DNA from: Methanolobus sp.
GTDB taxonomy: Archaea; Halobacteriota; Methanosarcinia; Methanosarcinales; Methanosarcinaceae
DNA length: 64,000 bases
Reading direction: 5' to 3'
Assembly (NCBI RefSeq): GCF_016278365.1
Contig: NZ_JADQBZ010000003.1
Span: forward strand, 62,001-126,000
Below the pieces are notes generated by a model. The model worked only from the letters and a program-made list of their open reading frames with translations, did not search any database and was not told the DNA's origin. The stretch's first letter is position 1. Every line of letters starts with the position of its first letter. Positions 1 through 64,000 of this stretch are shown one piece after another. The position numbers and the translations under genes were made by a program.

Positions 1-90
1 AATGATTTAATTAAATAATTATTGACTTCTGTAATGAAAAACTGTGTCTTGAAATAAGTTCTGCACTTTAAATATAAAAAGAGGTATAAG

Positions 91-360
91 ATGAAACAAA
101 ACTCAAGTGTGGAAGAACATATAAATGATGCAAGATGCCCAGATTCAACAGTAATGAAATTAGATAATCAAGAAGAGCATTCATGCATATATGCAATGAT
201 GGATTATTTGGTAGAAACTTACTATAATAGTGATGCGATGAAGAAGGTACTCAGCGGAGAAATAATTGTTAAATTGGAGTGTGGCATGTATTCTGCTGAG
301 GAGATAAAAATAATGTATGAGTGGGCAACTAGAAAATATGATGCCCTATTAGCTTTGTAA
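91..360 (+). CDS. Small hypothetical protein, 89 aa
   Basis: This ORF has an ATG preceded by a good ribosome binding site (AAGAGGT, 7 bp upstream), which supports it being translated. The product is acidic, soluble and probably mostly helical, with no signal peptide, membrane segment or cysteine motif. I do not recognise the family. It sits alone at the left edge of the island and converges on the restriction operon on the other strand, so it is not part of that operon. Its function is unknown. Confidence 0.5.
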   Translation: MKQNSSVEEHINDARCPDSTVMKLDNQEEHSCIYAMMDYLVETYYNSDAMKKVLSGEIIVKLECGMYSAEEIKIMYEWATRKYDALLAL

Positions 361-462
361 GGCAGGGTAAAAGTCATAAAATCACTATAGATTATGACCT
401 TTGAATTTTTTTAGCAGCTGTGAAGGAATATGATTTCATTCAGTCAACAAACCTGAAATTAA

Positions 463-3400
463 TTATTCATTTAGTGCACGTTCAATTAATTTCCCGACAT
501 AGCCCTTATCATCCTGGAAAAATATGTTATGAGATTCAAAAGTGCTTATATTGGAAGCTCCAAATATAGGTTTAACATCTCTATAAGGTGTCCATGAAAC
601 TATAAAAGAGCATAAAGATATCTCTCTATCATCAGATTTATCTTTAAGTCTTTTTGTTAACAAAGTGCTTAACTCCTTAATATTTTTATGCAGCATAACT
701 TTTTCGTCACTAAAGCCTTTTGTCATTCCCATTTTAGTTAATCCCTTCGGGTCTACAAAGATGATATGCTGTTTACTGTCTTTTTTAATCCAAATGACAA
801 AATCTGGATAATAATTCAATGTTTCAACAAAAAAACCTATTCCTTTTTTAGGTTGATTCCTAAGCACAAATATTTTTACACCTTTTAATGCATCAGGACA
901 TGATTCAACATATGATCGAAGGTCTTGAATGAATTGTTTTTCTCCAGAGTTCAATCCGGTTGGTTGTAGAGAGTATTTTGTCGACTTTTCTAATTTCTTC
1001 GTGAGTAGTGGTTGATAGAAATGCCTATCAAAATAAACATTATTTACTAAAGAATCTGTTTCGCCAATTAAGAGCTCTTCAATATTGATAGATTGAATCC
1101 TGTCAATTAAATCGGTTTCTACTTCATTAATTATGACTTTAAATTCTTTAAACTCAAAGTTTCCGTGACTATCTTGTAACTCAGCAACATCAAGGTTATT
1201 CTTAGTCCACTTGCTTCGATTGCGATTATAGTATTTCAGTATATACTTTTTCAAAATAGAAATTGTGATCTCTTCTATTTGCCAGAGATCCTCGTACTTC
1301 TTTGGTTCAACGTAATAATCGGGGCATTTAAGAGAGTACACATTTTTCCCCTTTTCCATGATTTCCTTTAACACACCTTTTGAGAAGACTAAGTTACTCC
1401 AACCTTTTTCCATTTTGAAATCAAGTATTTCAAAATAAATACGTGACCAATCTAAAATGTTAAGATATTCTCCCTCAATTACACGAGTCCTGTTTCCGGT
1501 AGTTGCAGATATGCCACCATCATTTTGACTTTCAATAACTTCTATTTTTGGACTAAAATCTACTTCAACAGGATTAATCTGCTCATCATAACATAACTCA
1601 AAGAGCAATTCATCTTTGAATCTCTTTTTCTCAACATCTGGAACAAACAGTTTTTCGTTCAAAAAACTCTCATTTATCTTAATTTTGATTGGATGCTCGA
1701 TGTAGTTTTCTGTTTTCATTCCTTCAGCTTCTAGATAATCCTTGAAATAATCCATATAATTAGCTTCAATACCAAATATGTTAAGAGTTTCAAGCAAAGG
1801 TAAGTCTGCAGGTGGGTAATCATCTATTGATCTACTTCTTTTAAGGGTGTGGTCTTTTCCCTTCAAACGTACTCCTCGTCCAAAGAGCTGAATTATTTGT
1901 GTGCCTTCACTCTTTCCGATGTTGAGTAGTCCCATATTGGAAACTCTCCATGAGTTCCAACCTTCAATAAACTTCTTGGCTCCAATTAGAAGATAAATTT
2001 TAGATTTTCTTTCATTAATCTGGTCAAAAATAGAACTACCAACTTCGTCTTTTTCTGTTAAGATGTCAGTTTCACTTTCAACAAGCTTCAGAAAACTTGT
2101 GTCATCCCCAATATTAATTAAACCGAAATAGTCCCCAGAACCGCAACGTAATGCAATTTCACCACTTGCATTCTTTATATTGACCAGATAAAGCGGAGCT
2201 GAATTGGCATTATGGAAAATATCTTTCAGAATATTTGCATATAATTCATCTGCTTTAGTGTATATCTTCCTAAGATATTCTAAGCGCCTTTCTGGATAAC
2301 TTGGTGAAAACAAATCTCGGTCATTTTTGTCTATCAATCCTGAGTTTCCATCTAGAATCCTAGATATAATTTCAATTGCCCACTTTCCTTCATTTTTAAG
2401 GTAGAGATTAACAAATTTAACGACTTCAAGAATATCTGATTGATTTTTAGCACCTTGGACTTTACTTCCAACAAAAATCCAAAGTGGATTCTCAATATTA
2501 TATTCTTGTACACCTTGAGGATGTCTATCAAAGACAAGTTTCTGCTCGTATAAAGTAAGAAGGTTAGCAATCATCAATGTAAGCTTCGTGGGTTGAGAAA
2601 TTTTAGTATCCTTTAAGTTGAATATCCTATAATCCTTTCCAAAACCATCATTATAGAAGTATCGATATGAATAGTCGAAAATAATAGATTTCCCATATTT
2701 TAACCGTAGTTCATTAGAATCTTTGCCATTTGATGCTGCTACTGCCTGGCCAAAAGTTGCACTATATTCAATTGCAAAACCTTCCTTGGCAAGTTCTTCT
2801 CTAAAGTACTTCCACTTTTTCCCACCTGATCCCTTATGCCCCTCATCAACGAATACTAGATTCTTGCTCCCAAAATTTTCAACATCTACTGTTACTCCCT
2901 GTCCTGTCTTTTCCTCTGTCAACTTATGGATGTCTATTACTTTGACAACATTTCGATCTGAATAAGGAGCAAAGTAACCATTATTTTGTAGCTGGAATAT
3001 TTCACATGGTATACTGCTCTTGTTCATTTCCTCTATATGTTGATCGGATAAGGATTCATTAGGTGTTACTAAAAGGACATTATCAAGTTCTATTCTATTT
3101 GGCCCTTTGTTATACTTGATAAATTGGAGATAGTTTATATGTAGAAGCAATGTCTTTCCTGAGCCTGTAGCCATCCAGAAGGCTATTTTTGAAAGATCAT
3201 CTTTTGTGAAGAGAAAATCGTAATCATCCATCTGTTGTATGACAAATTCATTTATTTCGTTCATCAAGCCAATTTGATTGGAAAAATATTTGTCAAAATA
3301 AATATCCGTGAAAAGTACAGCAAGATATTGGAAATACTTTAGTCTAATTGGCATTGGATGCCCATGATTAATGTGATTTACGTAAGACTTGATGTTTGAG

Positions 3401-3639
3401 TCATAAATTTCCATTTTGGATTTTAGAATCGGATTAATGGCGCTAAGTGAAATAAGGGTATGAAACATCCAGCTTCGCCCTTCTTCATCATAACCCTCAT
3501 CCACATCGCTTAATTTGTCCTTAAATTTATCAAAGTCTTCCATCCCAAAAAGGCTATTGATATATCTATTTAACATCAGATATTTTTCAAGACGCTCATG
3601 CTTTTTATTATTAGATTTCTTTGGAGCAGGCAAGTTCAT
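463..3639 (-). CDS. res: Type III-like restriction enzyme subunit (Res): SF2 helicase with C-terminal nuclease
   Basis: The product is 1058 aa, the usual size for a type III Res subunit. It has a superfamily 2 helicase core with Walker A ATGSGKT near residue 156 and Walker B-like FVDEGH near 261, a helicase C-terminal region around 580-630 (EGWNSWR, then LFGRGVR), and a C-terminal PD-(D/E)xK nuclease signature (PDFVIW, then FVDPKG, near residues 945-965). The start codon overlaps the methyltransferase stop as ATGA, so the two are translationally coupled. By family knowledge, Res translocates on DNA and cleaves when bound to Mod at unmethylated sites. It is the last gene of the three-gene minus-strand operon. 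The overall class is firm; the recognition site is unknown. Confidence 0.87.
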   Translation of the reverse strand: MNLPAPKKSNNKKHERLEKYLMLNRYINSLFGMEDFDKFKDKLSDVDEGYDEEGRSWMFHTLISLSAINPILKSKMEIYDSNIKSYVNHINHGHPMPIRLKYFQYLAVLFTDIYFDKYFSNQIGLMNEINEFVIQQMDDYDFLFTKDDLSKIAFWMATGSGKTLLLHINYLQFIKYNKGPNRIELDNVLLVTPNESLSDQHIEEMNKSSIPCEIFQLQNNGYFAPYSDRNVVKVIDIHKLTEEKTGQGVTVDVENFGSKNLVFVDEGHKGSGGKKWKYFREELAKEGFAIEYSATFGQAVAASNGKDSNELRLKYGKSIIFDYSYRYFYNDGFGKDYRIFNLKDTKISQPTKLTLMIANLLTLYEQKLVFDRHPQGVQEYNIENPLWIFVGSKVQGAKNQSDILEVVKFVNLYLKNEGKWAIEIISRILDGNSGLIDKNDRDLFSPSYPERRLEYLRKIYTKADELYANILKDIFHNANSAPLYLVNIKNASGEIALRCGSGDYFGLINIGDDTSFLKLVESETDILTEKDEVGSSIFDQINERKSKIYLLIGAKKFIEGWNSWRVSNMGLLNIGKSEGTQIIQLFGRGVRLKGKDHTLKRSRSIDDYPPADLPLLETLNIFGIEANYMDYFKDYLEAEGMKTENYIEHPIKIKINESFLNEKLFVPDVEKKRFKDELLFELCYDEQINPVEVDFSPKIEVIESQNDGGISATTGNRTRVIEGEYLNILDWSRIYFEILDFKMEKGWSNLVFSKGVLKEIMEKGKNVYSLKCPDYYVEPKKYEDLWQIEEITISILKKYILKYYNRNRSKWTKNNLDVAELQDSHGNFEFKEFKVIINEVETDLIDRIQSINIEELLIGETDSLVNNVYFDRHFYQPLLTKKLEKSTKYSLQPTGLNSGEKQFIQDLRSYVESCPDALKGVKIFVLRNQPKKGIGFFVETLNYYPDFVIWIKKDSKQHIIFVDPKGLTKMGMTKGFSDEKVMLHKNIKELSTLLTKRLKDKSDDREISLCSFIVSWTPYRDVKPIFGASNISTFESHNIFFQDDKGYVGKLIERALNE

Positions 3640-6623
3640 GCCCCCATCAATCTCTTGAATTCGGGTTCAATAGGACATGCGTCTTTTACATAGAAATCAG
3701 AATTGATATAAGTTTTTGAAGGCTTGAACTCTTTGAGTAGTGTTTCCTCAATAAACTCTTTATCTACTTTGAGATCTATACCTTCACTATCTCTCCAGAT
3801 GATAGCAATTTTTTCACTATTTTTTGTTCCAATTACTACCTTATAATACACATCATTGTTTGTGAATATACGAACCTTCATGACGTGAAGACCTAGGAGA
3901 TAATTGAAAGTTTCAACTAAATCCACATTCTTTTCCTTGATTTCTTGTCTTTCAGTTATTTTCAAAGTATAACTGAAAGGTTTGGTGATTTTTTCGACAT
4001 TCAACCTGCAGGGACTATCCATTGTTTCAAAGTCAAGCATGTAGCGAAGGAAATAGCCATCCATATCAAGCAGTGTTCGTTGAACCGAACCAGATTGGGC
4101 AAATTCTATATTGTTGAGTGTATCTTCGTATTGTTCAAGTGATTGATATTTGAACATATGACTTATACCATCTTTTGACTGTGGCCTCCCATCTTTCCAA
4201 CTATCAGAAAACATCACTTTTTGAATACGAGGTTTCATGATTGTATCGAAATATTCTCCCATTTCTATGAGAATATACTTGCGGTTACCACCATCATTCT
4301 TGTTTAGATTAAGAACTGCATGAGCTGTAGTACCAGAACCTGCAAAAAAATCAAGAATAAGTGAATTCGAATTTGCACCGATAGAAATTATTCTATTAAG
4401 AAGCCTTACCACCTTTGGTGTCCCAAATACTTCTTCACCAGCATAAAGCATTGACTTTAATTCTTGCTTTCCCTCCTGGTTATGTCCAACTTCATTATAT
4501 GTCCATATCGTGACGGGTGTAATCCCATTTTTAACTTCTGAGAGAAATCGTTTTAACCTTGGAACATTCTTGCCTTCACTTCCAAACCAAATCCTATTAT
4601 CCTGTACTAATTCCATCATTTTTTGTTTTGTTGTGAACCAGCATCTGCTTTCAGGAGGTTCAATTACTCTACCTGAAGGGGAAGTTATCGGATAATTATA
4701 TTCCACACTATATGTTTTTACAGTTAGATTATCTGACATCCAAGGACCACGTGGATCATTGTCAGGATTTTGATATCTATTATTTTGCTCCTCAGTTCTT
4801 TCTAACTGATTCGGGCGCCATATATTTTTATTTTTAGAGAAACATACTATGAAGTCGTGATTATCTGAAAACCATTTTGCATCATTTTGTGGTGCATACT
4901 TTTTTTGCCATATTATATTTGCTACAAAGTTAGTATACCCAAATATTGCTTCCTGAAGCATTCTTGTACTAGCTTGTTCTCCTTCGTCAATACTAGTATA
5001 TATTGAACTGTCCTCAGACATTAACTGTTTAGCAATGTCTAGTCTATCGTGCATCATTGATAGCCAACTAGAATGCTGATAATTGTCCTTATACAAAAAG
5101 TCGTCATTTCCTGTATTATATGGTGGGTCAATATAAATACATTTTATCTGTGCAGCATAGGTATTTAGTAACAAGTTTAGAGCCTGCCAGTTTTCACTCT
5201 TAATCAATGTACCGCTTATTACTTCATCAATATCCTCAAAAGTTGCGAGAAGACGGTCTTTGAAAGATTGATCAAAAAATTTGGTGTCAAGCACAAGGTA
5301 CGGATTTTCTTTGAGGTCTATATTCTGGAGTTCAAAATCATGAAGTTTACTTTGAGTATTTGTTTCTGTATAGTAAAGTCTTTTCCATTCTTCTAGTTGC
5401 TCTCTATTTTTCAAAATCTCAGGATAGAGTGAGTCTGAAACCTTGTCTATTGTCAAGCAATATTCACATGTCAAAACAAATTTTTTTTTCTCAAAAAGCT
5501 TCTTCTGAAATTGTTCTATTTGAGCAAGAAAATCGATAACTTTCAAACAAACGGCCTTAATCACTTTTATCTGAGTGATGTATTGTTCTACGCTTATTTC
5601 ACTTTCTGTTCCAAGATTATCTATATTCAATATTTCGTTTTTAATGTAGAAATCTAATTCCTTCTTAAGGAAACCTTGCAAGTCTTTGTGGATAAAGTAA
5701 TCTGTAGTGTTCCTCTTTGTGTACCTAAGAAGATGCTTCATCAAAATAGTCTTGTCGTTGACTATTTTACTAAGAATTGTTTTTAGTCCAAGTTCTTCAA
5801 TATTTGACAAAACATTAGAATGAATAGTATTAAGGATAGTATCCTGAGTGTTTTTCGTTCCATATTTTGCCTCTTCACCCTTATTCATACTTCTATATTC
5901 AAAGAAAACGGTCATACTCTTAATATCACAATTATAACTTGGGTTGTTTTCCGATGATGTAGAAAGAACAAAATAACGTTTGTCTGCTTTGTTACTATTT
6001 ATTGAACTTTCAGCATCAATTAACTGGAAATTAATAGTATAGTTTCCTTCCTCGAATGTATAATTCCTGAAGTATTCCCCTGTTTTAATGTAGTATTGAT
6101 CCCTATTAGCCCAGTGAAAGAAAATTTCTTCCCCATTGTATGGAATTGCATATTTCTCGTTTTGTGAGTGTCTCCTAAGAGATAGGAAGTCACCATTATC
6201 ATAATAACGGGAGAAAAAGTGATAGATATGAGAATAAATATCCGTTTTATGCTGACTGGATAACTCCGCTTTTTTTGCAGCGAATCTTATTTCATTATAT
6301 TTTAATGCGAACTCTTGTGCTAGGGGTATTTGTGCATAAAGTGGTAAAATCTTCCCATTACCATCAACAATCATTGAACCAAAGTTTTTCTTTATTTCAG
6401 ATTCAATACCTGAAAGTTGTTCGTTCAGATGCTCTTGATCGGATTCTTCATACCTTGAAAATTCAGAAGTGACAGCAGAAATTAGATCATCATTGATGAA
6501 CTTCTCTATCTCATCTCTTTTTTTATTCATTATGCGGTATATTCCAAAGTCAAGATCTGCTGAGTCAAACTGGAATAATGTTCTTAGCAAGCTTCTAAGT
6601 TTTAGTTCGTAATTTTCAGGCAT
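3636..6623 (-). CDS. mod: Type III-like adenine-specific DNA methyltransferase (Mod) with long N-terminal extension
   Basis: This 995-aa protein carries an N6-adenine methyltransferase core of the beta class: catalytic motif IV DPPYNTGNDD near residue 498 precedes the AdoMet-binding motif DFFAGSGTTAH near 758, the order typical of type III Mod subunits. About 490 residues precede motif IV, far more than in a standard Mod of 600-700 aa. This extension belongs to a large-Mod family that usually sits beside a DEAD-box helicase. The gene starts 6 bp after the UvrD-like gene and overlaps res by ATGA. Mod is expected to supply target recognition and protective methylation. No frameshift or phase-variable repeat tract is visible. 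Confidence 0.88.
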   Translation of the reverse strand: MPENYELKLRSLLRTLFQFDSADLDFGIYRIMNKKRDEIEKFINDDLISAVTSEFSRYEESDQEHLNEQLSGIESEIKKNFGSMIVDGNGKILPLYAQIPLAQEFALKYNEIRFAAKKAELSSQHKTDIYSHIYHFFSRYYDNGDFLSLRRHSQNEKYAIPYNGEEIFFHWANRDQYYIKTGEYFRNYTFEEGNYTINFQLIDAESSINSNKADKRYFVLSTSSENNPSYNCDIKSMTVFFEYRSMNKGEEAKYGTKNTQDTILNTIHSNVLSNIEELGLKTILSKIVNDKTILMKHLLRYTKRNTTDYFIHKDLQGFLKKELDFYIKNEILNIDNLGTESEISVEQYITQIKVIKAVCLKVIDFLAQIEQFQKKLFEKKKFVLTCEYCLTIDKVSDSLYPEILKNREQLEEWKRLYYTETNTQSKLHDFELQNIDLKENPYLVLDTKFFDQSFKDRLLATFEDIDEVISGTLIKSENWQALNLLLNTYAAQIKCIYIDPPYNTGNDDFLYKDNYQHSSWLSMMHDRLDIAKQLMSEDSSIYTSIDEGEQASTRMLQEAIFGYTNFVANIIWQKKYAPQNDAKWFSDNHDFIVCFSKNKNIWRPNQLERTEEQNNRYQNPDNDPRGPWMSDNLTVKTYSVEYNYPITSPSGRVIEPPESRCWFTTKQKMMELVQDNRIWFGSEGKNVPRLKRFLSEVKNGITPVTIWTYNEVGHNQEGKQELKSMLYAGEEVFGTPKVVRLLNRIISIGANSNSLILDFFAGSGTTAHAVLNLNKNDGGNRKYILIEMGEYFDTIMKPRIQKVMFSDSWKDGRPQSKDGISHMFKYQSLEQYEDTLNNIEFAQSGSVQRTLLDMDGYFLRYMLDFETMDSPCRLNVEKITKPFSYTLKITERQEIKEKNVDLVETFNYLLGLHVMKVRIFTNNDVYYKVVIGTKNSEKIAIIWRDSEGIDLKVDKEFIEETLLKEFKPSKTYINSDFYVKDACPIEPEFKRLMGA

Positions 6624-6629
6624 GCTTTC

Positions 6630-9335
6630 TCACTTTTTATATCTGCAAATATCAACATAGTTGCATGTTCCACAAAATTCTCCAGGACAAGGAGTAAAGT
6701 CTCTGTTCATAATCCTTTCGATGTAATTTTCAGCAGCATTTGTTGTGGTTTTAAGAGTTGAGTCATCAACATTTACTGATTCTGTGATTGCATTTTCGAG
6801 ATAGGAAATTGAACCTTTTGCAACAGGTTCACCAATCATTTTAAGTCCTGCGGTATAGAGCTGTACCTGCATTGCAGCTTCTTCTTTACTTATGACTGAA
6901 TCGGAAGTTTTGTAGTCTCTTATCTCGATATTATCGTTGTCATGAAGGATCACATCTACTTTCCCCATTATGGTTGCCCTATGAAGTGGGAATTCAATCC
7001 TGCTTTCGACCTCTTTTATGCGCATCATGTCATCAACGTGTTTCTGGACAAAAGCAACTAGTTTTTGTTTCGCATTTTTCTTTGCATTCTCAAACACTTT
7101 TGGCCCTGCAAAAGGGAGATAAAAGTTTTCTTCTACCGATGTAGCGACTGCACTTACCGGACTGTATCCTTCATCTCTAATGAGTTCAGATGCATGCCTC
7201 AGGCAGTAATGAAGAGCATTACCATAACCAATCATTTCTTTAAGACCAGGTTGATATCCCCATACTTGGTTAAAGCGATATAGGTATGGACATTTTCCAT
7301 ATGTGAGGATTTCTCCTGCTGCAAATGTTTGAATATCTTCTATATCATAAGCGTGTGGAACCTTACAAATTGGCAATTTATCCTTTTCAATAATCTTTTT
7401 CATTTTAGATTGATCAAGTTCATGATTAATGAACGAACTTACTCCAACATTTGAATTCAATTGATTGAAATGACTTACGATAAGCATGTCTTTTGCTCTT
7501 GTAAGTGCTACATAGAAGAGCTTACGTTCACCATCAATATCTCCTTCATATTTTTCAGAATTAAACAGAGTCCTTGGAATATCCCAGTTTCGTAATCTTC
7601 CTGTCATCATTGATGGGAAACGCTTTTCCACCATCGCTGGTATGAAGACGACAGGCCACTCCAAACCTTTTGCTTGATGTACTGTCATCATTTGAACTGC
7701 ATTAATACCCTGAATTTCATCACCGGGTTGTTCTTCATACGATTTTGTAGCATGACTGTGCATGTACCAAAACAGTCCTTTTATATCACGATTCCAATTT
7801 TTTTTCCTTCCACCATACTTATTGGCAGATTCATAATCTGTCAGAAGAGTGCTGAATCTACCTAGATTTGCCATTATTACAGCATGGTTTGGATTATCAG
7901 GATTCAATTCTAGATATTCAAGTATGGTAAGCAATTCATAGTATAACTGGGTGAAATCATGGAATTGATCAGTCAGTACCTTTTCTTTCCACTTTGCCAA
8001 CTTCTCATTTATATCAGGTTGAAGAGATACATCAGGAACACCTATTTTCCAGTCTTCTACAGCTGAAGTAAGTAAATCATCGCCTTCTATACATTCTTTG
8101 CTCCATCTGTTATCTTTCCAGAAACCATTATCATAGAGCCAAACAAAAAGTTTTCCAATAGCTTTTATTTCAGGCCTTCTGAATAGACCGACCTTTCCAC
8201 CTACCATTAGAGGTATTCCTCTTTCTCTAAAAATATCAATGAACACAGGTCCAGATGTGTTTACACTCCTACAAAGTATGCCAATATCACTATAAACACA
8301 TGATTTGTCTTTTACATGGGCTTTGATTTGATCAGCAATCCACTCTGCTTCCCTTACATTATTTTCAAACTCCCCTAAAAAGACTTCTCCTTCTTCTGTT
8401 CTTGTAGGAGTTAAATGTGCATACTTTTTATCAAAATTATTCGAAAATTGGTTAGATAATCCAATGATTGATTTAGCACTTCTTCGATTTTCAATGATAG
8501 GAATTGTTTCGGTATCAGAGTAGTGCTTAACAAAATCTTCAAAGCATCCTTCATCTGAACCTCTCCACTGATATATCGTTTGTCTGGGATCTCCTACGAT
8601 GAATATCTTAGAATCATTCCCAATCAATTGAATTAATTTTTCTTGAGCACGATTAATATCCTGATATTCATCTACAATTAGATATTTTACATGCTCAAGT
8701 ACATCTGGATTTTCATTCAAATTCTCAATAGCAAGAGATATCATCCGATTGAATGTGAGTCTTCTATGAGAATCAAGAAGGTTCTCGTATTCTTCCATTG
8801 ATTTTAGGAAATCTGGAGCATGCTTTTTTATAAGTGATTTTGGAATTAGTTCTCCGTAAACAACACTCAAAGTTTCTAAAAACCTCTCACAGTTTGAAGA
8901 ATAACTACCTTTTCCAAGGCCAATATCCCAACCAAATCTCACAATAAAAGCCATTTCTTGATTTTCATCAAGAGCTCCATAATCACCATATCCAAAGTGA
9001 TCTTCTAATATTTGATTACAGTAGCCATGAATAGTTCCAATGAACAGTTCACCAAGTCTTGAACATATTTTCTCTTCACCTAGCTGCTTAATTCTATCAT
9101 AAACACGACTCTTCATGCTCTGGGCAGCTTTTTCAGTAAATGTGAAAGCGACAATTGAAGATGGGGCAACGTTTTCACATAAAAGAAGATAAACAATTTT
9201 TCTAGTAAGAGTTTCTGTCTTTCCTGCACCTGCACCTGCAATAATACGAACATGATTCTTAGTAGAAAGAACCGCATCTCTTTGGCTAGGAGATAAAGGT
9301 TTAGGTTCATTTAGTATTTTTTGCAATAATGTCAT
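6630..9335 (-). CDS. UvrD/PcrA-like helicase with C-terminal RecB-family Fe-S nuclease
   Basis: The product is a superfamily 1A helicase: Walker A AGAGAGKT near residue 35, Walker B VDEYQDIN, motif III GDPRQTIYQWRG, and a late motif VALTRAKD. The C-terminal 250 residues form a RecB/Cas4-type PD-(D/E)xK nuclease with VDVI, RDYKTS and QVQLY. It also has the AddB-like cysteine arrangement for a 4Fe-4S cluster: one Cys in GKCPYLYRF and three at the very C-terminus (CGTCNYVDIC). I use ATG 9335, behind GTGAG, rather than an upstream TTG at 9359. It is the first gene of the operon with mod and res, spaced by 6 bp, which implies a joint role. Such a helicase is not a standard type III component. Confidence 0.85.
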   Translation of the reverse strand: MTLLQKILNEPKPLSPSQRDAVLSTKNHVRIIAGAGAGKTETLTRKIVYLLLCENVAPSSIVAFTFTEKAAQSMKSRVYDRIKQLGEEKICSRLGELFIGTIHGYCNQILEDHFGYGDYGALDENQEMAFIVRFGWDIGLGKGSYSSNCERFLETLSVVYGELIPKSLIKKHAPDFLKSMEEYENLLDSHRRLTFNRMISLAIENLNENPDVLEHVKYLIVDEYQDINRAQEKLIQLIGNDSKIFIVGDPRQTIYQWRGSDEGCFEDFVKHYSDTETIPIIENRRSAKSIIGLSNQFSNNFDKKYAHLTPTRTEEGEVFLGEFENNVREAEWIADQIKAHVKDKSCVYSDIGILCRSVNTSGPVFIDIFRERGIPLMVGGKVGLFRRPEIKAIGKLFVWLYDNGFWKDNRWSKECIEGDDLLTSAVEDWKIGVPDVSLQPDINEKLAKWKEKVLTDQFHDFTQLYYELLTILEYLELNPDNPNHAVIMANLGRFSTLLTDYESANKYGGRKKNWNRDIKGLFWYMHSHATKSYEEQPGDEIQGINAVQMMTVHQAKGLEWPVVFIPAMVEKRFPSMMTGRLRNWDIPRTLFNSEKYEGDIDGERKLFYVALTRAKDMLIVSHFNQLNSNVGVSSFINHELDQSKMKKIIEKDKLPICKVPHAYDIEDIQTFAAGEILTYGKCPYLYRFNQVWGYQPGLKEMIGYGNALHYCLRHASELIRDEGYSPVSAVATSVEENFYLPFAGPKVFENAKKNAKQKLVAFVQKHVDDMMRIKEVESRIEFPLHRATIMGKVDVILHDNDNIEIRDYKTSDSVISKEEAAMQVQLYTAGLKMIGEPVAKGSISYLENAITESVNVDDSTLKTTTNAAENYIERIMNRDFTPCPGEFCGTCNYVDICRYKK

Positions 9336-9613
9336 TTTTCTCACTGCCCATATTATCAATTAATAAGCCAAAGAGAGTTAAATAAAATAACCTTGTACTG
9401 TATTATTTTGCTAACATATAACATTAATTGATAATCTCTATGCATATATATCTTCAAAAATGCTTTTGACTGAATGTAAGAATGATCATAATTTGACATG
9501 ATGTTCAAAATACAATAGCTTTTTACAGTTTAAATCAATCTGCTAGGTAAAATTATTTAAATGTTAAAGATTATATCTTTTTTAATATTTACTTTAAAAA
9601 CTGAGTGAAAAGC
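9336..9613. promoter_or_regulatory. Divergent promoter region between the R-M operon and the pAgo operon
   Basis: These 278 bp separate two divergent defence operons and contain no ORF. The DNA is extremely AT-rich, with several TATA-like runs on both strands, for example around 9550-9592 ahead of the plus-strand nuclease-APAZ gene. I cannot choose one TATA box with certainty and see no strong palindrome that would act as a shared operator. The layout allows coordinated control of both operons, but that is inference. Confidence 0.5.
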
Positions 9614-11020
9614 ATGCCTTTAATAAACTTAGAAGGAGAACGGGAAGCTACAACTCAAAATAGCGAAGAGTATGGAAAAAAAATTATTGATTTTCTTAAT
9701 TTGCAAGGTTATCACTTAGAACATGACTCAAATATTGAAGGTATTTTTCAGGACAAGGTATTCAGAAATCCAAAACTAGATGGGAACAAAAAAACGGTAG
9801 TAGAAGTAAAAGATACTGATTTGAGTTTAAACAACAAAGATTTTCTAGTAGAGTATGGCAAATATTTTATGATATACTCACGAGAGATTTTCAATTTGTT
9901 CATTTTCGCTAAAAAAATTGTAAATATTAATAAATGGAAAAAAATATTTGACTTGGCTACACAATCGGAAGATGAGATCCTTTCATTTTACGAAGATATC
10001 AAAAAATGCTCATCTGATAAGATTGATGAATATAGCATATTCAAGGAATTCATAATTCATACGAAAATTTATCAAACTACTTATGATAAATTGCTGCAAA
10101 AAATAGAACAAATTAAAAAAGACAATATATATGATTTTGAGGTTGATTACTTAAAGGACATAGAAGACTTAGTTTATGAACCAGAAATCTTGAATAGCAA
10201 TTTATTCATTGTCAAGTCATTTCCAGACTATATATTTAAGGCTAAATTAAAAGTGAATAGTTTTACTTCACTTTGGAAAAATCCTTTCGCAAATTCTTTT
10301 GTTGCATTTAATGGAATACTATATTCAATTCGTGAATTTCCTGAAAATATATTATCTGAATATTGTGATGAAAATACATATAACAAATTTAAATTTACAA
10401 ATATTGATTTAGAATCTGAAAGAAGGTTAGTTTCACAGCTTATAAAAAGCCAAATTATATTAAATGCTTTTGACAACGGTTTCTATTATAATCGAAACAA
10501 AAAAAGCTTCTACAAACCACATTTTAATCTTAGAATTGAAAAATCAAAAGTTAAAGTGGAAGATGAAAAATCAAGGGTAGTGTCAACAGTATATATCAAG
10601 GACGGAAATTTGAATTTTGTATCTCATCGTGCTGTAAAGATAGAAGTAACTAGAATTGAGAATGAATACTATGTTTTATTTAACAATTATAGATTGTTCA
10701 CTAATGATGGTAAACACCTAATTATGGGTGAGGGTGCTAAAAAGTTAAATAGCAAGTTTGCACCGACAAAAGCATTCAATGATGCTGAAAAAAGCAAATT
10801 GTTCTTTTTGATAAAAGCTATGGGTTCTCTAAGAATAGGTGGTTCCACTCAGTCGAAGTTAGACAATTCAAATCCATCAACTTTAAAAAACCAGTTTGTT
10901 TTTGAAGAAGTTACATTTAAAATGCCTTGTAAATCTAAAAAAGGCGAGGTTTTTGAAGAGAATTACGATTATGAAGAAAACGTCTATTCTAAAATAAGCG
11001 ATTATTATGATGAAGAATGA
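9614..11020 (+). CDS. PD-(D/E)xK nuclease-APAZ protein, effector partner of short pAgo
   Basis: This 468-aa protein is the effector subunit of a short Argonaute system. The N-terminus (about residues 15-90) has a restriction-endonuclease-like core with an acidic residue before a VEVKDT strand, the D...ExK pattern of PD-(D/E)xK enzymes. After a helical linker, the C-terminal half matches an APAZ domain (homologous to the N/L1/L2 part of long Argonautes): HRAVKIE, then YYVLFNNYRLFTNDG, then a lysine-rich helix. ATG 9614 lies 5 bp after GAGTGA; a GTG at 9605 is the alternative. The gene overlaps the pAgo gene by 14 bp. By analogy with SPARDA-type systems it would degrade nucleic acid once the complex senses invader DNA. 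The exact nuclease subclass is not determinable by eye. Confidence 0.78.
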   Translation: MPLINLEGEREATTQNSEEYGKKIIDFLNLQGYHLEHDSNIEGIFQDKVFRNPKLDGNKKTVVEVKDTDLSLNNKDFLVEYGKYFMIYSREIFNLFIFAKKIVNINKWKKIFDLATQSEDEILSFYEDIKKCSSDKIDEYSIFKEFIIHTKIYQTTYDKLLQKIEQIKKDNIYDFEVDYLKDIEDLVYEPEILNSNLFIVKSFPDYIFKAKLKVNSFTSLWKNPFANSFVAFNGILYSIREFPENILSEYCDENTYNKFKFTNIDLESERRLVSQLIKSQIILNAFDNGFYYNRNKKSFYKPHFNLRIEKSKVKVEDEKSRVVSTVYIKDGNLNFVSHRAVKIEVTRIENEYYVLFNNYRLFTNDGKHLIMGEGAKKLNSKFAPTKAFNDAEKSKLFFLIKAMGSLRIGGSTQSKLDNSNPSTLKNQFVFEEVTFKMPCKSKKGEVFEENYDYEENVYSKISDYYDEE

Positions 11021-12422
11021 AATGAATTACTTTAAAATAGAGTATATTCAAGAGCCACAACTACTTTTTAATGAGGGTGGAATCTCGTTAAATCCATGTG
11101 TTGGCTTAATTAAATATGGTCCACGTTTTGCAGGATCTAGCACTACAGAGTTCAAAACATTCAAGATTGGGATTATTGGTTCCTCTAAATCAATTGCTTT
11201 AACAAAACATTTATTTGAATCATTTTATATGAAAATTTTGCCAGATGGAGACATTAAACCATGGAAAATACCTTTCCCAGGGTTAAATGCGAATTCAAAA
11301 CTAAGATTTGAATTTATTTTCAATCCAGAATGGGAATCTATAATAGATTCCTTCGATTTTGAAAATTTAAAAGCAGCACAATCTTCTTCTGAAAGGGCCT
11401 TGGAACTGATTAAAGAAAGAATAATAACAATTTATGAAAAAGAAACTCCACCTGATATCATTGTAATAAGTTTTCCGATTGAATTTTACTATATTTGTGA
11501 ATGCTCAGACACAAAGAAACCCATGATAAAAGTAGGATTGGATGATTTTCATAATCGCATTAAATTATTGGCAATGCAGTTGAAAGTTCCTACCCAGATT
11601 ATAAGACCTGAAACTCTGCAGTTAGAAGGAACTCAAGAAAGATCTTTGGTTGCATGGAATATAGTTGTTGGAATGTTATATAAGTGCCAGAGAGGTCATC
11701 CTTGGAAACTCACTCATCTTGAAGAAAACACCTGCTATGTAGGAATATCTTTTTTCAAAGAAAAAGGTGAAGAAACACGAAGAGCAAGTTTAGCCCAAAT
11801 TTTTTTGGATACAGGGGAGAGCTTTGTGTTAAGGGGTGAGTCCTTTAGTTGGGCTAATAAAGATTATCCAAATAGTCCTCACTTATCTGAAGAAGATGCA
11901 CAAAGATTGATGAGTTATGTTTTAACCCATTATAAATTAATTAGAAAACACTATCCAGATAGAATTGTAATTCACAAAAGCTCAAACTTTTGGGATGATG
12001 AGCTGGAGGGATTCAAAAGCGCTACTAAAAATATCAAATCAAAAGATTTCATATCTATTTTGCCATCAGATTTTAAATTATTTACTCAAACATCTTATCC
12101 TGTATTAAGAGGTACCTTAGTATTAACTAAAAATGAGTCGATAGGCTTCCTATTTACGACAGGTTTTGTTCCTTCACTAAAAACATATCCTGGTTTTTCA
12201 ATCCCTAGTGCTCTTCAAATAAAACCCTTCGTTTTAGATACCTCGCTACTAAAAGTCTGTCGAGAAATATTATCTTTTACTAAGCTTGACTGGAACAACA
12301 CTTTTGTTTACTCTAAAATGCCGGTAACTCTATCGGTTTCAAGAAAAGTAGGACATGTAATGAGTGAAACTGAAGCTAAGAGAATATGCAATCTTGATAC
12401 GCACTATTACTTTTATATGTAA
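11007..12422 (+). CDS. Short prokaryotic Argonaute (MID-PIWI), catalytically inactive
   Basis: At 471 aa this is the size of a short pAgo with only MID and PIWI domains. The central segment KCQRGHPWKL followed by CYVGISFF is the typical MID-PIWI junction of short pAgos. The position of the first tetrad aspartate is Ser in VGIS, and no complete DEDX tetrad is apparent, so it should guide and sense rather than slice. Further PIWI landmarks are RIVIHKSSNF and the C-terminal segment MPVTLSVSRKVGHV. The start overlaps the upstream nuclease-APAZ gene, so a stable heterodimer is likely. Known short pAgos use small RNA guides to detect plasmid or phage DNA and then trigger the partner effector; that role is inferred here. 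Confidence 0.85.
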   Translation: MMKNEMNYFKIEYIQEPQLLFNEGGISLNPCVGLIKYGPRFAGSSTTEFKTFKIGIIGSSKSIALTKHLFESFYMKILPDGDIKPWKIPFPGLNANSKLRFEFIFNPEWESIIDSFDFENLKAAQSSSERALELIKERIITIYEKETPPDIIVISFPIEFYYICECSDTKKPMIKVGLDDFHNRIKLLAMQLKVPTQIIRPETLQLEGTQERSLVAWNIVVGMLYKCQRGHPWKLTHLEENTCYVGISFFKEKGEETRRASLAQIFLDTGESFVLRGESFSWANKDYPNSPHLSEEDAQRLMSYVLTHYKLIRKHYPDRIVIHKSSNFWDDELEGFKSATKNIKSKDFISILPSDFKLFTQTSYPVLRGTLVLTKNESIGFLFTTGFVPSLKTYPGFSIPSALQIKPFVLDTSLLKVCREILSFTKLDWNNTFVYSKMPVTLSVSRKVGHVMSETEAKRICNLDTHYYFYM

Positions 12423-12900
12423 AATTGAAGTGAATCTTACTGGCTACATCATCAATGGTAATTCGTCCCCCTGTATTTAGATAGATAAAATACTATGATA
12501 TGAAAAAGGTTACGTGGATAATCTTCACTGTACAGAGATATGATTTTGATACTGATTTTTTAGGATTTCTCTAGAATGCCTTTGATTTGTCCCAAGCTTC
12601 ATGAATCAAATCTACTTTTGGTACTAATATCTTTTCATATTTCTTCTTTTTTTATCAATATCAAATATTAGAAAAAGTATTTATTTCTGAAAACTTCGGC
12701 AATATCATTAGTTTCCTTCCATTGAATCAGAGATATGATTCTATGGAAATCCTCTCAAATAAAAAATCAGGCAGGTAAACAGCGAGGACATGGAGTGCAC
12801 AGAGAGTATTCAATTATGTATTCTGAGAACACTGGGAATATTTGTTCTACGTGCTTTCTGTAATAAGATTTTTATATTTTAACTCCCTAAGTTTTAGACG
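12423..12900. other. Gene-poor AT-rich spacer with a possible gene-end remnant
   Basis: No supported gene lies in these 478 bp. On the minus strand a short open stretch (about 12,571-12,645) reads as a plausible protein C-terminus ending DLIHEAWDKSKAF and then TAG. It is stopped again about 25 codons upstream, so it may be debris of a lost gene. Near the right end, a TATA-like run (around 12,868-12,880) about 27 bp before the next ATG suggests a nearly leaderless promoter for the TPR gene. Confidence 0.35.
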
Positions 12901-14016
12901 ATGTCGGAAGTTTCAACATTAGCTGAATGGGTTGAAAAAAGTGTTTTTGAACCAGATCCTAAAAAAGCGATTCAATACATTGACAATGCATTGGCATTTA
13001 ATTCGAATAACCAGGAAGCTCTCTATTTAAAATGTATGTTGCTTTATAAGGAAAAAAAGTATCAGAAAGCATATGATGTTGCATCCAAAATGATTGATTT
13101 AAAATATCAAAATGCGGAAGCATGGTATGCAAGAGGTCTAGTTTCTGAAAAAATCGATAAGAAAGGTCTTGCTTCGAAATGCTACGAAAAAGCGATTCAA
13201 TTTGATCCTCAGCATCATGACGCCTTACACAGTTTTATCGAGTTGAACAATTATCCGAAGTCAGCTTTGAAATATTATCGTTTGATCATTGAAATTGAGC
13301 CTGCAAATATTGATATTTGGATTAGACTTATAGATTCTGTCATTGAAGAAGAACAGTATTCAGATGCATTGAATGAAATAACAAGAGCAAGGAAATATCA
13401 TTTCAACAACAAGGAACTTGATAAGCGGGAAAGGAAACTGATAGTGCACTCTAAAAGTAAAGTGCCACCAAAGCCCAAAAAGAATAAGTCTGTTCCCCTT
13501 AAGAAAAAGCCAAAGGAAGAATTGCGTAAAAAGCCTGAAATTGTAGAAGTGATCCCTCAAAAAAAGGAAGTGCTAAATAATATTGAAGTAGGAGATTTTT
13601 ACAATGAATGGGATTCTCCAGCTCCAGTTACCATTTATTGTCGAATGTACAATATTCCTTATTCATCTTATAAATATTATCAAACCCGTTCATCTAGTGA
13701 AATAAAAATCAAGAATATAGAGGACCACTTAAATGCAAGGAATTTGAATTGTATGTGTTGTTCATTTTGTGTAGGCAATATATGTACATACAAAAAGAAA
13801 CATGTTGTTTCAAGTTCCATTTGCAAGCATTTTAGTCCGAAAAAAGGAATACAGTTAAAAAATATTCATTTAAATACGAATAAAGAGAAAAGATTCAAAT
13901 GTCCATATTGTAATAAAAAGTCTCAACGAGATGAAAATATCGCTGAACATATGAGAATAAAACATCCCCACGAATTTAAAAACCATTACCCCAATTATAA
14001 CCAAAGCATTTTCTAA
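12901..14016 (+). CDS. TPR protein with C-terminal cysteine cluster and C2H2 zinc finger
   Basis: This 371-aa soluble protein has at least three to four tetratricopeptide repeats in its first 170 residues (for example AWYARGLVSEKIDKKGLASK, then YEKAIQFDPQ). A very lysine/proline-rich linker follows (residues about 185-225), then a cysteine-rich stretch CMCCSFCVGNIC, and at the end a classical C2H2 finger: CPYCNKK, then HMRIKH. TPRs mediate protein-protein contacts; the finger and basic linker suggest nucleic-acid binding. A TATA-like element about 27 bp upstream and the lack of an SD suggest a leaderless transcript. It stands alone downstream of the pAgo operon. No specific function can be assigned. 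Confidence 0.7.
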   Translation: MSEVSTLAEWVEKSVFEPDPKKAIQYIDNALAFNSNNQEALYLKCMLLYKEKKYQKAYDVASKMIDLKYQNAEAWYARGLVSEKIDKKGLASKCYEKAIQFDPQHHDALHSFIELNNYPKSALKYYRLIIEIEPANIDIWIRLIDSVIEEEQYSDALNEITRARKYHFNNKELDKRERKLIVHSKSKVPPKPKKNKSVPLKKKPKEELRKKPEIVEVIPQKKEVLNNIEVGDFYNEWDSPAPVTIYCRMYNIPYSSYKYYQTRSSSEIKIKNIEDHLNARNLNCMCCSFCVGNICTYKKKHVVSSSICKHFSPKKGIQLKNIHLNTNKEKRFKCPYCNKKSQRDENIAEHMRIKHPHEFKNHYPNYNQSIF

Positions 14017-14123
14017 TTCATTAATCTTAAAATCCAAGAGTAAAATTAATAGTTGAATATCTTGGATATGTAAAAGAAGCCTTATTTCGAGATACTATTT
14101 TCCTCTTTAAGAATGCTTATGCT

Positions 14124-14348
14124 CTATTTGTTTTTCAACTTCTCAATCAAAGAAGACACTCTCTGCTTTGCATCATCAGTTTCTTTTTCATCCTTCACAA
14201 CGCTAATATCGAGGATATCCCCTTCTTTTGAACCAGAAGGAAGAAGGGATACAGGAATATCCACTTTTATGGTTTCTGCATCCCTGACAAGAAGTACTGC
14301 AATATCTCCCTCTACCCTATCCAATGTTACTCTGAAATTGCTTTTCAT
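14124..14348 (-). CDS. DUF3006-like small protein
   Basis: The product is 74 aa from the ATG at 14348, which has a strong AGGGGGAT ribosome binding site; a TTG one codon upstream is less likely. The pattern LDRVEGDIAVLLV, then IPVSLLPSGSKEGDIL, is that of DUF3006, a small beta-rich domain often encoded next to ComEC-like metallo-beta-lactamase proteins. That is the case here: the gene follows one in the same orientation, 10 bp after its stop. The role of DUF3006 is unknown; the constant pairing suggests it assists or regulates the hydrolase. Confidence 0.72.
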   Translation of the reverse strand: MKSNFRVTLDRVEGDIAVLLVRDAETIKVDIPVSLLPSGSKEGDILDISVVKDEKETDDAKQRVSSLIEKLKNK

Positions 14349-14358
14349 CAAAATCCCC

Positions 14359-15372
14359 CTATGCTTCTGCCATTAGAGAAAAGTTCATAGCATTCATTGG
14401 GAAAACCAATCCTTTATTTTGGGTCTCTACAGTGTATTCTTTACCATCTGTTTTTACAACAATGTGTCCTTCAATATCTGTTCTATATATGTCAGATCCA
14501 AGACCCCTTAGTCGGGCAATTACTTCTTCTGTAGGATGTCCGTAACGATTGTCAGTTCCAACCATAATTATACTTGCTGCGGGATTGACTTTCTCAAGGA
14601 ACTCTATACTGGTAGATGATTTGCTTCCATGGTGGGCAACTTTCAAGATTTGACTTTCAATATCAATCCCTGATGCAAGGATTCTTTTTTCAGCATCTAT
14701 TTCAGTATCCCCGGTGAATAGAAAAGAAAGATCTCCATAAGTCAATTTCAAGACAACGGAGTCATCATTTAGTTTCCCTGTAGGTTTTTCAGGATTAAGA
14801 ATCTCGATAGCAAGTGAAGGATCAAGTTCTATGGTCTGGCCTGCTTCTGCAAGACTGAATGGGATATCCTTTTCGTCAATGGCAATTAGCATGTTCTCAT
14901 AGGTTTTGGTAGTATGTGGATTTCCACTATCAACGAACTTCTTTACCTTGAAGTTGTTTAATACAGTTACCATTCCACCGATGTGGTCAGCATGTGCATG
15001 TGTAGCTACAATAACATCCAGTTCTGTAACACCATTATCCTTCAGGTAATTTACAACCGTATTTCCTGCTTTCTGTTCACCTGCATCAATTAGCATGTTC
15101 TTATCCTTAATTTGAATGAGGATTGAATCTCCTTGGCCCACGTCAATGAAATGGACAGTGAGGATGCTTTGGTCTATTGTCGGCAATGGGGGTTCAGGCA
15201 GTGATACTTCGACCAAAGAACCGTTTGCTATTACATCTGCATTGGGCTCTTGTTGTGAATCTTCAGATGAATCCAATATAATTGAATCGAATGATTCAGA
15301 TGAAACGCAACCTGATGTAATGACCAATATCAAGGATATTAGTGCAAGTGCGAGTATTTGTTTTGCTTTCAT
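14359..15372 (-). CDS. Secreted ComEC/Rec2-like metallo-beta-lactamase-fold lipoprotein
   Basis: This 337-aa protein begins with a lipoprotein signal peptide ending in a lipobox-like VITSGC (Cys near residue 22). The mature part is a metallo-beta-lactamase domain of the ComEC C-terminal type: FIDVGQGDSILIQ, the metal-binding THAHADHIGG, then GDTEIDAEK and KVAHHGSKSS. Proteins of this type are predicted extracellular metal-dependent hydrolases, possibly acting on nucleic acids in DNA uptake or scavenging. There is no membrane channel domain, so it is not full ComEC. GGGGATGAG lies just before the ATG. It forms a two-gene unit with the DUF3006 gene downstream. Confidence 0.85.
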   Translation of the reverse strand: MKAKQILALALISLILVITSGCVSSESFDSIILDSSEDSQQEPNADVIANGSLVEVSLPEPPLPTIDQSILTVHFIDVGQGDSILIQIKDKNMLIDAGEQKAGNTVVNYLKDNGVTELDVIVATHAHADHIGGMVTVLNNFKVKKFVDSGNPHTTKTYENMLIAIDEKDIPFSLAEAGQTIELDPSLAIEILNPEKPTGKLNDDSVVLKLTYGDLSFLFTGDTEIDAEKRILASGIDIESQILKVAHHGSKSSTSIEFLEKVNPAASIIMVGTDNRYGHPTEEVIARLRGLGSDIYRTDIEGHIVVKTDGKEYTVETQNKGLVFPMNAMNFSLMAEA

Positions 15373-15772
15373 AATCTCATCCCCTTGAAATAAGGTGTTT
15401 CTATATACGGTTTGATATATAAATAGGGCATCGGATAGTGTGGGATGTAATATGTAGTAATTATTTTATGCGAGCCTTAAATCTATTTAGGAAGGCATAA
15501 ATATGTAAATGAATATTGGATTATCCGTGGCGCAGCAAGACATAATAATTAAAAAATACCAACCAACCTTTTTTGATTGCTGCGCTGTTATTTGTTCATT
15601 AAGTATCACATTCCTTAAATCATATAGGTTAGGACAAGACGAATTTCTACGAGTTATTGATACAAGCCCATTTGGTAAGGATGAGTATTACATATGAAAA
15701 GGCATTAGCTTTATATACTTACTTCTTAAAATATATTTTGTAATAAATTAAAATATATATGTAAGAGGTAAA
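15373..15772. other. Intergenic stretch with a 9-bp inverted repeat
   Basis: This is a 400-bp AT-rich gap. An inverted repeat, GCGCAGCAA at 15,530-15,538 and its exact complement at 15,577-15,585, is separated by 38 bp. It could be a weak RNA stem or the trace of a small mobile element. A 62-codon ORF covers it but has no ribosome site and resembles nothing I know. TATA-like runs just before 15,773 probably drive the next gene. Confidence 0.35.
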
Positions 15773-16108
15773 ATGGCGTATAAAAAAGAAAGCACTCATC
15801 ATGGTACAAAAATGAAACTATTTGCTGAATTTATCAAATATTCAAAATATGACTTTAGTGGAAACCCCAGATGTGTGGATCTTGTTGATGTCCGGAAAGA
15901 AAACGGAAAGCTCGTGGCAAAAAGAATTTGTTTAAGTTACATCAATCGATTTCAGGGAATAGGGGAGTTGAAAACAGGCGATCGGATTTCGTTTATGGGA
16001 TGGGTGCTAATGGGCAAGGTAACTCATCCAACAAGGGTTACAAAGGTTATAGCATCCTTAGTATCAGAGGAAATACCTCTAAAACCTTCACAGATATCTT
16101 CAGATTAA
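15773..16108 (+). CDS. Small hypothetical protein, 111 aa
   Basis: The ATG is preceded by AGAGGT, and AT-rich promoter-like DNA lies just upstream, so this is probably a real gene. The product is basic and soluble, with a beta-rich middle (RISFMGWVLMGKVTHPTRV) that could be a small barrel, although no known motif is present. There is no signal peptide or membrane segment. It stands alone, downstream of the divergent ComEC-like gene, inside the island. Function unknown. Confidence 0.5.
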   Translation: MAYKKESTHHGTKMKLFAEFIKYSKYDFSGNPRCVDLVDVRKENGKLVAKRICLSYINRFQGIGELKTGDRISFMGWVLMGKVTHPTRVTKVIASLVSEEIPLKPSQISSD

Positions 16109-16492
16109 TTTTTATAATTAGTTGCGGTATCTATCTATCCTATGTACATAAGACTAATAGTGATGATATATGGAAGTTGTAAAGGATTGGATTGATAACA
16201 TGCAATTTTTATCGGAATATACTTCCAACATGAGTTATTGAAGTATGATGGATCTTTACAGATGATGTGAAGAACCTTCCAATTGGCACGACATTGAGCT
16301 TTCTCCTAAGAGATTGTATGTTACAGACTATCATTAAAAAACTGCTTATATGGGAAGATGGGAAATGGATAATGTATTAATGTCATCCTTCGCCTTCCTT
16401 CAAAACTTATTCTTATTTTGTTTTAGCACATCCTGAAACTGCTATACAGCTAAGTATAAAAAAAATAAATATATCGTTTTCATGATTTCACC
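16109..16492. other. Gene-poor AT-rich spacer
   Basis: I see no supported ORF, RNA gene or clear repeat in these 384 bp. Short open stretches are broken by stops in all frames, consistent with decayed sequence in a mobile region. Confidence 0.4.
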
Positions 16493-16999
16493 TTATAGGT
16501 TATCTATTGTTGATTGTGCAGAAATTCTATTTTGCCTAACATATGCAAGATTTGAATTCAAAATCGACTTCTGTTTAAAATAATATTCGGAATCTATTTT
16601 TTTAAGTGCATCTTGATTTTGTTCAAGAAAAGCAAGATAATCTAAAATTTGAGTTTCATATATATTAGATTGAATAATGAATAAATTACTTTCACGTCTG
16701 ACATCATCTCCTTTTTTATTCTTTTTAGTTTGTGTTGCTGAAGATGTTTGTCGGGAATAAGACATTTGGTTATATTCATCAATAAAATCATTATAATCAT
16801 GAACTGCAATTTGTGAGCTATCAAATGATTGTTGATAATTATTATATGCAATAGTAAGTTGATTACTGTACATTTTCATTTCATCAGTAATATCCTGATT
16901 CATGTAAACTGTAGCAACTTTAGAAGCAGTTTATGTTTCTGCGCATCCAGAGATTGCAACTAGTGCAATTACTAATAAAATAAAGATATAATTTTTCAT
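16493..16999 (-). pseudogene. Lipoprotein gene interrupted by an in-frame TAA after the signal peptide
   Basis: Reading from the ATG at 16,999, the sequence gives a complete lipoprotein signal peptide, MKNYIFILLVIALVAISGC, then AET and an in-frame TAA (16,933-16,931). The same frame then stays open for about 145 codons to a stop at 16,493. The remaining body is a helical, glutamine- and asparagine-rich, non-membrane protein that would be extracellular. The internal ATG at 16,903 has no ribosome binding site, so it is not a convincing native start. The simplest reading is a recent nonsense mutation in an otherwise intact gene. A sequencing error or stop-codon readthrough is possible. I do not recognise the body. 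Confidence 0.65.
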
Positions 17000-17728
17000 T
17001 TTGATCACTTTATTGTTTTGAATCATATATTTATATAAATAATTAATATATTTTAAATTACACTATCTTAACATACTAATTTATTTGTATATAAGTATAT
17101 GTCCTTTCAATTCAGAAATTGTCTTGACTGAACTAAAGGCACTATTAATAATTCATTCACTGCTATCTGTCCAATATAGAACAAAATAGAACCTTTTAAA
17201 AATGCGTGAACAAGACTTCAAGTAATTGTTTTTTCATTTGCGGCACATCCGTTCAAATAATTGCAATTTAATTTCACTACCAATTACCAAATGCTCGAAA
17301 TACTATTAAGATAATTTGATTTAGCAAATTATTATTACCACTAGCGATTACAAGGAACATAAAGAAGAATGAAGAAAATAAGAACTGAATGGTTTAAAAG
17401 TGAAATGAACTAGTTCATTTATAAATTTATACTCAACTTTTAGCAATGAATCTGATTAGGTCAAGATTCATATGCAGTTTTCGACCCATTTTTTCTTCAC
17501 TTTAATCATCCTATAGATCATCTATTGAAGCAGAAGAGGTAGGGATTCTGGCAGTTTGAAGGAAAATTCGATATTATGCTTGAAGTATAATATAACATTC
17601 TAAATAATATGTTAGATTTATAGCATTTCACCTTTTTATCTGTATTCTACTGATTGCGATTCTGGATGTTTGAAAATTGCCACAATACATTTTTATAGTA
17701 GTTGTTAGATTTTAATATATGTGATAAA
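17000..17728. other. Long AT-rich non-coding stretch before the integrase
   Basis: This is the longest gap in the island, about 730 bp. I find no ORF with a ribosome site, no tRNA and no tandem repeat. TATA-like DNA is scattered through it, for example around 17,030-17,055 and 17,585-17,620. An attachment site could lie here beside the integrase, but I could not identify one. Confidence 0.4.
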
Positions 17729-18349
17729 ATGATTTACGCTAAAACAAAGAAAAATAAAAATGATAAAGAAATAGTGCCATATTCAAAGGAATGGCTAAAG
17801 GTATCTGAATTACAACAAATATTAAGTATGTCTGACCTTTCCGAAAAATATGAAGTATGGGTATCATTGCTTTATTATCCCGCCCTTAGAGTTTCCGAAG
17901 CCCTCAACATAAGAGTGCGTGATATTGATTTTATAAACAATTGTGTCGAAATCTATAATGCAAAAGGCGTATACGACCATGATTTACGAAAAGCACCACT
18001 TCCGAAAGAGGCACAAAAGACACTATCAAGATACATTAAAAATCATAATTTAAAACCAGATGATTATATTATGTTTTCAAATAAAGCATCCCAAGTATCA
18101 AGAAGTCATGTATATGTGGTTGTGGGGGAATTATGCAAACATGCAGGGGTTGACAAATGTATCGGAACCCACACTTTCAGAAGGTCAAGAGCACAACATC
18201 TATTAGATTCAGGTGTTCCACTGATAACGGTTTCCAGATATTTAAGGCATAAAAGTATAGAAACCACTATGCACTACCTTCATTATTCGATTGAGGATTT
18301 ACAAAAAGAACTAAGCAAACATGATGAACCAATGCAGAAGGTAATTTAA
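17729..18349 (+). CDS. Tyrosine recombinase (XerC/D-like integrase), short form
   Basis: The protein is 206 aa from the ATG at 17,729 (a TTG nine codons upstream extends the frame). It is essentially only the catalytic domain of a tyrosine recombinase: first catalytic Arg in ALRVSEAL (near residue 54), HTFRRS for the H-x-x-R box, then RHKSIETTMHY with the second His and the nucleophilic Tyr. The usual N-terminal SAM-like core-binding domain is nearly absent, as in several archaeal Xer and plasmid recombinases. It faces another recombinase on the opposite strand. Its likely role is excision, integration or dimer resolution of the island. Confidence 0.8.
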   Translation: MIYAKTKKNKNDKEIVPYSKEWLKVSELQQILSMSDLSEKYEVWVSLLYYPALRVSEALNIRVRDIDFINNCVEIYNAKGVYDHDLRKAPLPKEAQKTLSRYIKNHNLKPDDYIMFSNKASQVSRSHVYVVVGELCKHAGVDKCIGTHTFRRSRAQHLLDSGVPLITVSRYLRHKSIETTMHYLHYSIEDLQKELSKHDEPMQKVI

Positions 18350-18443
18350 AATGGAAAAAGGGGAATGAATTATGGCAGGGGTGTGTAAGTATGCCTTTGC
18401 CAAACAAACTCAACCAGTGAAATTTAAAACATTCCTAGAGGGG

Positions 18444-19799
18444 TTATGAATCCCCTTCCTCTTCAGATGCCCACATCTCTTTTTTCCACTGCTCAATTTC
18501 ATCTTTGGTCATTGACTCTGTATGTGTCATACCAAATACATCTTTCAAGATTCTTTCATGCATCTCTAACTTTTCATTCATTTTATCATAGTCAGGGTGC
18601 CCAAATTTAACGATTCGCATATCTTCTGCAATACTAAGAGAATCCATAACGGCAATAAATGCATTAATAATTTTTTCATCGGTAACTTTACCATAAGATT
18701 GAGTAACGTCTAATTTATGCCCCATTGCTATTTTTTTAACAGTGTCGCCTGCAACAGCAATTACTTCGCCCAAATGATGCCTCATTGCATGGGAACGTAA
18801 CGGAGAATAACCCCCATTAATACCCTTAACACCGTGGTCAAATTGCAATCTCGCATACATTTTGACGATGTTTTTCCCACCTAATGCACGTTTTGTGTCA
18901 TCATAGGAAATGATATCACCATCATTATCTAGTTTTATAACTGGTTTTTTCATTGCTTTTTTAATAAACAATTTATCGTTCTTCTCATTAAATACATGCC
19001 TTTGTAAGTAGGTCATTCTGTTACTGCTTGGATAAGGTGGTTGCCTGTTACGTTTTTCTAGATATTCCTCAATTAATAGACAACATTCATTAGATAGTAT
19101 TGTCGTGTATCTAATTCTAGTCTTTGACCTTTTCTTTTTTATAAGGCAATATTTAATTCTGTTTCCTTCTGAATCAGTAATTTCTCTAAGCCCGCTTTTA
19201 AAATCATCTACAGTAAGATTGCCAATATCAACAGCAGATAAACCACTAGAATAACCAGTTGCAATAATGCATTTTTCAATTAAATCGCTTTTATTGAATA
19301 TATCTAATAATTTTTCATGTTTTAACTGGTCGGTTATATTCTCCTGCCTATCAATAGTTTCTACATCATCAAATTTGATTTTAAAATCAATATTAATTTT
19401 AAGTCTTTTATAGAATTGCATCACATTTGTTACATCGTTGGATGCAGTTGACCCTCTTACTTTTCTAATATTGATTAACCAATACTTAAAGTCTAGAAGT
19501 AACTGCTCAATTCTAGTTTCATCTGATTGGATATTAAAAGAATTAATGAAATATTCAGCAGTCTTGCCTTTATTCTCAGATTCATCTTTATATTGATATT
19601 CCATTGCCTTACCGTATAAAATGGAAGGGGTGGCATCTCTCATGTTATAACTTTCATTATTTCGTAAAAAGTAAAGAAATTTACGAAATGATAATGCTTT
19701 GTTTCTCCTTGTATCTTTATTATTATACAGTGATACCCATTTTTGAAAAATTATATCCTCTGCAACAATGGAATCCATTTCTAAGAAAATATTATCCAT
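18444..19799 (-). CDS. Phage-type tyrosine recombinase, full length
   Basis: At 451 aa this has both an N-terminal core-binding region (residues about 20-150) and a C-terminal catalytic domain. The H-x-x-R box is HAMRHHLGE, followed by GHKLDVTQSYGKV with His and the presumed nucleophilic Tyr. Where the first catalytic Arg is expected (the GLR position of SGLRxxD), the sequence reads SGLSAVDIGNL, with Ser, so either the alignment differs in this archaeal subfamily or activity is altered. The C-terminus is a charged helix ending EEEGDS. It lies at the right boundary of the AT-rich region and is the best candidate for the island integrase. Confidence 0.75.
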   Translation of the reverse strand: MDNIFLEMDSIVAEDIIFQKWVSLYNNKDTRRNKALSFRKFLYFLRNNESYNMRDATPSILYGKAMEYQYKDESENKGKTAEYFINSFNIQSDETRIEQLLLDFKYWLINIRKVRGSTASNDVTNVMQFYKRLKINIDFKIKFDDVETIDRQENITDQLKHEKLLDIFNKSDLIEKCIIATGYSSGLSAVDIGNLTVDDFKSGLREITDSEGNRIKYCLIKKKRSKTRIRYTTILSNECCLLIEEYLEKRNRQPPYPSSNRMTYLQRHVFNEKNDKLFIKKAMKKPVIKLDNDGDIISYDDTKRALGGKNIVKMYARLQFDHGVKGINGGYSPLRSHAMRHHLGEVIAVAGDTVKKIAMGHKLDVTQSYGKVTDEKIINAFIAVMDSLSIAEDMRIVKFGHPDYDKMNEKLEMHERILKDVFGMTHTESMTKDEIEQWKKEMWASEEEGDS

Positions 19800-19866
19800 A
19801 CTATTCTAGATGTATCTCAAAATACATAAAAGCAATGCATCTCTCATGGAAGCATAATACCATCCG

Positions 19867-20319
19867 ATGCTGCTGTCACTGAAGATAGGCGGAGCGTGGA
19901 GCTATTCCGCAGAGCACCTTAAGTGTATCTCAGTCATGCAGGTTCATACAAACTATGATAAGACTACAAAGACCGGCAATACTATTGAAATGATCTACCT
20001 GCTGGTGAATCCTGAAACTGTGGCAAAAGAGGGAGTAGTGAATCGGCTGGAGAAATGCGGGAACCGGGAAGAGCGTGTGTTACTCACACGACCTTATTCC
20101 ATAACCCTCAGGGCTGAGAGGATAATAGCGGCAAATATCAGTACCGAAAAAAGGAAAATCACTGTACACGAGGTCTGGGAGAAAGTGGTTATGTTCACGG
20201 GTCCATCTGCGTTCTATGCTGCCCACGAGATGGAGCATCTGGAACATATTGAGATAGATGGGCTCCCAATGTGGGCATTTAAATATGAAATAGCAGATAC
20301 AGAACTCGGACCCGATTAA
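19867..20319 (+). CDS. Hypothetical protein, possibly 5'-truncated at the island boundary
   Basis: This 150-codon frame lies exactly where AT-rich DNA gives way to GC-richer DNA. The codon use is like the chromosome. The ATG at 19,867 has no clear SD and follows an in-frame TAA only four codons upstream in island-like DNA, so the true N-terminus may have been lost when the island inserted. The product has no signal peptide or membrane segment and contains HEMEHLEHIEIDG near the C-terminus, a His/Glu-rich stretch reminiscent of metal ligands. I do not recognise the family. Confidence 0.45.
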   Translation: MLLSLKIGGAWSYSAEHLKCISVMQVHTNYDKTTKTGNTIEMIYLLVNPETVAKEGVVNRLEKCGNREERVLLTRPYSITLRAERIIAANISTEKRKITVHEVWEKVVMFTGPSAFYAAHEMEHLEHIEIDGLPMWAFKYEIADTELGPD

Positions 20320-20379
20320 CGGGAAATAGTCGGAACTCGACCGATATGAATATTCATTTTTAAATACGTTTCCAGCTTC

Positions 20380-20844
20380 CTATTTTACCTCGCCTGTGCC
20401 CTTTAAGAAATTCAGCCATCGACGGGCCTCGGCAACTCTCTCATGAGAGAATGTTTCACGGAATTCCTTTTCCTTTTCTTTGGATGTACCCTCTTTAATT
20501 TCCTTGAGGTCCATCACCGTACGCATCAATCCTGCAGTTTCATCAAAAAGCTTGTCTGCTTCTTCCCTCGTAAGCTCTCCGGTCGCCAGCTCCAGTTCAT
20601 CTTCTTTTGCTTTTTCGTTGATATACAGGATGCACTTATTGATGAGACCCCGGTCCTCATCGTCAAGTTCCTCTTTCTTGAGAAGTTCCCACACGATACT
20701 ATGAAGATTGCACATCTTTCCCTTAATATCGCAATTATAAGGTATCTCTTTACCTACCCAGAAGAGGCGTGCATGTAACGCTGCTAGGAGTTGCTTTCTC
20801 TCCGTCTCTGTAATGAGTTCATCATCTTCAGGTGTTTCGTCCAT
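20380..20844 (-). CDS. DUF5788-like hypothetical protein
   Basis: From the ATG at 20,844, preceded by AGGGGAA, the product is 154 aa; an upstream in-frame ATG at 20,943 lacks an SD. It is a charged helical protein with HARLFWVGKEIPYNC, then CNLHSIVW and a long Glu/Lys-rich second half. This resembles DUF5788, a soluble archaeal family of unknown function. It stands alone and converges on the preceding gene. Confidence 0.6.
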   Translation of the reverse strand: MDETPEDDELITETERKQLLAALHARLFWVGKEIPYNCDIKGKMCNLHSIVWELLKKEELDDEDRGLINKCILYINEKAKEDELELATGELTREEADKLFDETAGLMRTVMDLKEIKEGTSKEKEKEFRETFSHERVAEARRWLNFLKGTGEVK

Positions 20845-21107
20845 AATTTCCCCTAAGATAAGCTGTTGGGCATGGCACAAATATGTTTTGAACCCATTTG
20901 AAGTCCGATATGTTCTACGAAGAGAACTGTAGCAGACATACAACCGGCAGGATACTGCATTGAACAGGCCATAAGCAACTATTAATAACTAAAGGAACTA
21001 AAAGAACTCCACGTAATTATTTATATATATAAATATAAGTCCCGGTGCCGGCTATCCCGGTTCAAGAATATGCCGGGCAGAGTCTACTATTGATCTAAGG
21101 TGTTGCT

Positions 21108-22079
21108 ATGGGAATGCTTAAAGATGTGAAATCCAAGGGTAAAATGAAAGCCGCCCAGAACTGGCTGAAAATGGCTGAAAATGCTAAAACCCCTGAAAAA
21201 CAGGTGGAATATTATACAAAAGCACTGGATGCCAATCCATATAACGCAGAGGCATGGTTCAGGAAGGGCAGGATCCTGGAGAAAATGGGGAACTTCGAGG
21301 AAGCAAAAAGATGCTTTGACCTTGCAATAGAAATTGATCCCGATTATCAGGGACTTGTCGGGAAAAAGCAATACGGCACAGAACTACCTGCGGATTATGA
21401 GGAACGCTCTGTATTCCCGGAGAACCGGATTCCGGAGGGAGTCTTACTTGAAGAGGAACTGGAAGAACAACTGGAGAACCAGCCGGAAGAGGAATGGATA
21501 GCAGAGAGTTCTGAAATGAGTGAAACTGCTTACAGGCCTCCGACAGGGGATGAATCTATATTCAGTAGCTTACCTAGTAAAGAAGATAATGTTCCTGATA
21601 GGGATTCCGATTTAGAGGAATCTGATTTCCGCGAATTCTCCCCGGAGATGGCGCAAGATGGTGAAACTCCTTTATTTACGCAAGCTTCTTATGAGGATAC
21701 ACCGCAGACAGATTTGAGCCCCAAAGCAGAAGTAGAAGGTACTGAAACTATTTTTGTATCGCCAGCTACATCAGAAGCGGACTTTTGGAGAGAATCTTCA
21801 CATGAAGACTTTAAGGAACTGAAGTTGGAATCTCAGGATAATACAGAAATAGATTCTCTGGGAAAGAATGATACTCCTAATGTGCAAGCCAAGGTAAAGT
21901 CTCCAGAAGGAACAGAATCACAAAACTCATTCGTGGGAGCACAGCCTGCCGTACTAAGTTCCGAAAAAGGAGGACTTCAGAATATGGATATCAGGATACC
22001 TATAAGTGAAACGATCAAGTTCTGGGCGATTGGCATTGTTGCAATGCTGATAGCATTCAAGGTCATGACCTATATCTGA
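21108..22079 (+). CDS. TPR protein with acidic linker and C-terminal membrane anchor
   Basis: The 323-aa product opens with a basic segment and two to three TPR units (residues about 15-85: EYYTKALDANPYNAEAWFRK, then CFDLAIEIDP). About 200 residues of low-complexity acidic, Ser/Thr-rich sequence follow, ending in one hydrophobic helix, FWAIGIVAMLIAFKVMTYI, at the extreme C-terminus. It is thus predicted to be a tail-anchored protein with its TPR head in the cytoplasm, probably a scaffold. Such TPR-acidic-TM proteins occur in methanogens without known function. It converges on the permease gene. Confidence 0.7.
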   Translation: MGMLKDVKSKGKMKAAQNWLKMAENAKTPEKQVEYYTKALDANPYNAEAWFRKGRILEKMGNFEEAKRCFDLAIEIDPDYQGLVGKKQYGTELPADYEERSVFPENRIPEGVLLEEELEEQLENQPEEEWIAESSEMSETAYRPPTGDESIFSSLPSKEDNVPDRDSDLEESDFREFSPEMAQDGETPLFTQASYEDTPQTDLSPKAEVEGTETIFVSPATSEADFWRESSHEDFKELKLESQDNTEIDSLGKNDTPNVQAKVKSPEGTESQNSFVGAQPAVLSSEKGGLQNMDIRIPISETIKFWAIGIVAMLIAFKVMTYI

Positions 22080-22114
22080 CCTCAATGCCCAAATATTTAC
22101 CACTTAAGGACGTT

Positions 22115-23359
22115 TCATAAAATACCGGACAGGAACAGCCAGTAGACACAGACCTGTGTGATGGTCAGAGGTATCCCTACCATTGCAAATTCCGTGAACT
22201 TAAGAGTGACATTACCTTTCTTTTCGGCATTCTGTATGATAATGACATTGCTTGCAGCCCCGAGGATTGACAGGTTGCCTGCAATAGTACTTCCTGCTGC
22301 AAGTGCCATCATCTGGAGAGACGTTATCTCTGCCTGTGAGAGAATCGGAAGGTAGAGGGCTACCAAAGGGACATTGGAAATGAACTGACTCAGAAGTACG
22401 CTTATTCCAAGTATCATGGGAATCGAGTTAATGTCAGCTCCCAGCGTGTCAACCCAATTCTGGAAGAAACCGGAGTCCCATACGCTTTCCATCAGGATGA
22501 ACATTGCTGCGAAGAAAACAAGCGTATGCCAGTCCATCTTTGTCAGTATCTCTTTTCTCCGGCTGCTCAAAACAAGCACCGGGAGTGCGGAGATAAGAGC
22601 TATATAGGTCAGCTTGAAATTGAAAGGAATACCTGCTGTTGTGACAAGTATCTTTGCCGCTACCAGCAGGAGAACCATTCCAAGGGAAACCTTCGCCCAT
22701 CTGGCAAGTCCTTGATCCGCAATCCGTGGTACGGAATGGTCAAGCGGGACCGGTGAGAAATGCTTCCTGAAAGATACTCTAAGCAGCAGATATGTTATCA
22801 GCAGATTCACAATCGTGGGGAGTAACAGATACCGTAGAAAGGTTACAAAAGGATTTGCTACGTTGCCACCCAGGGCAATCAGTAGATTCTGCGGGTTCCC
22901 GATTGGACTTATTACGCTTCCCGTGGTTACAGCAAAAGCCAGCGCCAAAAGCAATACTTTTGGGTCAATATTATGTTCCCTGGCAAGAAGCAGCATTACA
23001 GGCGTACCTATTATTGCCAGGGTATCGTTCATTAAAAATGCAGAAGCGAGCCCCATCCCGAACAGGACGTATAGTACCACAGCATCAACTGTGCCCGCGT
23101 TCCTGAAAAAGCGATATGAGAGGTGAGAGATATAACCGCTCATTTCCAGAGCCTGTCCGATGGCAAACATTCCAAAGAGAAAGAGCATGACATCCAAATC
23201 GATTGAATTAATGGCGTCGGAAATAGATATCTGACCCGTCAGGAGCACGCCAAGGGCACCAAGTGACATTATCTGCCAGATCCCAAACCTGATGTTACCT
23301 ATCTGTCTTACGGCAGTCAGGAGGAAAACCACTAATAGTATGATAACAGGCAGCGTCAT
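22115..23359 (-). CDS. ArsB/NhaD-superfamily ion permease (CitMHS/SLC13-like)
   Basis: At 414 aa with about 10-11 hydrophobic helices, this is a polytopic membrane transporter of the ion transporter superfamily. Signature segments are FLFGMFAIGQALEMSG, the first inverted-repeat loop FLMNDTLAIIGTPVML, GSVISPIGNPQNLLIA and the mirror loop FISNVPLVALYLPIL. The NDT and SNVP elements are typical of ArsB/NhaD/DASS transporters. The substrate (arsenite, Na+/H+, phosphate-like or dicarboxylate) cannot be settled. There is no arsR or arsC neighbour, so an arsenic role is not favoured. Confidence 0.82.
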   Translation of the reverse strand: MTLPVIILLVVFLLTAVRQIGNIRFGIWQIMSLGALGVLLTGQISISDAINSIDLDVMLFLFGMFAIGQALEMSGYISHLSYRFFRNAGTVDAVVLYVLFGMGLASAFLMNDTLAIIGTPVMLLLAREHNIDPKVLLLALAFAVTTGSVISPIGNPQNLLIALGGNVANPFVTFLRYLLLPTIVNLLITYLLLRVSFRKHFSPVPLDHSVPRIADQGLARWAKVSLGMVLLLVAAKILVTTAGIPFNFKLTYIALISALPVLVLSSRRKEILTKMDWHTLVFFAAMFILMESVWDSGFFQNWVDTLGADINSIPMILGISVLLSQFISNVPLVALYLPILSQAEITSLQMMALAAGSTIAGNLSILGAASNVIIIQNAEKKGNVTLKFTEFAMVGIPLTITQVCVYWLFLSGIL

Positions 23360-23554
23360 TAAGATGTTAGAATCAGGGATGATGATTAAATACTTATCTT
23401 CTCTGTAGTATTAAAGTGAGCGAGAATAGGATATTCGAAAAACTGCCTGATAGGACTCTGTTTCCCGGGCGGTTAGAATAATACTCTGTGAGAAGCTCGT
23501 TTTTATGGTGAAGGCATCTATACTTATCTAGAATGAAAGCGAAGAGTTTGAATA

Positions 23555-24286
23555 ATGTTTGGACGATTCAAGTATATGGATGATCAGTTCTACGGAGAGA
23601 TAAATAACGGAATCGTGACTTCCCGTGATGGGGATGGAAAAACCTATGAGATGGAGGAACTTGAAGTCCTTCCTCCCAGCAATCCCAGCAAAATAGTTTG
23701 TGTGGGACTTAACTATCATGATCATGCTGCTGAAGTCGGCATGAATGTACCTGATGAGCCGGTGCTTTTCATGAAGCCGCCTTCTGCTATTATAGGCCAA
23801 GGGGGTAAGATAATCTATCCCCGGAGCAGCCAGAGAGTTGATTACGAAGCAGAGCTTGCAGTGATAATTGGCAAAAGATGCAAGAACATTGATTATGACA
23901 GGGCCTGTGATGTTATTGCGGGATTCACTTGTTTCAATGATGTGACTGCCCGTGACCTCCAGAGCAGGGACGGCCAGTGGACAAGAGCCAAGAGTTTTGA
24001 TACCTTTGCGCCCGTGGGCCCCTTCATTATACCGGTAAGTGATTTTGATCCGGACAATGCTTACATAAAAGCCAGGGTCAATGGCGAGACAAAACAAGAT
24101 TCAAATACTTCCAATCTTATTTTTGATGTGCCGTACCTTATAGAATTCATATCCGGCATAATGACCCTTGAAGTTGGTGATATCATAGCCACCGGCACTC
24201 CGCCGGGAGTCGGGGAACTCAATCCTGGTGACACTGTGGAAGTAGAAATCGAGGGAATTGGAACTTTAAGGAATGAGGTTGTATAA
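23555..24286 (+). CDS. Fumarylacetoacetate hydrolase (FAH) family protein
   Basis: This 243-aa protein has the FAH fold hallmarks: KIVCVGLNYHDHAAE near residue 48, PVLFMKPPSAIIG, the metal-binding DYEAELAVIIGK (Glu ligands), FNDVTARDLQ, WTRAKSFDTFAPVGP and the terminal GDIIATGTPPGVG. Family members cleave or decarboxylate 2-oxo acids with Mg2+; the physiological substrate in methanogens is unknown. Length is right for the short FAH forms. Its stop overlaps the start of the winged-helix gene, so they are co-transcribed. Confidence 0.88.
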   Translation: MFGRFKYMDDQFYGEINNGIVTSRDGDGKTYEMEELEVLPPSNPSKIVCVGLNYHDHAAEVGMNVPDEPVLFMKPPSAIIGQGGKIIYPRSSQRVDYEAELAVIIGKRCKNIDYDRACDVIAGFTCFNDVTARDLQSRDGQWTRAKSFDTFAPVGPFIIPVSDFDPDNAYIKARVNGETKQDSNTSNLIFDVPYLIEFISGIMTLEVGDIIATGTPPGVGELNPGDTVEVEIEGIGTLRNEVV

Positions 24287-24585
24287 TGCTGTTTGACCAG
24301 GTGAACAGAGAACTGGAGCTCGCAGAACGTCACCTAATGGTTCTGAAGGCAGTGATAGAGCGTGGACCTATAGGCATACTTAAACTTGCCGAAGAAACCA
24401 GTATGCCTACCCATAAAGTGCGCTACTCACTTCGCATCCTGGAGCAGGAGAGGCTTATTAAGCCATCGACCCAGGGTGCTGTTGCAGGTGATGCTGTAGA
24501 AGAGTTCCTTTCCGGTTTCGATGCCAGCATAGGTGATGTGGTGTCAAAGGCAGCACGTATCAGGGACTTGGGCAAGCCTCTGTGA
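24286..24585 (+). CDS. Small winged-helix transcriptional regulator-like protein
   Basis: The 99-aa product has a helix-turn-helix in its middle: ILKLAEETSMPTHKVRYSLR, then ILEQERLIKPS, giving recognition helix and wing. The first half is a helix MLFDQVNRELELAERH that may dimerise. Its ATG overlaps the last base of the FAH gene, so the pair is one transcript. It may regulate its own operon or act as a general archaeal regulator. No ligand domain is present. Confidence 0.72.
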   Translation: MLFDQVNRELELAERHLMVLKAVIERGPIGILKLAEETSMPTHKVRYSLRILEQERLIKPSTQGAVAGDAVEEFLSGFDASIGDVVSKAARIRDLGKPL

Positions 24586-24739
24586 GCGTACATTTAAATC
24601 AGGTTGTAACAATTCAAACCTGTTCTTGCACGAACCAACACCCCTTCAGGAACATTTTGGAATATCCTGGAGCATCTTATACCTGGCAATATATTTTATC
24701 TTGTATCTACTTAAACTCATATCTTTACGGAGAATAGCG

Positions 24740-26449
24740 ATGACACTAACAGAAGACGACAAAAAGACTGTTGAGAAATATGCCCTCCAGAATGCTGTGA
24801 AATACGGCCAGGCACCTCAGATAGCTGCCGTGATGGGCCGCGTTATGGGCGAATGTCCGCATCTGCGCTGCAAAGCAAAGGATATGACTCCTTTCATACA
24901 GGAGGTATTGGGAGAAGTTGGAAAAGGCACCCCTGAGGATTGGCAGGCCCGCCTTGAACAGTTAGCTCCCGAACTTATAGAGGAGTTATGCGTCAAAAAG
25001 GAGCCGGACAAGGGACTCAAACCCCTGGAGAAGGCGGAGTGCGGAAATGTCGTGATGCGCTTTGCTCCAAACCCCAATGGGCCACCTACCCTGGGGAGTA
25101 CCAGAGGTATAATCGTGAACTCCGAGTATGTCAAAAAGTATGACGGCAAGTTCATCCTCCGTTTTGATGACACCGATACCCAGACAAAGCGGCCGATGCT
25201 GGAAGCCTACGACTGGTATATTGAGGACTGTAACTGGCTTGGTGCCAAGCCGGATGAGATCGTCATCGCTTCTGACAGGGTCCCGCTCTATTATGAGCAC
25301 GCAAGAACACTCATTGAGGGTGGTCACGCTTATGTCTGCTTCTGTGAGAGCGAGACTTTCAAGAAACTCAAGGATGCAAAAGAGGCATGTCCGCACAGGG
25401 ACATATCCCCTCAGGAGAACCTGGAGCAGTGGGACAAGATGCTATCGGGAGGATACCCGGAGAAGTCGGCAGTGCTGCGCATCAAGACCGACATCAAGCA
25501 CAAGGACCCGGCACTGCGAGATTTCGGAGCTTTCAGGATATTAAAGATGCCACACCCTCGCCCAGAAGTGGGGGACAAGTATGTCGTCTGGCCTCTGCTT
25601 GACTTTGAGGGCGCCATAGAGGACCATGTCCTGGGCATGACTCACATTATCAGAGGTAAGGACCTGATGGATAGTGAGAAACGCCAGACATACATATACA
25701 AATATCTTGGCTGGGACTATCCGGTAACGACTCACTGGGGCCGTGTGAAGATGCACGAGTTCGGCAAGTTCAGTACCAGCGGTCTTCGCTGTGCGATAGA
25801 GGAAGGCAGATACAATGGCTGGGATGACCCGCGTCTGCCTACGGTGCGCGCTATACGCAGACGTGGCATTCAGCCCGAAGCTGTCCGCAAGTTCATGATC
25901 GACATGGGTGTTGGCGAGACTGACATCAGCATCAGTCTTGATACTCTCTACGCCGAGAACCGGAAACTTGTGGAGCCAAAAGCCAACAGGTATTTCTTTG
26001 TATGGGACCCCGTGGAACTGGAAATCACTGGTGCGAATCCCTGCATAGCAAACCCGCCGCTGCATCCAACAGAGAACCGTGGCTGTCGTGAGATCGATGT
26101 GAATTCGAAAATCCTTGTGTGCAAAGAAGATGTGGAAAAGCTTGCAACCGGTTCAAAGATCAGGCTCAAGGACCTCTACAATGTGGAAGTCACATCAATG
26201 GAGCCTCTTCAGGTACATTATCTCGATGATTCCATCGCATCAGCGAAAAAGGATAAGATGCGAATCGTCCACTGGGCGCCGGTTGACGGTATCCCTGTAA
26301 AGGTTCTCTCTCCGGATGGTGAATTCACAGGCATCGGTGAGAAGCGGATAGCTACAGAGCTGGATAAGGTTGTTCAGTTCGAAAGGTTTGGATTCTGCCG
26401 GATCGACTCAGTGGGTGAGGAAGTAGTGGCATATTATACGCATAAGTGA
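24740..26449 (+). CDS. gltX: Glutamyl-tRNA synthetase, archaeal type
   Basis: The product (569 aa from ATG 24,740) charges tRNA-Glu; in archaea it also starts tRNA-Gln synthesis through the transamidation route. It has the archaeal class I GlxRS features: the HIGH-equivalent FAPNPNGPPTLGSTRG near residue 105, FDDTDTQTKRP, GMTHIIRGKDLM, the KMSKS-equivalent KFSTSG, and the C-terminal beta-barrel anticodon-binding region. A Cys/His set near the N-terminus (CPHLRCK) is common in this family. The frame extends upstream, but the ATG at 24,740 behind CGGAG matches the family N-terminus (MTLTEDDKK). A hairpin and T-rich run directly follow the stop. Confidence 0.95.
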   Translation: MTLTEDDKKTVEKYALQNAVKYGQAPQIAAVMGRVMGECPHLRCKAKDMTPFIQEVLGEVGKGTPEDWQARLEQLAPELIEELCVKKEPDKGLKPLEKAECGNVVMRFAPNPNGPPTLGSTRGIIVNSEYVKKYDGKFILRFDDTDTQTKRPMLEAYDWYIEDCNWLGAKPDEIVIASDRVPLYYEHARTLIEGGHAYVCFCESETFKKLKDAKEACPHRDISPQENLEQWDKMLSGGYPEKSAVLRIKTDIKHKDPALRDFGAFRILKMPHPRPEVGDKYVVWPLLDFEGAIEDHVLGMTHIIRGKDLMDSEKRQTYIYKYLGWDYPVTTHWGRVKMHEFGKFSTSGLRCAIEEGRYNGWDDPRLPTVRAIRRRGIQPEAVRKFMIDMGVGETDISISLDTLYAENRKLVEPKANRYFFVWDPVELEITGANPCIANPPLHPTENRGCREIDVNSKILVCKEDVEKLATGSKIRLKDLYNVEVTSMEPLQVHYLDDSIASAKKDKMRIVHWAPVDGIPVKVLSPDGEFTGIGEKRIATELDKVVQFERFGFCRIDSVGEEVVAYYTHK

Positions 26450-26479
26450 AAAGGGCTTTTTCTCTTTTCACATTCATTT
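26446..26479 (+). terminator. Hairpin terminator after gltX
   Basis: GTGAAAAG (26,446-26,453) pairs with CTTTTCAC (26,464-26,471) across a T-rich 10-base loop and is followed by ATTCATTTTT. It overlaps the gltX stop codon. An 8-bp stem plus a T run fits an archaeal terminator. Confidence 0.55.
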
Positions 26480-26594
26480 TTGGGTTTTCACTTATGTGCG
26501 ATAACTTCGATTCATTTTATCAATGTATTATCGATAACCTTTTTGCAGCAATAGTGGCTATATATTTTTGCAGCATCAGGTGATACTAATTATT

Positions 26595-27563
26595 ATGTCC
26601 GCCTACCCACGTCCCATTATTCTCATAAGCAAATGTCTGGGTTTCTCTTCCTGCCGGTATGATGGTCAGGTGATAGCCTCTCCTCTCACGGATAGCCTCA
26701 AACCTTATGTTGAGTTCATCACAGTATGTCCCGAATGTGAGATCGGGTTGGGAGTTCCGAGAAAACCTATACGCATCATTCTTGAAATTGGTGAATCCGG
26801 GGAAAAGAAGACTCTGGTGCAACCGGCCACTGGACTGGACCTGACTGAAACAATGGATGATTTCACGGCTGCATACCTGGATAAGTTTGTCACTGTAGAT
26901 GGAGCTATCCTCAAATCCAAATCACCGTCTTGCGGTTTCAAAAGCACGAAAGTGTTCTCTTCCGCCGGCAGCAGGGATTGCCTGCACCGTCAGGGCACAG
27001 GATTGTTTGCTGAAGGCCTGACGGGCCGTTATCCTTATCTGCCTCTCGTTGACGAGAAGCAGTTTGCAGATTCCGCGATGAGGGACCACTTCCTGACGCA
27101 GGTCTTTGCACTGGCCACATTCAGGAAGGTGGCCGGGTCGGGAAAGATGCGTGAACTCGTAGAATATCACACGTGCAACAAACTCCTTCTGATGGCTTAT
27201 GATAAGGGAACGATGGTCAGAATGGGTGATATTGTGGCTAACCACAGGAAGCGTCCTTTTGAGAAGGTCGCTGAGGATTACGAGCAGTGCCTGCGGGAAG
27301 TGCTCTCTGGGCAGGCAGGTGTTGGATCGGCCATCAATGTATTCATGCATGCAGCAGGTTATTTTTCAGACAGGCTGGACTCTGGTGAGAGGGCTCTTCT
27401 GGAAGACCGACTCCAAAAGTACCGAAAGGACAGTGCTCTGCTTGGTGAGTTGAAAGGGTTATTCATATCATGGGCAGTACGCTTTAATGTGGAATATCTC
27501 CTGCAACAAACTTACTTCTGCCCTTATCCTGAAGAACTGTCAGGTACTTTGCGGCAAGTTTGA
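26595..27563 (+). CDS. DUF523-DUF1722 fusion protein (YbgA-like)
   Basis: From the ATG at 26,595 (AGGTGAT upstream) the protein is 322 aa. The N-terminal half is DUF523: ISKCLGFSSCRYDG, CPECEIGLGVPR, then KSKSPSCGFKST, giving conserved cysteines suited to metal or cluster binding. The C-terminal half is DUF1722 (YbgA): FRKVAGSGKMRELVEYH, then KLLLMAYDKG. The fusion is widespread; in bacteria it lies near photolyase, and it is linked by some to tRNA or DNA repair, but its activity is not known. No photolyase lies nearby here. Confidence 0.85.
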   Translation: MSAYPRPIILISKCLGFSSCRYDGQVIASPLTDSLKPYVEFITVCPECEIGLGVPRKPIRIILEIGESGEKKTLVQPATGLDLTETMDDFTAAYLDKFVTVDGAILKSKSPSCGFKSTKVFSSAGSRDCLHRQGTGLFAEGLTGRYPYLPLVDEKQFADSAMRDHFLTQVFALATFRKVAGSGKMRELVEYHTCNKLLLMAYDKGTMVRMGDIVANHRKRPFEKVAEDYEQCLREVLSGQAGVGSAINVFMHAAGYFSDRLDSGERALLEDRLQKYRKDSALLGELKGLFISWAVRFNVEYLLQQTYFCPYPEELSGTLRQV

Positions 27564-27630
27564 TATGTGCGGACTTCATATTATTATATGGGATAACTGG
27601 CATACGTACGGTTATCAGGGGTAATGCAAG

Positions 27631-27882
27631 ATGGAAAAAGAGTTCCGGGAAAATGAGGATGTTGATCTTCTGGACATTGAAGGTGACGATCTGGAAGAAA
27701 CAGTGCAGGTCTGTCCCGTCTGCGGTAGTATCGATTTGTATTACGAAGCTGGTGGTGTCGAGGGTATGTATCACTGCAAGCATTGCGGCTACATAGGTTC
27801 TTTCATTATCGAGGCCAACGAGGAGATGGCCAGATTGATCCGTAAAGAATACGAAAACAAGGAACGTAACACTGCACTTTGA
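27631..27882 (+). CDS. Small zinc-ribbon protein
   Basis: The 83-aa product has an acidic N-terminus and a compact zinc ribbon, CPVCGS, then CKHCGY, 23 residues apart, followed by an acidic helix. Archaeal zinc ribbons of this sort occur in small transcription- or ribosome-associated proteins. It follows the DUF523/1722 gene by 67 bp on the same strand and may share its transcript. No partner can be named. Confidence 0.72.
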   Translation: MEKEFRENEDVDLLDIEGDDLEETVQVCPVCGSIDLYYEAGGVEGMYHCKHCGYIGSFIIEANEEMARLIRKEYENKERNTAL

Positions 27883-27978
27883 ACACAGTTATTAATGTAT
27901 CCATGTGGTAAGGATATGCAGTAATACTTGATGATTTGTACGAATACAATATATAATAATAGTAATAATAATAATATT

Positions 27979-28013
27979 TAAAAAAGTAACTACGGGTATC
28001 ATTAAGTGATACC
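27979..28013 (-). terminator. Intrinsic-type terminator after the S3Ae gene
   Basis: On the minus strand just after the S3Ae stop, GGTATCA and TGATACC form a perfect 7-bp stem around a 5-base loop (27,995-28,013), followed by a run of six T (27,980-27,985). A (TAA)n microsatellite lies beyond it at about 27,951-27,977. Stem plus T run fits a transcription terminator. Confidence 0.6.
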
Positions 28014-28036
28014 TCGAGTCTTCAGATGTTTTGGAA

Positions 28037-28627
28037 TTAAGCAGCTACCGGGAAAACCTTAACTTCGGTCTTCCTGATCTCAACCCTTCTGAGCGGGTAG
28101 ATGTATTTAGCATTCCTGTAGATATTTGCGGAAAGCTTGCCCATGATAGCTTCTTCGATGAACTGCTCGAAATTCAGTTCGGCTGCGCGCTCAACGACGA
28201 TTCTGTCCATAATTTCCCTGATGGACTTTATCTGGCTTGTCCTTGCCCTCTTGACCGTGAAGCAGATAGGCTTCACCCTTATGACGTAACCGTCCCTTGT
28301 GGTAACATCGAGGTTGGTGTCGATCCTTGAGGTCTGGCGCTTTACAATGGAGCGCAGGTAATCGGTGGTTATCTCGTGACCCATGAATCTGGTGTTGGCA
28401 ACGTCACCGTTGACTTCATTGATCTCGAGTATGAGCTTTGTGTTGTGCTTTGTGAAATCGTTTGCGATCTCTCCGACAGTGGTCTCAACGATACGGCCAA
28501 TGAGCTGCCCTGGATCTTCTGCAGGGGTTACTCCGATATTTGTCCTGCTGATGAATTCGGGTGTCTCTACATTATACCAGGTCTTTGACTTCCATTTGTC
28601 TAACTTTCTCTGAACTTTCTTTGCCAA
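28037..28627 (-). CDS. rps3ae: 30S ribosomal protein S3Ae (eS1)
   Basis: This 196-aa protein is the archaeal/eukaryotic small-subunit protein S1e/S3Ae: [43 protein letters not shown], and the end [12 protein letters not shown]. The start codon is TTG at 28,627, placed 6 bp after a perfect GGAGGA, and the N-terminus [11 protein letters not shown] is typical, so the TTG is convincing. It is a stand-alone gene with its own hairpin terminator downstream. Confidence 0.95.
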
Positions 28628-28935
28628 GGAATTCCTCCGGATGAGTGTAATCTTATGATATTAGTAAATTAACGTGATTAGTGTAAGTGTTCGACGTTCG
28701 GTCATGATATGAAATAACCTATGCATTAGTTTGGCTCTCTATACTAGTCATGTCTATATATAAAGAAATCGGTTCATCCGGTATTTTATAAAGTGCCGCG
28801 ATGCAGCTATATGAAATATCCATTCGTCCAGAAAGTATGTTCTTTCCAGAAATGAAGAGACAATTCTTCGGGATAAAAATTCCAGATGTGATATGGAATA
28901 TATGATTTCAATGTATTCATAATATAGCCATTCAG

Positions 28936-28957
28936 CCCATACCCTAAAGGGTATGGG
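28936..28957. promoter_or_regulatory. Perfect 22-bp palindrome, candidate operator
   Basis: CCCATACCCT, a 2-base spacer AA, then AGGGTATGGG: two exact 10-bp arms. It lies about 85 bp before the pentapeptide ATG and about 30-50 bp upstream of its TATA box, a position suited to an activator or repressor dimer. The spacer is too short for a stable RNA hairpin loop, which favours a DNA-binding site. Confidence 0.55.
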
Positions 28958-28988
28958 ATTTCTGGCTAGTTCTTTTAAAAAGCAAAAA

Positions 28989-29001
28989 ATTATATAAATT
29001 T
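28989..29001 (+). promoter_or_regulatory. TATA box of the pentapeptide-repeat gene
   Basis: The run AATTATATAAATT, preceded by A-rich DNA, is centred about 26-27 bp before the ATG at 29,021. That spacing puts the transcription start at or next to the start codon, so a leaderless mRNA is likely; no SD is visible. Confidence 0.6.
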
Positions 29002-29020
29002 GAGATAATTTGCCTCTATT

Positions 29021-29539
29021 ATGGAATATCAGCGTGAAGGGTTTGAAGAGGAAAGTTTCAAAAATATTGATTTTACAGATGCATCGTTCAGGAACTCGAA
29101 GTTTATTGACTGTAGCTTTGAAAACTGTAATTTACCAAACGTAGATTTGTACAACACAAGATTCCAAGATGTTACCTTCAAGAACTGTAAAATAATGGGG
29201 TTGGACTTTTCAAAATGCAACAACTTCCTGCTCACAATAGGATTTGAAGATTCATTCATATCTTACTCTATGTTTTCAGATATGAATATGGAAAACACGA
29301 ATTTTGTCAATTGCCAGATATATGATTGCGACTTCGTGAACACTAAGCTCAAAAATGCAAACTTTGAAGGTTCCGACCTTAAGAACAGCCTCTTCAGGAA
29401 CACGAACCTCAGCTTCACGTCCTTCAGGAATGCTAAGAACTACGATATCGACCCAAACAACAATTTCCTGAAAAAGACAAAATTCTCAATTCCTGAAGTG
29501 ATCTCACTTTTAAATATATATGACATTGAACTGGAATGA
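29021..29539 (+). CDS. Pentapeptide-repeat protein
   Basis: The 172-aa product is built almost wholly of A(D/N)LXX-type five-residue repeats with Phe at the centre: FKNIDFTDASF, then FENCNLPNVDL, DFVNTKLKNANF and SLFRNTNLSFTSF. They form a right-handed quadrilateral beta helix, followed by a capping region ending in an amphipathic helix. Such proteins can mimic DNA or act in binding; no gyrase link can be claimed. A truncated copy sharing a near-identical 198-bp block lies at 39,183-39,537. Expression is probably leaderless, under the palindrome upstream. Confidence 0.85.
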   Translation: MEYQREGFEEESFKNIDFTDASFRNSKFIDCSFENCNLPNVDLYNTRFQDVTFKNCKIMGLDFSKCNNFLLTIGFEDSFISYSMFSDMNMENTNFVNCQIYDCDFVNTKLKNANFEGSDLKNSLFRNTNLSFTSFRNAKNYDIDPNNNFLKKTKFSIPEVISLLNIYDIELE

Positions 29540-29702
29540 TCGGGGCCGTGATATCCATACCCGGCTGCTGTATTCCATCGCTGTCGAACCTGGTTGCATG
29601 CGTATGATTAATACATGATAAGCGCGATACAGGTCGACAACTGGATAGAACTGTTAGAATATCTTAGTTATAATACCATCAAAAAAGCTATAGAGGGCGA
29701 TT

Positions 29703-30488
29703 ATGAAGGACCCACTCAGGACACTAAGGGATACTAGACCGCTGATACACCACATAACGAACTGGGTGACAATATACGATTGCGCGAACATGACCAGAGC
29801 ATTCGGTGCACTCCCTGTAATGGCACATGCACCCGAAGAATGCGCGGACATGACCAATATATCATCCGCACTTGTTATCAACATCGGCACCCTGACAACT
29901 GAACTTATTGATTGCATGATCATCTCAGCGTCTGCGGCAAACAAGAAGGATATTCCGGTAGTGCTTGATGCAGTGGGTGTCGGCGCCACGAAATTCAGGG
30001 ACGATATGGCCGCGAAGATCCTTAATTCCGTCAATGTTGACATTATCAAAGGCAATTATTCCGAAGTGGCAAAGCTCGCAGGAGAACATGTCAAGACTAA
30101 GGGAGTAGAGGCGACCTCCATAGATGCTGACCCAAGACAAGTCTCAGTGACATTGGCAAAAGCCAGGTCATGTGTCGTTGTCATGACAGGCAAAGAGGAC
30201 ATTATCAGTGATGGCAAAAGGACTTTTGTTGTGAGGAACGGCCACGAACGGATGGGCTCCATTGTCGGAACCGGATGCATGGCCGCATCGGTAATAGCTT
30301 CATTTGCAGCGGTTAATCGCGATTATAGTGATGCTGCAAAGGATGCATTATGCTACTTCGGCTTAGCCGGTGAGCTGGCTGCTGCAAGATCCGATGGTCC
30401 CGGAAGCTTCAAGGTGCACCTGTATGATGAGGTATCCAACCTCTCAGATGAGAAAGCAGAGCCCCTGATGAACTTCGAAACACTATGA
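29703..30488 (+). CDS. thiM: Hydroxyethylthiazole kinase
   Basis: ThiM phosphorylates 4-methyl-5-(2-hydroxyethyl)thiazole for thiamine salvage. At 261 aa it is of normal length and shows the family pattern: [19 protein letters not shown] at the N-terminus, [29 protein letters not shown] and the ribokinase-like anion hole/catalytic [19 protein letters not shown] lies before the ATG. Its stop overlaps the reading frame of thiE, and the two form an operon. No TPP riboswitch (CTGAGA box) is visible upstream. Confidence 0.95.
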
Positions 30489-30535
30489 ACTCTCAATGCT
30501 TTCCGGCCTTAACCGAATTGATTACGGGGATAGAT

Positions 30536-31186
30536 ATGGATAAAAGGAAACTGCTTGCCAAGATAGACTTCTATCTTGTCACGGATTCAGGTCTCTCTAA
30601 GAAGAGAACCTTGTCTGATGTACGTAACGCGGTGGAGGCAGGATGCAGGATAGTTCAATACCGTGAGAAGGACCGGAGCACGAAGGAGATGGTGAAAGAG
30701 GCTTTCCTCATTAAGGAAATATGTGAGGACAAAGCCATCTTCCTTGTCAATGACCGCATCGATGTTGCCATGGCGGTGGATGCCGACGGGGTCCATATCG
30801 GCCAGGACGATATGCCAATAGCAATAGCAAGACAGCTTCTCGGCGATGATAAGATAATCGGCCTTACTGTTCATAACCTAAAGGAGGCGCTGGAGGCCGA
30901 GCAGGATGGCGCTGACTACGTCGGCCTCAGCCCTATATTTGACACATCCACCAAAGAAGATGCAGGGAAGGGAATCGGCCCTGAAAGTATAAAGGGTGTG
31001 AAGAATGCATTGAACATCCCTATAGTCGCCATCGGCGGTATAAACAAGGAAAACTGCATGAGTGTGGTCCGGGGAGGCGCCGACAGTCTGGTTGCAATTT
31101 CAGCTGTTGTATGCAGCGATGATGTGAAAAGTGAAACGAAGTATTTTATTGATATGATCAGGATAACAAGGACGAACTTGTCCTAA
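30536..31186 (+). CDS. thiE: Thiamine-phosphate synthase
   Basis: ThiE joins HMP-pyrophosphate to thiazole phosphate to make thiamine phosphate. The TIM-barrel signatures are present: [46 protein letters not shown], then [18 protein letters not shown] and [11 protein letters not shown] choose ATG 30,536 (216 aa, GGGGAT upstream), which gives the usual N-terminus; an earlier in-frame ATG at 30,485 overlaps the thiM stop and adds 17 residues without similarity. It acts directly after ThiM. Confidence 0.95.
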
Positions 31187-31384
31187 AGGTGACGGATCCA
31201 TATCAAAGACCGAACTCTTTTTTAATGAGACCTAGGCTTCCTATCTATCCCTGCTTTCGGAATTATTCTTCCACAAAAATATATAAACTCTAACAGCTTA
31301 CTTTTCAGGGTTAGGGTATAATGTCAATCTGTTGTTAAGGTATTAGCAATACTTTACTTTAAGTTTAGTAATGGAGGAGTGATT

Positions 31385-32320
31385 ATGAAAGCCGCTCAGA
31401 TAAATGAATACGGAACAGATGTTGTCGTGATAAGCCGTAATGTCAATACACCTGAGATTGCATCGGGAAAGGTTCTTGTGAAGGTACATGCCGCAGGTGT
31501 GAATCCCTTTGACTGGAAAATACGTGAAGGGTATGTGCCCCCTACGGACAAATTCAGTTTTCCGATAACACTCGGCGGAGATTTTGCCGGTACGGTAATA
31601 GATGTCGGCCAAGGCGTAACCCTGTATAGGACAGGTGATCACGTATATGGCAGCGGGCTTATCCTGTCGGGGGGCTCGGGGGCCTTTGCTGAATTCGTAT
31701 TAGCTGAAGAGAAACTGACAGCCCTAAAACCGGAAAAGGCAAGTTACCTGGAAGCTGCCGCGCTGCCTCTTACAGGTGTGAGTGCATGGGATGTTCTTTT
31801 TGACAAAATGAAGCTGCATAAAGGACAGAAGATACTCATACACGGGGGTTCGGGGGGGATTGGTTCAATGGCAATCCAGATGGCAAAGTATCTGGGCGCC
31901 CATGTGGCAACAACCGCCAGGAAAGATAAAAGCGAATATCTCAAGACCCTTGGAGCTGATGAGATAATCGACTATAAAGACGAGGTCTTTGAGGAAAAGC
32001 TGGAAGATTTCGATGCAGTTTTTGATACGGTAGGCGGGGATACTTACAAAAGGTCCTTTAAGGCCCTTAAGAAAGGAGGCATCATCGTTTCAATGCTTGA
32101 ACAGCCTGACCATGAGTTAATGGATAAGTATCAGGTGAATGCAGTGGGACAATCTACCAGGATCAATAGCCATCAACTGAAGAAGTTAGCAGGGCTCTTT
32201 GACAGTGGAATAATCACAGTCACTATTGAAAGGGTATTCCCCCTGGAAGAAACAGGACAGGCTCTGGAATATCAGCGCACCGGAAGCGTGAAAGGAAAGG
32301 TTGTCATAGAAATAGCGTAA
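31385..32320 (+). CDS. Zinc-free MDR-family NAD(P)H oxidoreductase (quinone-reductase-like)
   Basis: The 311-aa protein, from the ATG behind TGGAGGAG, is a medium-chain dehydrogenase/reductase: N-terminal GroES-like fold with VNPFDWKIREGY and GGDFAGTVIDVG, then a Rossmann fold with ILIHGGSGGIGSMAIQMAK (NADPH site) and VFDTVGGDTYKRS. The zinc ligands of alcohol dehydrogenases are missing, so it belongs to the quinone oxidoreductase branch. The substrate is unknown; reduction of quinones or enones is typical. It is monocistronic. Confidence 0.88.
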   Translation: MKAAQINEYGTDVVVISRNVNTPEIASGKVLVKVHAAGVNPFDWKIREGYVPPTDKFSFPITLGGDFAGTVIDVGQGVTLYRTGDHVYGSGLILSGGSGAFAEFVLAEEKLTALKPEKASYLEAAALPLTGVSAWDVLFDKMKLHKGQKILIHGGSGGIGSMAIQMAKYLGAHVATTARKDKSEYLKTLGADEIIDYKDEVFEEKLEDFDAVFDTVGGDTYKRSFKALKKGGIIVSMLEQPDHELMDKYQVNAVGQSTRINSHQLKKLAGLFDSGIITVTIERVFPLEETGQALEYQRTGSVKGKVVIEIA

Positions 32321-32392
32321 GGAACCTTTCTTCTGTTATTCTTAATTTTTGAGACTTCTCAGGACGCTTACTATGGAATTAGAAAAGAAGAA

Positions 32393-33961
32393 TCAGAGGA
32401 ACCTGATTCCTCTGGGGATCTCTCCCACTCTTTTCCTGAATTCCTCGGGCCAGTTGGCAGGGTCCAGTCCCTTCTGTGCAAAGAATGCCGATGCCCATCT
32501 TTCAAGGCCGACACCGGAGCAGCCTGACCAGAGTTCTTCACCGGTCTGGCATTTTACATTGAATCCTGAAGGGTACTTGTTCCCATTCACACTGACATTC
32601 TGGAATTCCAGCCACTCGCCATCCGGTCCGCGGTAAGGCAGGACTGCTTCATAATCGGTTGTACCGGCTTCGGTCTGTTCGGCAACCCCTGTAAGTCCTT
32701 CCTGCGCCATGAACCATGGTGTGACCCATGCTTTCCGCCACTCCAGGTCGAGTATCTCGTTAAAGATATGCATGTACCTTTCGTGCAATTCGTTAGCGGC
32801 TTTTATCACCTGATCTTTGGTTCCCACCCAGACGATCTCTATCCTGTGGAACTCATCCACACGCTCCATGCCGTGGATGCCGCCGCTCTCGTACCTGTGC
32901 GAGGTGCCTGACCTGTCAAATACCCTTATAGGGAACTCGTCGGTGGGTATTGTTTCACCCTGCAGGTATGTCCAGAAAGGAGGGCACTGCGCGTAGCACA
33001 TTCCACCTATCGGATCACCTATCTTCTCTTTGATAAGGGATGTAGGGACCTCAAGGGTTACTTTATAATGGTCAATGACCTCTTCCCAGTATTTTGGATC
33101 TCTGGTCTTGGGAGGACATACATAGTATATTTCGGGATAGACGCCTTTTGCATGCCCGGATTTCTGCCAGACTTCCCATGGAACTAACTTTGGGAAGATC
33201 ATCTCCCTGTATGCCAACGGCTGGAGCAGTTCCTCGAGAACTATCCTCTCAAAAGCCCTGAACATCTTTGTGGACTGCGGGCCGTGTATCCACTGTCCCC
33301 GGCTGGCTCCTCTCTTTATCCAGCCAGCTTCCACCATAGCCTGTGTGGGATCTTCCGAGAACTTGTGCTCCTTCTTTTCGCTCTGCCAGAGCACATGCCA
33401 GTGTTCGGCCTTCCCGCCATAGGACTGCTGCTCTATCTTCTCCTCCATCAGGGACAGTATCCTGTCAGGAACACGGTTTGACATGGCAGAGTCATCAACA
33501 TCAAGATCCAGCCTGAGAGTTCCTTCATTATACGTGATAGATCTCACATAAGGGATCTTCACTTCAGTAAGTGGCTCTTCTGACTGCATCTCTATAATGA
33601 ACGAGCCCACTTCAGTACCGCGTACTCCTATCCGGAAATCCTTTCCAAGTTTTGCAGCAAGGGGCTTTTTCATACGCATCAATGCGTCGTGTACTCTTAC
33701 ATGCCTCCCGGACTCGATGGTAAGATTGATACGATCTCCCTCGACGCTCCATTCCACTACTTTTGCTCCCTGTCCTTCCGGGGCACCTTTTGTGAATATG
33801 GTGTCGTTGGATTCATCTATTAAGGCGCCTATGGCATCCTTTGCCGGTGTGGCATCGGCACTAGTCTTGATGGCACACTCCAGCCTGAACTTCAATCCGG
33901 TTGAGCTGTCGCCTCTGACTTCATCCTGCGGACAGCAATTATCTCTCTTTTTAACTTCCAT
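32393..33961 (-). CDS. serS: Methanogen-type (class II, atypical) seryl-tRNA synthetase
   Basis: This is the rare SerRS of methanogens, about 502 aa in Methanosarcina barkeri and similar over the whole length: [16 protein letters not shown] near the start, [12 protein letters not shown]-like [13 protein letters not shown], the zinc-binding region [27 protein letters not shown], and the C-terminal [15 protein letters not shown] ending [12 protein letters not shown] 33,961 gives 522 aa with a 22-residue N-terminal extension that I cannot match. A TTG at 33,895 would start MKFRLE and match the family N-terminus better. It is a single gene, convergent with the oxidoreductase. Confidence 0.95.
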
Positions 33962-34377
33962 TCTTATTCCGTTCCTGAAATGATGATATGAATAAGCGAA
34001 CTTCACTCACATTAATTTGCAAAGTGCTTCTCTACATGATTATGGTATCTTAGATGCATCTTTTGCCAGATGTATCTTATGCCAGATGTATTTTTTAATA
34101 ATTAAGGACTTCTCTTTTTTGCTCGTGTCCATGAAGGTGTCAGATTGGCTCCTAAAATCCTGATTCTAATTGCATACTGTTAATATATTTCGCATTCTTC
34201 ATTTGCATAAACAAGTATCTTAAAAAGAGCTCCGGGGAAGCATAGAAACTGAAGCGATGATAAGATATAACCAGGTCTTATTTTACCCGTGTTTTAACAT
34301 TTGATTTCAATTGGAGTGCATGCTACTGTTTAAATTTGAATGCTATATACAAGGAAGAAAGGATATCCGACCTATCC
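33962..34377. other. Intergenic region between serS and the histidine kinase
   Basis: These 416 bp carry no convincing ORF. A short direct duplication, CTTTTGCCAGATGTAT and CTTATGCCAGATGTAT, is seen at about 34,059-34,091. AT-rich runs (34,085-34,100 and 34,183-34,190) may serve the serS promoter on the minus strand. Nothing else is recognised. Confidence 0.4.
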
Positions 34378-36627
34378 TTAATCCCGGACTCTGCTTTGGT
34401 CTTCCGGTCCGAGTGGAATCACTAACGTGAAAATACTACCCTCCCCTACTTTGCTTTCAACCCGAATCCTGCCACCGTGCATCTCGACAAACTTCTTGAC
34501 AAGGGTAAGGCCCAGTCCGGTACCCTCATGTTCACGAGTAATATACGGATTCAGCTGTTTGAATGGCTGGAAGAGTTTGTCCATATCCCCCTGTGCAATA
34601 CCTATACCTGTGTCTGCCACAGCTATCCGGACAAAATTACCAGAACGCTGAGCTTCAATTGCAACATGGCCTTTTTCCTGTGTGAACTTAATAGCATTGC
34701 TTGTAAGATTGAAAAGGATCTGTTTTAATTTGGTTTTATCTGCATTGATCACTCCCAGCTGAGAATCAACTTTGACATTCAGATGGATACCCTTTTTCAT
34801 TGCAAGAGGAGATGTTAATGTCATAATTTCATCAATTGAGTCTGAAACATAGAATTTTTCGTATTCAAGCTCCATCTTACCGGCTTCAACTTTAGAAAGG
34901 TCGAGGATATCATTAATGAGATGTAACAGATGATTGCCACCCTGCAGAATATAATCTATGTATGTTGCCTGTTTTTCATTCAGGTCACCATAATTTCCAT
35001 TAAGCAATATATCGGAAAAACCGATTATAGAATTTAGTGGAGTCCTTAGCTCATGGCTCATCGTAGCAAGGAACTCATCTTTGCTCTGGTTGGCAGTCTC
35101 GGCTGCAATTTTAGCATTCAGCAATTCTTCTTCGGCCTGTTTGCGCTCAGTAATATCCCTGCATACACAAAAACTCAGCTTCCTCTCTCCAAATCGAGCT
35201 GCATTTGCGTTTATCTCCACATCAAGGAGAGTACCATCCTTGCGAAGCTGGCGGGTCTCATGAAGAATTCCTTTACTATCTGCAAAATGAAGCATTTCAA
35301 GTAGTTGCTCGCGTGTGTAGTTAATATCCCAATCCCACATGTACAATGTCTGCATTTCTTCGTGTGAGTAGCCTAGCATTTCGGCATATCGGGGGTTTGC
35401 TTCAAAGACCTTGCCATCCTGGTCGATAATGACTATCCCATCCCGGGACTGCTCCATGAGGATTCGACGCCATAGATTCTCCTCATCTATCTTTAACTCG
35501 GCCATCTTGCGTTCTGTGATATCCTGCAATGACCCTGTCACCTTCACAACCTTACCGTCGTTCGTTTTCGGATGACCTATACAGCGAACCCATTTTTGAT
35601 TTTCGTTGGCCGGGAACAATTCCAGTTCCAGATCATATGATTCTCCTTTTTCCACAGCATTCTGAACAGATTTTTCGAAGATTTCTTTTGAGGCAGGAGA
35701 ATAGAAACTCAATACAAATTCAAGATTTTTAGGGCTACTTGCATCTGTATTATATATCTTTGCAACTTCAGGGGTCCAGGTGTACTCACCAGTTGATATG
35801 TCAAATTCCCAGCCACCTACCTTGGCAATCCTGCCGACTTCATTGAGAAGTGATTTACTTTCCCGCAATTTGCTCTTCGTAAGTTTACTTTCGGTAATGT
35901 CCTGTATCATCCCTATGACTACATTCCTTTCAGTATAGTATTCAGCCATGGAGTGTACAATGCGTATTTTACCGTCTTTAGGTCTCATTATACGGAATTG
36001 TACATCATAAGGCACATCCTTCTCCACCAGGTCTCTCAGTGCCTTGTCCAGCATCGGCCTGTATTTTGGCAGTGAAGCTTTTTGTATTTGTTCAATGGTA
36101 ATTTGTCCGCCATAGAGACCGTAGATGTTTCTTGCTTCCTCCGAAGCATCCACTTTACCAGAGTTAAGGTCAAACTCCCAGCTTCCTACATGTGCTATTT
36201 TCTGTGCAGTATGAAGCTGCATTTCTTTCCTTCGCAGTTCATCATCCGCCAGCTTGCGTTCAGTGATATCGTGAACTATATAATAGAACAAACTTTGCGA
36301 CTTTAGTTCAAGTGGGCCGCTGTAAATTTCAACATCGCGTATCTCATCATTAGCAAGACGATGCCTACTGAAAAAACAATTACTCGTTTCATCCACATTT
36401 ATTTGTGTGTCATCCCTGATCTCTTCGTATGATAGAGCGTTTATATGAGTAATTTTCCGGGAGCTTAACTCTTCAAGTGTCCATCCATAATACTTGCATG
36501 CAGCCTTATTTGCATCAATAATATGAGAGGTTACAGGGTCAATAAGAAGGACAACTGCGTTATTCTCCTTAAAAAAAGACCGATACATACCATTATTTTC
36601 ATCAAGCCGAAATTGTTTTTTAGTCAT
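34378..36627 (-). CDS. Multi-PAS sensor histidine kinase
   Basis: From the ATG at 36,627 the protein is 749 aa; an in-frame ATG at 36,720 adds 31 residues of doubtful value. It has four PAS/PAC units in series, each ending with an (I)TERK- or TESK-type linker, then a HisKA dimerisation helix with phospho-acceptor FLATMSHELRTPLNSIIGFS and an HATPase_c domain with N box SNAIKFT, G1 VADTGIGIA and G2 GTGLGLTLVKKF. No membrane segment or signal peptide is present, so it senses a cytoplasmic cue. There is no adjacent response regulator; orphan multi-PAS kinases are common in Methanosarcinales. Confidence 0.9.
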   Translation of the reverse strand: MTKKQFRLDENNGMYRSFFKENNAVVLLIDPVTSHIIDANKAACKYYGWTLEELSSRKITHINALSYEEIRDDTQINVDETSNCFFSRHRLANDEIRDVEIYSGPLELKSQSLFYYIVHDITERKLADDELRRKEMQLHTAQKIAHVGSWEFDLNSGKVDASEEARNIYGLYGGQITIEQIQKASLPKYRPMLDKALRDLVEKDVPYDVQFRIMRPKDGKIRIVHSMAEYYTERNVVIGMIQDITESKLTKSKLRESKSLLNEVGRIAKVGGWEFDISTGEYTWTPEVAKIYNTDASSPKNLEFVLSFYSPASKEIFEKSVQNAVEKGESYDLELELFPANENQKWVRCIGHPKTNDGKVVKVTGSLQDITERKMAELKIDEENLWRRILMEQSRDGIVIIDQDGKVFEANPRYAEMLGYSHEEMQTLYMWDWDINYTREQLLEMLHFADSKGILHETRQLRKDGTLLDVEINANAARFGERKLSFCVCRDITERKQAEEELLNAKIAAETANQSKDEFLATMSHELRTPLNSIIGFSDILLNGNYGDLNEKQATYIDYILQGGNHLLHLINDILDLSKVEAGKMELEYEKFYVSDSIDEIMTLTSPLAMKKGIHLNVKVDSQLGVINADKTKLKQILFNLTSNAIKFTQEKGHVAIEAQRSGNFVRIAVADTGIGIAQGDMDKLFQPFKQLNPYITREHEGTGLGLTLVKKFVEMHGGRIRVESKVGEGSIFTLVIPLGPEDQSRVRD

Positions 36628-37183
36628 GAGATATCTCAAGCCTTCATTTTGGCAAATTGATAATCCGTGTTGGCATATAAACATCTGTTGGAACGCTCTA
36701 TGCACAATAGCACATTCCATGTAAAACAGGAGTTGGAGGGACTCCTAAGCCATCCCTTTATAAATTATCACGGGCACCTGATATATACTCGCACATATAT
36801 AAATATGCCCTTATTAATCGATAGACTACTAGAGGGTATCTAATTAGCTCCTGAAAACCTTGTTATAATTTGACGGTGTTCCCTGGTATTTCACGATCCG
36901 CATTATTCATCCATGAAATGTCAAGACACGGATTAACGCATATCTACACAGCTCTTATCTTTTTCCAGTCTTAGCTTCCAGAACTGCCATGAATCCTGTT
37001 GACCCTGTTAATCCGTGTCTTAAACATAATTTGAAAATAGATAGACTTAATGAAAAAATGAATAGGTTTTTAAATCAAAATTCTAGTTGGATAACCTCTA
37101 CTATACACATTGAAAAGAAAAACAGTGCTTCCAATAACATAGAGCAATAAAAAGAAGCTTCAAGCAACATGTGCATAAAGTGA
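36628..37183. other. Gene-poor region between the kinase and the DJ-1-like gene
   Basis: About 550 bp with no supported ORF. The first part holds the kinase promoter region (AT-rich around 36,790-36,845). The middle contains the 99-bp inverted-repeat element listed separately. The end is AT-rich, without a recognisable gene. Confidence 0.45.
36923..37021. repeat. 99-bp element bounded by perfect 15-bp inverted repeats
   Basis: AAGACACGGATTAAC at 36,923-36,937 has an exact reverse complement at 37,007-37,021. The 69 bp between them have no ORF. The size and the exact termini fit a miniature inverted-repeat (MITE-like) or dispersed repetitive element. No flanking target duplication is obvious, and with a 69-bp loop a role as an RNA structure is also possible. 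Confidence 0.5.
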
Positions 37184-37813
37184 TCAACTACCCAGTGATT
37201 CCATCAGCACATAGAAGTACTGCGCCTCATGCGTTATATACAACTGATACCAGGCTTCAATTGTCTCAGCCGAGAAGACTTTAAGTTCCCTGAGCACCTC
37301 ACGGGCAAAATCAATGGGAGCAATACCCGAAGCGGTTATGAGATTACCGTCCGTGACCGCTGTTTCCGGCCTATAGAATGCCTTTCCTGTATAAGCAGGA
37401 ATTACTGCCTTCAGATATCCAAGGTCGTTGCTGGTGTGAGGCCTCTTGTCCAGCAGTCCCGCCTTTGCCAATCCCATAGTTGCGCCGCAAATAGCCGCCA
37501 CAAAAATCCCTGCGTCCAGGAACTCCTTTACCTTCTCCATCATGGGTACGTGAATATCCTCAAGCCATGTATCACCGCCCGGGAGAATGAGCACTCCCGC
37601 GTCTGCAGCGTTGCACTCCTCAAGGCTTACATCCGGCAATATGCGCACACCGCCCATGGTGACAACAGACTCTTTCGTGAGGCCCACTGTCCTGACGATA
37701 TACTTTTCAGCATCTTTCCTGAAATAGCGACCGGAGTTCAGTTCAGCTATCAGAAAACCAGGCTCCCAGTCGGCCATGGTGTCGAATACGTAGAGGTAAG
37801 CGATCTTGGTCAT
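37184..37813 (-). CDS. DJ-1/PfpI family (class I glutamine amidotransferase-like) protein
   Basis: The 209-aa product has the DJ-1/PfpI fold: YLYVFDTMADWEPG at the N-terminus, VLILPGGDTWLED, and the nucleophile elbow AAICGATMGLAKAG with Cys near residue 110. Members act as glyoxalases, deglycases, chaperones or regulators; the subgroup here resembles bacterial 'type 1 glutamine amidotransferase family' proteins. GAGGAC lies before the ATG. It is a single gene; the next gene is divergent. Confidence 0.85.
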   Translation of the reverse strand: MTKIAYLYVFDTMADWEPGFLIAELNSGRYFRKDAEKYIVRTVGLTKESVVTMGGVRILPDVSLEECNAADAGVLILPGGDTWLEDIHVPMMEKVKEFLDAGIFVAAICGATMGLAKAGLLDKRPHTSNDLGYLKAVIPAYTGKAFYRPETAVTDGNLITASGIAPIDFAREVLRELKVFSAETIEAWYQLYITHEAQYFYVLMESLGS

Positions 37814-38019
37814 GTGTATGTCCTCAATTAATTATAGTGAAAGTATGTGAGGTCTATATTAATCTCTTTTTGGCCTGCGATTAAAAATAAATGTTCTCTT
37901 GAAGCAATGAAAGAAAGCAGCAACAACTATGTGACAGAGGGATTATGCGACAAAGGGGTTGAATAACATGAACGAAACTACCTTAAAATCAAACCATCCA
38001 TACTAATAAAAGGATTTCC

Positions 38020-39111
38020 ATGAACTCAGACAAGCTGGTGCAGCTCAGGCTCAGTAACCATCATATCTCATATGAGAATCTCAAAACAGCTAAAGAAATC
38101 GTTGCCTGGATGGGCGCCATTCAGGCTCAGGATTACAATATGGCAAAATGGGCTGTAGGAATCAGGTTACCAGGCTCAACTGACAGAATTGTAGAAGAAT
38201 CCATTGATAAAGGCGATGTGATCAGGACGCACCTGCTAAGACCGACATGGCATTTAGTCTCTGCCGATGATATTTATTGGATGCTCGGATTAACAGCCCC
38301 GCATATCAAAGCCTCGATGAGATCAAGGAATAAACAACTGGGACTGACAGATGATATCTTTGCCAAGTGCAATGACATTCTGGAAAATGCATTGTCTGGA
38401 GGTAGATATCTGACCCGCGGGGAACTGGAAGTTGAACTGGCAGGTGAGATCGCAAATGCAAAAACAACCACAGAAGGTTCCCGGTTAAGCCACATCCTGA
38501 TGCAGGCCGAGCTGGACGGAATAATATGCAGTGGACCCAGGCGAGGCAAAAAGATCACATATGCCCTGCTCAGCGAAAGAGTCCCGAAGACAGAACCATT
38601 GCCCAGATCCGAAGCGGTGCTAAAACTCGCCTCCCGATATTTCACGAGCCACGGCCCCGCCACCCTGCAGGATTTTGTCTGGTGGTCCGGCCTGTCTGTT
38701 ACAGAAGCCAGGCCTGCCCTTGAATCACTTGGACCGGACTTTGTTTCAGAGAAAACAGGCTCACATACATACTGGTTCCCGAGACCGGAACATAAAACAG
38801 AGAATATTGAAAATACGGTCCATCTGTTGCCTGCATTTGACGAGCTTATCATCAGCTACAGAGACAGGAGTGCTTTTCTCCCCTCAGAAGATCACACCAA
38901 AGCTATCTCCAATAACGGTATGTTCAGGCCGGTCATCCTGGTGAATGGAAAGGTGGCAGGAATATGGAAACGTACTGTGAAGAAAGATAAGGTGATGATC
39001 GAGCCGCAATTCTTCCAGTCACCGGATGAGGATATAATGAAGATGTTTGAGAGTGCGGCTGTAAGGTATGGGGATTTTCTTGGGAAGGATGTTGAGATAA
39101 TCAATGAATAG
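38020..39111 (+). CDS. Winged-helix (HTH_42/AlkZ-like) DNA-binding protein, putative DNA glycosylase
   Basis: At 363 aa this matches the HTH_42 superfamily of tandem winged helices: VAWMGAIQAQDYNMAKWAVG near residue 35, RTHLLRPTWHLVS, then TLQDFVWWSGLSVTEARPAL, HLLPAFDELIISYRDRSA and GMFRPVILVNGKVAGIW. Residues Q35-A-Q37 fall where AlkZ/YcaQ glycosylases carry their catalytic Q-x-D or Q-x-Q motif. A role in removing crosslinked or alkylated bases is thus plausible, but not proven. AAGGAT lies before the ATG. Confidence 0.8.
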   Translation: MNSDKLVQLRLSNHHISYENLKTAKEIVAWMGAIQAQDYNMAKWAVGIRLPGSTDRIVEESIDKGDVIRTHLLRPTWHLVSADDIYWMLGLTAPHIKASMRSRNKQLGLTDDIFAKCNDILENALSGGRYLTRGELEVELAGEIANAKTTTEGSRLSHILMQAELDGIICSGPRRGKKITYALLSERVPKTEPLPRSEAVLKLASRYFTSHGPATLQDFVWWSGLSVTEARPALESLGPDFVSEKTGSHTYWFPRPEHKTENIENTVHLLPAFDELIISYRDRSAFLPSEDHTKAISNNGMFRPVILVNGKVAGIWKRTVKKDKVMIEPQFFQSPDEDIMKMFESAAVRYGDFLGKDVEIINE

Positions 39112-39182
39112 TTTTACAGACTGGCAACCAGAGTATAAATCTTGAATCTGGTGTGAAAATTATTGGATATTATACCATCCAC

Positions 39183-39537
39183 TCACTCAATCTCAATATC
39201 AAAAACCCTCAAAAGCGAGATCACTTCAGGAATTGAGAATTTCGTCTTTTTCAGGAAATTGTTGTTTGGGTCGATATCGTAGTTCTTAGCATTCCTGAAG
39301 GACGTGAAGCTGAGGTTCGTGTTCCTGAAGAGGCTGTTCTTAAGGTCGGAACCTTCAAAGTTTGCATTTTTGAGCTTAGTGTTCACGAAGTCGCAATCAT
39401 ATATCTGGCAATTGGCAAAGCGTGTTTTCCAAGTCCATATCAGAGAATATGGAATAGGATATGAGGGAATCCTCAAACCCTATTGTGAGCAGGAAGTCGT
39501 TGCATTTTGAAAAGTTGAGGCCCATTATTTTACAGTT
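39183..39537 (-). pseudogene. Truncated, frameshifted copy of the pentapeptide-repeat gene
   Basis: The segment aligns with codons 55-172 of the gene at 29,021-29,539, lacking the first third. A 2-bp deletion (ACGAATTTTGTC to ACGCTTTGCC, near 39,418) breaks the frame, so the upstream part ends in TGA soon after ENTLCQLPDI. The last 97 codons are open but start at a chance codon. Positions 39,217-39,414 match the intact gene with one mismatch in 198 bp, while the upstream flank is only about 85% identical by hand count. It lies just downstream of tRNA-Thr, on the same strand. Confidence 0.88.
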
Positions 39538-39556
39538 TGTTGAAAATAAGAAGAAC

Positions 39557-39571
39557 GGGGTTTTTAGCCCC
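39557..39571 (-). terminator. Possible weak terminator after tRNA-Thr
   Basis: On the minus strand GGGG and CCCC flank a 7-base A-rich loop, followed by a pyrimidine-rich GTTCTTCTTATTTTC. The stem is only 4 bp, so the call is tentative, but the position just after the tRNA is right. Confidence 0.35.
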
Positions 39572-39580
39572 TTAATATCA

Positions 39581-39652
39581 AGCCTCGAACGGGATTTGAA
39601 CCCGCGACCTCGTCCTTACCAAGGACGCGCTATACCCCTAAGCCATCGAGGC
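39581..39652 (-). tRNA. tRNA-Thr (anticodon GGT)
   Basis: A full cloverleaf can be folded on the minus strand: acceptor stem GCCTCGA/TCGAGGC, D-arm GGCTTAGGGGTATAGC region, anticodon stem CGTCC/GGACG with loop TTGGTAA (anticodon GGT), and T-arm GCGGG-TTCAAAT-CCCGT. The discriminator base is T and no CCA is encoded. No intron is present in the anticodon loop. Confidence 0.95.
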
Positions 39653-39733
39653 GCAGAATGAATCAGTTCTGGGGGTGCGAATCCATAATATACAGAATCA
39701 ATTAATAAGTTTTCGGTTGGAAGAGGAGGGTGT

Positions 39734-40240
39734 TTATAAACACCAGCGGGAGTCCACCGGGAAACGCTCGTTTATCCACATGAGGACACCATTGTTGTGC
39801 ACGATGCGGTAGGAGCGGGAGAGGACCGCAGAGGCGTCGAAAAGGGGCTCGTGCCCGATAAGGTCGATGCTCTCAAAATCCCTGCGGGTTTCTATATTGT
39901 GGTCACGGAGGATTCTTCCTATGGGGATGTCGGCTTTCATCATATCGCAGCGCACGCCCTCTGGCATCTTCTCCAGGGGAGAGAGGGAGCGAGCGTAAAC
40001 GAAAGGGACATCATGAGATGTAAGTGTGACCGCACGGTCGTTAATATCCGCGCCCACAGCTACCCCGAAGATCTGCGCCATGCGTTCATCAGCAGGGATA
40101 ACATGCTGGTACTCGGTCTTAACCGCTGTCGGATGCCTGGTCATTATCTCCAGCAGGAAGGTCACGGAGCCGTCCGTGCCGGCGCACACCCTCAGACATG
40201 TCGGGATATCAAAACTCTTCAGTTTTTCAAGGAAATCCAT
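39734..40240 (-). CDS. Chorismate pyruvate-lyase family protein (DUF98)
   Basis: The 168-aa product fits the archaeal chorismate lyase family: TCLRVCAGTDGSVTFLLEIM, a middle region with RSLSPLEKMPEGV, and the C-terminal RSYRIVHNNGVLMWINERFP. The methanogen member (MJ0807 type) converts chorismate to 4-hydroxybenzoate and pyruvate, feeding the arylamine part of tetrahydromethanopterin. It is followed on the same strand by no partner; the DUF5611-like gene lies 34 bp upstream and may be co-transcribed. Confidence 0.82.
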   Translation of the reverse strand: MDFLEKLKSFDIPTCLRVCAGTDGSVTFLLEIMTRHPTAVKTEYQHVIPADERMAQIFGVAVGADINDRAVTLTSHDVPFVYARSLSPLEKMPEGVRCDMMKADIPIGRILRDHNIETRRDFESIDLIGHEPLFDASAVLSRSYRIVHNNGVLMWINERFPVDSRWCL

Positions 40241-40274
40241 GATAAATACCCGTATATAAAAAAATTAAAGGAAT

Positions 40275-40586
40275 TTATTCAGAAACACTCTTCTTTGCCT
40301 GCTTCAGGCGCTCCTTTGCAGTATAGCCCGTAGCCTTTAAAAGAAAATCCCTGAAACGCTTATTGGAATCCAGGATAAGATTGTCATCTTTGAGCGTTGT
40401 ATCGGATACCGTCTCAACAGCCATATTCTTGCCTTCCACCCATACAGTAAGTGTAGACAGTATGCCGTATGAAGTGACAAGTTTCTTGCCGTCGCGCCTG
40501 ACCTCGGAAGGGAATATCTCCTTCATACATTCTTCTAACCTGTCAATATCAGGTGCAAATCCTCTTTTCAACTTGTATTCCTGCAT
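40275..40586 (-). CDS. DUF5611-like hypothetical protein
   Basis: From the ATG at 40,586 the protein has 103 aa; a GTG at 40,595 adds three residues. The pattern QEYKLKRGFAPDIDRLEECM, then VTSYGILSTLTVWVEGKNMAVET, is that of a small archaeal family (DUF5611) found mainly in methanogens. It is soluble, an alpha/beta mix, with no catalytic motif known. It lies directly upstream of the chorismate lyase gene, same strand, 34 bp apart. Confidence 0.65.
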   Translation of the reverse strand: MQEYKLKRGFAPDIDRLEECMKEIFPSEVRRDGKKLVTSYGILSTLTVWVEGKNMAVETVSDTTLKDDNLILDSNKRFRDFLLKATGYTAKERLKQAKKSVSE

Positions 40587-40837
40587 TTCAATCACATCAT
40601 ATAACCAGCTTAAAATGAATAAATGTACCGGTAGGCAAGCAGGACCAGTATTTATTGTGGACCATGGATCATATCCGTGCTGATATTATTCAGCATCATT
40701 TTAGAAAGTTATTAATTGTGAAAACACAGATGTATTTATTGCAGTGGGCATGGGGCGTCTGCGCAGAATGGCAACACCTGGAATACATCTGCGACAAAGT
40801 GTTCTGCACGACCCTACCCCTGAAGGAGAGGTTTTAG

Positions 40838-41389
40838 ATGAAAAGGAATACAGGCATGACTTTAGTTATAGTATGCACCATACTGGCTATTTCCATCCTG
40901 GCTCTTGGTTGTGGTGAAACACCCGAAGAGCCACAGAACGACACTGTATGGGATGATAACGCAACGCCATCAGATGGAGATACCGGGACAGGTGCAGTGA
41001 CGATATCCAATGCTAATATAGCAGAAATAACAGATACCGAATGGCAGTGGGTTGGACTGAGCGGGGCAGCATCTTCAGAACAGTTACAGGTACCTGATCC
41101 TGAGAATTACTATCTGGTCTTCCTGGAGGATGGTACATACTATTTCAGGGCAGACTGCAATACCGGGAGCGGGAACTACGTAATAATAGAAAACAACCTT
41201 ACACTGGAACCGGGTGTAATGACATTGATGGCATGCCCGGAGGGCTCCCTCGACGGAGAATATCTTGCGTTCCTGACCAATGTAACATCTGCAGCCATAG
41301 AAGACGGACAGCTTGCCCTTTACCGGGAGAACAGGCAAAGCAGGATGCTTTTTGATAATGCCGGTGGATTCGACCGGGACACTGCCTGA
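40838..41389 (+). CDS. META-domain (DUF306) lipoprotein
   Basis: The 183-aa protein has a lipoprotein signal sequence ending LALGC near residue 25, an acidic, threonine-rich spacer, and a META/HslJ-like domain: ITDTEWQWVGL, YLVFLEDGTYYFRADCNTGS, GNYVIIENNLTLEPGVMTLMACP and DGQLALYRE. The DCN-G and MACP elements are diagnostic. Such proteins sit on the outer face of the cell membrane; in bacteria HslJ is a heat-shock-linked protein of unclear role. GGAGAGG lies before the ATG. Confidence 0.88.
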   Translation: MKRNTGMTLVIVCTILAISILALGCGETPEEPQNDTVWDDNATPSDGDTGTGAVTISNANIAEITDTEWQWVGLSGAASSEQLQVPDPENYYLVFLEDGTYYFRADCNTGSGNYVIIENNLTLEPGVMTLMACPEGSLDGEYLAFLTNVTSAAIEDGQLALYRENRQSRMLFDNAGGFDRDTA

Positions 41390-41420
41390 AGGTGGGATTG
41401 GATTGGGAGAGAGGGAAGGA

Positions 41421-42116
41421 TCACTTCTTCATGACGGTCTTTCCCGCATCACCCACGATACGCACCTGGGGTACTTTTTCAACTATTATTCCCCCAAGTT
41501 TCTTTAACTCCGCCCATGAGGGAGTCGGCCCTTCATGGCCCATGAAAGGCAGATCGAACTCCGGATTACTCATGAATTGGTAGAGCATCACCTCTGAAAC
41601 GCCTTCCAATTCCGAAAGGATGGTTGGTACCGTTTTTAAGTTTATGAACTCCGGGATCACACGGATCCAAATCCTCAGCCATTTCTGCCGTGCTATCCCA
41701 ATGGACCTGCGCAGCAGCTCGACATACTTTTTACTGCGCTCTTCAGACATCCCCGTAAGAACCATGATAGCCTGAATATCTTCCAGAGGTGCCTTTATCT
41801 CAAGCACAAAACCTTCCACAAAAGGCAAGGCGCTCTCAAGCACATCCGGCTTCATACCGTTGGATTTCAATATGACCTTCTTGCCAATGCCGTCAAGCGC
41901 CCCGATCAGTGGCAGCAGGTCTTTTTGAAGTGTCGGCTCAGCCCCTCCAAGATAGACATTCCTGGTTGTGGACTGCTTTGCAAATTTCACAACATCCTCA
42001 ACAGACCACTCCTTAAATGGCTGGTGTATGTGCACGCAATAAGGACATTTCATATTGCAGCCCGCAAACTCCACCCGTATCTGTCCCATTGCATCAGATA
42101 GATCTATCAGTCTCAT
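41421..42116 (-). CDS. Radical SAM protein (activase-like)
   Basis: From the ATG at 42,116, with a strong GGAAGG upstream, the product is 231 aa. The radical SAM cluster motif is CNMKCPYC near residue 19, followed by GGAEPTLQKDLLP (the GGE-like motif) and LKSNGMKPDVL. It resembles pyruvate formate-lyase/ribonucleotide-reductase activating enzymes, but no glycyl-radical partner lies nearby. In methanogens such small radical SAM proteins are often of unknown target. Alternative upstream start at 42,149 adds 11 residues. Confidence 0.82.
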   Translation of the reverse strand: MRLIDLSDAMGQIRVEFAGCNMKCPYCVHIHQPFKEWSVEDVVKFAKQSTTRNVYLGGAEPTLQKDLLPLIGALDGIGKKVILKSNGMKPDVLESALPFVEGFVLEIKAPLEDIQAIMVLTGMSEERSKKYVELLRRSIGIARQKWLRIWIRVIPEFINLKTVPTILSELEGVSEVMLYQFMSNPEFDLPFMGHEGPTPSWAELKKLGGIIVEKVPQVRIVGDAGKTVMKK

Positions 42117-42261
42117 CAGAATCCTTCCTTTTCTTATAAAGGCACACATAAAAGAAATCCTTATCTATATAGATACATGATGCCAGCAAAAATCAGGTAA
42201 TACTCCAGCGAACATTATTTATCCGGCGCACGCCATCAACCATCAGTTAAAGGTGATAGCA

Positions 42262-42564
42262 TTGGTAAGAAAATTGCAACTTGAAGACCTGGAAAGAATA
42301 AAAGATGAAGCTGAGGGTAACGAGGAAGCAAGCGAGCTGGAAGGGCTTTACGATCTTATAATACCCCCGGGTACTCCATCCTACATCGTTTATGACCTTG
42401 TTGAAGAGTTCGAGCTTGAACCACTCCAGAGAAAGATAAAGGTAAACATCGTAGAATGTGACGAAAGGGAACTAATAGTGCTACGAGGGACGATGGAAAT
42501 GGTCCAGGCCGCTGAGAAATTCCTGCACGACGAGCTTACAGCATGGGTAAACAGTGATAACTGA
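42262..42564 (+). CDS. Small archaeal hypothetical protein, about 100 aa
   Basis: A TTG at 42,262 sits 4 bp after AGGTGAT, which matches the 16S tail, so I prefer it to the GTG at 42,253, which is inside that ribosome site. The acidic product has two parts: a helical first third and an alpha/beta segment IKVNIVECDERELIVLRGTM followed by a final helix. The family is conserved in methanogens to my recollection, but no function can be stated. It converges on the methanogenesis marker 2 gene. Confidence 0.65.
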   Translation: MVRKLQLEDLERIKDEAEGNEEASELEGLYDLIIPPGTPSYIVYDLVEEFELEPLQRKIKVNIVECDERELIVLRGTMEMVQAAEKFLHDELTAWVNSDN

Positions 42565-42612
42565 ACCCGCTTTATTATTTTTATAAGAACTAAGACTTTA
42601 AGCCTTGCATCT

Positions 42613-43590
42613 TCAGACATCAATCCCTGTGATACCGTCTTTCAGGAAATCAAAAACTGTTGCCCTGCATTCGCCATAGAGAATATCCAGTTTACGGGTG
42701 TTCTCAATCTTTCCGACCACTGCGGCCTTTATGCCCACTTTTTCGAATATGCGGAGGCATTCGGCAACATTATCCTCCTTTGCAGTAAGGATGTATCCTG
42801 TCGCCGGATATATCTTGAGCCACTGTTCAAAGTCCACGTCCTCCGGACAGGGAATCCGGTTCAGGTCCACGGAAGCACCTGTTTTGCTTACCTCACAAAG
42901 CATGCCCAGAGTGCCGATAGTACCAGGGTTGCTGATATCTTTGCCTGCGGTCACAAGCTTCTTTTCACCGATTTCCTGCATCACCATGAATCTTTCACGA
43001 ACGACAGCAGGCTCCTTGAATGAAGTAGTGTCCCAGCTGTATGGAGAGTTTGTTCCGACCCTGCCATCCATATCATAAGCTGCAATTATGATATCACCTG
43101 GTTTTGCGGAGTCACTGCGGATCACACAGTCTTTTTTAGCTATGCCAATAATAGCCACAGCGAGCGAATTATAAGGAGTGTCGGGGTGCATGTGCCCACC
43201 TACCATAGGGACGCCGAACTTCTTTATTCCGTCCCTGATGCCTTTCATTATACCTGCAGTAGACTCTGGATCACTTGAAGACATAATATTGACCATTGCA
43301 AGCGGCCTTCCACCCATAGCCGAGATATCGTTGACATTGACAACAACGGAAGTATAACCTGCCCACCAAGGACTCTTGTTGGCAATCTTGCCCCATATTC
43401 CATCGGCTGCGAACAGAATCACATCATCGCCACCGATATCAATGACCGCGGCATCGTCCCCGAAGTCCACAACAGCATTATCATATTCACTGCGTACGGT
43501 CTCAAAGACACGCACGATATCTGCAATGGGTTTTTTGCGGGTAACACCTTCGAAATCCCTGATGCTCTGCGCTAGTTTTTCCAGATCCAA
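42613..43590 (-). CDS. Methanogenesis marker protein 2 (PurM/AIR synthase-like)
   Basis: At 325 aa the protein has the PurM-type two-domain fold: VVDFGDDAAVIDIGGDDVILFAAD, WAGYTSVVVNVNDISAMGG, the ATP-loop-like MVGGHMHPD, and the second domain from ISNPGTIGTLGML on. It matches the family restricted to methanogens and named putative methanogenesis marker 2; its chemistry is unknown but the fold suggests ATP-dependent activation of a carbonyl or amide. The start is TTG at 43,590, behind CAGGTG. It is next to nifB on the same strand, 60 bp apart. Confidence 0.88.
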   Translation of the reverse strand: MDLEKLAQSIRDFEGVTRKKPIADIVRVFETVRSEYDNAVVDFGDDAAVIDIGGDDVILFAADGIWGKIANKSPWWAGYTSVVVNVNDISAMGGRPLAMVNIMSSSDPESTAGIMKGIRDGIKKFGVPMVGGHMHPDTPYNSLAVAIIGIAKKDCVIRSDSAKPGDIIIAAYDMDGRVGTNSPYSWDTTSFKEPAVVRERFMVMQEIGEKKLVTAGKDISNPGTIGTLGMLCEVSKTGASVDLNRIPCPEDVDFEQWLKIYPATGYILTAKEDNVAECLRIFEKVGIKAAVVGKIENTRKLDILYGECRATVFDFLKDGITGIDV

Positions 43591-43650
43591 ATGAACACCT
43601 GCAATGGTAAAAACGATATTATTTTAAGAATGAAGCAGATTATCGGAGAA

Positions 43651-44589
43651 TTACTCTTCCCCGGAATCCTCGTCCTTCTTCTGCATCTCTAACTTAATGA
43701 GATTCCTGCGCTCCTCACTCATCTGGGAAAGGTCCTTTCCAATAAGCCCGAAAGCATCCGATCTGCACTGGCGACAATGTCTCATCTGTTGTACGTATGG
43801 TTCGCATGAGTCCTGCACTTCCTGGCGATAAGCCGGAGAAGGTGGTTCCATATCCGCAAACTTTGCCTGGCAGATGAGCGGCATAACGTTCATGATAAAA
43901 ACACCAAGCTCGTGTACCTTCTTTGCAACTTCCACTACATGCTTGTCGTTGATACCTGGCATGAGCACGGTATTGATCTTCACGACCAGACCGGCATCCA
44001 CCGCTGCCCTGATACCTTCAAGCTGGTTCTTCACCATGATCTCTGCTGCTTCAATGCCTCTGTAGATCTTACCATGATAACTGATATGACCAATGACCTT
44101 TGCCTGTATCTCAGGGTCGATAGCGTTAAGGGTCACTGTGAGCGTGGTAACGCCGGCTTTTATAATTTCCGGGAGTCTCTCAGGGAGCACAAGTCCGTTG
44201 GTGCTCAGACACAATGTCGCATCCGGGAACTCTTCCTTGATCAGCCTGAAGGTCTCAAATGTCTCATCGTTTGCCAGCGGATCGCCCGGACCTGCCACAC
44301 CCACTACCTTGATGAAAGGATATTCCTTGATCACTTGCTTGGTCTTTTCAAGGGCTTCCTGCGGACTGAGAACTTCACTGGTAACACCCGGCCGGCTCTC
44401 GTTAACGCAATCGAACTTACGGTCGCAATAATTACACTGGATATTGCATTTCGGAGCTACCGCAAGGTGAATTCTTCCATACTTATGCTGGGCATCCTTT
44501 GAATAGCAGGGATGCTGGGCAATGATCCTCTTCATATCCTCGCCCTTTGATATTTGTATGTCGCATGTATCTGATTCTGTATTATCCAT
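43651..44589 (-). CDS. nifB: NifB-type radical SAM FeMo-cofactor biosynthesis protein
   Basis: The 312-aa protein is a short archaeal NifB, without a C-terminal NifX-like domain. It shows HPCYSKDAQHKYGRIHL, the radical SAM motif CNIQCNYC, DRKFDCVNESRPGV, GVAGPGDPLAN, and the C-terminal cysteine pair CRQCRSDAFG. NifB builds the 8Fe-9S-C precursor of FeMo-co. No nifHDKEN genes lie in the window; nifB-like genes can occur apart from the nif operon in methanogens. AGGAG precedes the ATG. Confidence 0.9.
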   Translation of the reverse strand: MDNTESDTCDIQISKGEDMKRIIAQHPCYSKDAQHKYGRIHLAVAPKCNIQCNYCDRKFDCVNESRPGVTSEVLSPQEALEKTKQVIKEYPFIKVVGVAGPGDPLANDETFETFRLIKEEFPDATLCLSTNGLVLPERLPEIIKAGVTTLTVTLNAIDPEIQAKVIGHISYHGKIYRGIEAAEIMVKNQLEGIRAAVDAGLVVKINTVLMPGINDKHVVEVAKKVHELGVFIMNVMPLICQAKFADMEPPSPAYRQEVQDSCEPYVQQMRHCRQCRSDAFGLIGKDLSQMSEERRNLIKLEMQKKDEDSGEE

Positions 44590-44684
44590 ATTTACAGCTC
44601 CTTGGCAGCTCCTGCAAATTCATGTCAATTTAAGCATAAACCCATTGATAAAGTTTTGTATTTAACACACTTATAAATATGCAT

Positions 44685-45026
44685 TCAGGGACTTATTTCA
44701 CACCATTTGCCCTGACCTTCCCATATTTTGAGTGATATAGGGAAACTTAGTCTGTCAGAAAGACGCGCGTGCACGTGCTCGCACAGATTCTCAACACTGG
44801 GATATTCCAGGATGTCGTTCAGCATCACATGGTCATACTCAGCCATGACTTCTTTTACAATTTTCTTTATATCATAAAAGTCCATGACCATTCCGTTCTC
44901 ATTCTTTTCACCCTCTATCACAATTTCTACCTTATAGGTATGTCCGTGCACTATTCCACATTTGCCATGCCCGGGGAGATAATGGGCACTGTCTATATAG
45001 TCAATTATTCCGAGTTTCATCTTCAT
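44685..45026 (-). CDS. queD: 6-carboxytetrahydropterin synthase (QueD)
   Basis: From the ATG at 45,026, which shares a base with the queE stop (TAATG), the protein is 113 aa. It has the QueD/PTPS zinc site: SAHYLPGHGKCGIVHGHTYKVEI supplies the three His and the catalytic Cys (in two blocks, DSAHYLPGHGKC and IVHGHTY), and DFYDIKKIV and YPSVENLC follow. It turns dihydroneopterin triphosphate into 6-carboxytetrahydropterin, step two of preQ0 synthesis. It is the last gene of the operon. The archaeal end product is archaeosine in tRNA. Confidence 0.92.
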   Translation of the reverse strand: MKMKLGIIDYIDSAHYLPGHGKCGIVHGHTYKVEIVIEGEKNENGMVMDFYDIKKIVKEVMAEYDHVMLNDILEYPSVENLCEHVHARLSDRLSFPISLKIWEGQGKWCEISP

Positions 45027-45760
45027 TAAAGGCACCCCCACATTCTGTGAGTCTGAGGTATTATTTTAGTATCAACTTGGTCAAGCAACCGTTCCTGCAA
45101 ACCTATAAGGTAATCAGGGCCCGGCAGGAGTTCTTTTTGCGAGACTGGCTGAAGCACCACACATGATACATAGCCAGCGATCGCACCTATCATGCCTTCC
45201 ACATCATCTGCATCAGTATCCTTTGTCACAACCACTTTGCAGAAGCATTCCCTGTCTTTGGTGGTCTTCAGTGTCCTGAAACATTCTATGGTCCGATCAA
45301 AATGCTGGTCCATATCATCTACAGATGATAAAGGCAGTAACTTGACATCACCGGCTATATAGGACAATTTGTCCTTTATCTTTTTAGCCATATGGGGCAA
45401 TGTCATATTCGATTCAAGGTAAAGAGGACTTGCAATATTGAGCCCGGAAATGAAATCCGCATGCATTAGAGGCTCCCCTCCTGTAAGTGATACTGAATGG
45501 ATCTGTTTGTATGAGCTCACCATCATCCCTATATCCTCAGCGGACAGGGGATTTTCCATCAGTTTGAACACACCGGAACCGGGAAGTTCCTCGAACCTGC
45601 AGGAGTTTGAACTCCCAACGGGCGTATCACAGTAAGAGCAGTCGAGGTTACAGCCGGTAAAGCGTACGAACGCCTGTCTTGAACCGACATAGGGACCCTC
45701 ACCCTGCACTGAACAGAATACCTCGCTTACATTGGCAGTCACCTGGTCAGCAGCCATCAT
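45026..45760 (-). CDS. queE: 7-carboxy-7-deazaguanine synthase (QueE)
   Basis: The 244-aa radical SAM enzyme converts 6-carboxytetrahydropterin to 7-carboxy-7-deazaguanine. It shows EVFCSVQGEGPYVGSRQAF, the cluster motif CNLDCSYCDTP, then SLTGGEPLMHADF and LESNMTLP. Its ATG overlaps the DUF366 stop (ATGA) and its stop overlaps queD, so the three are coupled. It is slightly longer than bacterial QueE, as common in archaea. Confidence 0.92.
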   Translation of the reverse strand: MMAADQVTANVSEVFCSVQGEGPYVGSRQAFVRFTGCNLDCSYCDTPVGSSNSCRFEELPGSGVFKLMENPLSAEDIGMMVSSYKQIHSVSLTGGEPLMHADFISGLNIASPLYLESNMTLPHMAKKIKDKLSYIAGDVKLLPLSSVDDMDQHFDRTIECFRTLKTTKDRECFCKVVVTKDTDADDVEGMIGAIAGYVSCVVLQPVSQKELLPGPDYLIGLQERLLDQVDTKIIPQTHRMWGCL

Positions 45761-46314
45761 ATCACATCCAATGACCTGGACTTGCGCAGGTCCTTCTCGA
45801 TATCATCGAACTCACGTACATAGGCTTCTGCTATTTCCTGCAACACTACCATCACTTCGTCCTCCTGTATGCCCATGTCTTCAAGACTTCCATAGTGATC
45901 ATGAAGAACGTTTATCCCGAAATGGATCTTCTGGGATACCGCCGAAGTGCTGGCAATGGATATTGTAAGCTTTTTCTCACCGATGAAAAGATCATCCCCG
46001 TTGCGCGTGATATCGGAGTATCTTAGAGAGAGCACCTCACGAACTATAGATGTGAACAGTCTCTGTCTTGCATACACCAGTTTCAGGTCGGTTGAGTCGA
46101 AATGCTCTATAACGAAATGTAGCATGTCAGTGGAGAATATGAGGTCGCCCTGTTTCTTATCCTCAAGGTCGATCATGTGCTCGATCTTGACATCGCACGC
46201 TCCCCTGAAACCTATGATAGAGTCAGCCTGCACATCTGCCAGGTTGTAGGCCCAGAGGGAAGATATCTGGCTCCCGTCGTAATCGATTCTCTTATCAATA
46301 ATTATGCATTCCAT
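45757..46314 (-). CDS. DUF366 protein of the preQ0 operon
   Basis: From the ATG at 46,314 (GTGATAAG upstream) the product is 185 aa. It matches DUF366: RIDYDGSQISSLWAYN, DSIIGFRGACDV, ITRNGDDLFIGEKKLTISIA and HFGINV. The family is found in archaea, often inside the que operon as here, between queC and queE, with a 4-bp overlap. Its role is unknown; position suggests a step or chaperone in deazapurine or archaeosine synthesis. Confidence 0.85.
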   Translation of the reverse strand: MECIIIDKRIDYDGSQISSLWAYNLADVQADSIIGFRGACDVKIEHMIDLEDKKQGDLIFSTDMLHFVIEHFDSTDLKLVYARQRLFTSIVREVLSLRYSDITRNGDDLFIGEKKLTISIASTSAVSQKIHFGINVLHDHYGSLEDMGIQEDEVMVVLQEIAEAYVREFDDIEKDLRKSRSLDVI

Positions 46315-46370
46315 CTTATCACTTGATCGCCTATCATGCAATTCTTTTTACGCAGCCGTTCTTGCTGCAT

Positions 46371-47093
46371 TTATTCCTGTATAGCCCCAAGCCTTACAAA
46401 AAGCGGGTCTGTAATGCCCGCCTCATCAAAAGCACGTTTCCTTCTAACGCAGCTCTCGCATACACCGCAGGGCAAGTCTCCCCCATGATAACAGCTCCAG
46501 CTGTACTCCAGGGGAGCCCTGACTTCCATTGCCTTAAGAACTATGCCTTTTTTATCAAGACTTATTAGCGGGGCTATTACTTTAACCCCGGTAAGTGTTG
46601 AGTATGAAAGGGAGCCGTTTATTGCCCCGATGAAATCCGAAGAATTGTCCGGAAATGTCACAGCTTCCTCCCTGTTAAATCCCACAATAACATTCTCATA
46701 CCCCATACTCTCTGCAAAGCTTGCTGCAATGTTTATAAGTACACCATTACGGTTAGGCACCCATACACTCTTTGCAGACTCTAAAGTGATGGATGGGTCC
46801 GCATCCCCTGAAATCTTGTCAAGGGACATTGCAGGTACATCGCTTTCAGTGTTCACAAGAGATGTTTTTGTGATACCGGCAAGCCAACCAAGATCAATTA
46901 CCTGAAGTCCGATGCCAAAATGCTCACATATCTTCTTCGAGCACTCTATCTCCCGTTTTGCGGAACGCTGGCCATAATCGAATACAAGTGCAAGTTTCAC
47001 TTCCGTATGTTCTCTTGCTAACGAAACAGCTGTTACGGAGTCCAGTCCGCTGCTTAACAGGGCTATTGAAGCATTAATGATGTTATCCTCCAA
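46371..47093 (-). CDS. queC: 7-cyano-7-deazaguanine synthase (QueC)
   Basis: QueC makes preQ0 from 7-carboxy-7-deazaguanine with ammonia and ATP. The PP-loop is [16 protein letters not shown] near residue 12, with [33 protein letters not shown] (in parts), [15 protein letters not shown] and the zinc site [15 protein letters not shown]. The frame opens with TTG at 47,093, but GGAGGAT overlaps that codon; translation may start at ATC or ATT a few bases on, giving the usual short N-terminus. It heads the queC-DUF366-queE-queD operon. Confidence 0.92.
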
Positions 47094-47241
47094 AGATACA
47101 TTTAAAGATAAATGAAAGCACCTGGGAAAAGTATTCCCCGAGTAATACTACGAGAATAGATTTTTCCTATAAGAAAATATCGCTGATAATAGCATCAGAT
47201 ATTAATATATAATTAAATATAATATAATTTGAGGATGCTAA

Positions 47242-47727
47242 ATGCCAGTTATCAAAGAAAAAAAAGTCCTTGTTTCTCTACTTCAGCGTATGTACTGGAT
47301 AGAATCTGAAATGGAACAGCTGGGCACATGGGAAGCACGCATTGAGATGATGGACGAGAACCTCGAAGCATTGGAGGTGTTGTCTCATGACTCGGACCTT
47401 CACGGATCGATAGTCGAGAAATGGCTGAGAAAAGCAAATATTGAAGTCCCGCAGACGATCCCAAAAGGTCTCCCGACCCATATATTCGATTTTGACGGAT
47501 TATCGGCACCAGAGATGTTTGGAAGCATACAAAAGTATGAGATACTTGCCATGAATGCGTATAAGGATATCAGGAATGCTGAGGCTGCTGTTATAGAAGA
47601 ACTGCTCCCTGACCAGAAAGACAGGATGGAGTTCATGCAGGACATAGATAGACTGATAAAGGACGAAGAGAAGCACACCAATATCTGCAAGAAACAGACC
47701 CAGGGATTTGCAAAAGTGATGTACTGA
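47242..47727 (+). CDS. Hypothetical helical protein, ferritin-like?
   Basis: The 161-aa product is all-helical in appearance. Its second half, with YEILAMNAYKDIRNAEAAVI and a final IDRLIKDEEKHTNICKK, has the E-x-x-H spacing seen in ferritin-like/rubrerythrin helices, but a full diiron set is not evident, so the call is tentative. GAGG lies before the ATG, and an AT-rich promoter (ATATAATTAAATATAATATAA) is just upstream, in parts 47,206-47,230. It is divergent from queC and stands alone. Confidence 0.6.
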   Translation: MPVIKEKKVLVSLLQRMYWIESEMEQLGTWEARIEMMDENLEALEVLSHDSDLHGSIVEKWLRKANIEVPQTIPKGLPTHIFDFDGLSAPEMFGSIQKYEILAMNAYKDIRNAEAAVIEELLPDQKDRMEFMQDIDRLIKDEEKHTNICKKQTQGFAKVMY

Positions 47728-47804
47728 ATTGTAAAATACAAACTAATTATTACAGCCGGGCATCGTACTCGCCTGAAACCCGGCATAATGACACTCTGAA
47801 AGTA

Positions 47805-48170
47805 TTATACTACCTCTATGAGAAAAGTGTAGGTCTCGTTTGAGTCAGCTGGTTCTTCATCAGTAACATTCTCATCGCCGTCATCCGTATCCGTTGATGG
47901 TACATCAGTAACAGGCGTGGCTGCCGGCAAACCGCCTCCCATGCCCCCCATACCTCCCATATTTGGAGTTGAAGATGCCTCTTCTAGAAGAGTTTCGTTA
48001 ACTTCCGAATCATTAATGTCTGCTGACTGGAAAATAGTTTCAGGTTCGTCTATAATTATATCTTCAGCCTCAGCCGGGACATCGTTATTCGAAAAGTTCA
48101 GTGCACCGCTGAGCATGACTGCAAATCCGATCACAAGAATAACAGGTATTATCAATAAACGCTTATCCAT
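47805..48170 (-). CDS. Small membrane-anchored protein with Gly-Met-rich linker
   Basis: The 121-aa product has one N-terminal hydrophobic helix (LLIIPVILVIGFAVMLSGAL) and a long extracellular acidic tail containing NMGGMGGMGGG and Thr/Asp-rich sequence with VTDEEP. There is no catalytic motif. It is likely an exported or anchored low-complexity protein. It is a single gene, converging on the helical protein. Confidence 0.6.
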   Translation of the reverse strand: MDKRLLIIPVILVIGFAVMLSGALNFSNNDVPAEAEDIIIDEPETIFQSADINDSEVNETLLEEASSTPNMGGMGGMGGGLPAATPVTDVPSTDTDDGDENVTDEEPADSNETYTFLIEVV

Positions 48171-48444
48171 TTTTTACCCCACATATCGTTATAATATATC
48201 TGGCCTTCATCAGGAGGTTTAATTGACTATTGCATGCTCACAACTATTTAAACTTAGTGATACTTTTAAAGTTCATCATTATAATGATGTAGAGTGGGAG
48301 AATGAAAAACGACACCCAGGCACATATAAATAATAGCAAATTCGATAGTTAATATGAGTGGGATATATCAAATATAACTGAAGAAGCACCTATAGAGATC
48401 GGCTTTTATGATTATCCTGTTCACTCGAATAAGAGGTGAAGCAA

Positions 48445-50556
48445 TTGCAGGAAACTAAGCCCGATGACAATGAACAGAATGTTAACCGGCTGGCAGGAGA
48501 GAAAAGTCCATACCTTCTACAGCATGCACATAACCCTGTTGACTGGTATCCCTGGGGGGAAGAGGCTTTCAATAAGGCAAGGCAGGATGATAAACCGATA
48601 TTCCTATCCATCGGATACTCCACATGCCACTGGTGTCATGTGATGGAAAAGGAATCCTTTGAGGACCCGCAGGTTGCGAAACTGATGAACGAGGCATTCG
48701 TACCCATCAAGGTGGACAGAGAGGAAAGACCGGATATCGATACTATATACATGTCTGTCTGCCAGGCACTGACCGGCAGGGGGGGATGGCCCCTTTCCAT
48801 ATTAATGACCCCGGACAAAAAACCCTTCATGGCAGCAACCTACATACCCAGGGAGAGCAGGTATGGAATGGCAGGAATGCTTGACATTGTTCCTGCAGTC
48901 AGCAATATGTGGACCCGACAGAGAGAAGAGCTCATAGCCAACGCAGAGGAGATCGTATCTGCAATATCCGGCGGTGTGCACGATAGCACAGAGGGTCCCG
49001 GGCTGGATGAGAGCACGCTTGACAGGACCTACCAACTCCTGCGAAGCAGTTTCGACCCTTCCAGCGCAGGTTTTGGTAACGCACCAAAGTTCCCCACTCC
49101 CCACCATCTTACATTTCTGCTGCGATACTGGAAGCGATCCAAAGAGGATAAAGCACTGGAAATGGCAGAGGAAACACTTAAGGCGATGCGTAAGGGAGGC
49201 ATCTACGACCACATCGGATTTGGCTTCCATCGCTATTCCACGGACTCCAAATGGCTGGTACCTCACTTTGAGAAGATGCTCTATGACCAGGCACTGATAG
49301 CTATTGCTCTTATAGAGACCTATCAAGCTACACAAAACCCCGAATACAGAGAGAACGCGGAGGAAGTGTTCAGCTACGTGCTCAGAGATATGCATTCCCC
49401 TGAAGGTGGGTTCTATTCTGCCGAGGACGCTGACAGTGAGGGAGAGGAAGGCAGGTTCTACCTCTGGACAGAGCAGGAACTAGAAGATGTGCTCGGTGAA
49501 ATGGAAGCCAAGCTGTTCAAAGAAGTGTTTCGCACAAGTCCGGGAGGTAATTTCCTTGATGAAGCAAGCAGGGCACATACAGGCAGGAATATCCTTCATC
49601 TGGACGAAAGCCTCCACGAGGCTGCAGAACGAAGAGGTGAGGACTATGACAGATTCAGGCAGTCTTTCGAGATTTCACGCCGGAAACTGTTCGAGCACAG
49701 GGAAATGCGCATGCATCCGTCCAAAGATGATAAGATAATGACTGACTGGAACAGTCTAATGATAGTCGCTCTCAGCAAAGCTGCCAGAGCCTTTGATGAG
49801 CCGGCTTACGCCAGGGAAGCGGCCATGACAGCCGATTTCATCCTGTCGAAGATGGTCAGCCCCGAGGGGAGATTATTCCACAGGTATCGCGATGACGAGG
49901 TGGCTGTTGAGGGTTTCCTTGATGACTATGCATTTTTTGTATGGGGACTTATCGAACTTTACCAGGCTACGTTCAACACAGAGTACCTTAAAAACGCACT
50001 GCTTTTCAACGACCAATTAATATTACATTTCCGGGACAGCATACATGGAGGATTCTTCCATACCGCGGATGACTCAGAAAAGCTCATCATGCGGAGTAAG
50101 GAGATATACGACGGAGCTATTCCTTCCGGTAATTCAGTTTGTGCGTTGAACCTGCTGTATCTTGGGCGGATAACAGGGAACACCGACCTTGAGAACAAAG
50201 CATACGAGATAATGCAGCTTTTCTCCGGACAGGTGTCAAAAATGCCTATCGGTTACACACAGCTCATGTGCGCCCTTGATTTTGCAGTAGGCCCGTCCCG
50301 GGAGATAGTTGTGGCAGGAGACCCTGAAAGAGAGGAAACGCAGGAAATAATATCAGACATCAATAGAGAATTTGTGCCCAACAAAGTTATACTCCTGAAA
50401 CCTGAGGGCAGGGGAACGGAAATTTCCGCAATTGCAGAGTACGTATCAGACATGAGCATGAAGGATGGCAGGACAACAGTGCATATCTGTCAGAATTATA
50501 ACTGCAATCTGCCCTCAACTGACAGGAAAGAGATACTCAGGCAACTGAAGGACTAG
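48445..50556 (+). CDS. Thioredoxin-domain/six-hairpin glycosidase-like protein (DUF255, YyaL family)
   Basis: The product, about 703 aa, matches the YyaL/SSP411 family: [20 protein letters not shown], a thioredoxin-like domain with [15 protein letters not shown], and FLSIGY, then an (alpha/alpha)6 region from [14 protein letters not shown] to [16 protein letters not shown]. Family members are of unclear activity, with proposed redox and N-acyl sugar epimerase-like domains. The TTG at 48,445 is preceded by GAGGTGA; the GTG at 48,436 lies inside that site. F390 synthetase follows 52 bp downstream on the same strand. Confidence 0.88.
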
Positions 50557-50608
50557 TTTTGAGACAAGTAAAAGAAATAAGGGTCAAAAAATAAATGGTG
50601 AGCTTAAA

Positions 50609-51967
50609 ATGAACCTGAAAACGAAGTACTATAATCCGGATATCGAAACGATGGAAAGAGGAGAACTCGATGCTCTGGTGGAAGAGAGGATAAAGTACAC
50701 TGTTAACTACGCTGCTGAGAACTCCCTGTTCTACAAAAAGTGGTTCCGGGAGCATAACATCAAGCCTTCTGACATACGATCACACGAAGATCTCCTTGAA
50801 CTCCCAATCATATCCGGTAAGACCATTCGGGAGAACCAGCCGCCTGAAACCGTGGATTTTGGTTTCAGGGCCGTGGACTGGAAAGACGTTTTCACCGTGC
50901 ATGAGACAAGCGGCACCAGCGGCACTCCCAAATCATTCTTCCTCACATGGGAGGACTGGGAGAGATACGCCGAGAAATACGCAAGGAGTTTCGTTTCACA
51001 GGGATTTGGTCCTGGTGACAGGGTTGTTGTATGCGCTTCCTATGGCATGAACGTAGGTGCCAACACCATGACACTTGCAGCCAGGAACATAGGAATGACA
51101 ATAATCCCCATAGGGAAATGCAATTTCCCGCCGCGGGTCATGACTTCCTATAAGCCGACATCCATTGTGGGAAGTGTGTTCAAGCTCATAAGCCTGGCTA
51201 AGAGGATGAAGATGCAGGGAATGGACCCTACAGAATCCAGCATTGAGCGGCTTATAGTAGGAGGTGAGAGTTTCCCCGATGAATCCCGCAATTATGTTGC
51301 TGAGATATGGGGGTGCGATGTTTTCAACACCTACGGCAGTACCGAAGGCACTATGTGCGGGGAATGTTCCCATCTAAAAGGGCTGCATGTACCTGAAGAT
51401 CTTGTCCATATGGATGTGTATGACCCCCGGATGGATGGTTTCGTAAAGGATGGCGAGTGCGGCAGGATAGTGCTCACGACCTTGCTTCCGGTAGGCGCCA
51501 GATGTGGCAACGTGCTCCTCAATTATGACACTGAAGATACCACCGTAGTGCTGGACCGCGAGAAATGTTCATGTGGAAGAACACATATGAGAGTACTTAA
51601 CCCTCAAAGAGAAGCCGAAACGTTCTGGATCTTCGAAACTCCTTTCAACAGGGTCGATGTCGAGAAGGGAGTTTTCCAGAGAGAGAACATGGAGTATCTT
51701 ACAGGAGAATACGAAGCTTTCCTGTATGGAGGCGAGGATGAGGGCGAGGTCACCCTAAGAGTAAGCCTTGAGTGTGAAGATGCGGAGAAATGCGACAGGC
51801 AAGTGATAGAATCTAATTTCCTGGGCTCTTTCCTTAAATACAAAAGAGTTCTGGAGGACGCCTACATGCAGGGCAGTCTGGATATCATCTTCAACTATGT
51901 GGGACCGGGACAGCTTGAATTCTATCACATCAAAGGTCGCCCTAAAAGAATTGTTGATAGAAGATGA
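50609..51967 (+). CDS. Coenzyme F390 synthetase
   Basis: The 452-aa protein is an adenylate-forming enzyme of the PaaK-like branch: HETSGTSGTPKSFFLTWEDW near residue 97, PRVMTSYKPTSIVG, VFNTYGSTEGTMCGEC and the Cys-rich DREKCSCGRTHMRV. F390 synthetase of methanogens links AMP or GMP to coenzyme F420 under oxidative stress, and this sequence is typical of that family. Phenylacetate-CoA ligase is the alternative. It follows the YyaL gene and may be co-expressed. Confidence 0.82.
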   Translation: MNLKTKYYNPDIETMERGELDALVEERIKYTVNYAAENSLFYKKWFREHNIKPSDIRSHEDLLELPIISGKTIRENQPPETVDFGFRAVDWKDVFTVHETSGTSGTPKSFFLTWEDWERYAEKYARSFVSQGFGPGDRVVVCASYGMNVGANTMTLAARNIGMTIIPIGKCNFPPRVMTSYKPTSIVGSVFKLISLAKRMKMQGMDPTESSIERLIVGGESFPDESRNYVAEIWGCDVFNTYGSTEGTMCGECSHLKGLHVPEDLVHMDVYDPRMDGFVKDGECGRIVLTTLLPVGARCGNVLLNYDTEDTTVVLDREKCSCGRTHMRVLNPQREAETFWIFETPFNRVDVEKGVFQRENMEYLTGEYEAFLYGGEDEGEVTLRVSLECEDAEKCDRQVIESNFLGSFLKYKRVLEDAYMQGSLDIIFNYVGPGQLEFYHIKGRPKRIVDRR

Positions 51968-52010
51968 CCGGATACAAAATGGCTGCAAATTGTGAGATAG
52001 AAAAAAACTC

Positions 52011-52709
52011 TCAGAAAGTACCCTTATACACTTGCAGACCATTATCCGATACTGACAGGATCCAGGGTTCCATGCTATGAGATGCAGCCCGCATCTTACG
52101 CACACGCATATACCTGTTAGCCACATTACCCTTGAGATGCAACCCCAGTTCTATTATACCGTCTGCCAGATAGCCTTCAACGCCCGTGGAAGAGTCGTTG
52201 ATACCTGTGTATCTGTCATCTTCAAGTATGATGAAAGTTGTTAACCCCTCGCGCCGGAAAGTCTCAAGCATCCTGTAGACTCTTTTGCGCAGGTCCTTTG
52301 CTTCCATGTCCAGCAGAGAATACAAAGCACCAAGAGAATCGATCGCAAGACAAGTGCAGTTGCCTGCTGTATCTTTCCTGAAATCAAGGATGTTTTTCTC
52401 AAGTATCTCCAGGGGATCTCCAGGCAGGTCACCATAGAGGACCCTGTAATCGCTGAAATCAGATATATGAAGTTTCCTTGAAACACTCATACCCATACTG
52501 TGCATGTTCTGCAGATGATTTTCTTTGCTCTGCTCAAGTGTGATATAAAGTCCGGATTCATCCGTCCCCTCCAGATAGCTGGAAATCAGCTGGAATGTAA
52601 ATCCTGATTTTAATGTGCCTGCAGCCCCTGCTACCAGCACGACGCTGCCCTTGGGAATATCGGTCCCGAAAACCTCGTTCAGGCCCTGTATAGTATCTAT
52701 GAATCTCAT
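52011..52709 (-). CDS. KaiC-like RecA-fold ATPase with altered Walker A
   Basis: From the ATG at 52,709 behind GGGAAGGACC the protein has 232 aa; an in-frame ATG at 52,745 adds 12. It is a single KaiC/RadA-type domain: RFIDTIQGLNEVFGTDIPKG, a phosphate loop GAAGTLKSGF, Walker B-like CLAIDSLGALYSLL, and a C-terminal MRVRKMRAASH. The usual G before K in Walker A is L here, so ATP use may be changed. It is 43 bp downstream of the REC-PAS-PAS-DUF835 gene on the same strand and probably works with it in signalling. Confidence 0.8.
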   Translation of the reverse strand: MRFIDTIQGLNEVFGTDIPKGSVVLVAGAAGTLKSGFTFQLISSYLEGTDESGLYITLEQSKENHLQNMHSMGMSVSRKLHISDFSDYRVLYGDLPGDPLEILEKNILDFRKDTAGNCTCLAIDSLGALYSLLDMEAKDLRKRVYRMLETFRREGLTTFIILEDDRYTGINDSSTGVEGYLADGIIELGLHLKGNVANRYMRVRKMRAASHSMEPWILSVSDNGLQVYKGTF

Positions 52710-52752
52710 TGGTCCTTCCCCTCGATTATCGATATGCTGTTTCATTCATATC

Positions 52753-54396
52753 CTAAATTTGCTCCGGAACTTTCAATAGCTTCATCCACCTTTTAAGCAA
52801 GTTGAAGTCTTTATTGTCAAGTGTACCTGAATCCACCTGCACTATCAGTCTGGAGTCCGATGCCATAACAGTGTCATTAATTTGTTCAACCAGTTTGATA
52901 ATGGAAATAAAGTCATTATCAAGAAGCAGGTATTCCAGGCCATCCACAAGTATTACACTGTCACTGACCTTGTGTATAAAATCATGTATTGTAGGGTGTA
53001 TCTTGAATAATTCAGAAGGGTCCAGAGTTTGCTGGCCAGTGCTTTTATTCCGGGTCAACCATACAAGAGGAGTTTTTGAGAGTCCATACAAGAGGCGGAT
53101 TTTCTCGGGATTCTTTCTTGTTATACATAACCCGGGTTTCCCCTGTTTCACAAGCTTGGAGAAAACGCAGTATCCTTCATCTTTCCTGTTGCAGTCTGCC
53201 AGATATATAGAACCCGGCTCAAGTTCATGATACAGATCATCCCCTGTATCCTGCATATCTTCGGTCAGCGGAGTGATGAATAAACCTCTAAGCTTTGACA
53301 GTTCCTGCAGAGCGATAATCAGTCCCATAGTCCCTTTGTCATTCTTTATCAGAGAAGTTGAAACATTCATCGGGACCTTTTTACCATCCCCCCTGCGGAA
53401 AGTTACTTCACTGTCCCTGATATCTTTTAAGTCAGAGAATTCATTGCCTTCCACTAAAGATGAAATGGATCTTCCTACTAAGTCGTTCACAGGCACACCA
53501 AGCAGGTTGGCAGCATTCTTATTAGCAGTGGTTATATTCGTGTCGATATCAATTGAAAGAGTTGCAATGGGAGAAGCTTCCAGAAGATTACCGAGATGTT
53601 CGTTCGCACGTTTTATCTTCTCATCTGCATCTTTTCTTTCTGTAATGTCCGTCCCTGATATGAGCAGGCTGCTTACATTCCCGTATTCTTTCATAAGGAC
53701 AACATTGTTCCAGCCTATTACTCTCTCTTTCCCGTCATTTGTCAGCACAGGGCTCTCAAAAAGACCTTCAAATGACTTATCACCGGAAAAGAAATCCATG
53801 AGTATTCCCCGGAATGATTCCCTTTCAGACGCCGGGACACATTTGTCAAACCAGTTGATCCCGTCCAGTTCCCCATCAGTGTAACCCAGCACATCATAAC
53901 CTTTTTTATTGAGGAGTTTCACAGTGCCTTTTTCGTCCATTACAAGTAACATGACTGCAGCAAGGTCAAGGTAGAGATTAGCTTGGTCACGTTCGTTTAT
54001 TAGTTCGTCATGCAGGTATTTTATACGGAGAAGAGAGCTCACCCTGGCAACAATTTCAATTCTGTCAAGAGGCTTTGTCAGGAAATCATCTGCACCTGCC
54101 TGTAATCCCCTTATACGGTCTCCAGCACCAGACAGGGCTGTTACCATCACCACAGGTATGAACCTGGTTTTTTCAGAATCTTTCAATATCCTGCAAACTT
54201 CATACCCCGTAATATCAGGCATCATTATATCGAGAAGGACTATGTCAGGCTCATGTTCCCGGGCCATGTGAAGTGCTTCTTCGCCACATTGAGCAGAAAT
54301 TATGTCATAGCTGTCTTTCAGATAAGCCCTCAGTAATGCTATGTTCACCTGCTCATCGTCAACTATGAGCACCTTCCCTCTTTTTACTTCACTCAT
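52753..54396 (-). CDS. Response regulator with two PAS domains and DUF835
   Basis: The 547-aa protein has a receiver domain (residues 1-125) with KVLIVDDEQVN, the phospho-acceptor in DIVLLDIMMPD near residue 56, and TKPLDRIEIVAR. Two PAS/PAC domains follow (about 135-255 and 265-370), then a C-terminal DUF835 domain (about 400-540; SDSVILVDGLEYLLLDNDF). DUF835 is an archaeal output domain related to RecA-like folds, of unknown mechanism. No DNA-binding domain is present. It forms a unit with the KaiC-like ATPase. Confidence 0.88.
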   Translation of the reverse strand: MSEVKRGKVLIVDDEQVNIALLRAYLKDSYDIISAQCGEEALHMAREHEPDIVLLDIMMPDITGYEVCRILKDSEKTRFIPVVMVTALSGAGDRIRGLQAGADDFLTKPLDRIEIVARVSSLLRIKYLHDELINERDQANLYLDLAAVMLLVMDEKGTVKLLNKKGYDVLGYTDGELDGINWFDKCVPASERESFRGILMDFFSGDKSFEGLFESPVLTNDGKERVIGWNNVVLMKEYGNVSSLLISGTDITERKDADEKIKRANEHLGNLLEASPIATLSIDIDTNITTANKNAANLLGVPVNDLVGRSISSLVEGNEFSDLKDIRDSEVTFRRGDGKKVPMNVSTSLIKNDKGTMGLIIALQELSKLRGLFITPLTEDMQDTGDDLYHELEPGSIYLADCNRKDEGYCVFSKLVKQGKPGLCITRKNPEKIRLLYGLSKTPLVWLTRNKSTGQQTLDPSELFKIHPTIHDFIHKVSDSVILVDGLEYLLLDNDFISIIKLVEQINDTVMASDSRLIVQVDSGTLDNKDFNLLKRWMKLLKVPEQI

Positions 54397-54649
54397 ACGT
54401 AATCACTCATTCAGTAAGATCTTATCATCTCTGAAGGAATTAGAGCATCCCCTCCAAAACCGGGAGATTCTTCATTCACCGTCATATACGTTAGAAGATA
54501 GGATATATATTTTAAGCATATAAATATTATAGTGGAAGATATATAAGAATAGTGTCCTTGTATCCGGTCAATTAATTAATACAGATACACAATATTACAA
54601 TGAGCATTCTAATCTGAACTTAGAGGATATTGACAGGAGCACGTCCGAA

Positions 54650-55357
54650 ATGCATGGAATGAATCATCCTGAAGAGAATCTACACATGGCTGCCCGGGAC
54701 ATCCGATATCTTCTCGATAAAGGATATCCTAAAGGCAGTGCCGTTAGATTCGTAAGCGATCATTACGGCCTTGAAAAAAACCGCAGGTACATACTTTCAC
54801 GAAATGTGCTCGCACCTGAAATAGCCTCTGTCCGTCGGATGAAGAGCGTTCCGTGCAGTGAAATAAGAGAACGCCATGTCATCATCGGTGGATACAATGT
54901 ACTGATAACCATTGAGAACTACCTGAAAGGTGAGGATATGTGGATAGGGGACGATGGCTTCATCCGGGACAACAGAGGAGTATTCAGGAACCATGTCAAT
55001 GATACAGCGACACTCCGATCTGTAGAGCTCATGCTGCTTGTGCTCCGGAAAAGTACCGTGGGAGATATCATTGTATTACTGGATGAGCAAATGAGCATGA
55101 GCGGGCAACTTGCGCTGGACATCAGGCAAAAGATGGCTGGAACAGGCGTAAAGGGGCGCGTTCTCACATCAGCAAGCACTGATCACGACCTTAAAATAGC
55201 CGGAGGCAATACCATAGTGGCGACTGCTGATGGAGTGATTATAGATGCTGTGGAAATGGTTGTCGATATCCCGTACTGTGTGATGAAAGGAGATCCACAT
55301 AGCCGGAAATTGCTTTATTCATTGAGCCCCAGTACAGACCAGACAACAAAAAGATAA
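54650..55357 (+). CDS. DUF434/DUF5616 protein
   Basis: The 235-aa protein is a recognised archaeal family with two parts. The N-terminal DUF434 has LHMAARDIRYLLDKGYPKGS, RFVSDHYGLEKNRRYIL and RHVIIGGYNVLITIE; the C-terminal part (DUF5616) has WIGDDGFIRDNRGVFRN and IVLLDEQMSMSG. The second has a Rossmann-like look with DEQMSMSG, but no enzyme is known. Directly followed, 10 bp later, by the glutamate ligase-like gene on the same strand, suggesting co-transcription. Confidence 0.8.
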   Translation: MHGMNHPEENLHMAARDIRYLLDKGYPKGSAVRFVSDHYGLEKNRRYILSRNVLAPEIASVRRMKSVPCSEIRERHVIIGGYNVLITIENYLKGEDMWIGDDGFIRDNRGVFRNHVNDTATLRSVELMLLVLRKSTVGDIIVLLDEQMSMSGQLALDIRQKMAGTGVKGRVLTSASTDHDLKIAGGNTIVATADGVIIDAVEMVVDIPYCVMKGDPHSRKLLYSLSPSTDQTTKR

Positions 55358-55367
55358 TGCGCATAAA

Positions 55368-56276
55368 ATGAAAAAGCTAGGAATTGCAATAACTGACGCT
55401 GATGACTGGACCGCGAAAGCCATTATTGATAGCGTAAGAAAGAAGGGGATAGAACCCCATATATTTAACCTGCGGAATGCAGAGAGCAGTATCGGCGCAG
55501 AACTGGACTACAAAGTAAATGGTACAGACCTTACCGGGCTTGATGCAATCATTGTACGTGACGTGGGGGCAGGAAAAAATGATGCAGTTACTTTCCGTTT
55601 TGATATATTGAGACAACTTGAGAAAGAAGGCCTGCTGATCGCCAATCCCACCTCTGCAATACAGAATTCTGCAAATAAGTATCAATCATCCTATCTTTTT
55701 TCAAAGGCCGGATTGCCAGCTCCCCGGACAAAGGTCGTTCAGGATACAGATGGGGCGATGAAAATACTGGAATCTTTCAAAGATGCAGTAGTGAAGCCAG
55801 TTTTCGGATACAAGGGCATCGGAATACGCCGCATAAAGAACATGGAACTCATCAATCCTGACGGCACAATGGATCCTGCCTGCCCCGAAGAGCTGGTATC
55901 ATCCCTTCTCCGGGAGAAGGGGATGCTGTACATCCAGGAATTCGTGGAGAATTCCGGCAGGGATATGAGAGCTTTCGTTGTTGACGGAAAGGTCATCGGT
56001 GCCATCTACAGGGAAGCTCCGCGGGGCTGGTGGCTGAACAATCTCAGCCAGGGAGGTAGTGCTGATAGGTGCACACTTACACCCAAGCAGAAAGAGATAT
56101 GTGAAAAAGCGGCACAAACTGTGGGTACGATCTTTGCAGGAGTCGATATCATCGAAGGGGCGAAAGGCTGCATGTTGCTTGAGATAAATGGTACACCATC
56201 CGGAGCAGGCATATATAAAGCATGGAATATCAATGTGGCTGATCATATTGTAGAGGCTGTCTTGAAACGCCTTTGA
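55368..56276 (+). CDS. mptN: RimK-family ATP-grasp ligase, probably tetrahydromethanopterin:alpha-L-glutamate ligase
   Basis: At 302 aa this is an ATP-grasp enzyme of the RimK branch: NPTSAIQNSANKYQSSYLF, VVKPVFGYKGIGIRRI for ATP, YIQEFVENSGRDMRAFVV, and metal-binding MLLEINGTPSGAG. The family in methanogens adds glutamate to tetrahydromethanopterin to give tetrahydrosarcinapterin (MptN), or caps coenzyme F420 (CofF). N-terminal similarity favours MptN, but the substrate cannot be proved by eye. It follows the DUF434 gene by 10 bp. Confidence 0.72.
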   Translation: MKKLGIAITDADDWTAKAIIDSVRKKGIEPHIFNLRNAESSIGAELDYKVNGTDLTGLDAIIVRDVGAGKNDAVTFRFDILRQLEKEGLLIANPTSAIQNSANKYQSSYLFSKAGLPAPRTKVVQDTDGAMKILESFKDAVVKPVFGYKGIGIRRIKNMELINPDGTMDPACPEELVSSLLREKGMLYIQEFVENSGRDMRAFVVDGKVIGAIYREAPRGWWLNNLSQGGSADRCTLTPKQKEICEKAAQTVGTIFAGVDIIEGAKGCMLLEINGTPSGAGIYKAWNINVADHIVEAVLKRL

Positions 56277-56352
56277 AGGATAACTTAAGATATAGTAGAT
56301 CAAATACTCTGATAAATGATAAAGGCAAATTGTAAAAAAGGTTGTACATCAA

Positions 56353-56700
56353 ATGGCTGAATATAAACAATGTATTATAGTAAGGGATGACCTTAAACTA
56401 TCTCCCGGGAAACTTGCAGTCCAGGTGGCCCACGCCGCAGTTTCATCTGCAGAATGGGCCGATCGGTCCACACTGGAGAAGTGGAAGGAGGGAGGGCAGA
56501 AAAAAGTAGTCCTACGTGTGCCCAACACCCAGGGCCTCTTTGAGCTAAAGGAGCTGGCAAGAAGGCAGAACATACCCACTGCTCTTATCCAGGATGCCGG
56601 ACTCACGGAAATAAAACCTGGCACCATCACAGTTCTTGGTATCGGGCCTGCTAAAGAAGAAGAGCTGAACAAGATCACTGGCAATCTGAAGTTACTGTGA
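56353..56700 (+). CDS. pth2: Peptidyl-tRNA hydrolase, archaeal/eukaryotic type
   Basis: The 115-aa enzyme frees tRNA from peptidyl-tRNA. Pth2 features: KQCIIVRDDLKLSPGKLAVQ, VAHAAVSSAEWAD, KKVVLRVPN, LIQDAGLTEIKPGTITVLGI and GPAKEEELNKITGNLKLL. Length and motifs are typical. It is first in a run of plus-strand genes that includes the transglutaminase-like lipoprotein and truD. Confidence 0.95.
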   Translation: MAEYKQCIIVRDDLKLSPGKLAVQVAHAAVSSAEWADRSTLEKWKEGGQKKVVLRVPNTQGLFELKELARRQNIPTALIQDAGLTEIKPGTITVLGIGPAKEEELNKITGNLKLL

Positions 56701-56733
56701 GCATTACCGGGAATCCAATATACGGGGAATGGG

Positions 56734-57921
56734 ATGAGGTTGTTTGAAAAAAAGTATCCATTATTGATAGTTATCATACTCATTACATATTCTGTTATTT
56801 CTTTAGGATGCGTTTCTGAGCCCGTGCAAAAGCTGGGGGAATACATTGCCCCATCCTCAACTGCCTACCTGCAGAATGAGAAGGCATATGATATCGACCC
56901 TCTAAGGCTGACAGTGCCTGTCGTACCGGCGCAGGCCCCTTTCAGGTACGAGAGCAGCCCACTTGCTGAAGAAAAAGGGTACTCTCCAGGATACCAGCTT
57001 GCCAGCAGCTATTACTATACAACATTCTATGAAGGCAGCGATGGAGTGACCGGCATCTATGTTGAGAACCTGGGAGACTATACGATCTTCGCTTATGAGT
57101 TCGGCTTACTTGACGTGAGTACTGGTAGCTGGTACGGACATGATACCGGCACTACCATAATCCCGGGAGAGAAAAAGAGAATAGGATACGTATCAGTGCA
57201 GGTGCCGGAAGGAGCAGAGAATCTTAAGCTCAAGCTTGGTATGTCCCTCCTTGTCAGTACACAGTCCGGGCAATGGTATGATTATGACAGGCAGTACTTT
57301 GAGGAATTCACAATTGATGTGGAAAAAGAGCTACAAGCAGAGAGTCCGGAATACGTCTCAAATCCCCGGAGCGTTTTTTCCTTAATGAATAGTAAAATAG
57401 ACCCTTATGATACAGAAGTGCGCAAAATAGCGGCCGTATCTGCAAAGAAATATCCGGGGCAGTATAATATCTATCAGTTGTGCTCCCTTTTCGATGATAC
57501 GAAGAGCAGGATAGATTACATAAGCGATCCCCGGGGCAGAGACCTCTGGTCTTTACCGGCCAATACACTGGAAATTGGTGCGGGGGACTGTGAAGACTAT
57601 GCGATATTGCTGTCATCTCTTGTAGAAGCCATTGGAGGCACTTCGAGGATATACCTTACTGACACACATGCACTTGCATCTGTTTATATTGGAGATGCGA
57701 ATAGTACTGCACTAATAGTTGAGGCGATACGCCAGTATTATGGTGATCTGCCTGTATATTACACTACAGATGAATATGGGTCCTGGCTTCTAATGGACCC
57801 GACATCAAGCGTTTATGCGGGAGGACTTCCCGCGGGTGCGGCGCCTGTTAAAGGCGGATGGACCTTCCAGAATACATCGCAAGTCATCGTTATAGACATC
57901 GCACCCAAGGATCAGGAGTGA
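56734..57921 (+). CDS. Lipoprotein with transglutaminase-like domain
   Basis: The 395-aa protein has a lipoprotein signal peptide ending SLGC near residue 28. The central 200 residues form beta-rich extracellular sequence. The C-terminal third is a transglutaminase/protease-like core with catalytic Cys in GAGDCEDYAILLSSL, His in DTHALAS and Asp in LLMDPTSS. Archaeal cell-surface proteins of this type are probably peptidases or crosslinking enzymes. It lies 33 bp after pth2 and 3 bp before truD, so the three are likely co-transcribed. Confidence 0.85.
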   Translation: MRLFEKKYPLLIVIILITYSVISLGCVSEPVQKLGEYIAPSSTAYLQNEKAYDIDPLRLTVPVVPAQAPFRYESSPLAEEKGYSPGYQLASSYYYTTFYEGSDGVTGIYVENLGDYTIFAYEFGLLDVSTGSWYGHDTGTTIIPGEKKRIGYVSVQVPEGAENLKLKLGMSLLVSTQSGQWYDYDRQYFEEFTIDVEKELQAESPEYVSNPRSVFSLMNSKIDPYDTEVRKIAAVSAKKYPGQYNIYQLCSLFDDTKSRIDYISDPRGRDLWSLPANTLEIGAGDCEDYAILLSSLVEAIGGTSRIYLTDTHALASVYIGDANSTALIVEAIRQYYGDLPVYYTTDEYGSWLLMDPTSSVYAGGLPAGAAPVKGGWTFQNTSQVIVIDIAPKDQE

Positions 57922-57924
57922 ATC

Positions 57925-59241
57925 ATGAACATACCACCTGTGGAAAAACAGATCGGCATTGAAATATACTGTACGTCCCTGCCAGGAATTGGCGGGAAAC
58001 TAAGGCAGGAAATAGAAGACTTTATTGTAAAGGAGATCAGCAACCGCGAGGAAGGGGATTCCGGGAAACAGCTGATCCTGGAACTTACCAAGAGCAACTG
58101 GGATATGCATCATGTAGCCAGGGACATATCCAGGAAACTAGGTATCAGCCAGAAACGTATTGGTTTTGCCGGCACAAAAGACAAAAGAGCGAAGACCACA
58201 CAGAAGATCAGCATATATGATGGAAAAGAGGAGGAGATCGAGAATTTCTACCTCAAGGACGTAGAGCTGAAAGTCATTGGCAGGTCTGAGCGTTCTGTTG
58301 AGCTTGGTGACCTTTTCGGGAACGAGTTCGTGATAACGATAAGGGATATCGGGCACGGCACGCAGGAACTCAGAGATATCCTTGACGGAATTACCGCAGA
58401 GCTCAACGCTTTTGGAGGAGTGCCTAACTTCTTCGGGATACAGCGCTTTGGAGCCATCCGGCCTGTTACACATCTCGTTGGCAGGGAGATCCTGTTGGGA
58501 GATTTTGAAAAAGCCGCGATGATATACATTGCCAGATCGTTCCCCGATGAGCCGGAGGATGTGAGGGAAGTGCGCGATCATGTTTGGAATACACGGGATT
58601 TTGTACAGGGACTGCAAACATATCCATTGCGCCTCAGGTATGAAAGGGCGATGATGCACTATCTTGTTGAAAATCCCGGAGACTATGCCGGATCTTTCCG
58701 CGTGCTTGCTCATAATATCAGCAAAATGTTCGTGCACGCCTATCAGTCATATATGTTCAACCGTATGATCTGCAGGCGTATAGAAGAGGAGTTACCGCTT
58801 GATGCTGCAGTACCGGGGGATATAGTCTGTTTCAAGAACAAGGAAGGGCTTCCGGATGTGAAAAAGACGCAGCAGGTCACTGAAGAGAATATTGAAGGCA
58901 TGAATAACCTGGTAAAAAGGAACAGGGCTTTTGTGACAGCACCCCTGATAGGATACGATACACCCCTTGCATCCGGTGCTCCCGGGGAGATCGAAAGGGA
59001 AATATTTGAAGAGACAGGCATCCCTGCAGAGAACTTCAGGGTCCCGGGACTGCCGGAATTGGCCTCCGCCGGGTTGCGCAGGGAGATATTGCTCCATAGC
59101 AAGCCGTCTTTTGAAGTATCGGAGGATGAGCTCAACCCCGGAAAATCTAAGGCTGTTCTGAGGTTCATGCTTCCAAAGGGAAGCTATGCCACGACCGTCC
59201 TTCGTGAATACATGAAGGTCGAGCCGATAAAAATGAGCTGA
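57925..59241 (+). CDS. truD: tRNA pseudouridine(13) synthase TruD
   Basis: The 438-aa enzyme makes pseudouridine at position 13 of tRNA. The catalytic Asp is in FAGTKDKRAKTTQKISI near residue 80; also present are ELTKSNWDMHHVARDI, NFFGIQRFG, AYQSYMFNRM and LRRPSRE-like AGLRREIL near the end. Length fits archaeal TruD with its insertion domain. AGGAGTGA precedes the ATG, and the gene follows the transglutaminase-like gene by 3 bp. Confidence 0.95.
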   Translation: MNIPPVEKQIGIEIYCTSLPGIGGKLRQEIEDFIVKEISNREEGDSGKQLILELTKSNWDMHHVARDISRKLGISQKRIGFAGTKDKRAKTTQKISIYDGKEEEIENFYLKDVELKVIGRSERSVELGDLFGNEFVITIRDIGHGTQELRDILDGITAELNAFGGVPNFFGIQRFGAIRPVTHLVGREILLGDFEKAAMIYIARSFPDEPEDVREVRDHVWNTRDFVQGLQTYPLRLRYERAMMHYLVENPGDYAGSFRVLAHNISKMFVHAYQSYMFNRMICRRIEEELPLDAAVPGDIVCFKNKEGLPDVKKTQQVTEENIEGMNNLVKRNRAFVTAPLIGYDTPLASGAPGEIEREIFEETGIPAENFRVPGLPELASAGLRREILLHSKPSFEVSEDELNPGKSKAVLRFMLPKGSYATTVLREYMKVEPIKMS

Positions 59242-59273
59242 GGGTGTGAATCCCTCAATTTATATTTTCAAAA

Positions 59274-60863
59274 TTAGTTCACTTCCGGCATCATGGCTTC
59301 TATGAATGCCCTGAAAGGCGGAGAGGGTCTTCCCGGCCTGGATTTAAACTCGGGATGGAACTGGGATCCGAAAAAGAATTTCTTTCCGGGAATCTCTGCT
59401 ATTTCCATCCTGTTCCTGTTCTTGCCCGAGAATACCATACCTTTCTCTTCTATGCGCTCAACAAAGTTAGGATTGACCTCGTACCTGTGCCTGTGACGCT
59501 CTATTATTTTAGGGCACCCATAAACGCATTCTGCAAGGGAGCCTGACTTCAGATCTGCTTCGTAGTCACCAAGTCTCATTGTGGCACCCATGTCAACCAC
59601 ATTCTCCTGCTCGGGCAGTATGTCGATTACCGGATATGGTGTGTTCTCATCGAACTCCGTGCTGTTCGCATTCTCCAGCCCGGCGACATGTCTTGCAAAC
59701 TCAATCACCGAAAGCTGCATACCCAGGCAGAGCCCCAGGTATGGGATGTCGTTCTCGCGGGCGAACCTGATAGCCATGATCTTGCCTTCAACACCCCTTT
59801 CCCCGAAACCTCCGGGAACAAGTATTCCATCATACTTTGACAGGGTCGCCACCAGAGAGGGATCATTTTCAAAGGACTCCGCATTGATCCACGTTGTGCA
59901 ATAATTAACTCCACAATCAATAGCTGCATGCTTAATGGAAGCACTTATGCTAAGATAGGAATCCTCAAGATGAGTATATTTACCCACGATGCCAATATTT
60001 ACCACACCCTTGAGGTTGTGCATCCTGTCGACCATTTGAGCCCAGGCAGTGTCCACACTGGACGACTGGAGGTTCATCAGTCTCATCAGGTAATCGGTCA
60101 GCCCTTCCTTTTCCATCATCAGAGGAACTTCATAGATATCCTTTGCATCATGAGCACTTATAACAGCCTCTTCCGGGACATCACAGAAGAGAGCAATCTT
60201 GGATATAGTGCTATCAAGCAACGGTTCCTTACACCTTGTAACAATAACATGTGGAGTTAACCCCAGTTCCCTTAGTTCCTTCACTGAGTGCTGAGTAGGT
60301 TTTGTCTTCTGGTCTCCCTGGGGATCCATGGGCACCAAAGTAACATGGACGAATGCCAGATCGCCCCTGGGCTCTTCCCTGTGCATTTGTCGGACTGCCT
60401 CCAGAAAAGGCATGCTCTCGATGTCACCGACAGTACCACCTACTTCGATAAGGCATACATCGGCACCACTCTTTGCAGCAACCTTCCTTATACGATCCTT
60501 GATCTCATTAGTAATATGAGGGATTATCTGCACGGTCTTACCCAGATACTCGCCACGGCGCTCCTTTGATATAACTGCCTGGTAAACTTTTCCGGTTGTG
60601 AGGTTGTGCTCCCTTGTAAGTTCGGTATCAAGAAAACGTTCGTAGTTGCCAAGGTCAAGGTCAACCTCACCGCCGTCTTTCAGTACAAAGACTTCTCCAT
60701 GCTGGAAAGGGCTCATTGTGCCTGCATCAATATTGATGTACGGGTCTATCTTGATGGCCGTTACCTTATAGCCCTTGTTCTTCAGGTTGCGCCCGATGGA
60801 AGCAGTGGTTATTCCCTTGCCAAGCCCGCTCATTACTCCGCCGGTTACTATAATATACTTCAT
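59274..60863 (-). CDS. pyrG: CTP synthase
   Basis: From the ATG at 60,863 the enzyme is 529 aa and turns UTP to CTP with glutamine or ammonia. The synthase domain has [41 protein letters not shown] and [15 protein letters not shown] (in parts); the glutaminase domain has [11 protein letters not shown] and the catalytic [10 protein letters not shown], and [13 protein letters not shown]. Upstream in-frame ATG at 60,872 adds three residues. AAGGCGAT lies before the start. It converges on truD. Confidence 0.96.
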
Positions 60864-60882
60864 ATGATGCATCGCCTTGTTT

Positions 60883-61554
60883 TTATTTGAATATAGGAAG
60901 TCTGATCAGTAAAAAAGCCGTTAGGAAAGTCAGAAGAATCGAATAGAAAACTGAAGGATAGAATCCAAAGAAAGGGCCAAAGTCCACGGAGAGAAATATC
61001 ATGACCATGACCGTTACGGATATCAGGAATACAAAAACTGCTACCATGTAAACTGATCTGGAGGAAGCCACCTCAAAGACCGACCTTACCATCTGCAGCG
61101 AGATCTCCGGAAGCTGAGAGCTCCAGTTCTCCCCACTGTCCTTGTACCCACGCGAAGAACTCTTACTGGGAGTTGATAATGATGTGTCCACATCTACTGT
61201 GAAATTTGCGTCGTCCGGTCCTGGCATCCCTATGTTGAAGTCAAAACCAGCTTTCCTGGAACCGTAACCGACCGTGACGAATACCTGCCCTTTGGTATAG
61301 AGCCTTCCGCCATATGGTATCCGGGCTATTATCGGGATGTACTCTTCATGCCTGACATAAGGGTTATCCTCGAGCATAGTAATGTTCTCACGCAGGGAAT
61401 CACTTACGGAGAGATTCACATGTGTGGGAGCACCATAATTTATCATCACCAGCTCAAAACTTCTTTCCTCACCCGGCGACAAAGGCAACTCAACCGTACC
61501 TGTATCGAATTCAATAGAGTTGACTCCAAGCCTGTTAATGTGCACCTGTTGCAA
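60883..61554 (-). CDS. Archaeal membrane protein with extracellular beta domain
   Basis: The 223-aa product starts at TTG 61,554 behind GAGGA. Residues 1-150 form a beta-rich domain ([21 protein letters not shown], then [20 protein letters not shown] in parts); residues 165-223 contain two hydrophobic helices, [20 protein letters not shown] and [21 protein letters not shown] similar layout (CARDB-like head, C-terminal helices) is found in haloarchaeal and methanogen hypothetical proteins. It lies 19 bp upstream of pyrG in the same direction and 17 bp after the Trm112-like gene, so it is part of that operon. Confidence 0.7.
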
Positions 61555-61571
61555 TTGTATGTCCTCGCCGG

Positions 61572-61754
61572 TTATTCCCTGAGGTCAGGAGGAAGCATGT
61601 TTGGGATGCCCTCTTCAATGGGATAGTATTCGTTGCATTTCGGACAATAAAGAGTCCCGGAAATAATCTCATTAACATCCTCCTTTTCAATATTGAGGAT
61701 CAGGTCGCCCTTACAAATCGGGCAGGCAAGAATTTCCATAAGGTCCTTTTTCAT
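61572..61754 (-). CDS. Trm112-like zinc-ribbon methyltransferase activator
   Basis: The 60-aa product has KKDLMEILACPICKGDLIL, then LYCPKCNEYYPIEEGIPNML: the four-cysteine Trm112 fold in its minimal form. Trm112 proteins activate several RNA and protein methyltransferases in archaea and eukaryotes. The order Trm112-like, membrane protein, pyrG is an apparent operon with gaps below 25 bp. Confidence 0.85.
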   Translation of the reverse strand: MKKDLMEILACPICKGDLILNIEKEDVNEIISGTLYCPKCNEYYPIEEGIPNMLPPDLRE

Positions 61755-61891
61755 CTCGATCAGTACCTACCAATATATTACAATGATATAAGTTTTTGCA
61801 ATAATAATCAGGGGCAAAGAATATGAATCTCAACCATGGACCTTTCTTTAAAGAGATAACTTAATTTAGTTCCTGCCTTCTACCATAATCC

Positions 61892-62830
61892 ATGTTCTCT
61901 GTCCTTATCAGTGCCCTTGACTTTGCAATACCAATCCTGATAGTCATCTTTATAGGACTGTTCGGGACTGGTGTCCTCATTGAGTTAGGCCTGATGCAAA
62001 AATTATCGCGTTTTGCAAACCCCTTATTCAGGTTCACTAACCTGCCGGACACATGCGCTTCATCGTTTGTGGTATCCATGGGGTCCACTGTTGCAGCTAA
62101 CACCATGGTGGTCAATTTCCGGGATAACGGCTGCATAAATGGCCGTGAAGCAGCCCTTTGTGCCGTGATGAACAGTACACCTGCATATATAAGGGAGATC
62201 TTTACTTATCAGATACCGATAGTACTGCCTGCTCTTGGCCCGGTCGTCGGTGGCTTCTACGTGGCGGTCTTCATGCTGACAGCGATCGTGAAAGTGACAA
62301 CTGTTATTGTTCTCAGTAAGCTGCTCCTGAAGAAGAATCCCTGCAAGTTTGAAGAAACGGTAACCGACAAGAAAGTAAGCCTCAAAGAGGCTGTCAAAAA
62401 GTCATTGAACAAAAATAGGAAACTGTTCACAAAGATCGCAGTAATATATCTTGCAATGACAACACTGGTATTCTATCTCCGGGACAGAGGTGCATTTGAG
62501 GTTTTTAGTGTCCTGCCCCTTGCAGAATTATTTGGCATCCCGCCTGAAAGCATAGTGCCTCTCACAAGCTTTGTTGCAAGCCCTATTCTTGGAATATCTT
62601 TGCTGGGGCCAATGTTAAGCAACAACGGAATATCGCCCTTGCAGGCAATGATAGTACTCATGCTTGGAAGCATGTTCATGCTCCCCATATTTAGCGTGCG
62701 GACCCTGCTACCCAGGTATATTTCCATATTCGGTGCACGTACAGGCATAAGTATCGTGGCCTTTTCAACCGGCATAAGCATAATTGTGCGATTTGTCATA
62801 CTACTGGTTCTTTTATCAATAGCAAATTAA
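61892..62830 (+). CDS. Nucleoside-recognition (Gate) domain membrane protein
   Basis: The 312-aa protein has eight or so hydrophobic helices. Gate-domain segments are IGLFGTGVLIELGLMQKLSR, VVSMGSTVAANTMVVNFRDN, MNSTPAYIREIFTYQIPI and SFVASPILGISLLGPML. It belongs to the nucleoside recognition family, found in archaea as stand-alone membrane proteins and in bacteria as SpmA/B-type components; substrate unknown. No SD is seen at the ATG. The gene is divergent from the Trm112-like gene. Confidence 0.8.
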   Translation: MFSVLISALDFAIPILIVIFIGLFGTGVLIELGLMQKLSRFANPLFRFTNLPDTCASSFVVSMGSTVAANTMVVNFRDNGCINGREAALCAVMNSTPAYIREIFTYQIPIVLPALGPVVGGFYVAVFMLTAIVKVTTVIVLSKLLLKKNPCKFEETVTDKKVSLKEAVKKSLNKNRKLFTKIAVIYLAMTTLVFYLRDRGAFEVFSVLPLAELFGIPPESIVPLTSFVASPILGISLLGPMLSNNGISPLQAMIVLMLGSMFMLPIFSVRTLLPRYISIFGARTGISIVAFSTGISIIVRFVILLVLLSIAN

Positions 62831-63061
62831 GGTCCTGAAGAATATTAGCAAATGGTACTTGTGCCTAAAACCTACTTTTTTGAGCGAGGCACTGAACTAA
62901 CCCTGAGACCAGGGGAAAAGGAAAGTGCCAAAATATAAAATTTTAATCAATAAATTAATATATTATATAATCATCTATATATTAACATGGCAATTAAAGC
63001 CATATAATAATTATAAATGTGTAATGGTTACGCACATAATATAAAGGGAGATATAGACAAA

Positions 63062-63418
63062 ATGGCAAAAGTAATGATTGTGGACGACGCCGCATTTATG
63101 CGTATGGTCATCAAGGATATTCTAAAAAAGAATGGTCATGAGGTCGTGGCTGAATGTGTTGACGGACTTGATGCTGTCCAAAAATATCCCCAGTTCAAAC
63201 CGGACCTGGTATTTATGGACATCGTTATGCCAAATATGGAAGGGACTGATGCATTAAAGAAAATAATGCAGATGGATCCCTCTGCAAAAGTAGTCATGTG
63301 CTCATCCATTGGGCAGCAGTCAGTAGTTACTGATGCTCTCAAAAGTGGAGCCCTTGATTTCATCGTGAAGCCATTCGATGCCGCAAAGGTCCTTGAAGTT
63401 ATCGGAAAAGTAATGTAA
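63062..63418 (+). CDS. cheY: Chemotaxis response regulator CheY
   Basis: From the ATG at 63,062, with GGGAGAT upstream, the protein is 118 aa, a single receiver domain: KVMIVDDAAFMRMVIKDIL (acidic pocket), phospho-acceptor Asp in LVFMDIVMPNMEG near residue 55, Ser/Thr in MCSSIGQQSV, and Lys in FIVKPFDA near residue 105. CheY links CheA to the archaellum via CheF in archaea. The cheB gene begins at the next base after its stop. An in-frame ATG at 63,017 lacks an SD. Confidence 0.93.
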   Translation: MAKVMIVDDAAFMRMVIKDILKKNGHEVVAECVDGLDAVQKYPQFKPDLVFMDIVMPNMEGTDALKKIMQMDPSAKVVMCSSIGQQSVVTDALKSGALDFIVKPFDAAKVLEVIGKVM

Positions 63419-64000
63419 ATGACAATCAATGTCCTTGTAGTCGATGACTCGGCGCTGATGCGTAAAGTTATTTCTGACATCCTCTCAGAAGATCAGGAGA
63501 TCAGAGTGATAGGAACAGCAAGGAACGGCCTCGACGCTGTGGAAAAGGTTGAGAGGCTCAAGCCAGACGTGGTCACTCTTGATGTAGAGATGCCAACACT
63601 TGACGGGCTGCATGCGCTTGGATACATAATGAGCGAATGCCCCACTCCAGTAGTAATGCTCACTGCTCTTGATCCAAAGTCCGCCGAAAGAACACTGAAT
63701 GCTTTTGAATATGGAGCTGTGGACTTTATCCAGAAACCTTCAGGCAATATCAGCCTGAACATCATGGATATAGCTGACGAGATCCGTTTGAAGGTAAAGA
63801 TTGCATCCAGGGTGGATCTCAAAAAGCTGGGTTTCATGGAAGAACATGTGAATTCCAGAGGAATACCTGCAAAAAAACAGTTGGATATACCCGCAAAGAT
63901 TCCTGAGGACCCGAAGAGAAAGCACTTTTCAAACCAGAAGATCCTTGCAATAGCTTCTTCTACAGGAGGACCGCGGGCACTTGAGCAGGTAGTTCCAAAG
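63419..64000 (+). CDS. cheB: Chemotaxis methylesterase CheB (3' end outside window)
   Basis: The frame starts with ATG at 63,419, directly after the cheY stop, and stays open for 194 codons to the window edge. It has a receiver domain (residues 1-120) with VLVVDDSALMRKVISDIL and phospho-acceptor VVTLDVEMPTLDG, a linker, and the start of the methylesterase domain with the nucleophile motif IASSTGGPRALEQVV. CheB removes methyl groups from chemoreceptors. About half the catalytic domain is missing. More che genes probably follow. Confidence 0.93.
   Translation, partial: MTINVLVVDDSALMRKVISDILSEDQEIRVIGTARNGLDAVEKVERLKPDVVTLDVEMPTLDGLHALGYIMSECPTPVVMLTALDPKSAERTLNAFEYGAVDFIQKPSGNISLNIMDIADEIRLKVKIASRVDLKKLGFMEEHVNSRGIPAKKQLDIPAKIPEDPKRKHFSNQKILAIASSTGGPRALEQVVPK

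Follow-up and report, generated by a model that had tools for sequence, protein, structure and literature searches.

The first catalytic arginine of tyrosine recombinases (Arg I) is normally held to be essential. In the IntCTnDOT subgroup, however, some members are reported to be missing this residue, and the CTnDOT integrase is described as using a downstream arginine instead (PMC8138268). Archaeal integrases have been reported with short att sites, down to 8 bp, and with protein-coding genes among their targets; the 14 thaumarchaeal insertions in protein-coding genes described there are 3'-distal (PMC8371274, PMC6563490). For resolution-type recombinases, the dif site is described as two 11-nt arms separated by a 6-nt spacer (PMC8371274), and the Methanosarcina plasmid pC2A carries SsrA, a non-essential tyrosine recombinase encoded beside direct and inverted repeats, for which a role in segregation is discussed (PMC9569500).

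We analyzed a 64,000-nt stretch of a 2.87-Mb archaeal genome (Methanolobus; C5:62001-126000, hereafter the window). An earlier note on this DNA had placed two unlike, convergent tyrosine recombinases at the sharp edge of an AT-rich island. That description holds for the open reading frames, for their convergence (94 bp lie between the two genes), for the catalytic-domain-only build of the shorter enzyme, for their position at the edge and for the base composition. We read the two enzymes, with a probability of about 75%, as the recombination module of one integrative, probably plasmid-like element, in which the long recombinase integrates and the short one probably resolves.

An integrated element in a split host gene

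The island has a GC content of 0.319, compared with 0.429 in the 10 kb of its left flank and 0.457 in the 40 kb of its right flank. The composition switch reported at about 19,860 is real, and its position is that of an attachment core. The island had been assumed to start at window position 1, but it reaches 20.6 kb further upstream, and only the right half of a 40,447-bp element falls inside the window (Table 1). The earlier note had proposed looking for an empty site in island-free genomes and for att direct repeats at the island edges, and had held that the same 0-20 kb block, found as stable core sequence in relatives, would speak against mobile cargo. Both searches succeeded. The flanks adjoin without the island in all five relatives compared (G026, G021, G006, G023 and G013), so the objection falls away, and CCATCC is present at both edges. 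The blocks that match the flanks have exactly these 6 bp in common in G026 and G021; the other three relatives (G006, G023 and G013) differ in target sequence and give overlaps of 4, 6 and 4 bp. The block with the defense cargo is an integrated element, with the features of a site-specifically integrated, tyrosine recombinase-type one: an empty site, a short direct repeat at both ends and a recombinase gene beside one end, 60 nt from the core.

Table 1. Features of the element and its target, in window positions unless marked C5
Feature	Position	Strand	Remarks
Integrated element, whole	C5:41413-81859 = window -20587 to 19859		40,447 bp
Right half of the element	1..19859		empty sites in 5/5 relatives; host-gene halves at both ends
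Type III restriction (Res, Mod) and UvrD/RecB-like helicase with Cas4-like C-terminal stretch	463..9359	-	cargo
Nuclease partner (PADLOC Aga_REase_Archaea) and short prokaryotic Argonaute	9605..12422	+	cargo
loxP/dif-like palindrome (AACA-N12-TGTT core)	17589..17618		dyad 11/15; TGTT about 115 nt upstream of the short recombinase ATG
Second right half-site copy (TGTTAGATTTT)	17703..17713	+	just before the start codon; from alignment of 10 upstream regions; possible operator
Short tyrosine recombinase, probable resolvase	17729..18349	+	catalytic-domain-only; ORF 17702-18349, likely start ATG 17729
Long tyrosine recombinase, probable integrase	18444..19799	-	451 aa; Ser188 at Arg I position, R224-x-K226, H337-x-x-R340, H361, Y369
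Right-end inverted repeat	19833..19847		14/15 identical to left copy; both 12 nt from core
Attachment core CCATCC (attR)	19860..19865		left copy C5:41413-41418
Host gene, 3' part	19867..20319	+	PF05618-like; 182 codons in G026; 5' part past the left end

Both ends carry a 15-nt inverted repeat, a match that 7 of 20,000 randomly paired island stretches equalled; the right copy falls in the 60 nt that separate the core from the long recombinase gene. We do not claim a copy of this arm motif in attB: the signal was suggestive for the window element, where random trials were as good in 2 of 400 cases, and for its M. psychrotolerans sister (G009, below; 9 of 400), the two empty-site versions were weaker (14 and 44 of 400), and the copy is absent for G007, the second sister (118 of 400). 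In the mechanism we propose, the long recombinase would recombine two copies of CCATCC: the core on the circular form of the element, which lies between inverted-repeat binding sites, and the identical hexamer in the host gene. This recombination would split the gene; the boundaries of the split are observed, and the long enzyme would be its agent.

The element resembles those of other archaeal integrases in its tyrosine recombinase, short att site and protein-coding target, but its core is shorter than the reported 8 bp (6 bp here and 5 bp in M. psychrotolerans), and the insertion falls near codon 31 of about 182, unlike the 3'-distal thaumarchaeal cases. The first 31-32 codons of the host gene begin at C5:41324, 40 kb from the 3' part, and as read from the sequence they run into a stop after 36 codons; the host gene is therefore broken. 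A search of 99 other genomes found this gene in 32 (33 of 100 when its own genome is counted); 31 of these 32 have it in an open frame of 173-242 residues, and in G017 stops interrupt the frame. Because its match to PF05618 scores 26.4 bits, just under the cut-off of 27, 'zinc protease' is merely a label. At the right end of the element (19823-19866) an A/T-rich, TATA-like stretch precedes a new ATG (19867) of the broken gene, from which a shortened host protein might be made.

Among the cargo, the short Argonaute and its archaeal-type restriction endonuclease partner are matched by PADLOC at E 1e-134 and 5.6e-101. The island also encodes a ComEC-like metallo-hydrolase (14359-15372; 144 bits to NCBIfam ComEC_Rec2, cut-off 190), and in its left half a small ORF (L043:9605-10081, or C5:51605-52081) weakly matches the C-terminal end of Cas1, below cut-off, at E 4.8e-4. 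The element is probably an integrated plasmid-like replicon carrying defense genes. Its replication we infer, because its 461-aa protein has no Pfam match and a sole, weak match among plasmids.

The short recombinase and its upstream palindrome

The short recombinase matches PF00589 at E 5.1e-30 over residues 31-195, and no core-binding domain was found in it. The best match of its catalytic domain is XerA (5hxy, E 2.1e-14; NCBIfam XerA_Arch). The latter score, 115.2 bits against a cut-off of 220, and its length of 215 aa led us to reject XerA as its identity. We also set aside kinship with SsrA of pC2A (BLASTP E 0.094): SsrA likewise is a tyrosine recombinase of a Methanosarcinales plasmid beside repeats, but it is full length (314 aa) and has no significant similarity to the short enzyme. 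In an alignment of ten loci, window included, R63, K88, H157, R160 and Y192 do not vary, and nine of the ten retain the second histidine (H183). Six pairs gave dN of 0.08-0.30, with a dS of 3.6 in one pair and values not computable, and taken as saturated, in the other five; we read the short gene as being under purifying selection.

A site with dyad symmetry lies 89-161 nt before the start at all ten loci, with dyad scores of 8-13 of 15. Because these sites were picked by hand from the alignment, the scores are no independent test, and at the two weakest loci (L067 and L068) 1-3% of local 30-mers score equally. The palindrome pattern has one exact match across this genome and 13 in 30 genomes (own included); the reversed pattern, used as a control, gave 4. 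Of the 13, five precede a short recombinase gene (G000, G009, G007 and, twice, G015), one lies at the beginning of a contig, close to a partial copy of the short-gene upstream region (G015:C28), and seven are away from the upstream region of any known short gene. With the Cre/loxP site as comparison, the locus has what such a system would show: a dyad near the gene at 10 of 10 loci, though picked by alignment, and a single pattern match in this genome. Its likeness to XerA and dif lies in the best match of the enzyme and in a dyad site near the gene; it differs in that the short enzyme has no core-binding domain and in that the arm-and-spacer layout is known for dif, whereas the palindrome here is set by its dyad only.

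We hypothesized that the short recombinase acts at its own palindrome, where it would resolve multimers of the excised circle. Its catalytic residues and upstream palindrome fit this role, which the earlier note had hinted at in speaking of a recombinase plus a resolution partner, and the enzyme is probably a resolvase. A DNA invertase of the FimB/FimE kind, flipping a promoter segment between two upstream half-sites, would share the catalytic-domain-only build and would account for the two conserved copies of the upstream site, and tyrosine-type invertase models give weak matches of 46.4 and 34.8 bits (against cut-offs of 221 and 222). However, the right half-site is repeated directly, not inverted, and we consider an invertase unlikely.

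Of the 12 short genes or gene fragments, 4 have a long gene no more than 30 kb away, one of the 4 being an interrupted copy in G015:C51; 0.45 would be expected (P about 6e-4) under a null built on a hand-compiled list of long genes. This co-location speaks for a joint recombination module. It could also mean that the short enzyme helps the long one in excision, as an accessory factor. We give that idea somewhat less credence than the invertase, since the short recombinase has its own conserved upstream site and the other eight copies lack a long gene at that distance, five of them having none on the same contig; these eight copies weigh against the joint module too.

Sister elements

The ends were solved in all three elements attempted: that of the window and two sisters, which are laid out alike. 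The M. psychrotolerans element (G009; 10,616 bp) sits inside a LysE-type gene (PF01810) with the core TCTTG and end repeats identical at 14 of 14 positions (0 of 5,000 random pairs as good); in G019 the corresponding LysE-Trm5 arrangement is uninterrupted. The second sister (G007; 14,886 bp) lies inside a Cdd1-type gene (PF11731), again uninterrupted in G019, with the core TTGATAGATG. Its repeats, which a first scan with another anchor overlooked, agree at 14 of 16 positions (1 of 5,000 random pairs as good) and stand at unequal distances from the core, their offsets differing by 4 nt. The distance from the core to the start of the long gene is 60 nt in the window element, and 61 and 50 nt in the two sisters. 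The earlier note had supposed that one or both recombinases mobilize the cargo; in the three elements examined only the long one is placed like an integrase, and the short one is not so placed.

Four other tyrosine recombinase loci have a 323-aa protein in common with the window element, two have its DUF1699 protein and one has the 111-aa ORF at 15773. D5-type primase-helicases are present in three of the loci that share genes with the window element; the island has the 461-aa protein instead.

The arrangement in M. psychrotolerans bears on a further suggestion of the earlier note, nested insertions, by which the short recombinase would mark a second element within the first. The short gene does occur in other genomic settings of the genus, and two of its loci (L068 and L065) have further genes in common a few kb off. 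In six of seven locus pairs, however, the DNA match around the short gene comprises the gene, or part of it, plus at most about 190 nt upstream, and in the seventh pair (L068/L065) the short gene itself is unmatched at the DNA level. Nesting is also unneeded, because the bounded 10.6-kb element of M. psychrotolerans holds both genes within a single pair of ends, the long one at one end and the short one near the opposite end. We therefore regard it as improbable. An IS605-type transposase gene in G009 lies outside this element. At L066, L067 and L069 (G009, G030 and G019) a short recombinase is found near the same conserved genes (TFB, LysE-type and Trm5-type), a neighborhood that is possibly an integration hot spot.

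The long recombinase and its missing arginine

In its working, the element is of a known integrative kind; its long enzyme does not fit the canonical tyrosine recombinase motif. Its only Pfam match, to PF00589, is below cut-off (E 5e-5). Across the 16 members of the long family, PF13495 (N-terminal SAM-like) was found in seven and PF16795, weakly, in 11. A profile of the 16 matches PaXerA (4a8e) at E 2e-14; the single sequence had no match among solved structures or among plasmids. Profile-profile comparison aligned the long and short families in the C-terminal part only. At E <= 1e-20 the long family is present in 32 of the 149 genomes sampled from the class, a count that includes its own genome, and in 7 of 31 genera, and scans of viral contigs with the short enzyme, the long enzyme and alignments A2 and A3 found no relative. 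The long gene is intact and the core lies outside it, unlike in an SSV-type suicidal integrase.

Measured against the canonical R-K-H-R-H-Y set, the long enzyme keeps K226, H337, R340, H361 and Y369 but has Ser188 where the GLR box would hold Arg I. In the alignment with PaXerA, the arginine of XerA 'GLRVSEL' sits over a column of A, S or G in the long family, and an invariant arginine of the family, two residues before the catalytic lysine (K-2), stands opposite a XerA glycine. Read one by one, all 16 aligned members have S, A or G in the Arg I column. No arginine is found there in these 16 or in 19 further loci, and K-2 is arginine in 16 of 16 and in all 18 covered of the 19. A second alignment of 31 loci, made of 12 from the 16-member set (11 relatives and the window) and the 19 others, gave arginine in the Arg I column in 0 of 31 and at K-2 in 30 of 30 covered, L125 being uncovered. 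Six of the 31 (L120 and L125-L129) aligned partially or in split form. R224, K226, R335, H337, R340, H361 and Y369 are among the residues invariant in all 16 members, which makes R335 another invariant arginine besides R224; in L124 and L125 a lysine replaces the third histidine. Three loci among the nearest relatives of the window enzyme (L004, L005 and L006) have an arginine one residue after the Arg I column, which could serve there. A structure prediction of two sequences (window and L079) had a mean pLDDT of 36.8 and was discarded.

The long family resembles the IntCTnDOT subgroup, which also has members without Arg I at the usual place; R224 would be the counterpart of the downstream arginine of the CTnDOT integrase. 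It differs in that the IntCTnDOT enzymes are bacterial and have a recognized arm-binding domain, and in that Arg I is missing from some of those members but from every archaeal member examined. We take the replacement arginine of IntDOT to be R285, two before K287 and so at the same spacing as in the archaeal family, and R225 of the Tn1549 integrase to be Arg I. The literature we searched yielded the IntDOT precedent and no archaeal case of a missing catalytic arginine. The absence of Arg I and the invariance of the arginine at K-2 are observed, and R224 is probably the relocated catalytic residue, which would take over from Arg I.

That the short recombinase is instead the island's integrase and the long one a degenerate relic, a case argued from the absent Arg I and from the use of Tn1549 Int R225K as an inactive catalytic mutant (as reported in PMC5871717), is very improbable, given that the long ORF is intact, that its family retains K, H, R, Y and an extra arginine, that the long gene lies 50-61 nt from one end in 3 of 3 elements, and that the short gene varies in position, 1.5 kb inside the window element and near the far end in M. 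psychrotolerans, with a search for short genes giving none near the G007 element.

The long enzyme is likely the integrase of the element, for which excision, replication, resolution and catalytic replacement are steps that we infer. A wider reading, which we offer tentatively as a possibility short of even odds, would join these parts: a Methanosarcinales family of active integrases in which Arg I has moved to K-2 independently of bacterial IntDOT, which would insert defense-bearing plasmids inside host genes via 5-10-bp cores as reversible knock-outs, while a separate, minimal Cre-like recombinase would keep the excised circle monomeric. The window element shows a way for Argonaute and restriction cargo to spread in methanogens, and its exact att sites make excision testable by PCR. 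A family without Arg I that is yet found in clean-bounded elements would be a natural test of how an active site is rebuilt, and a filter for the R...HxxR...Y motif would overlook it.

In-frame TAG codons occur in three long-family genes, L125, L126 and L120 (in G046, G132 and G060), the last of which also has TGA and TAA. TAG can be read as pyrrolysine in Methanosarcinaceae, and some of the TAG-bearing genes may be readable rather than decayed.
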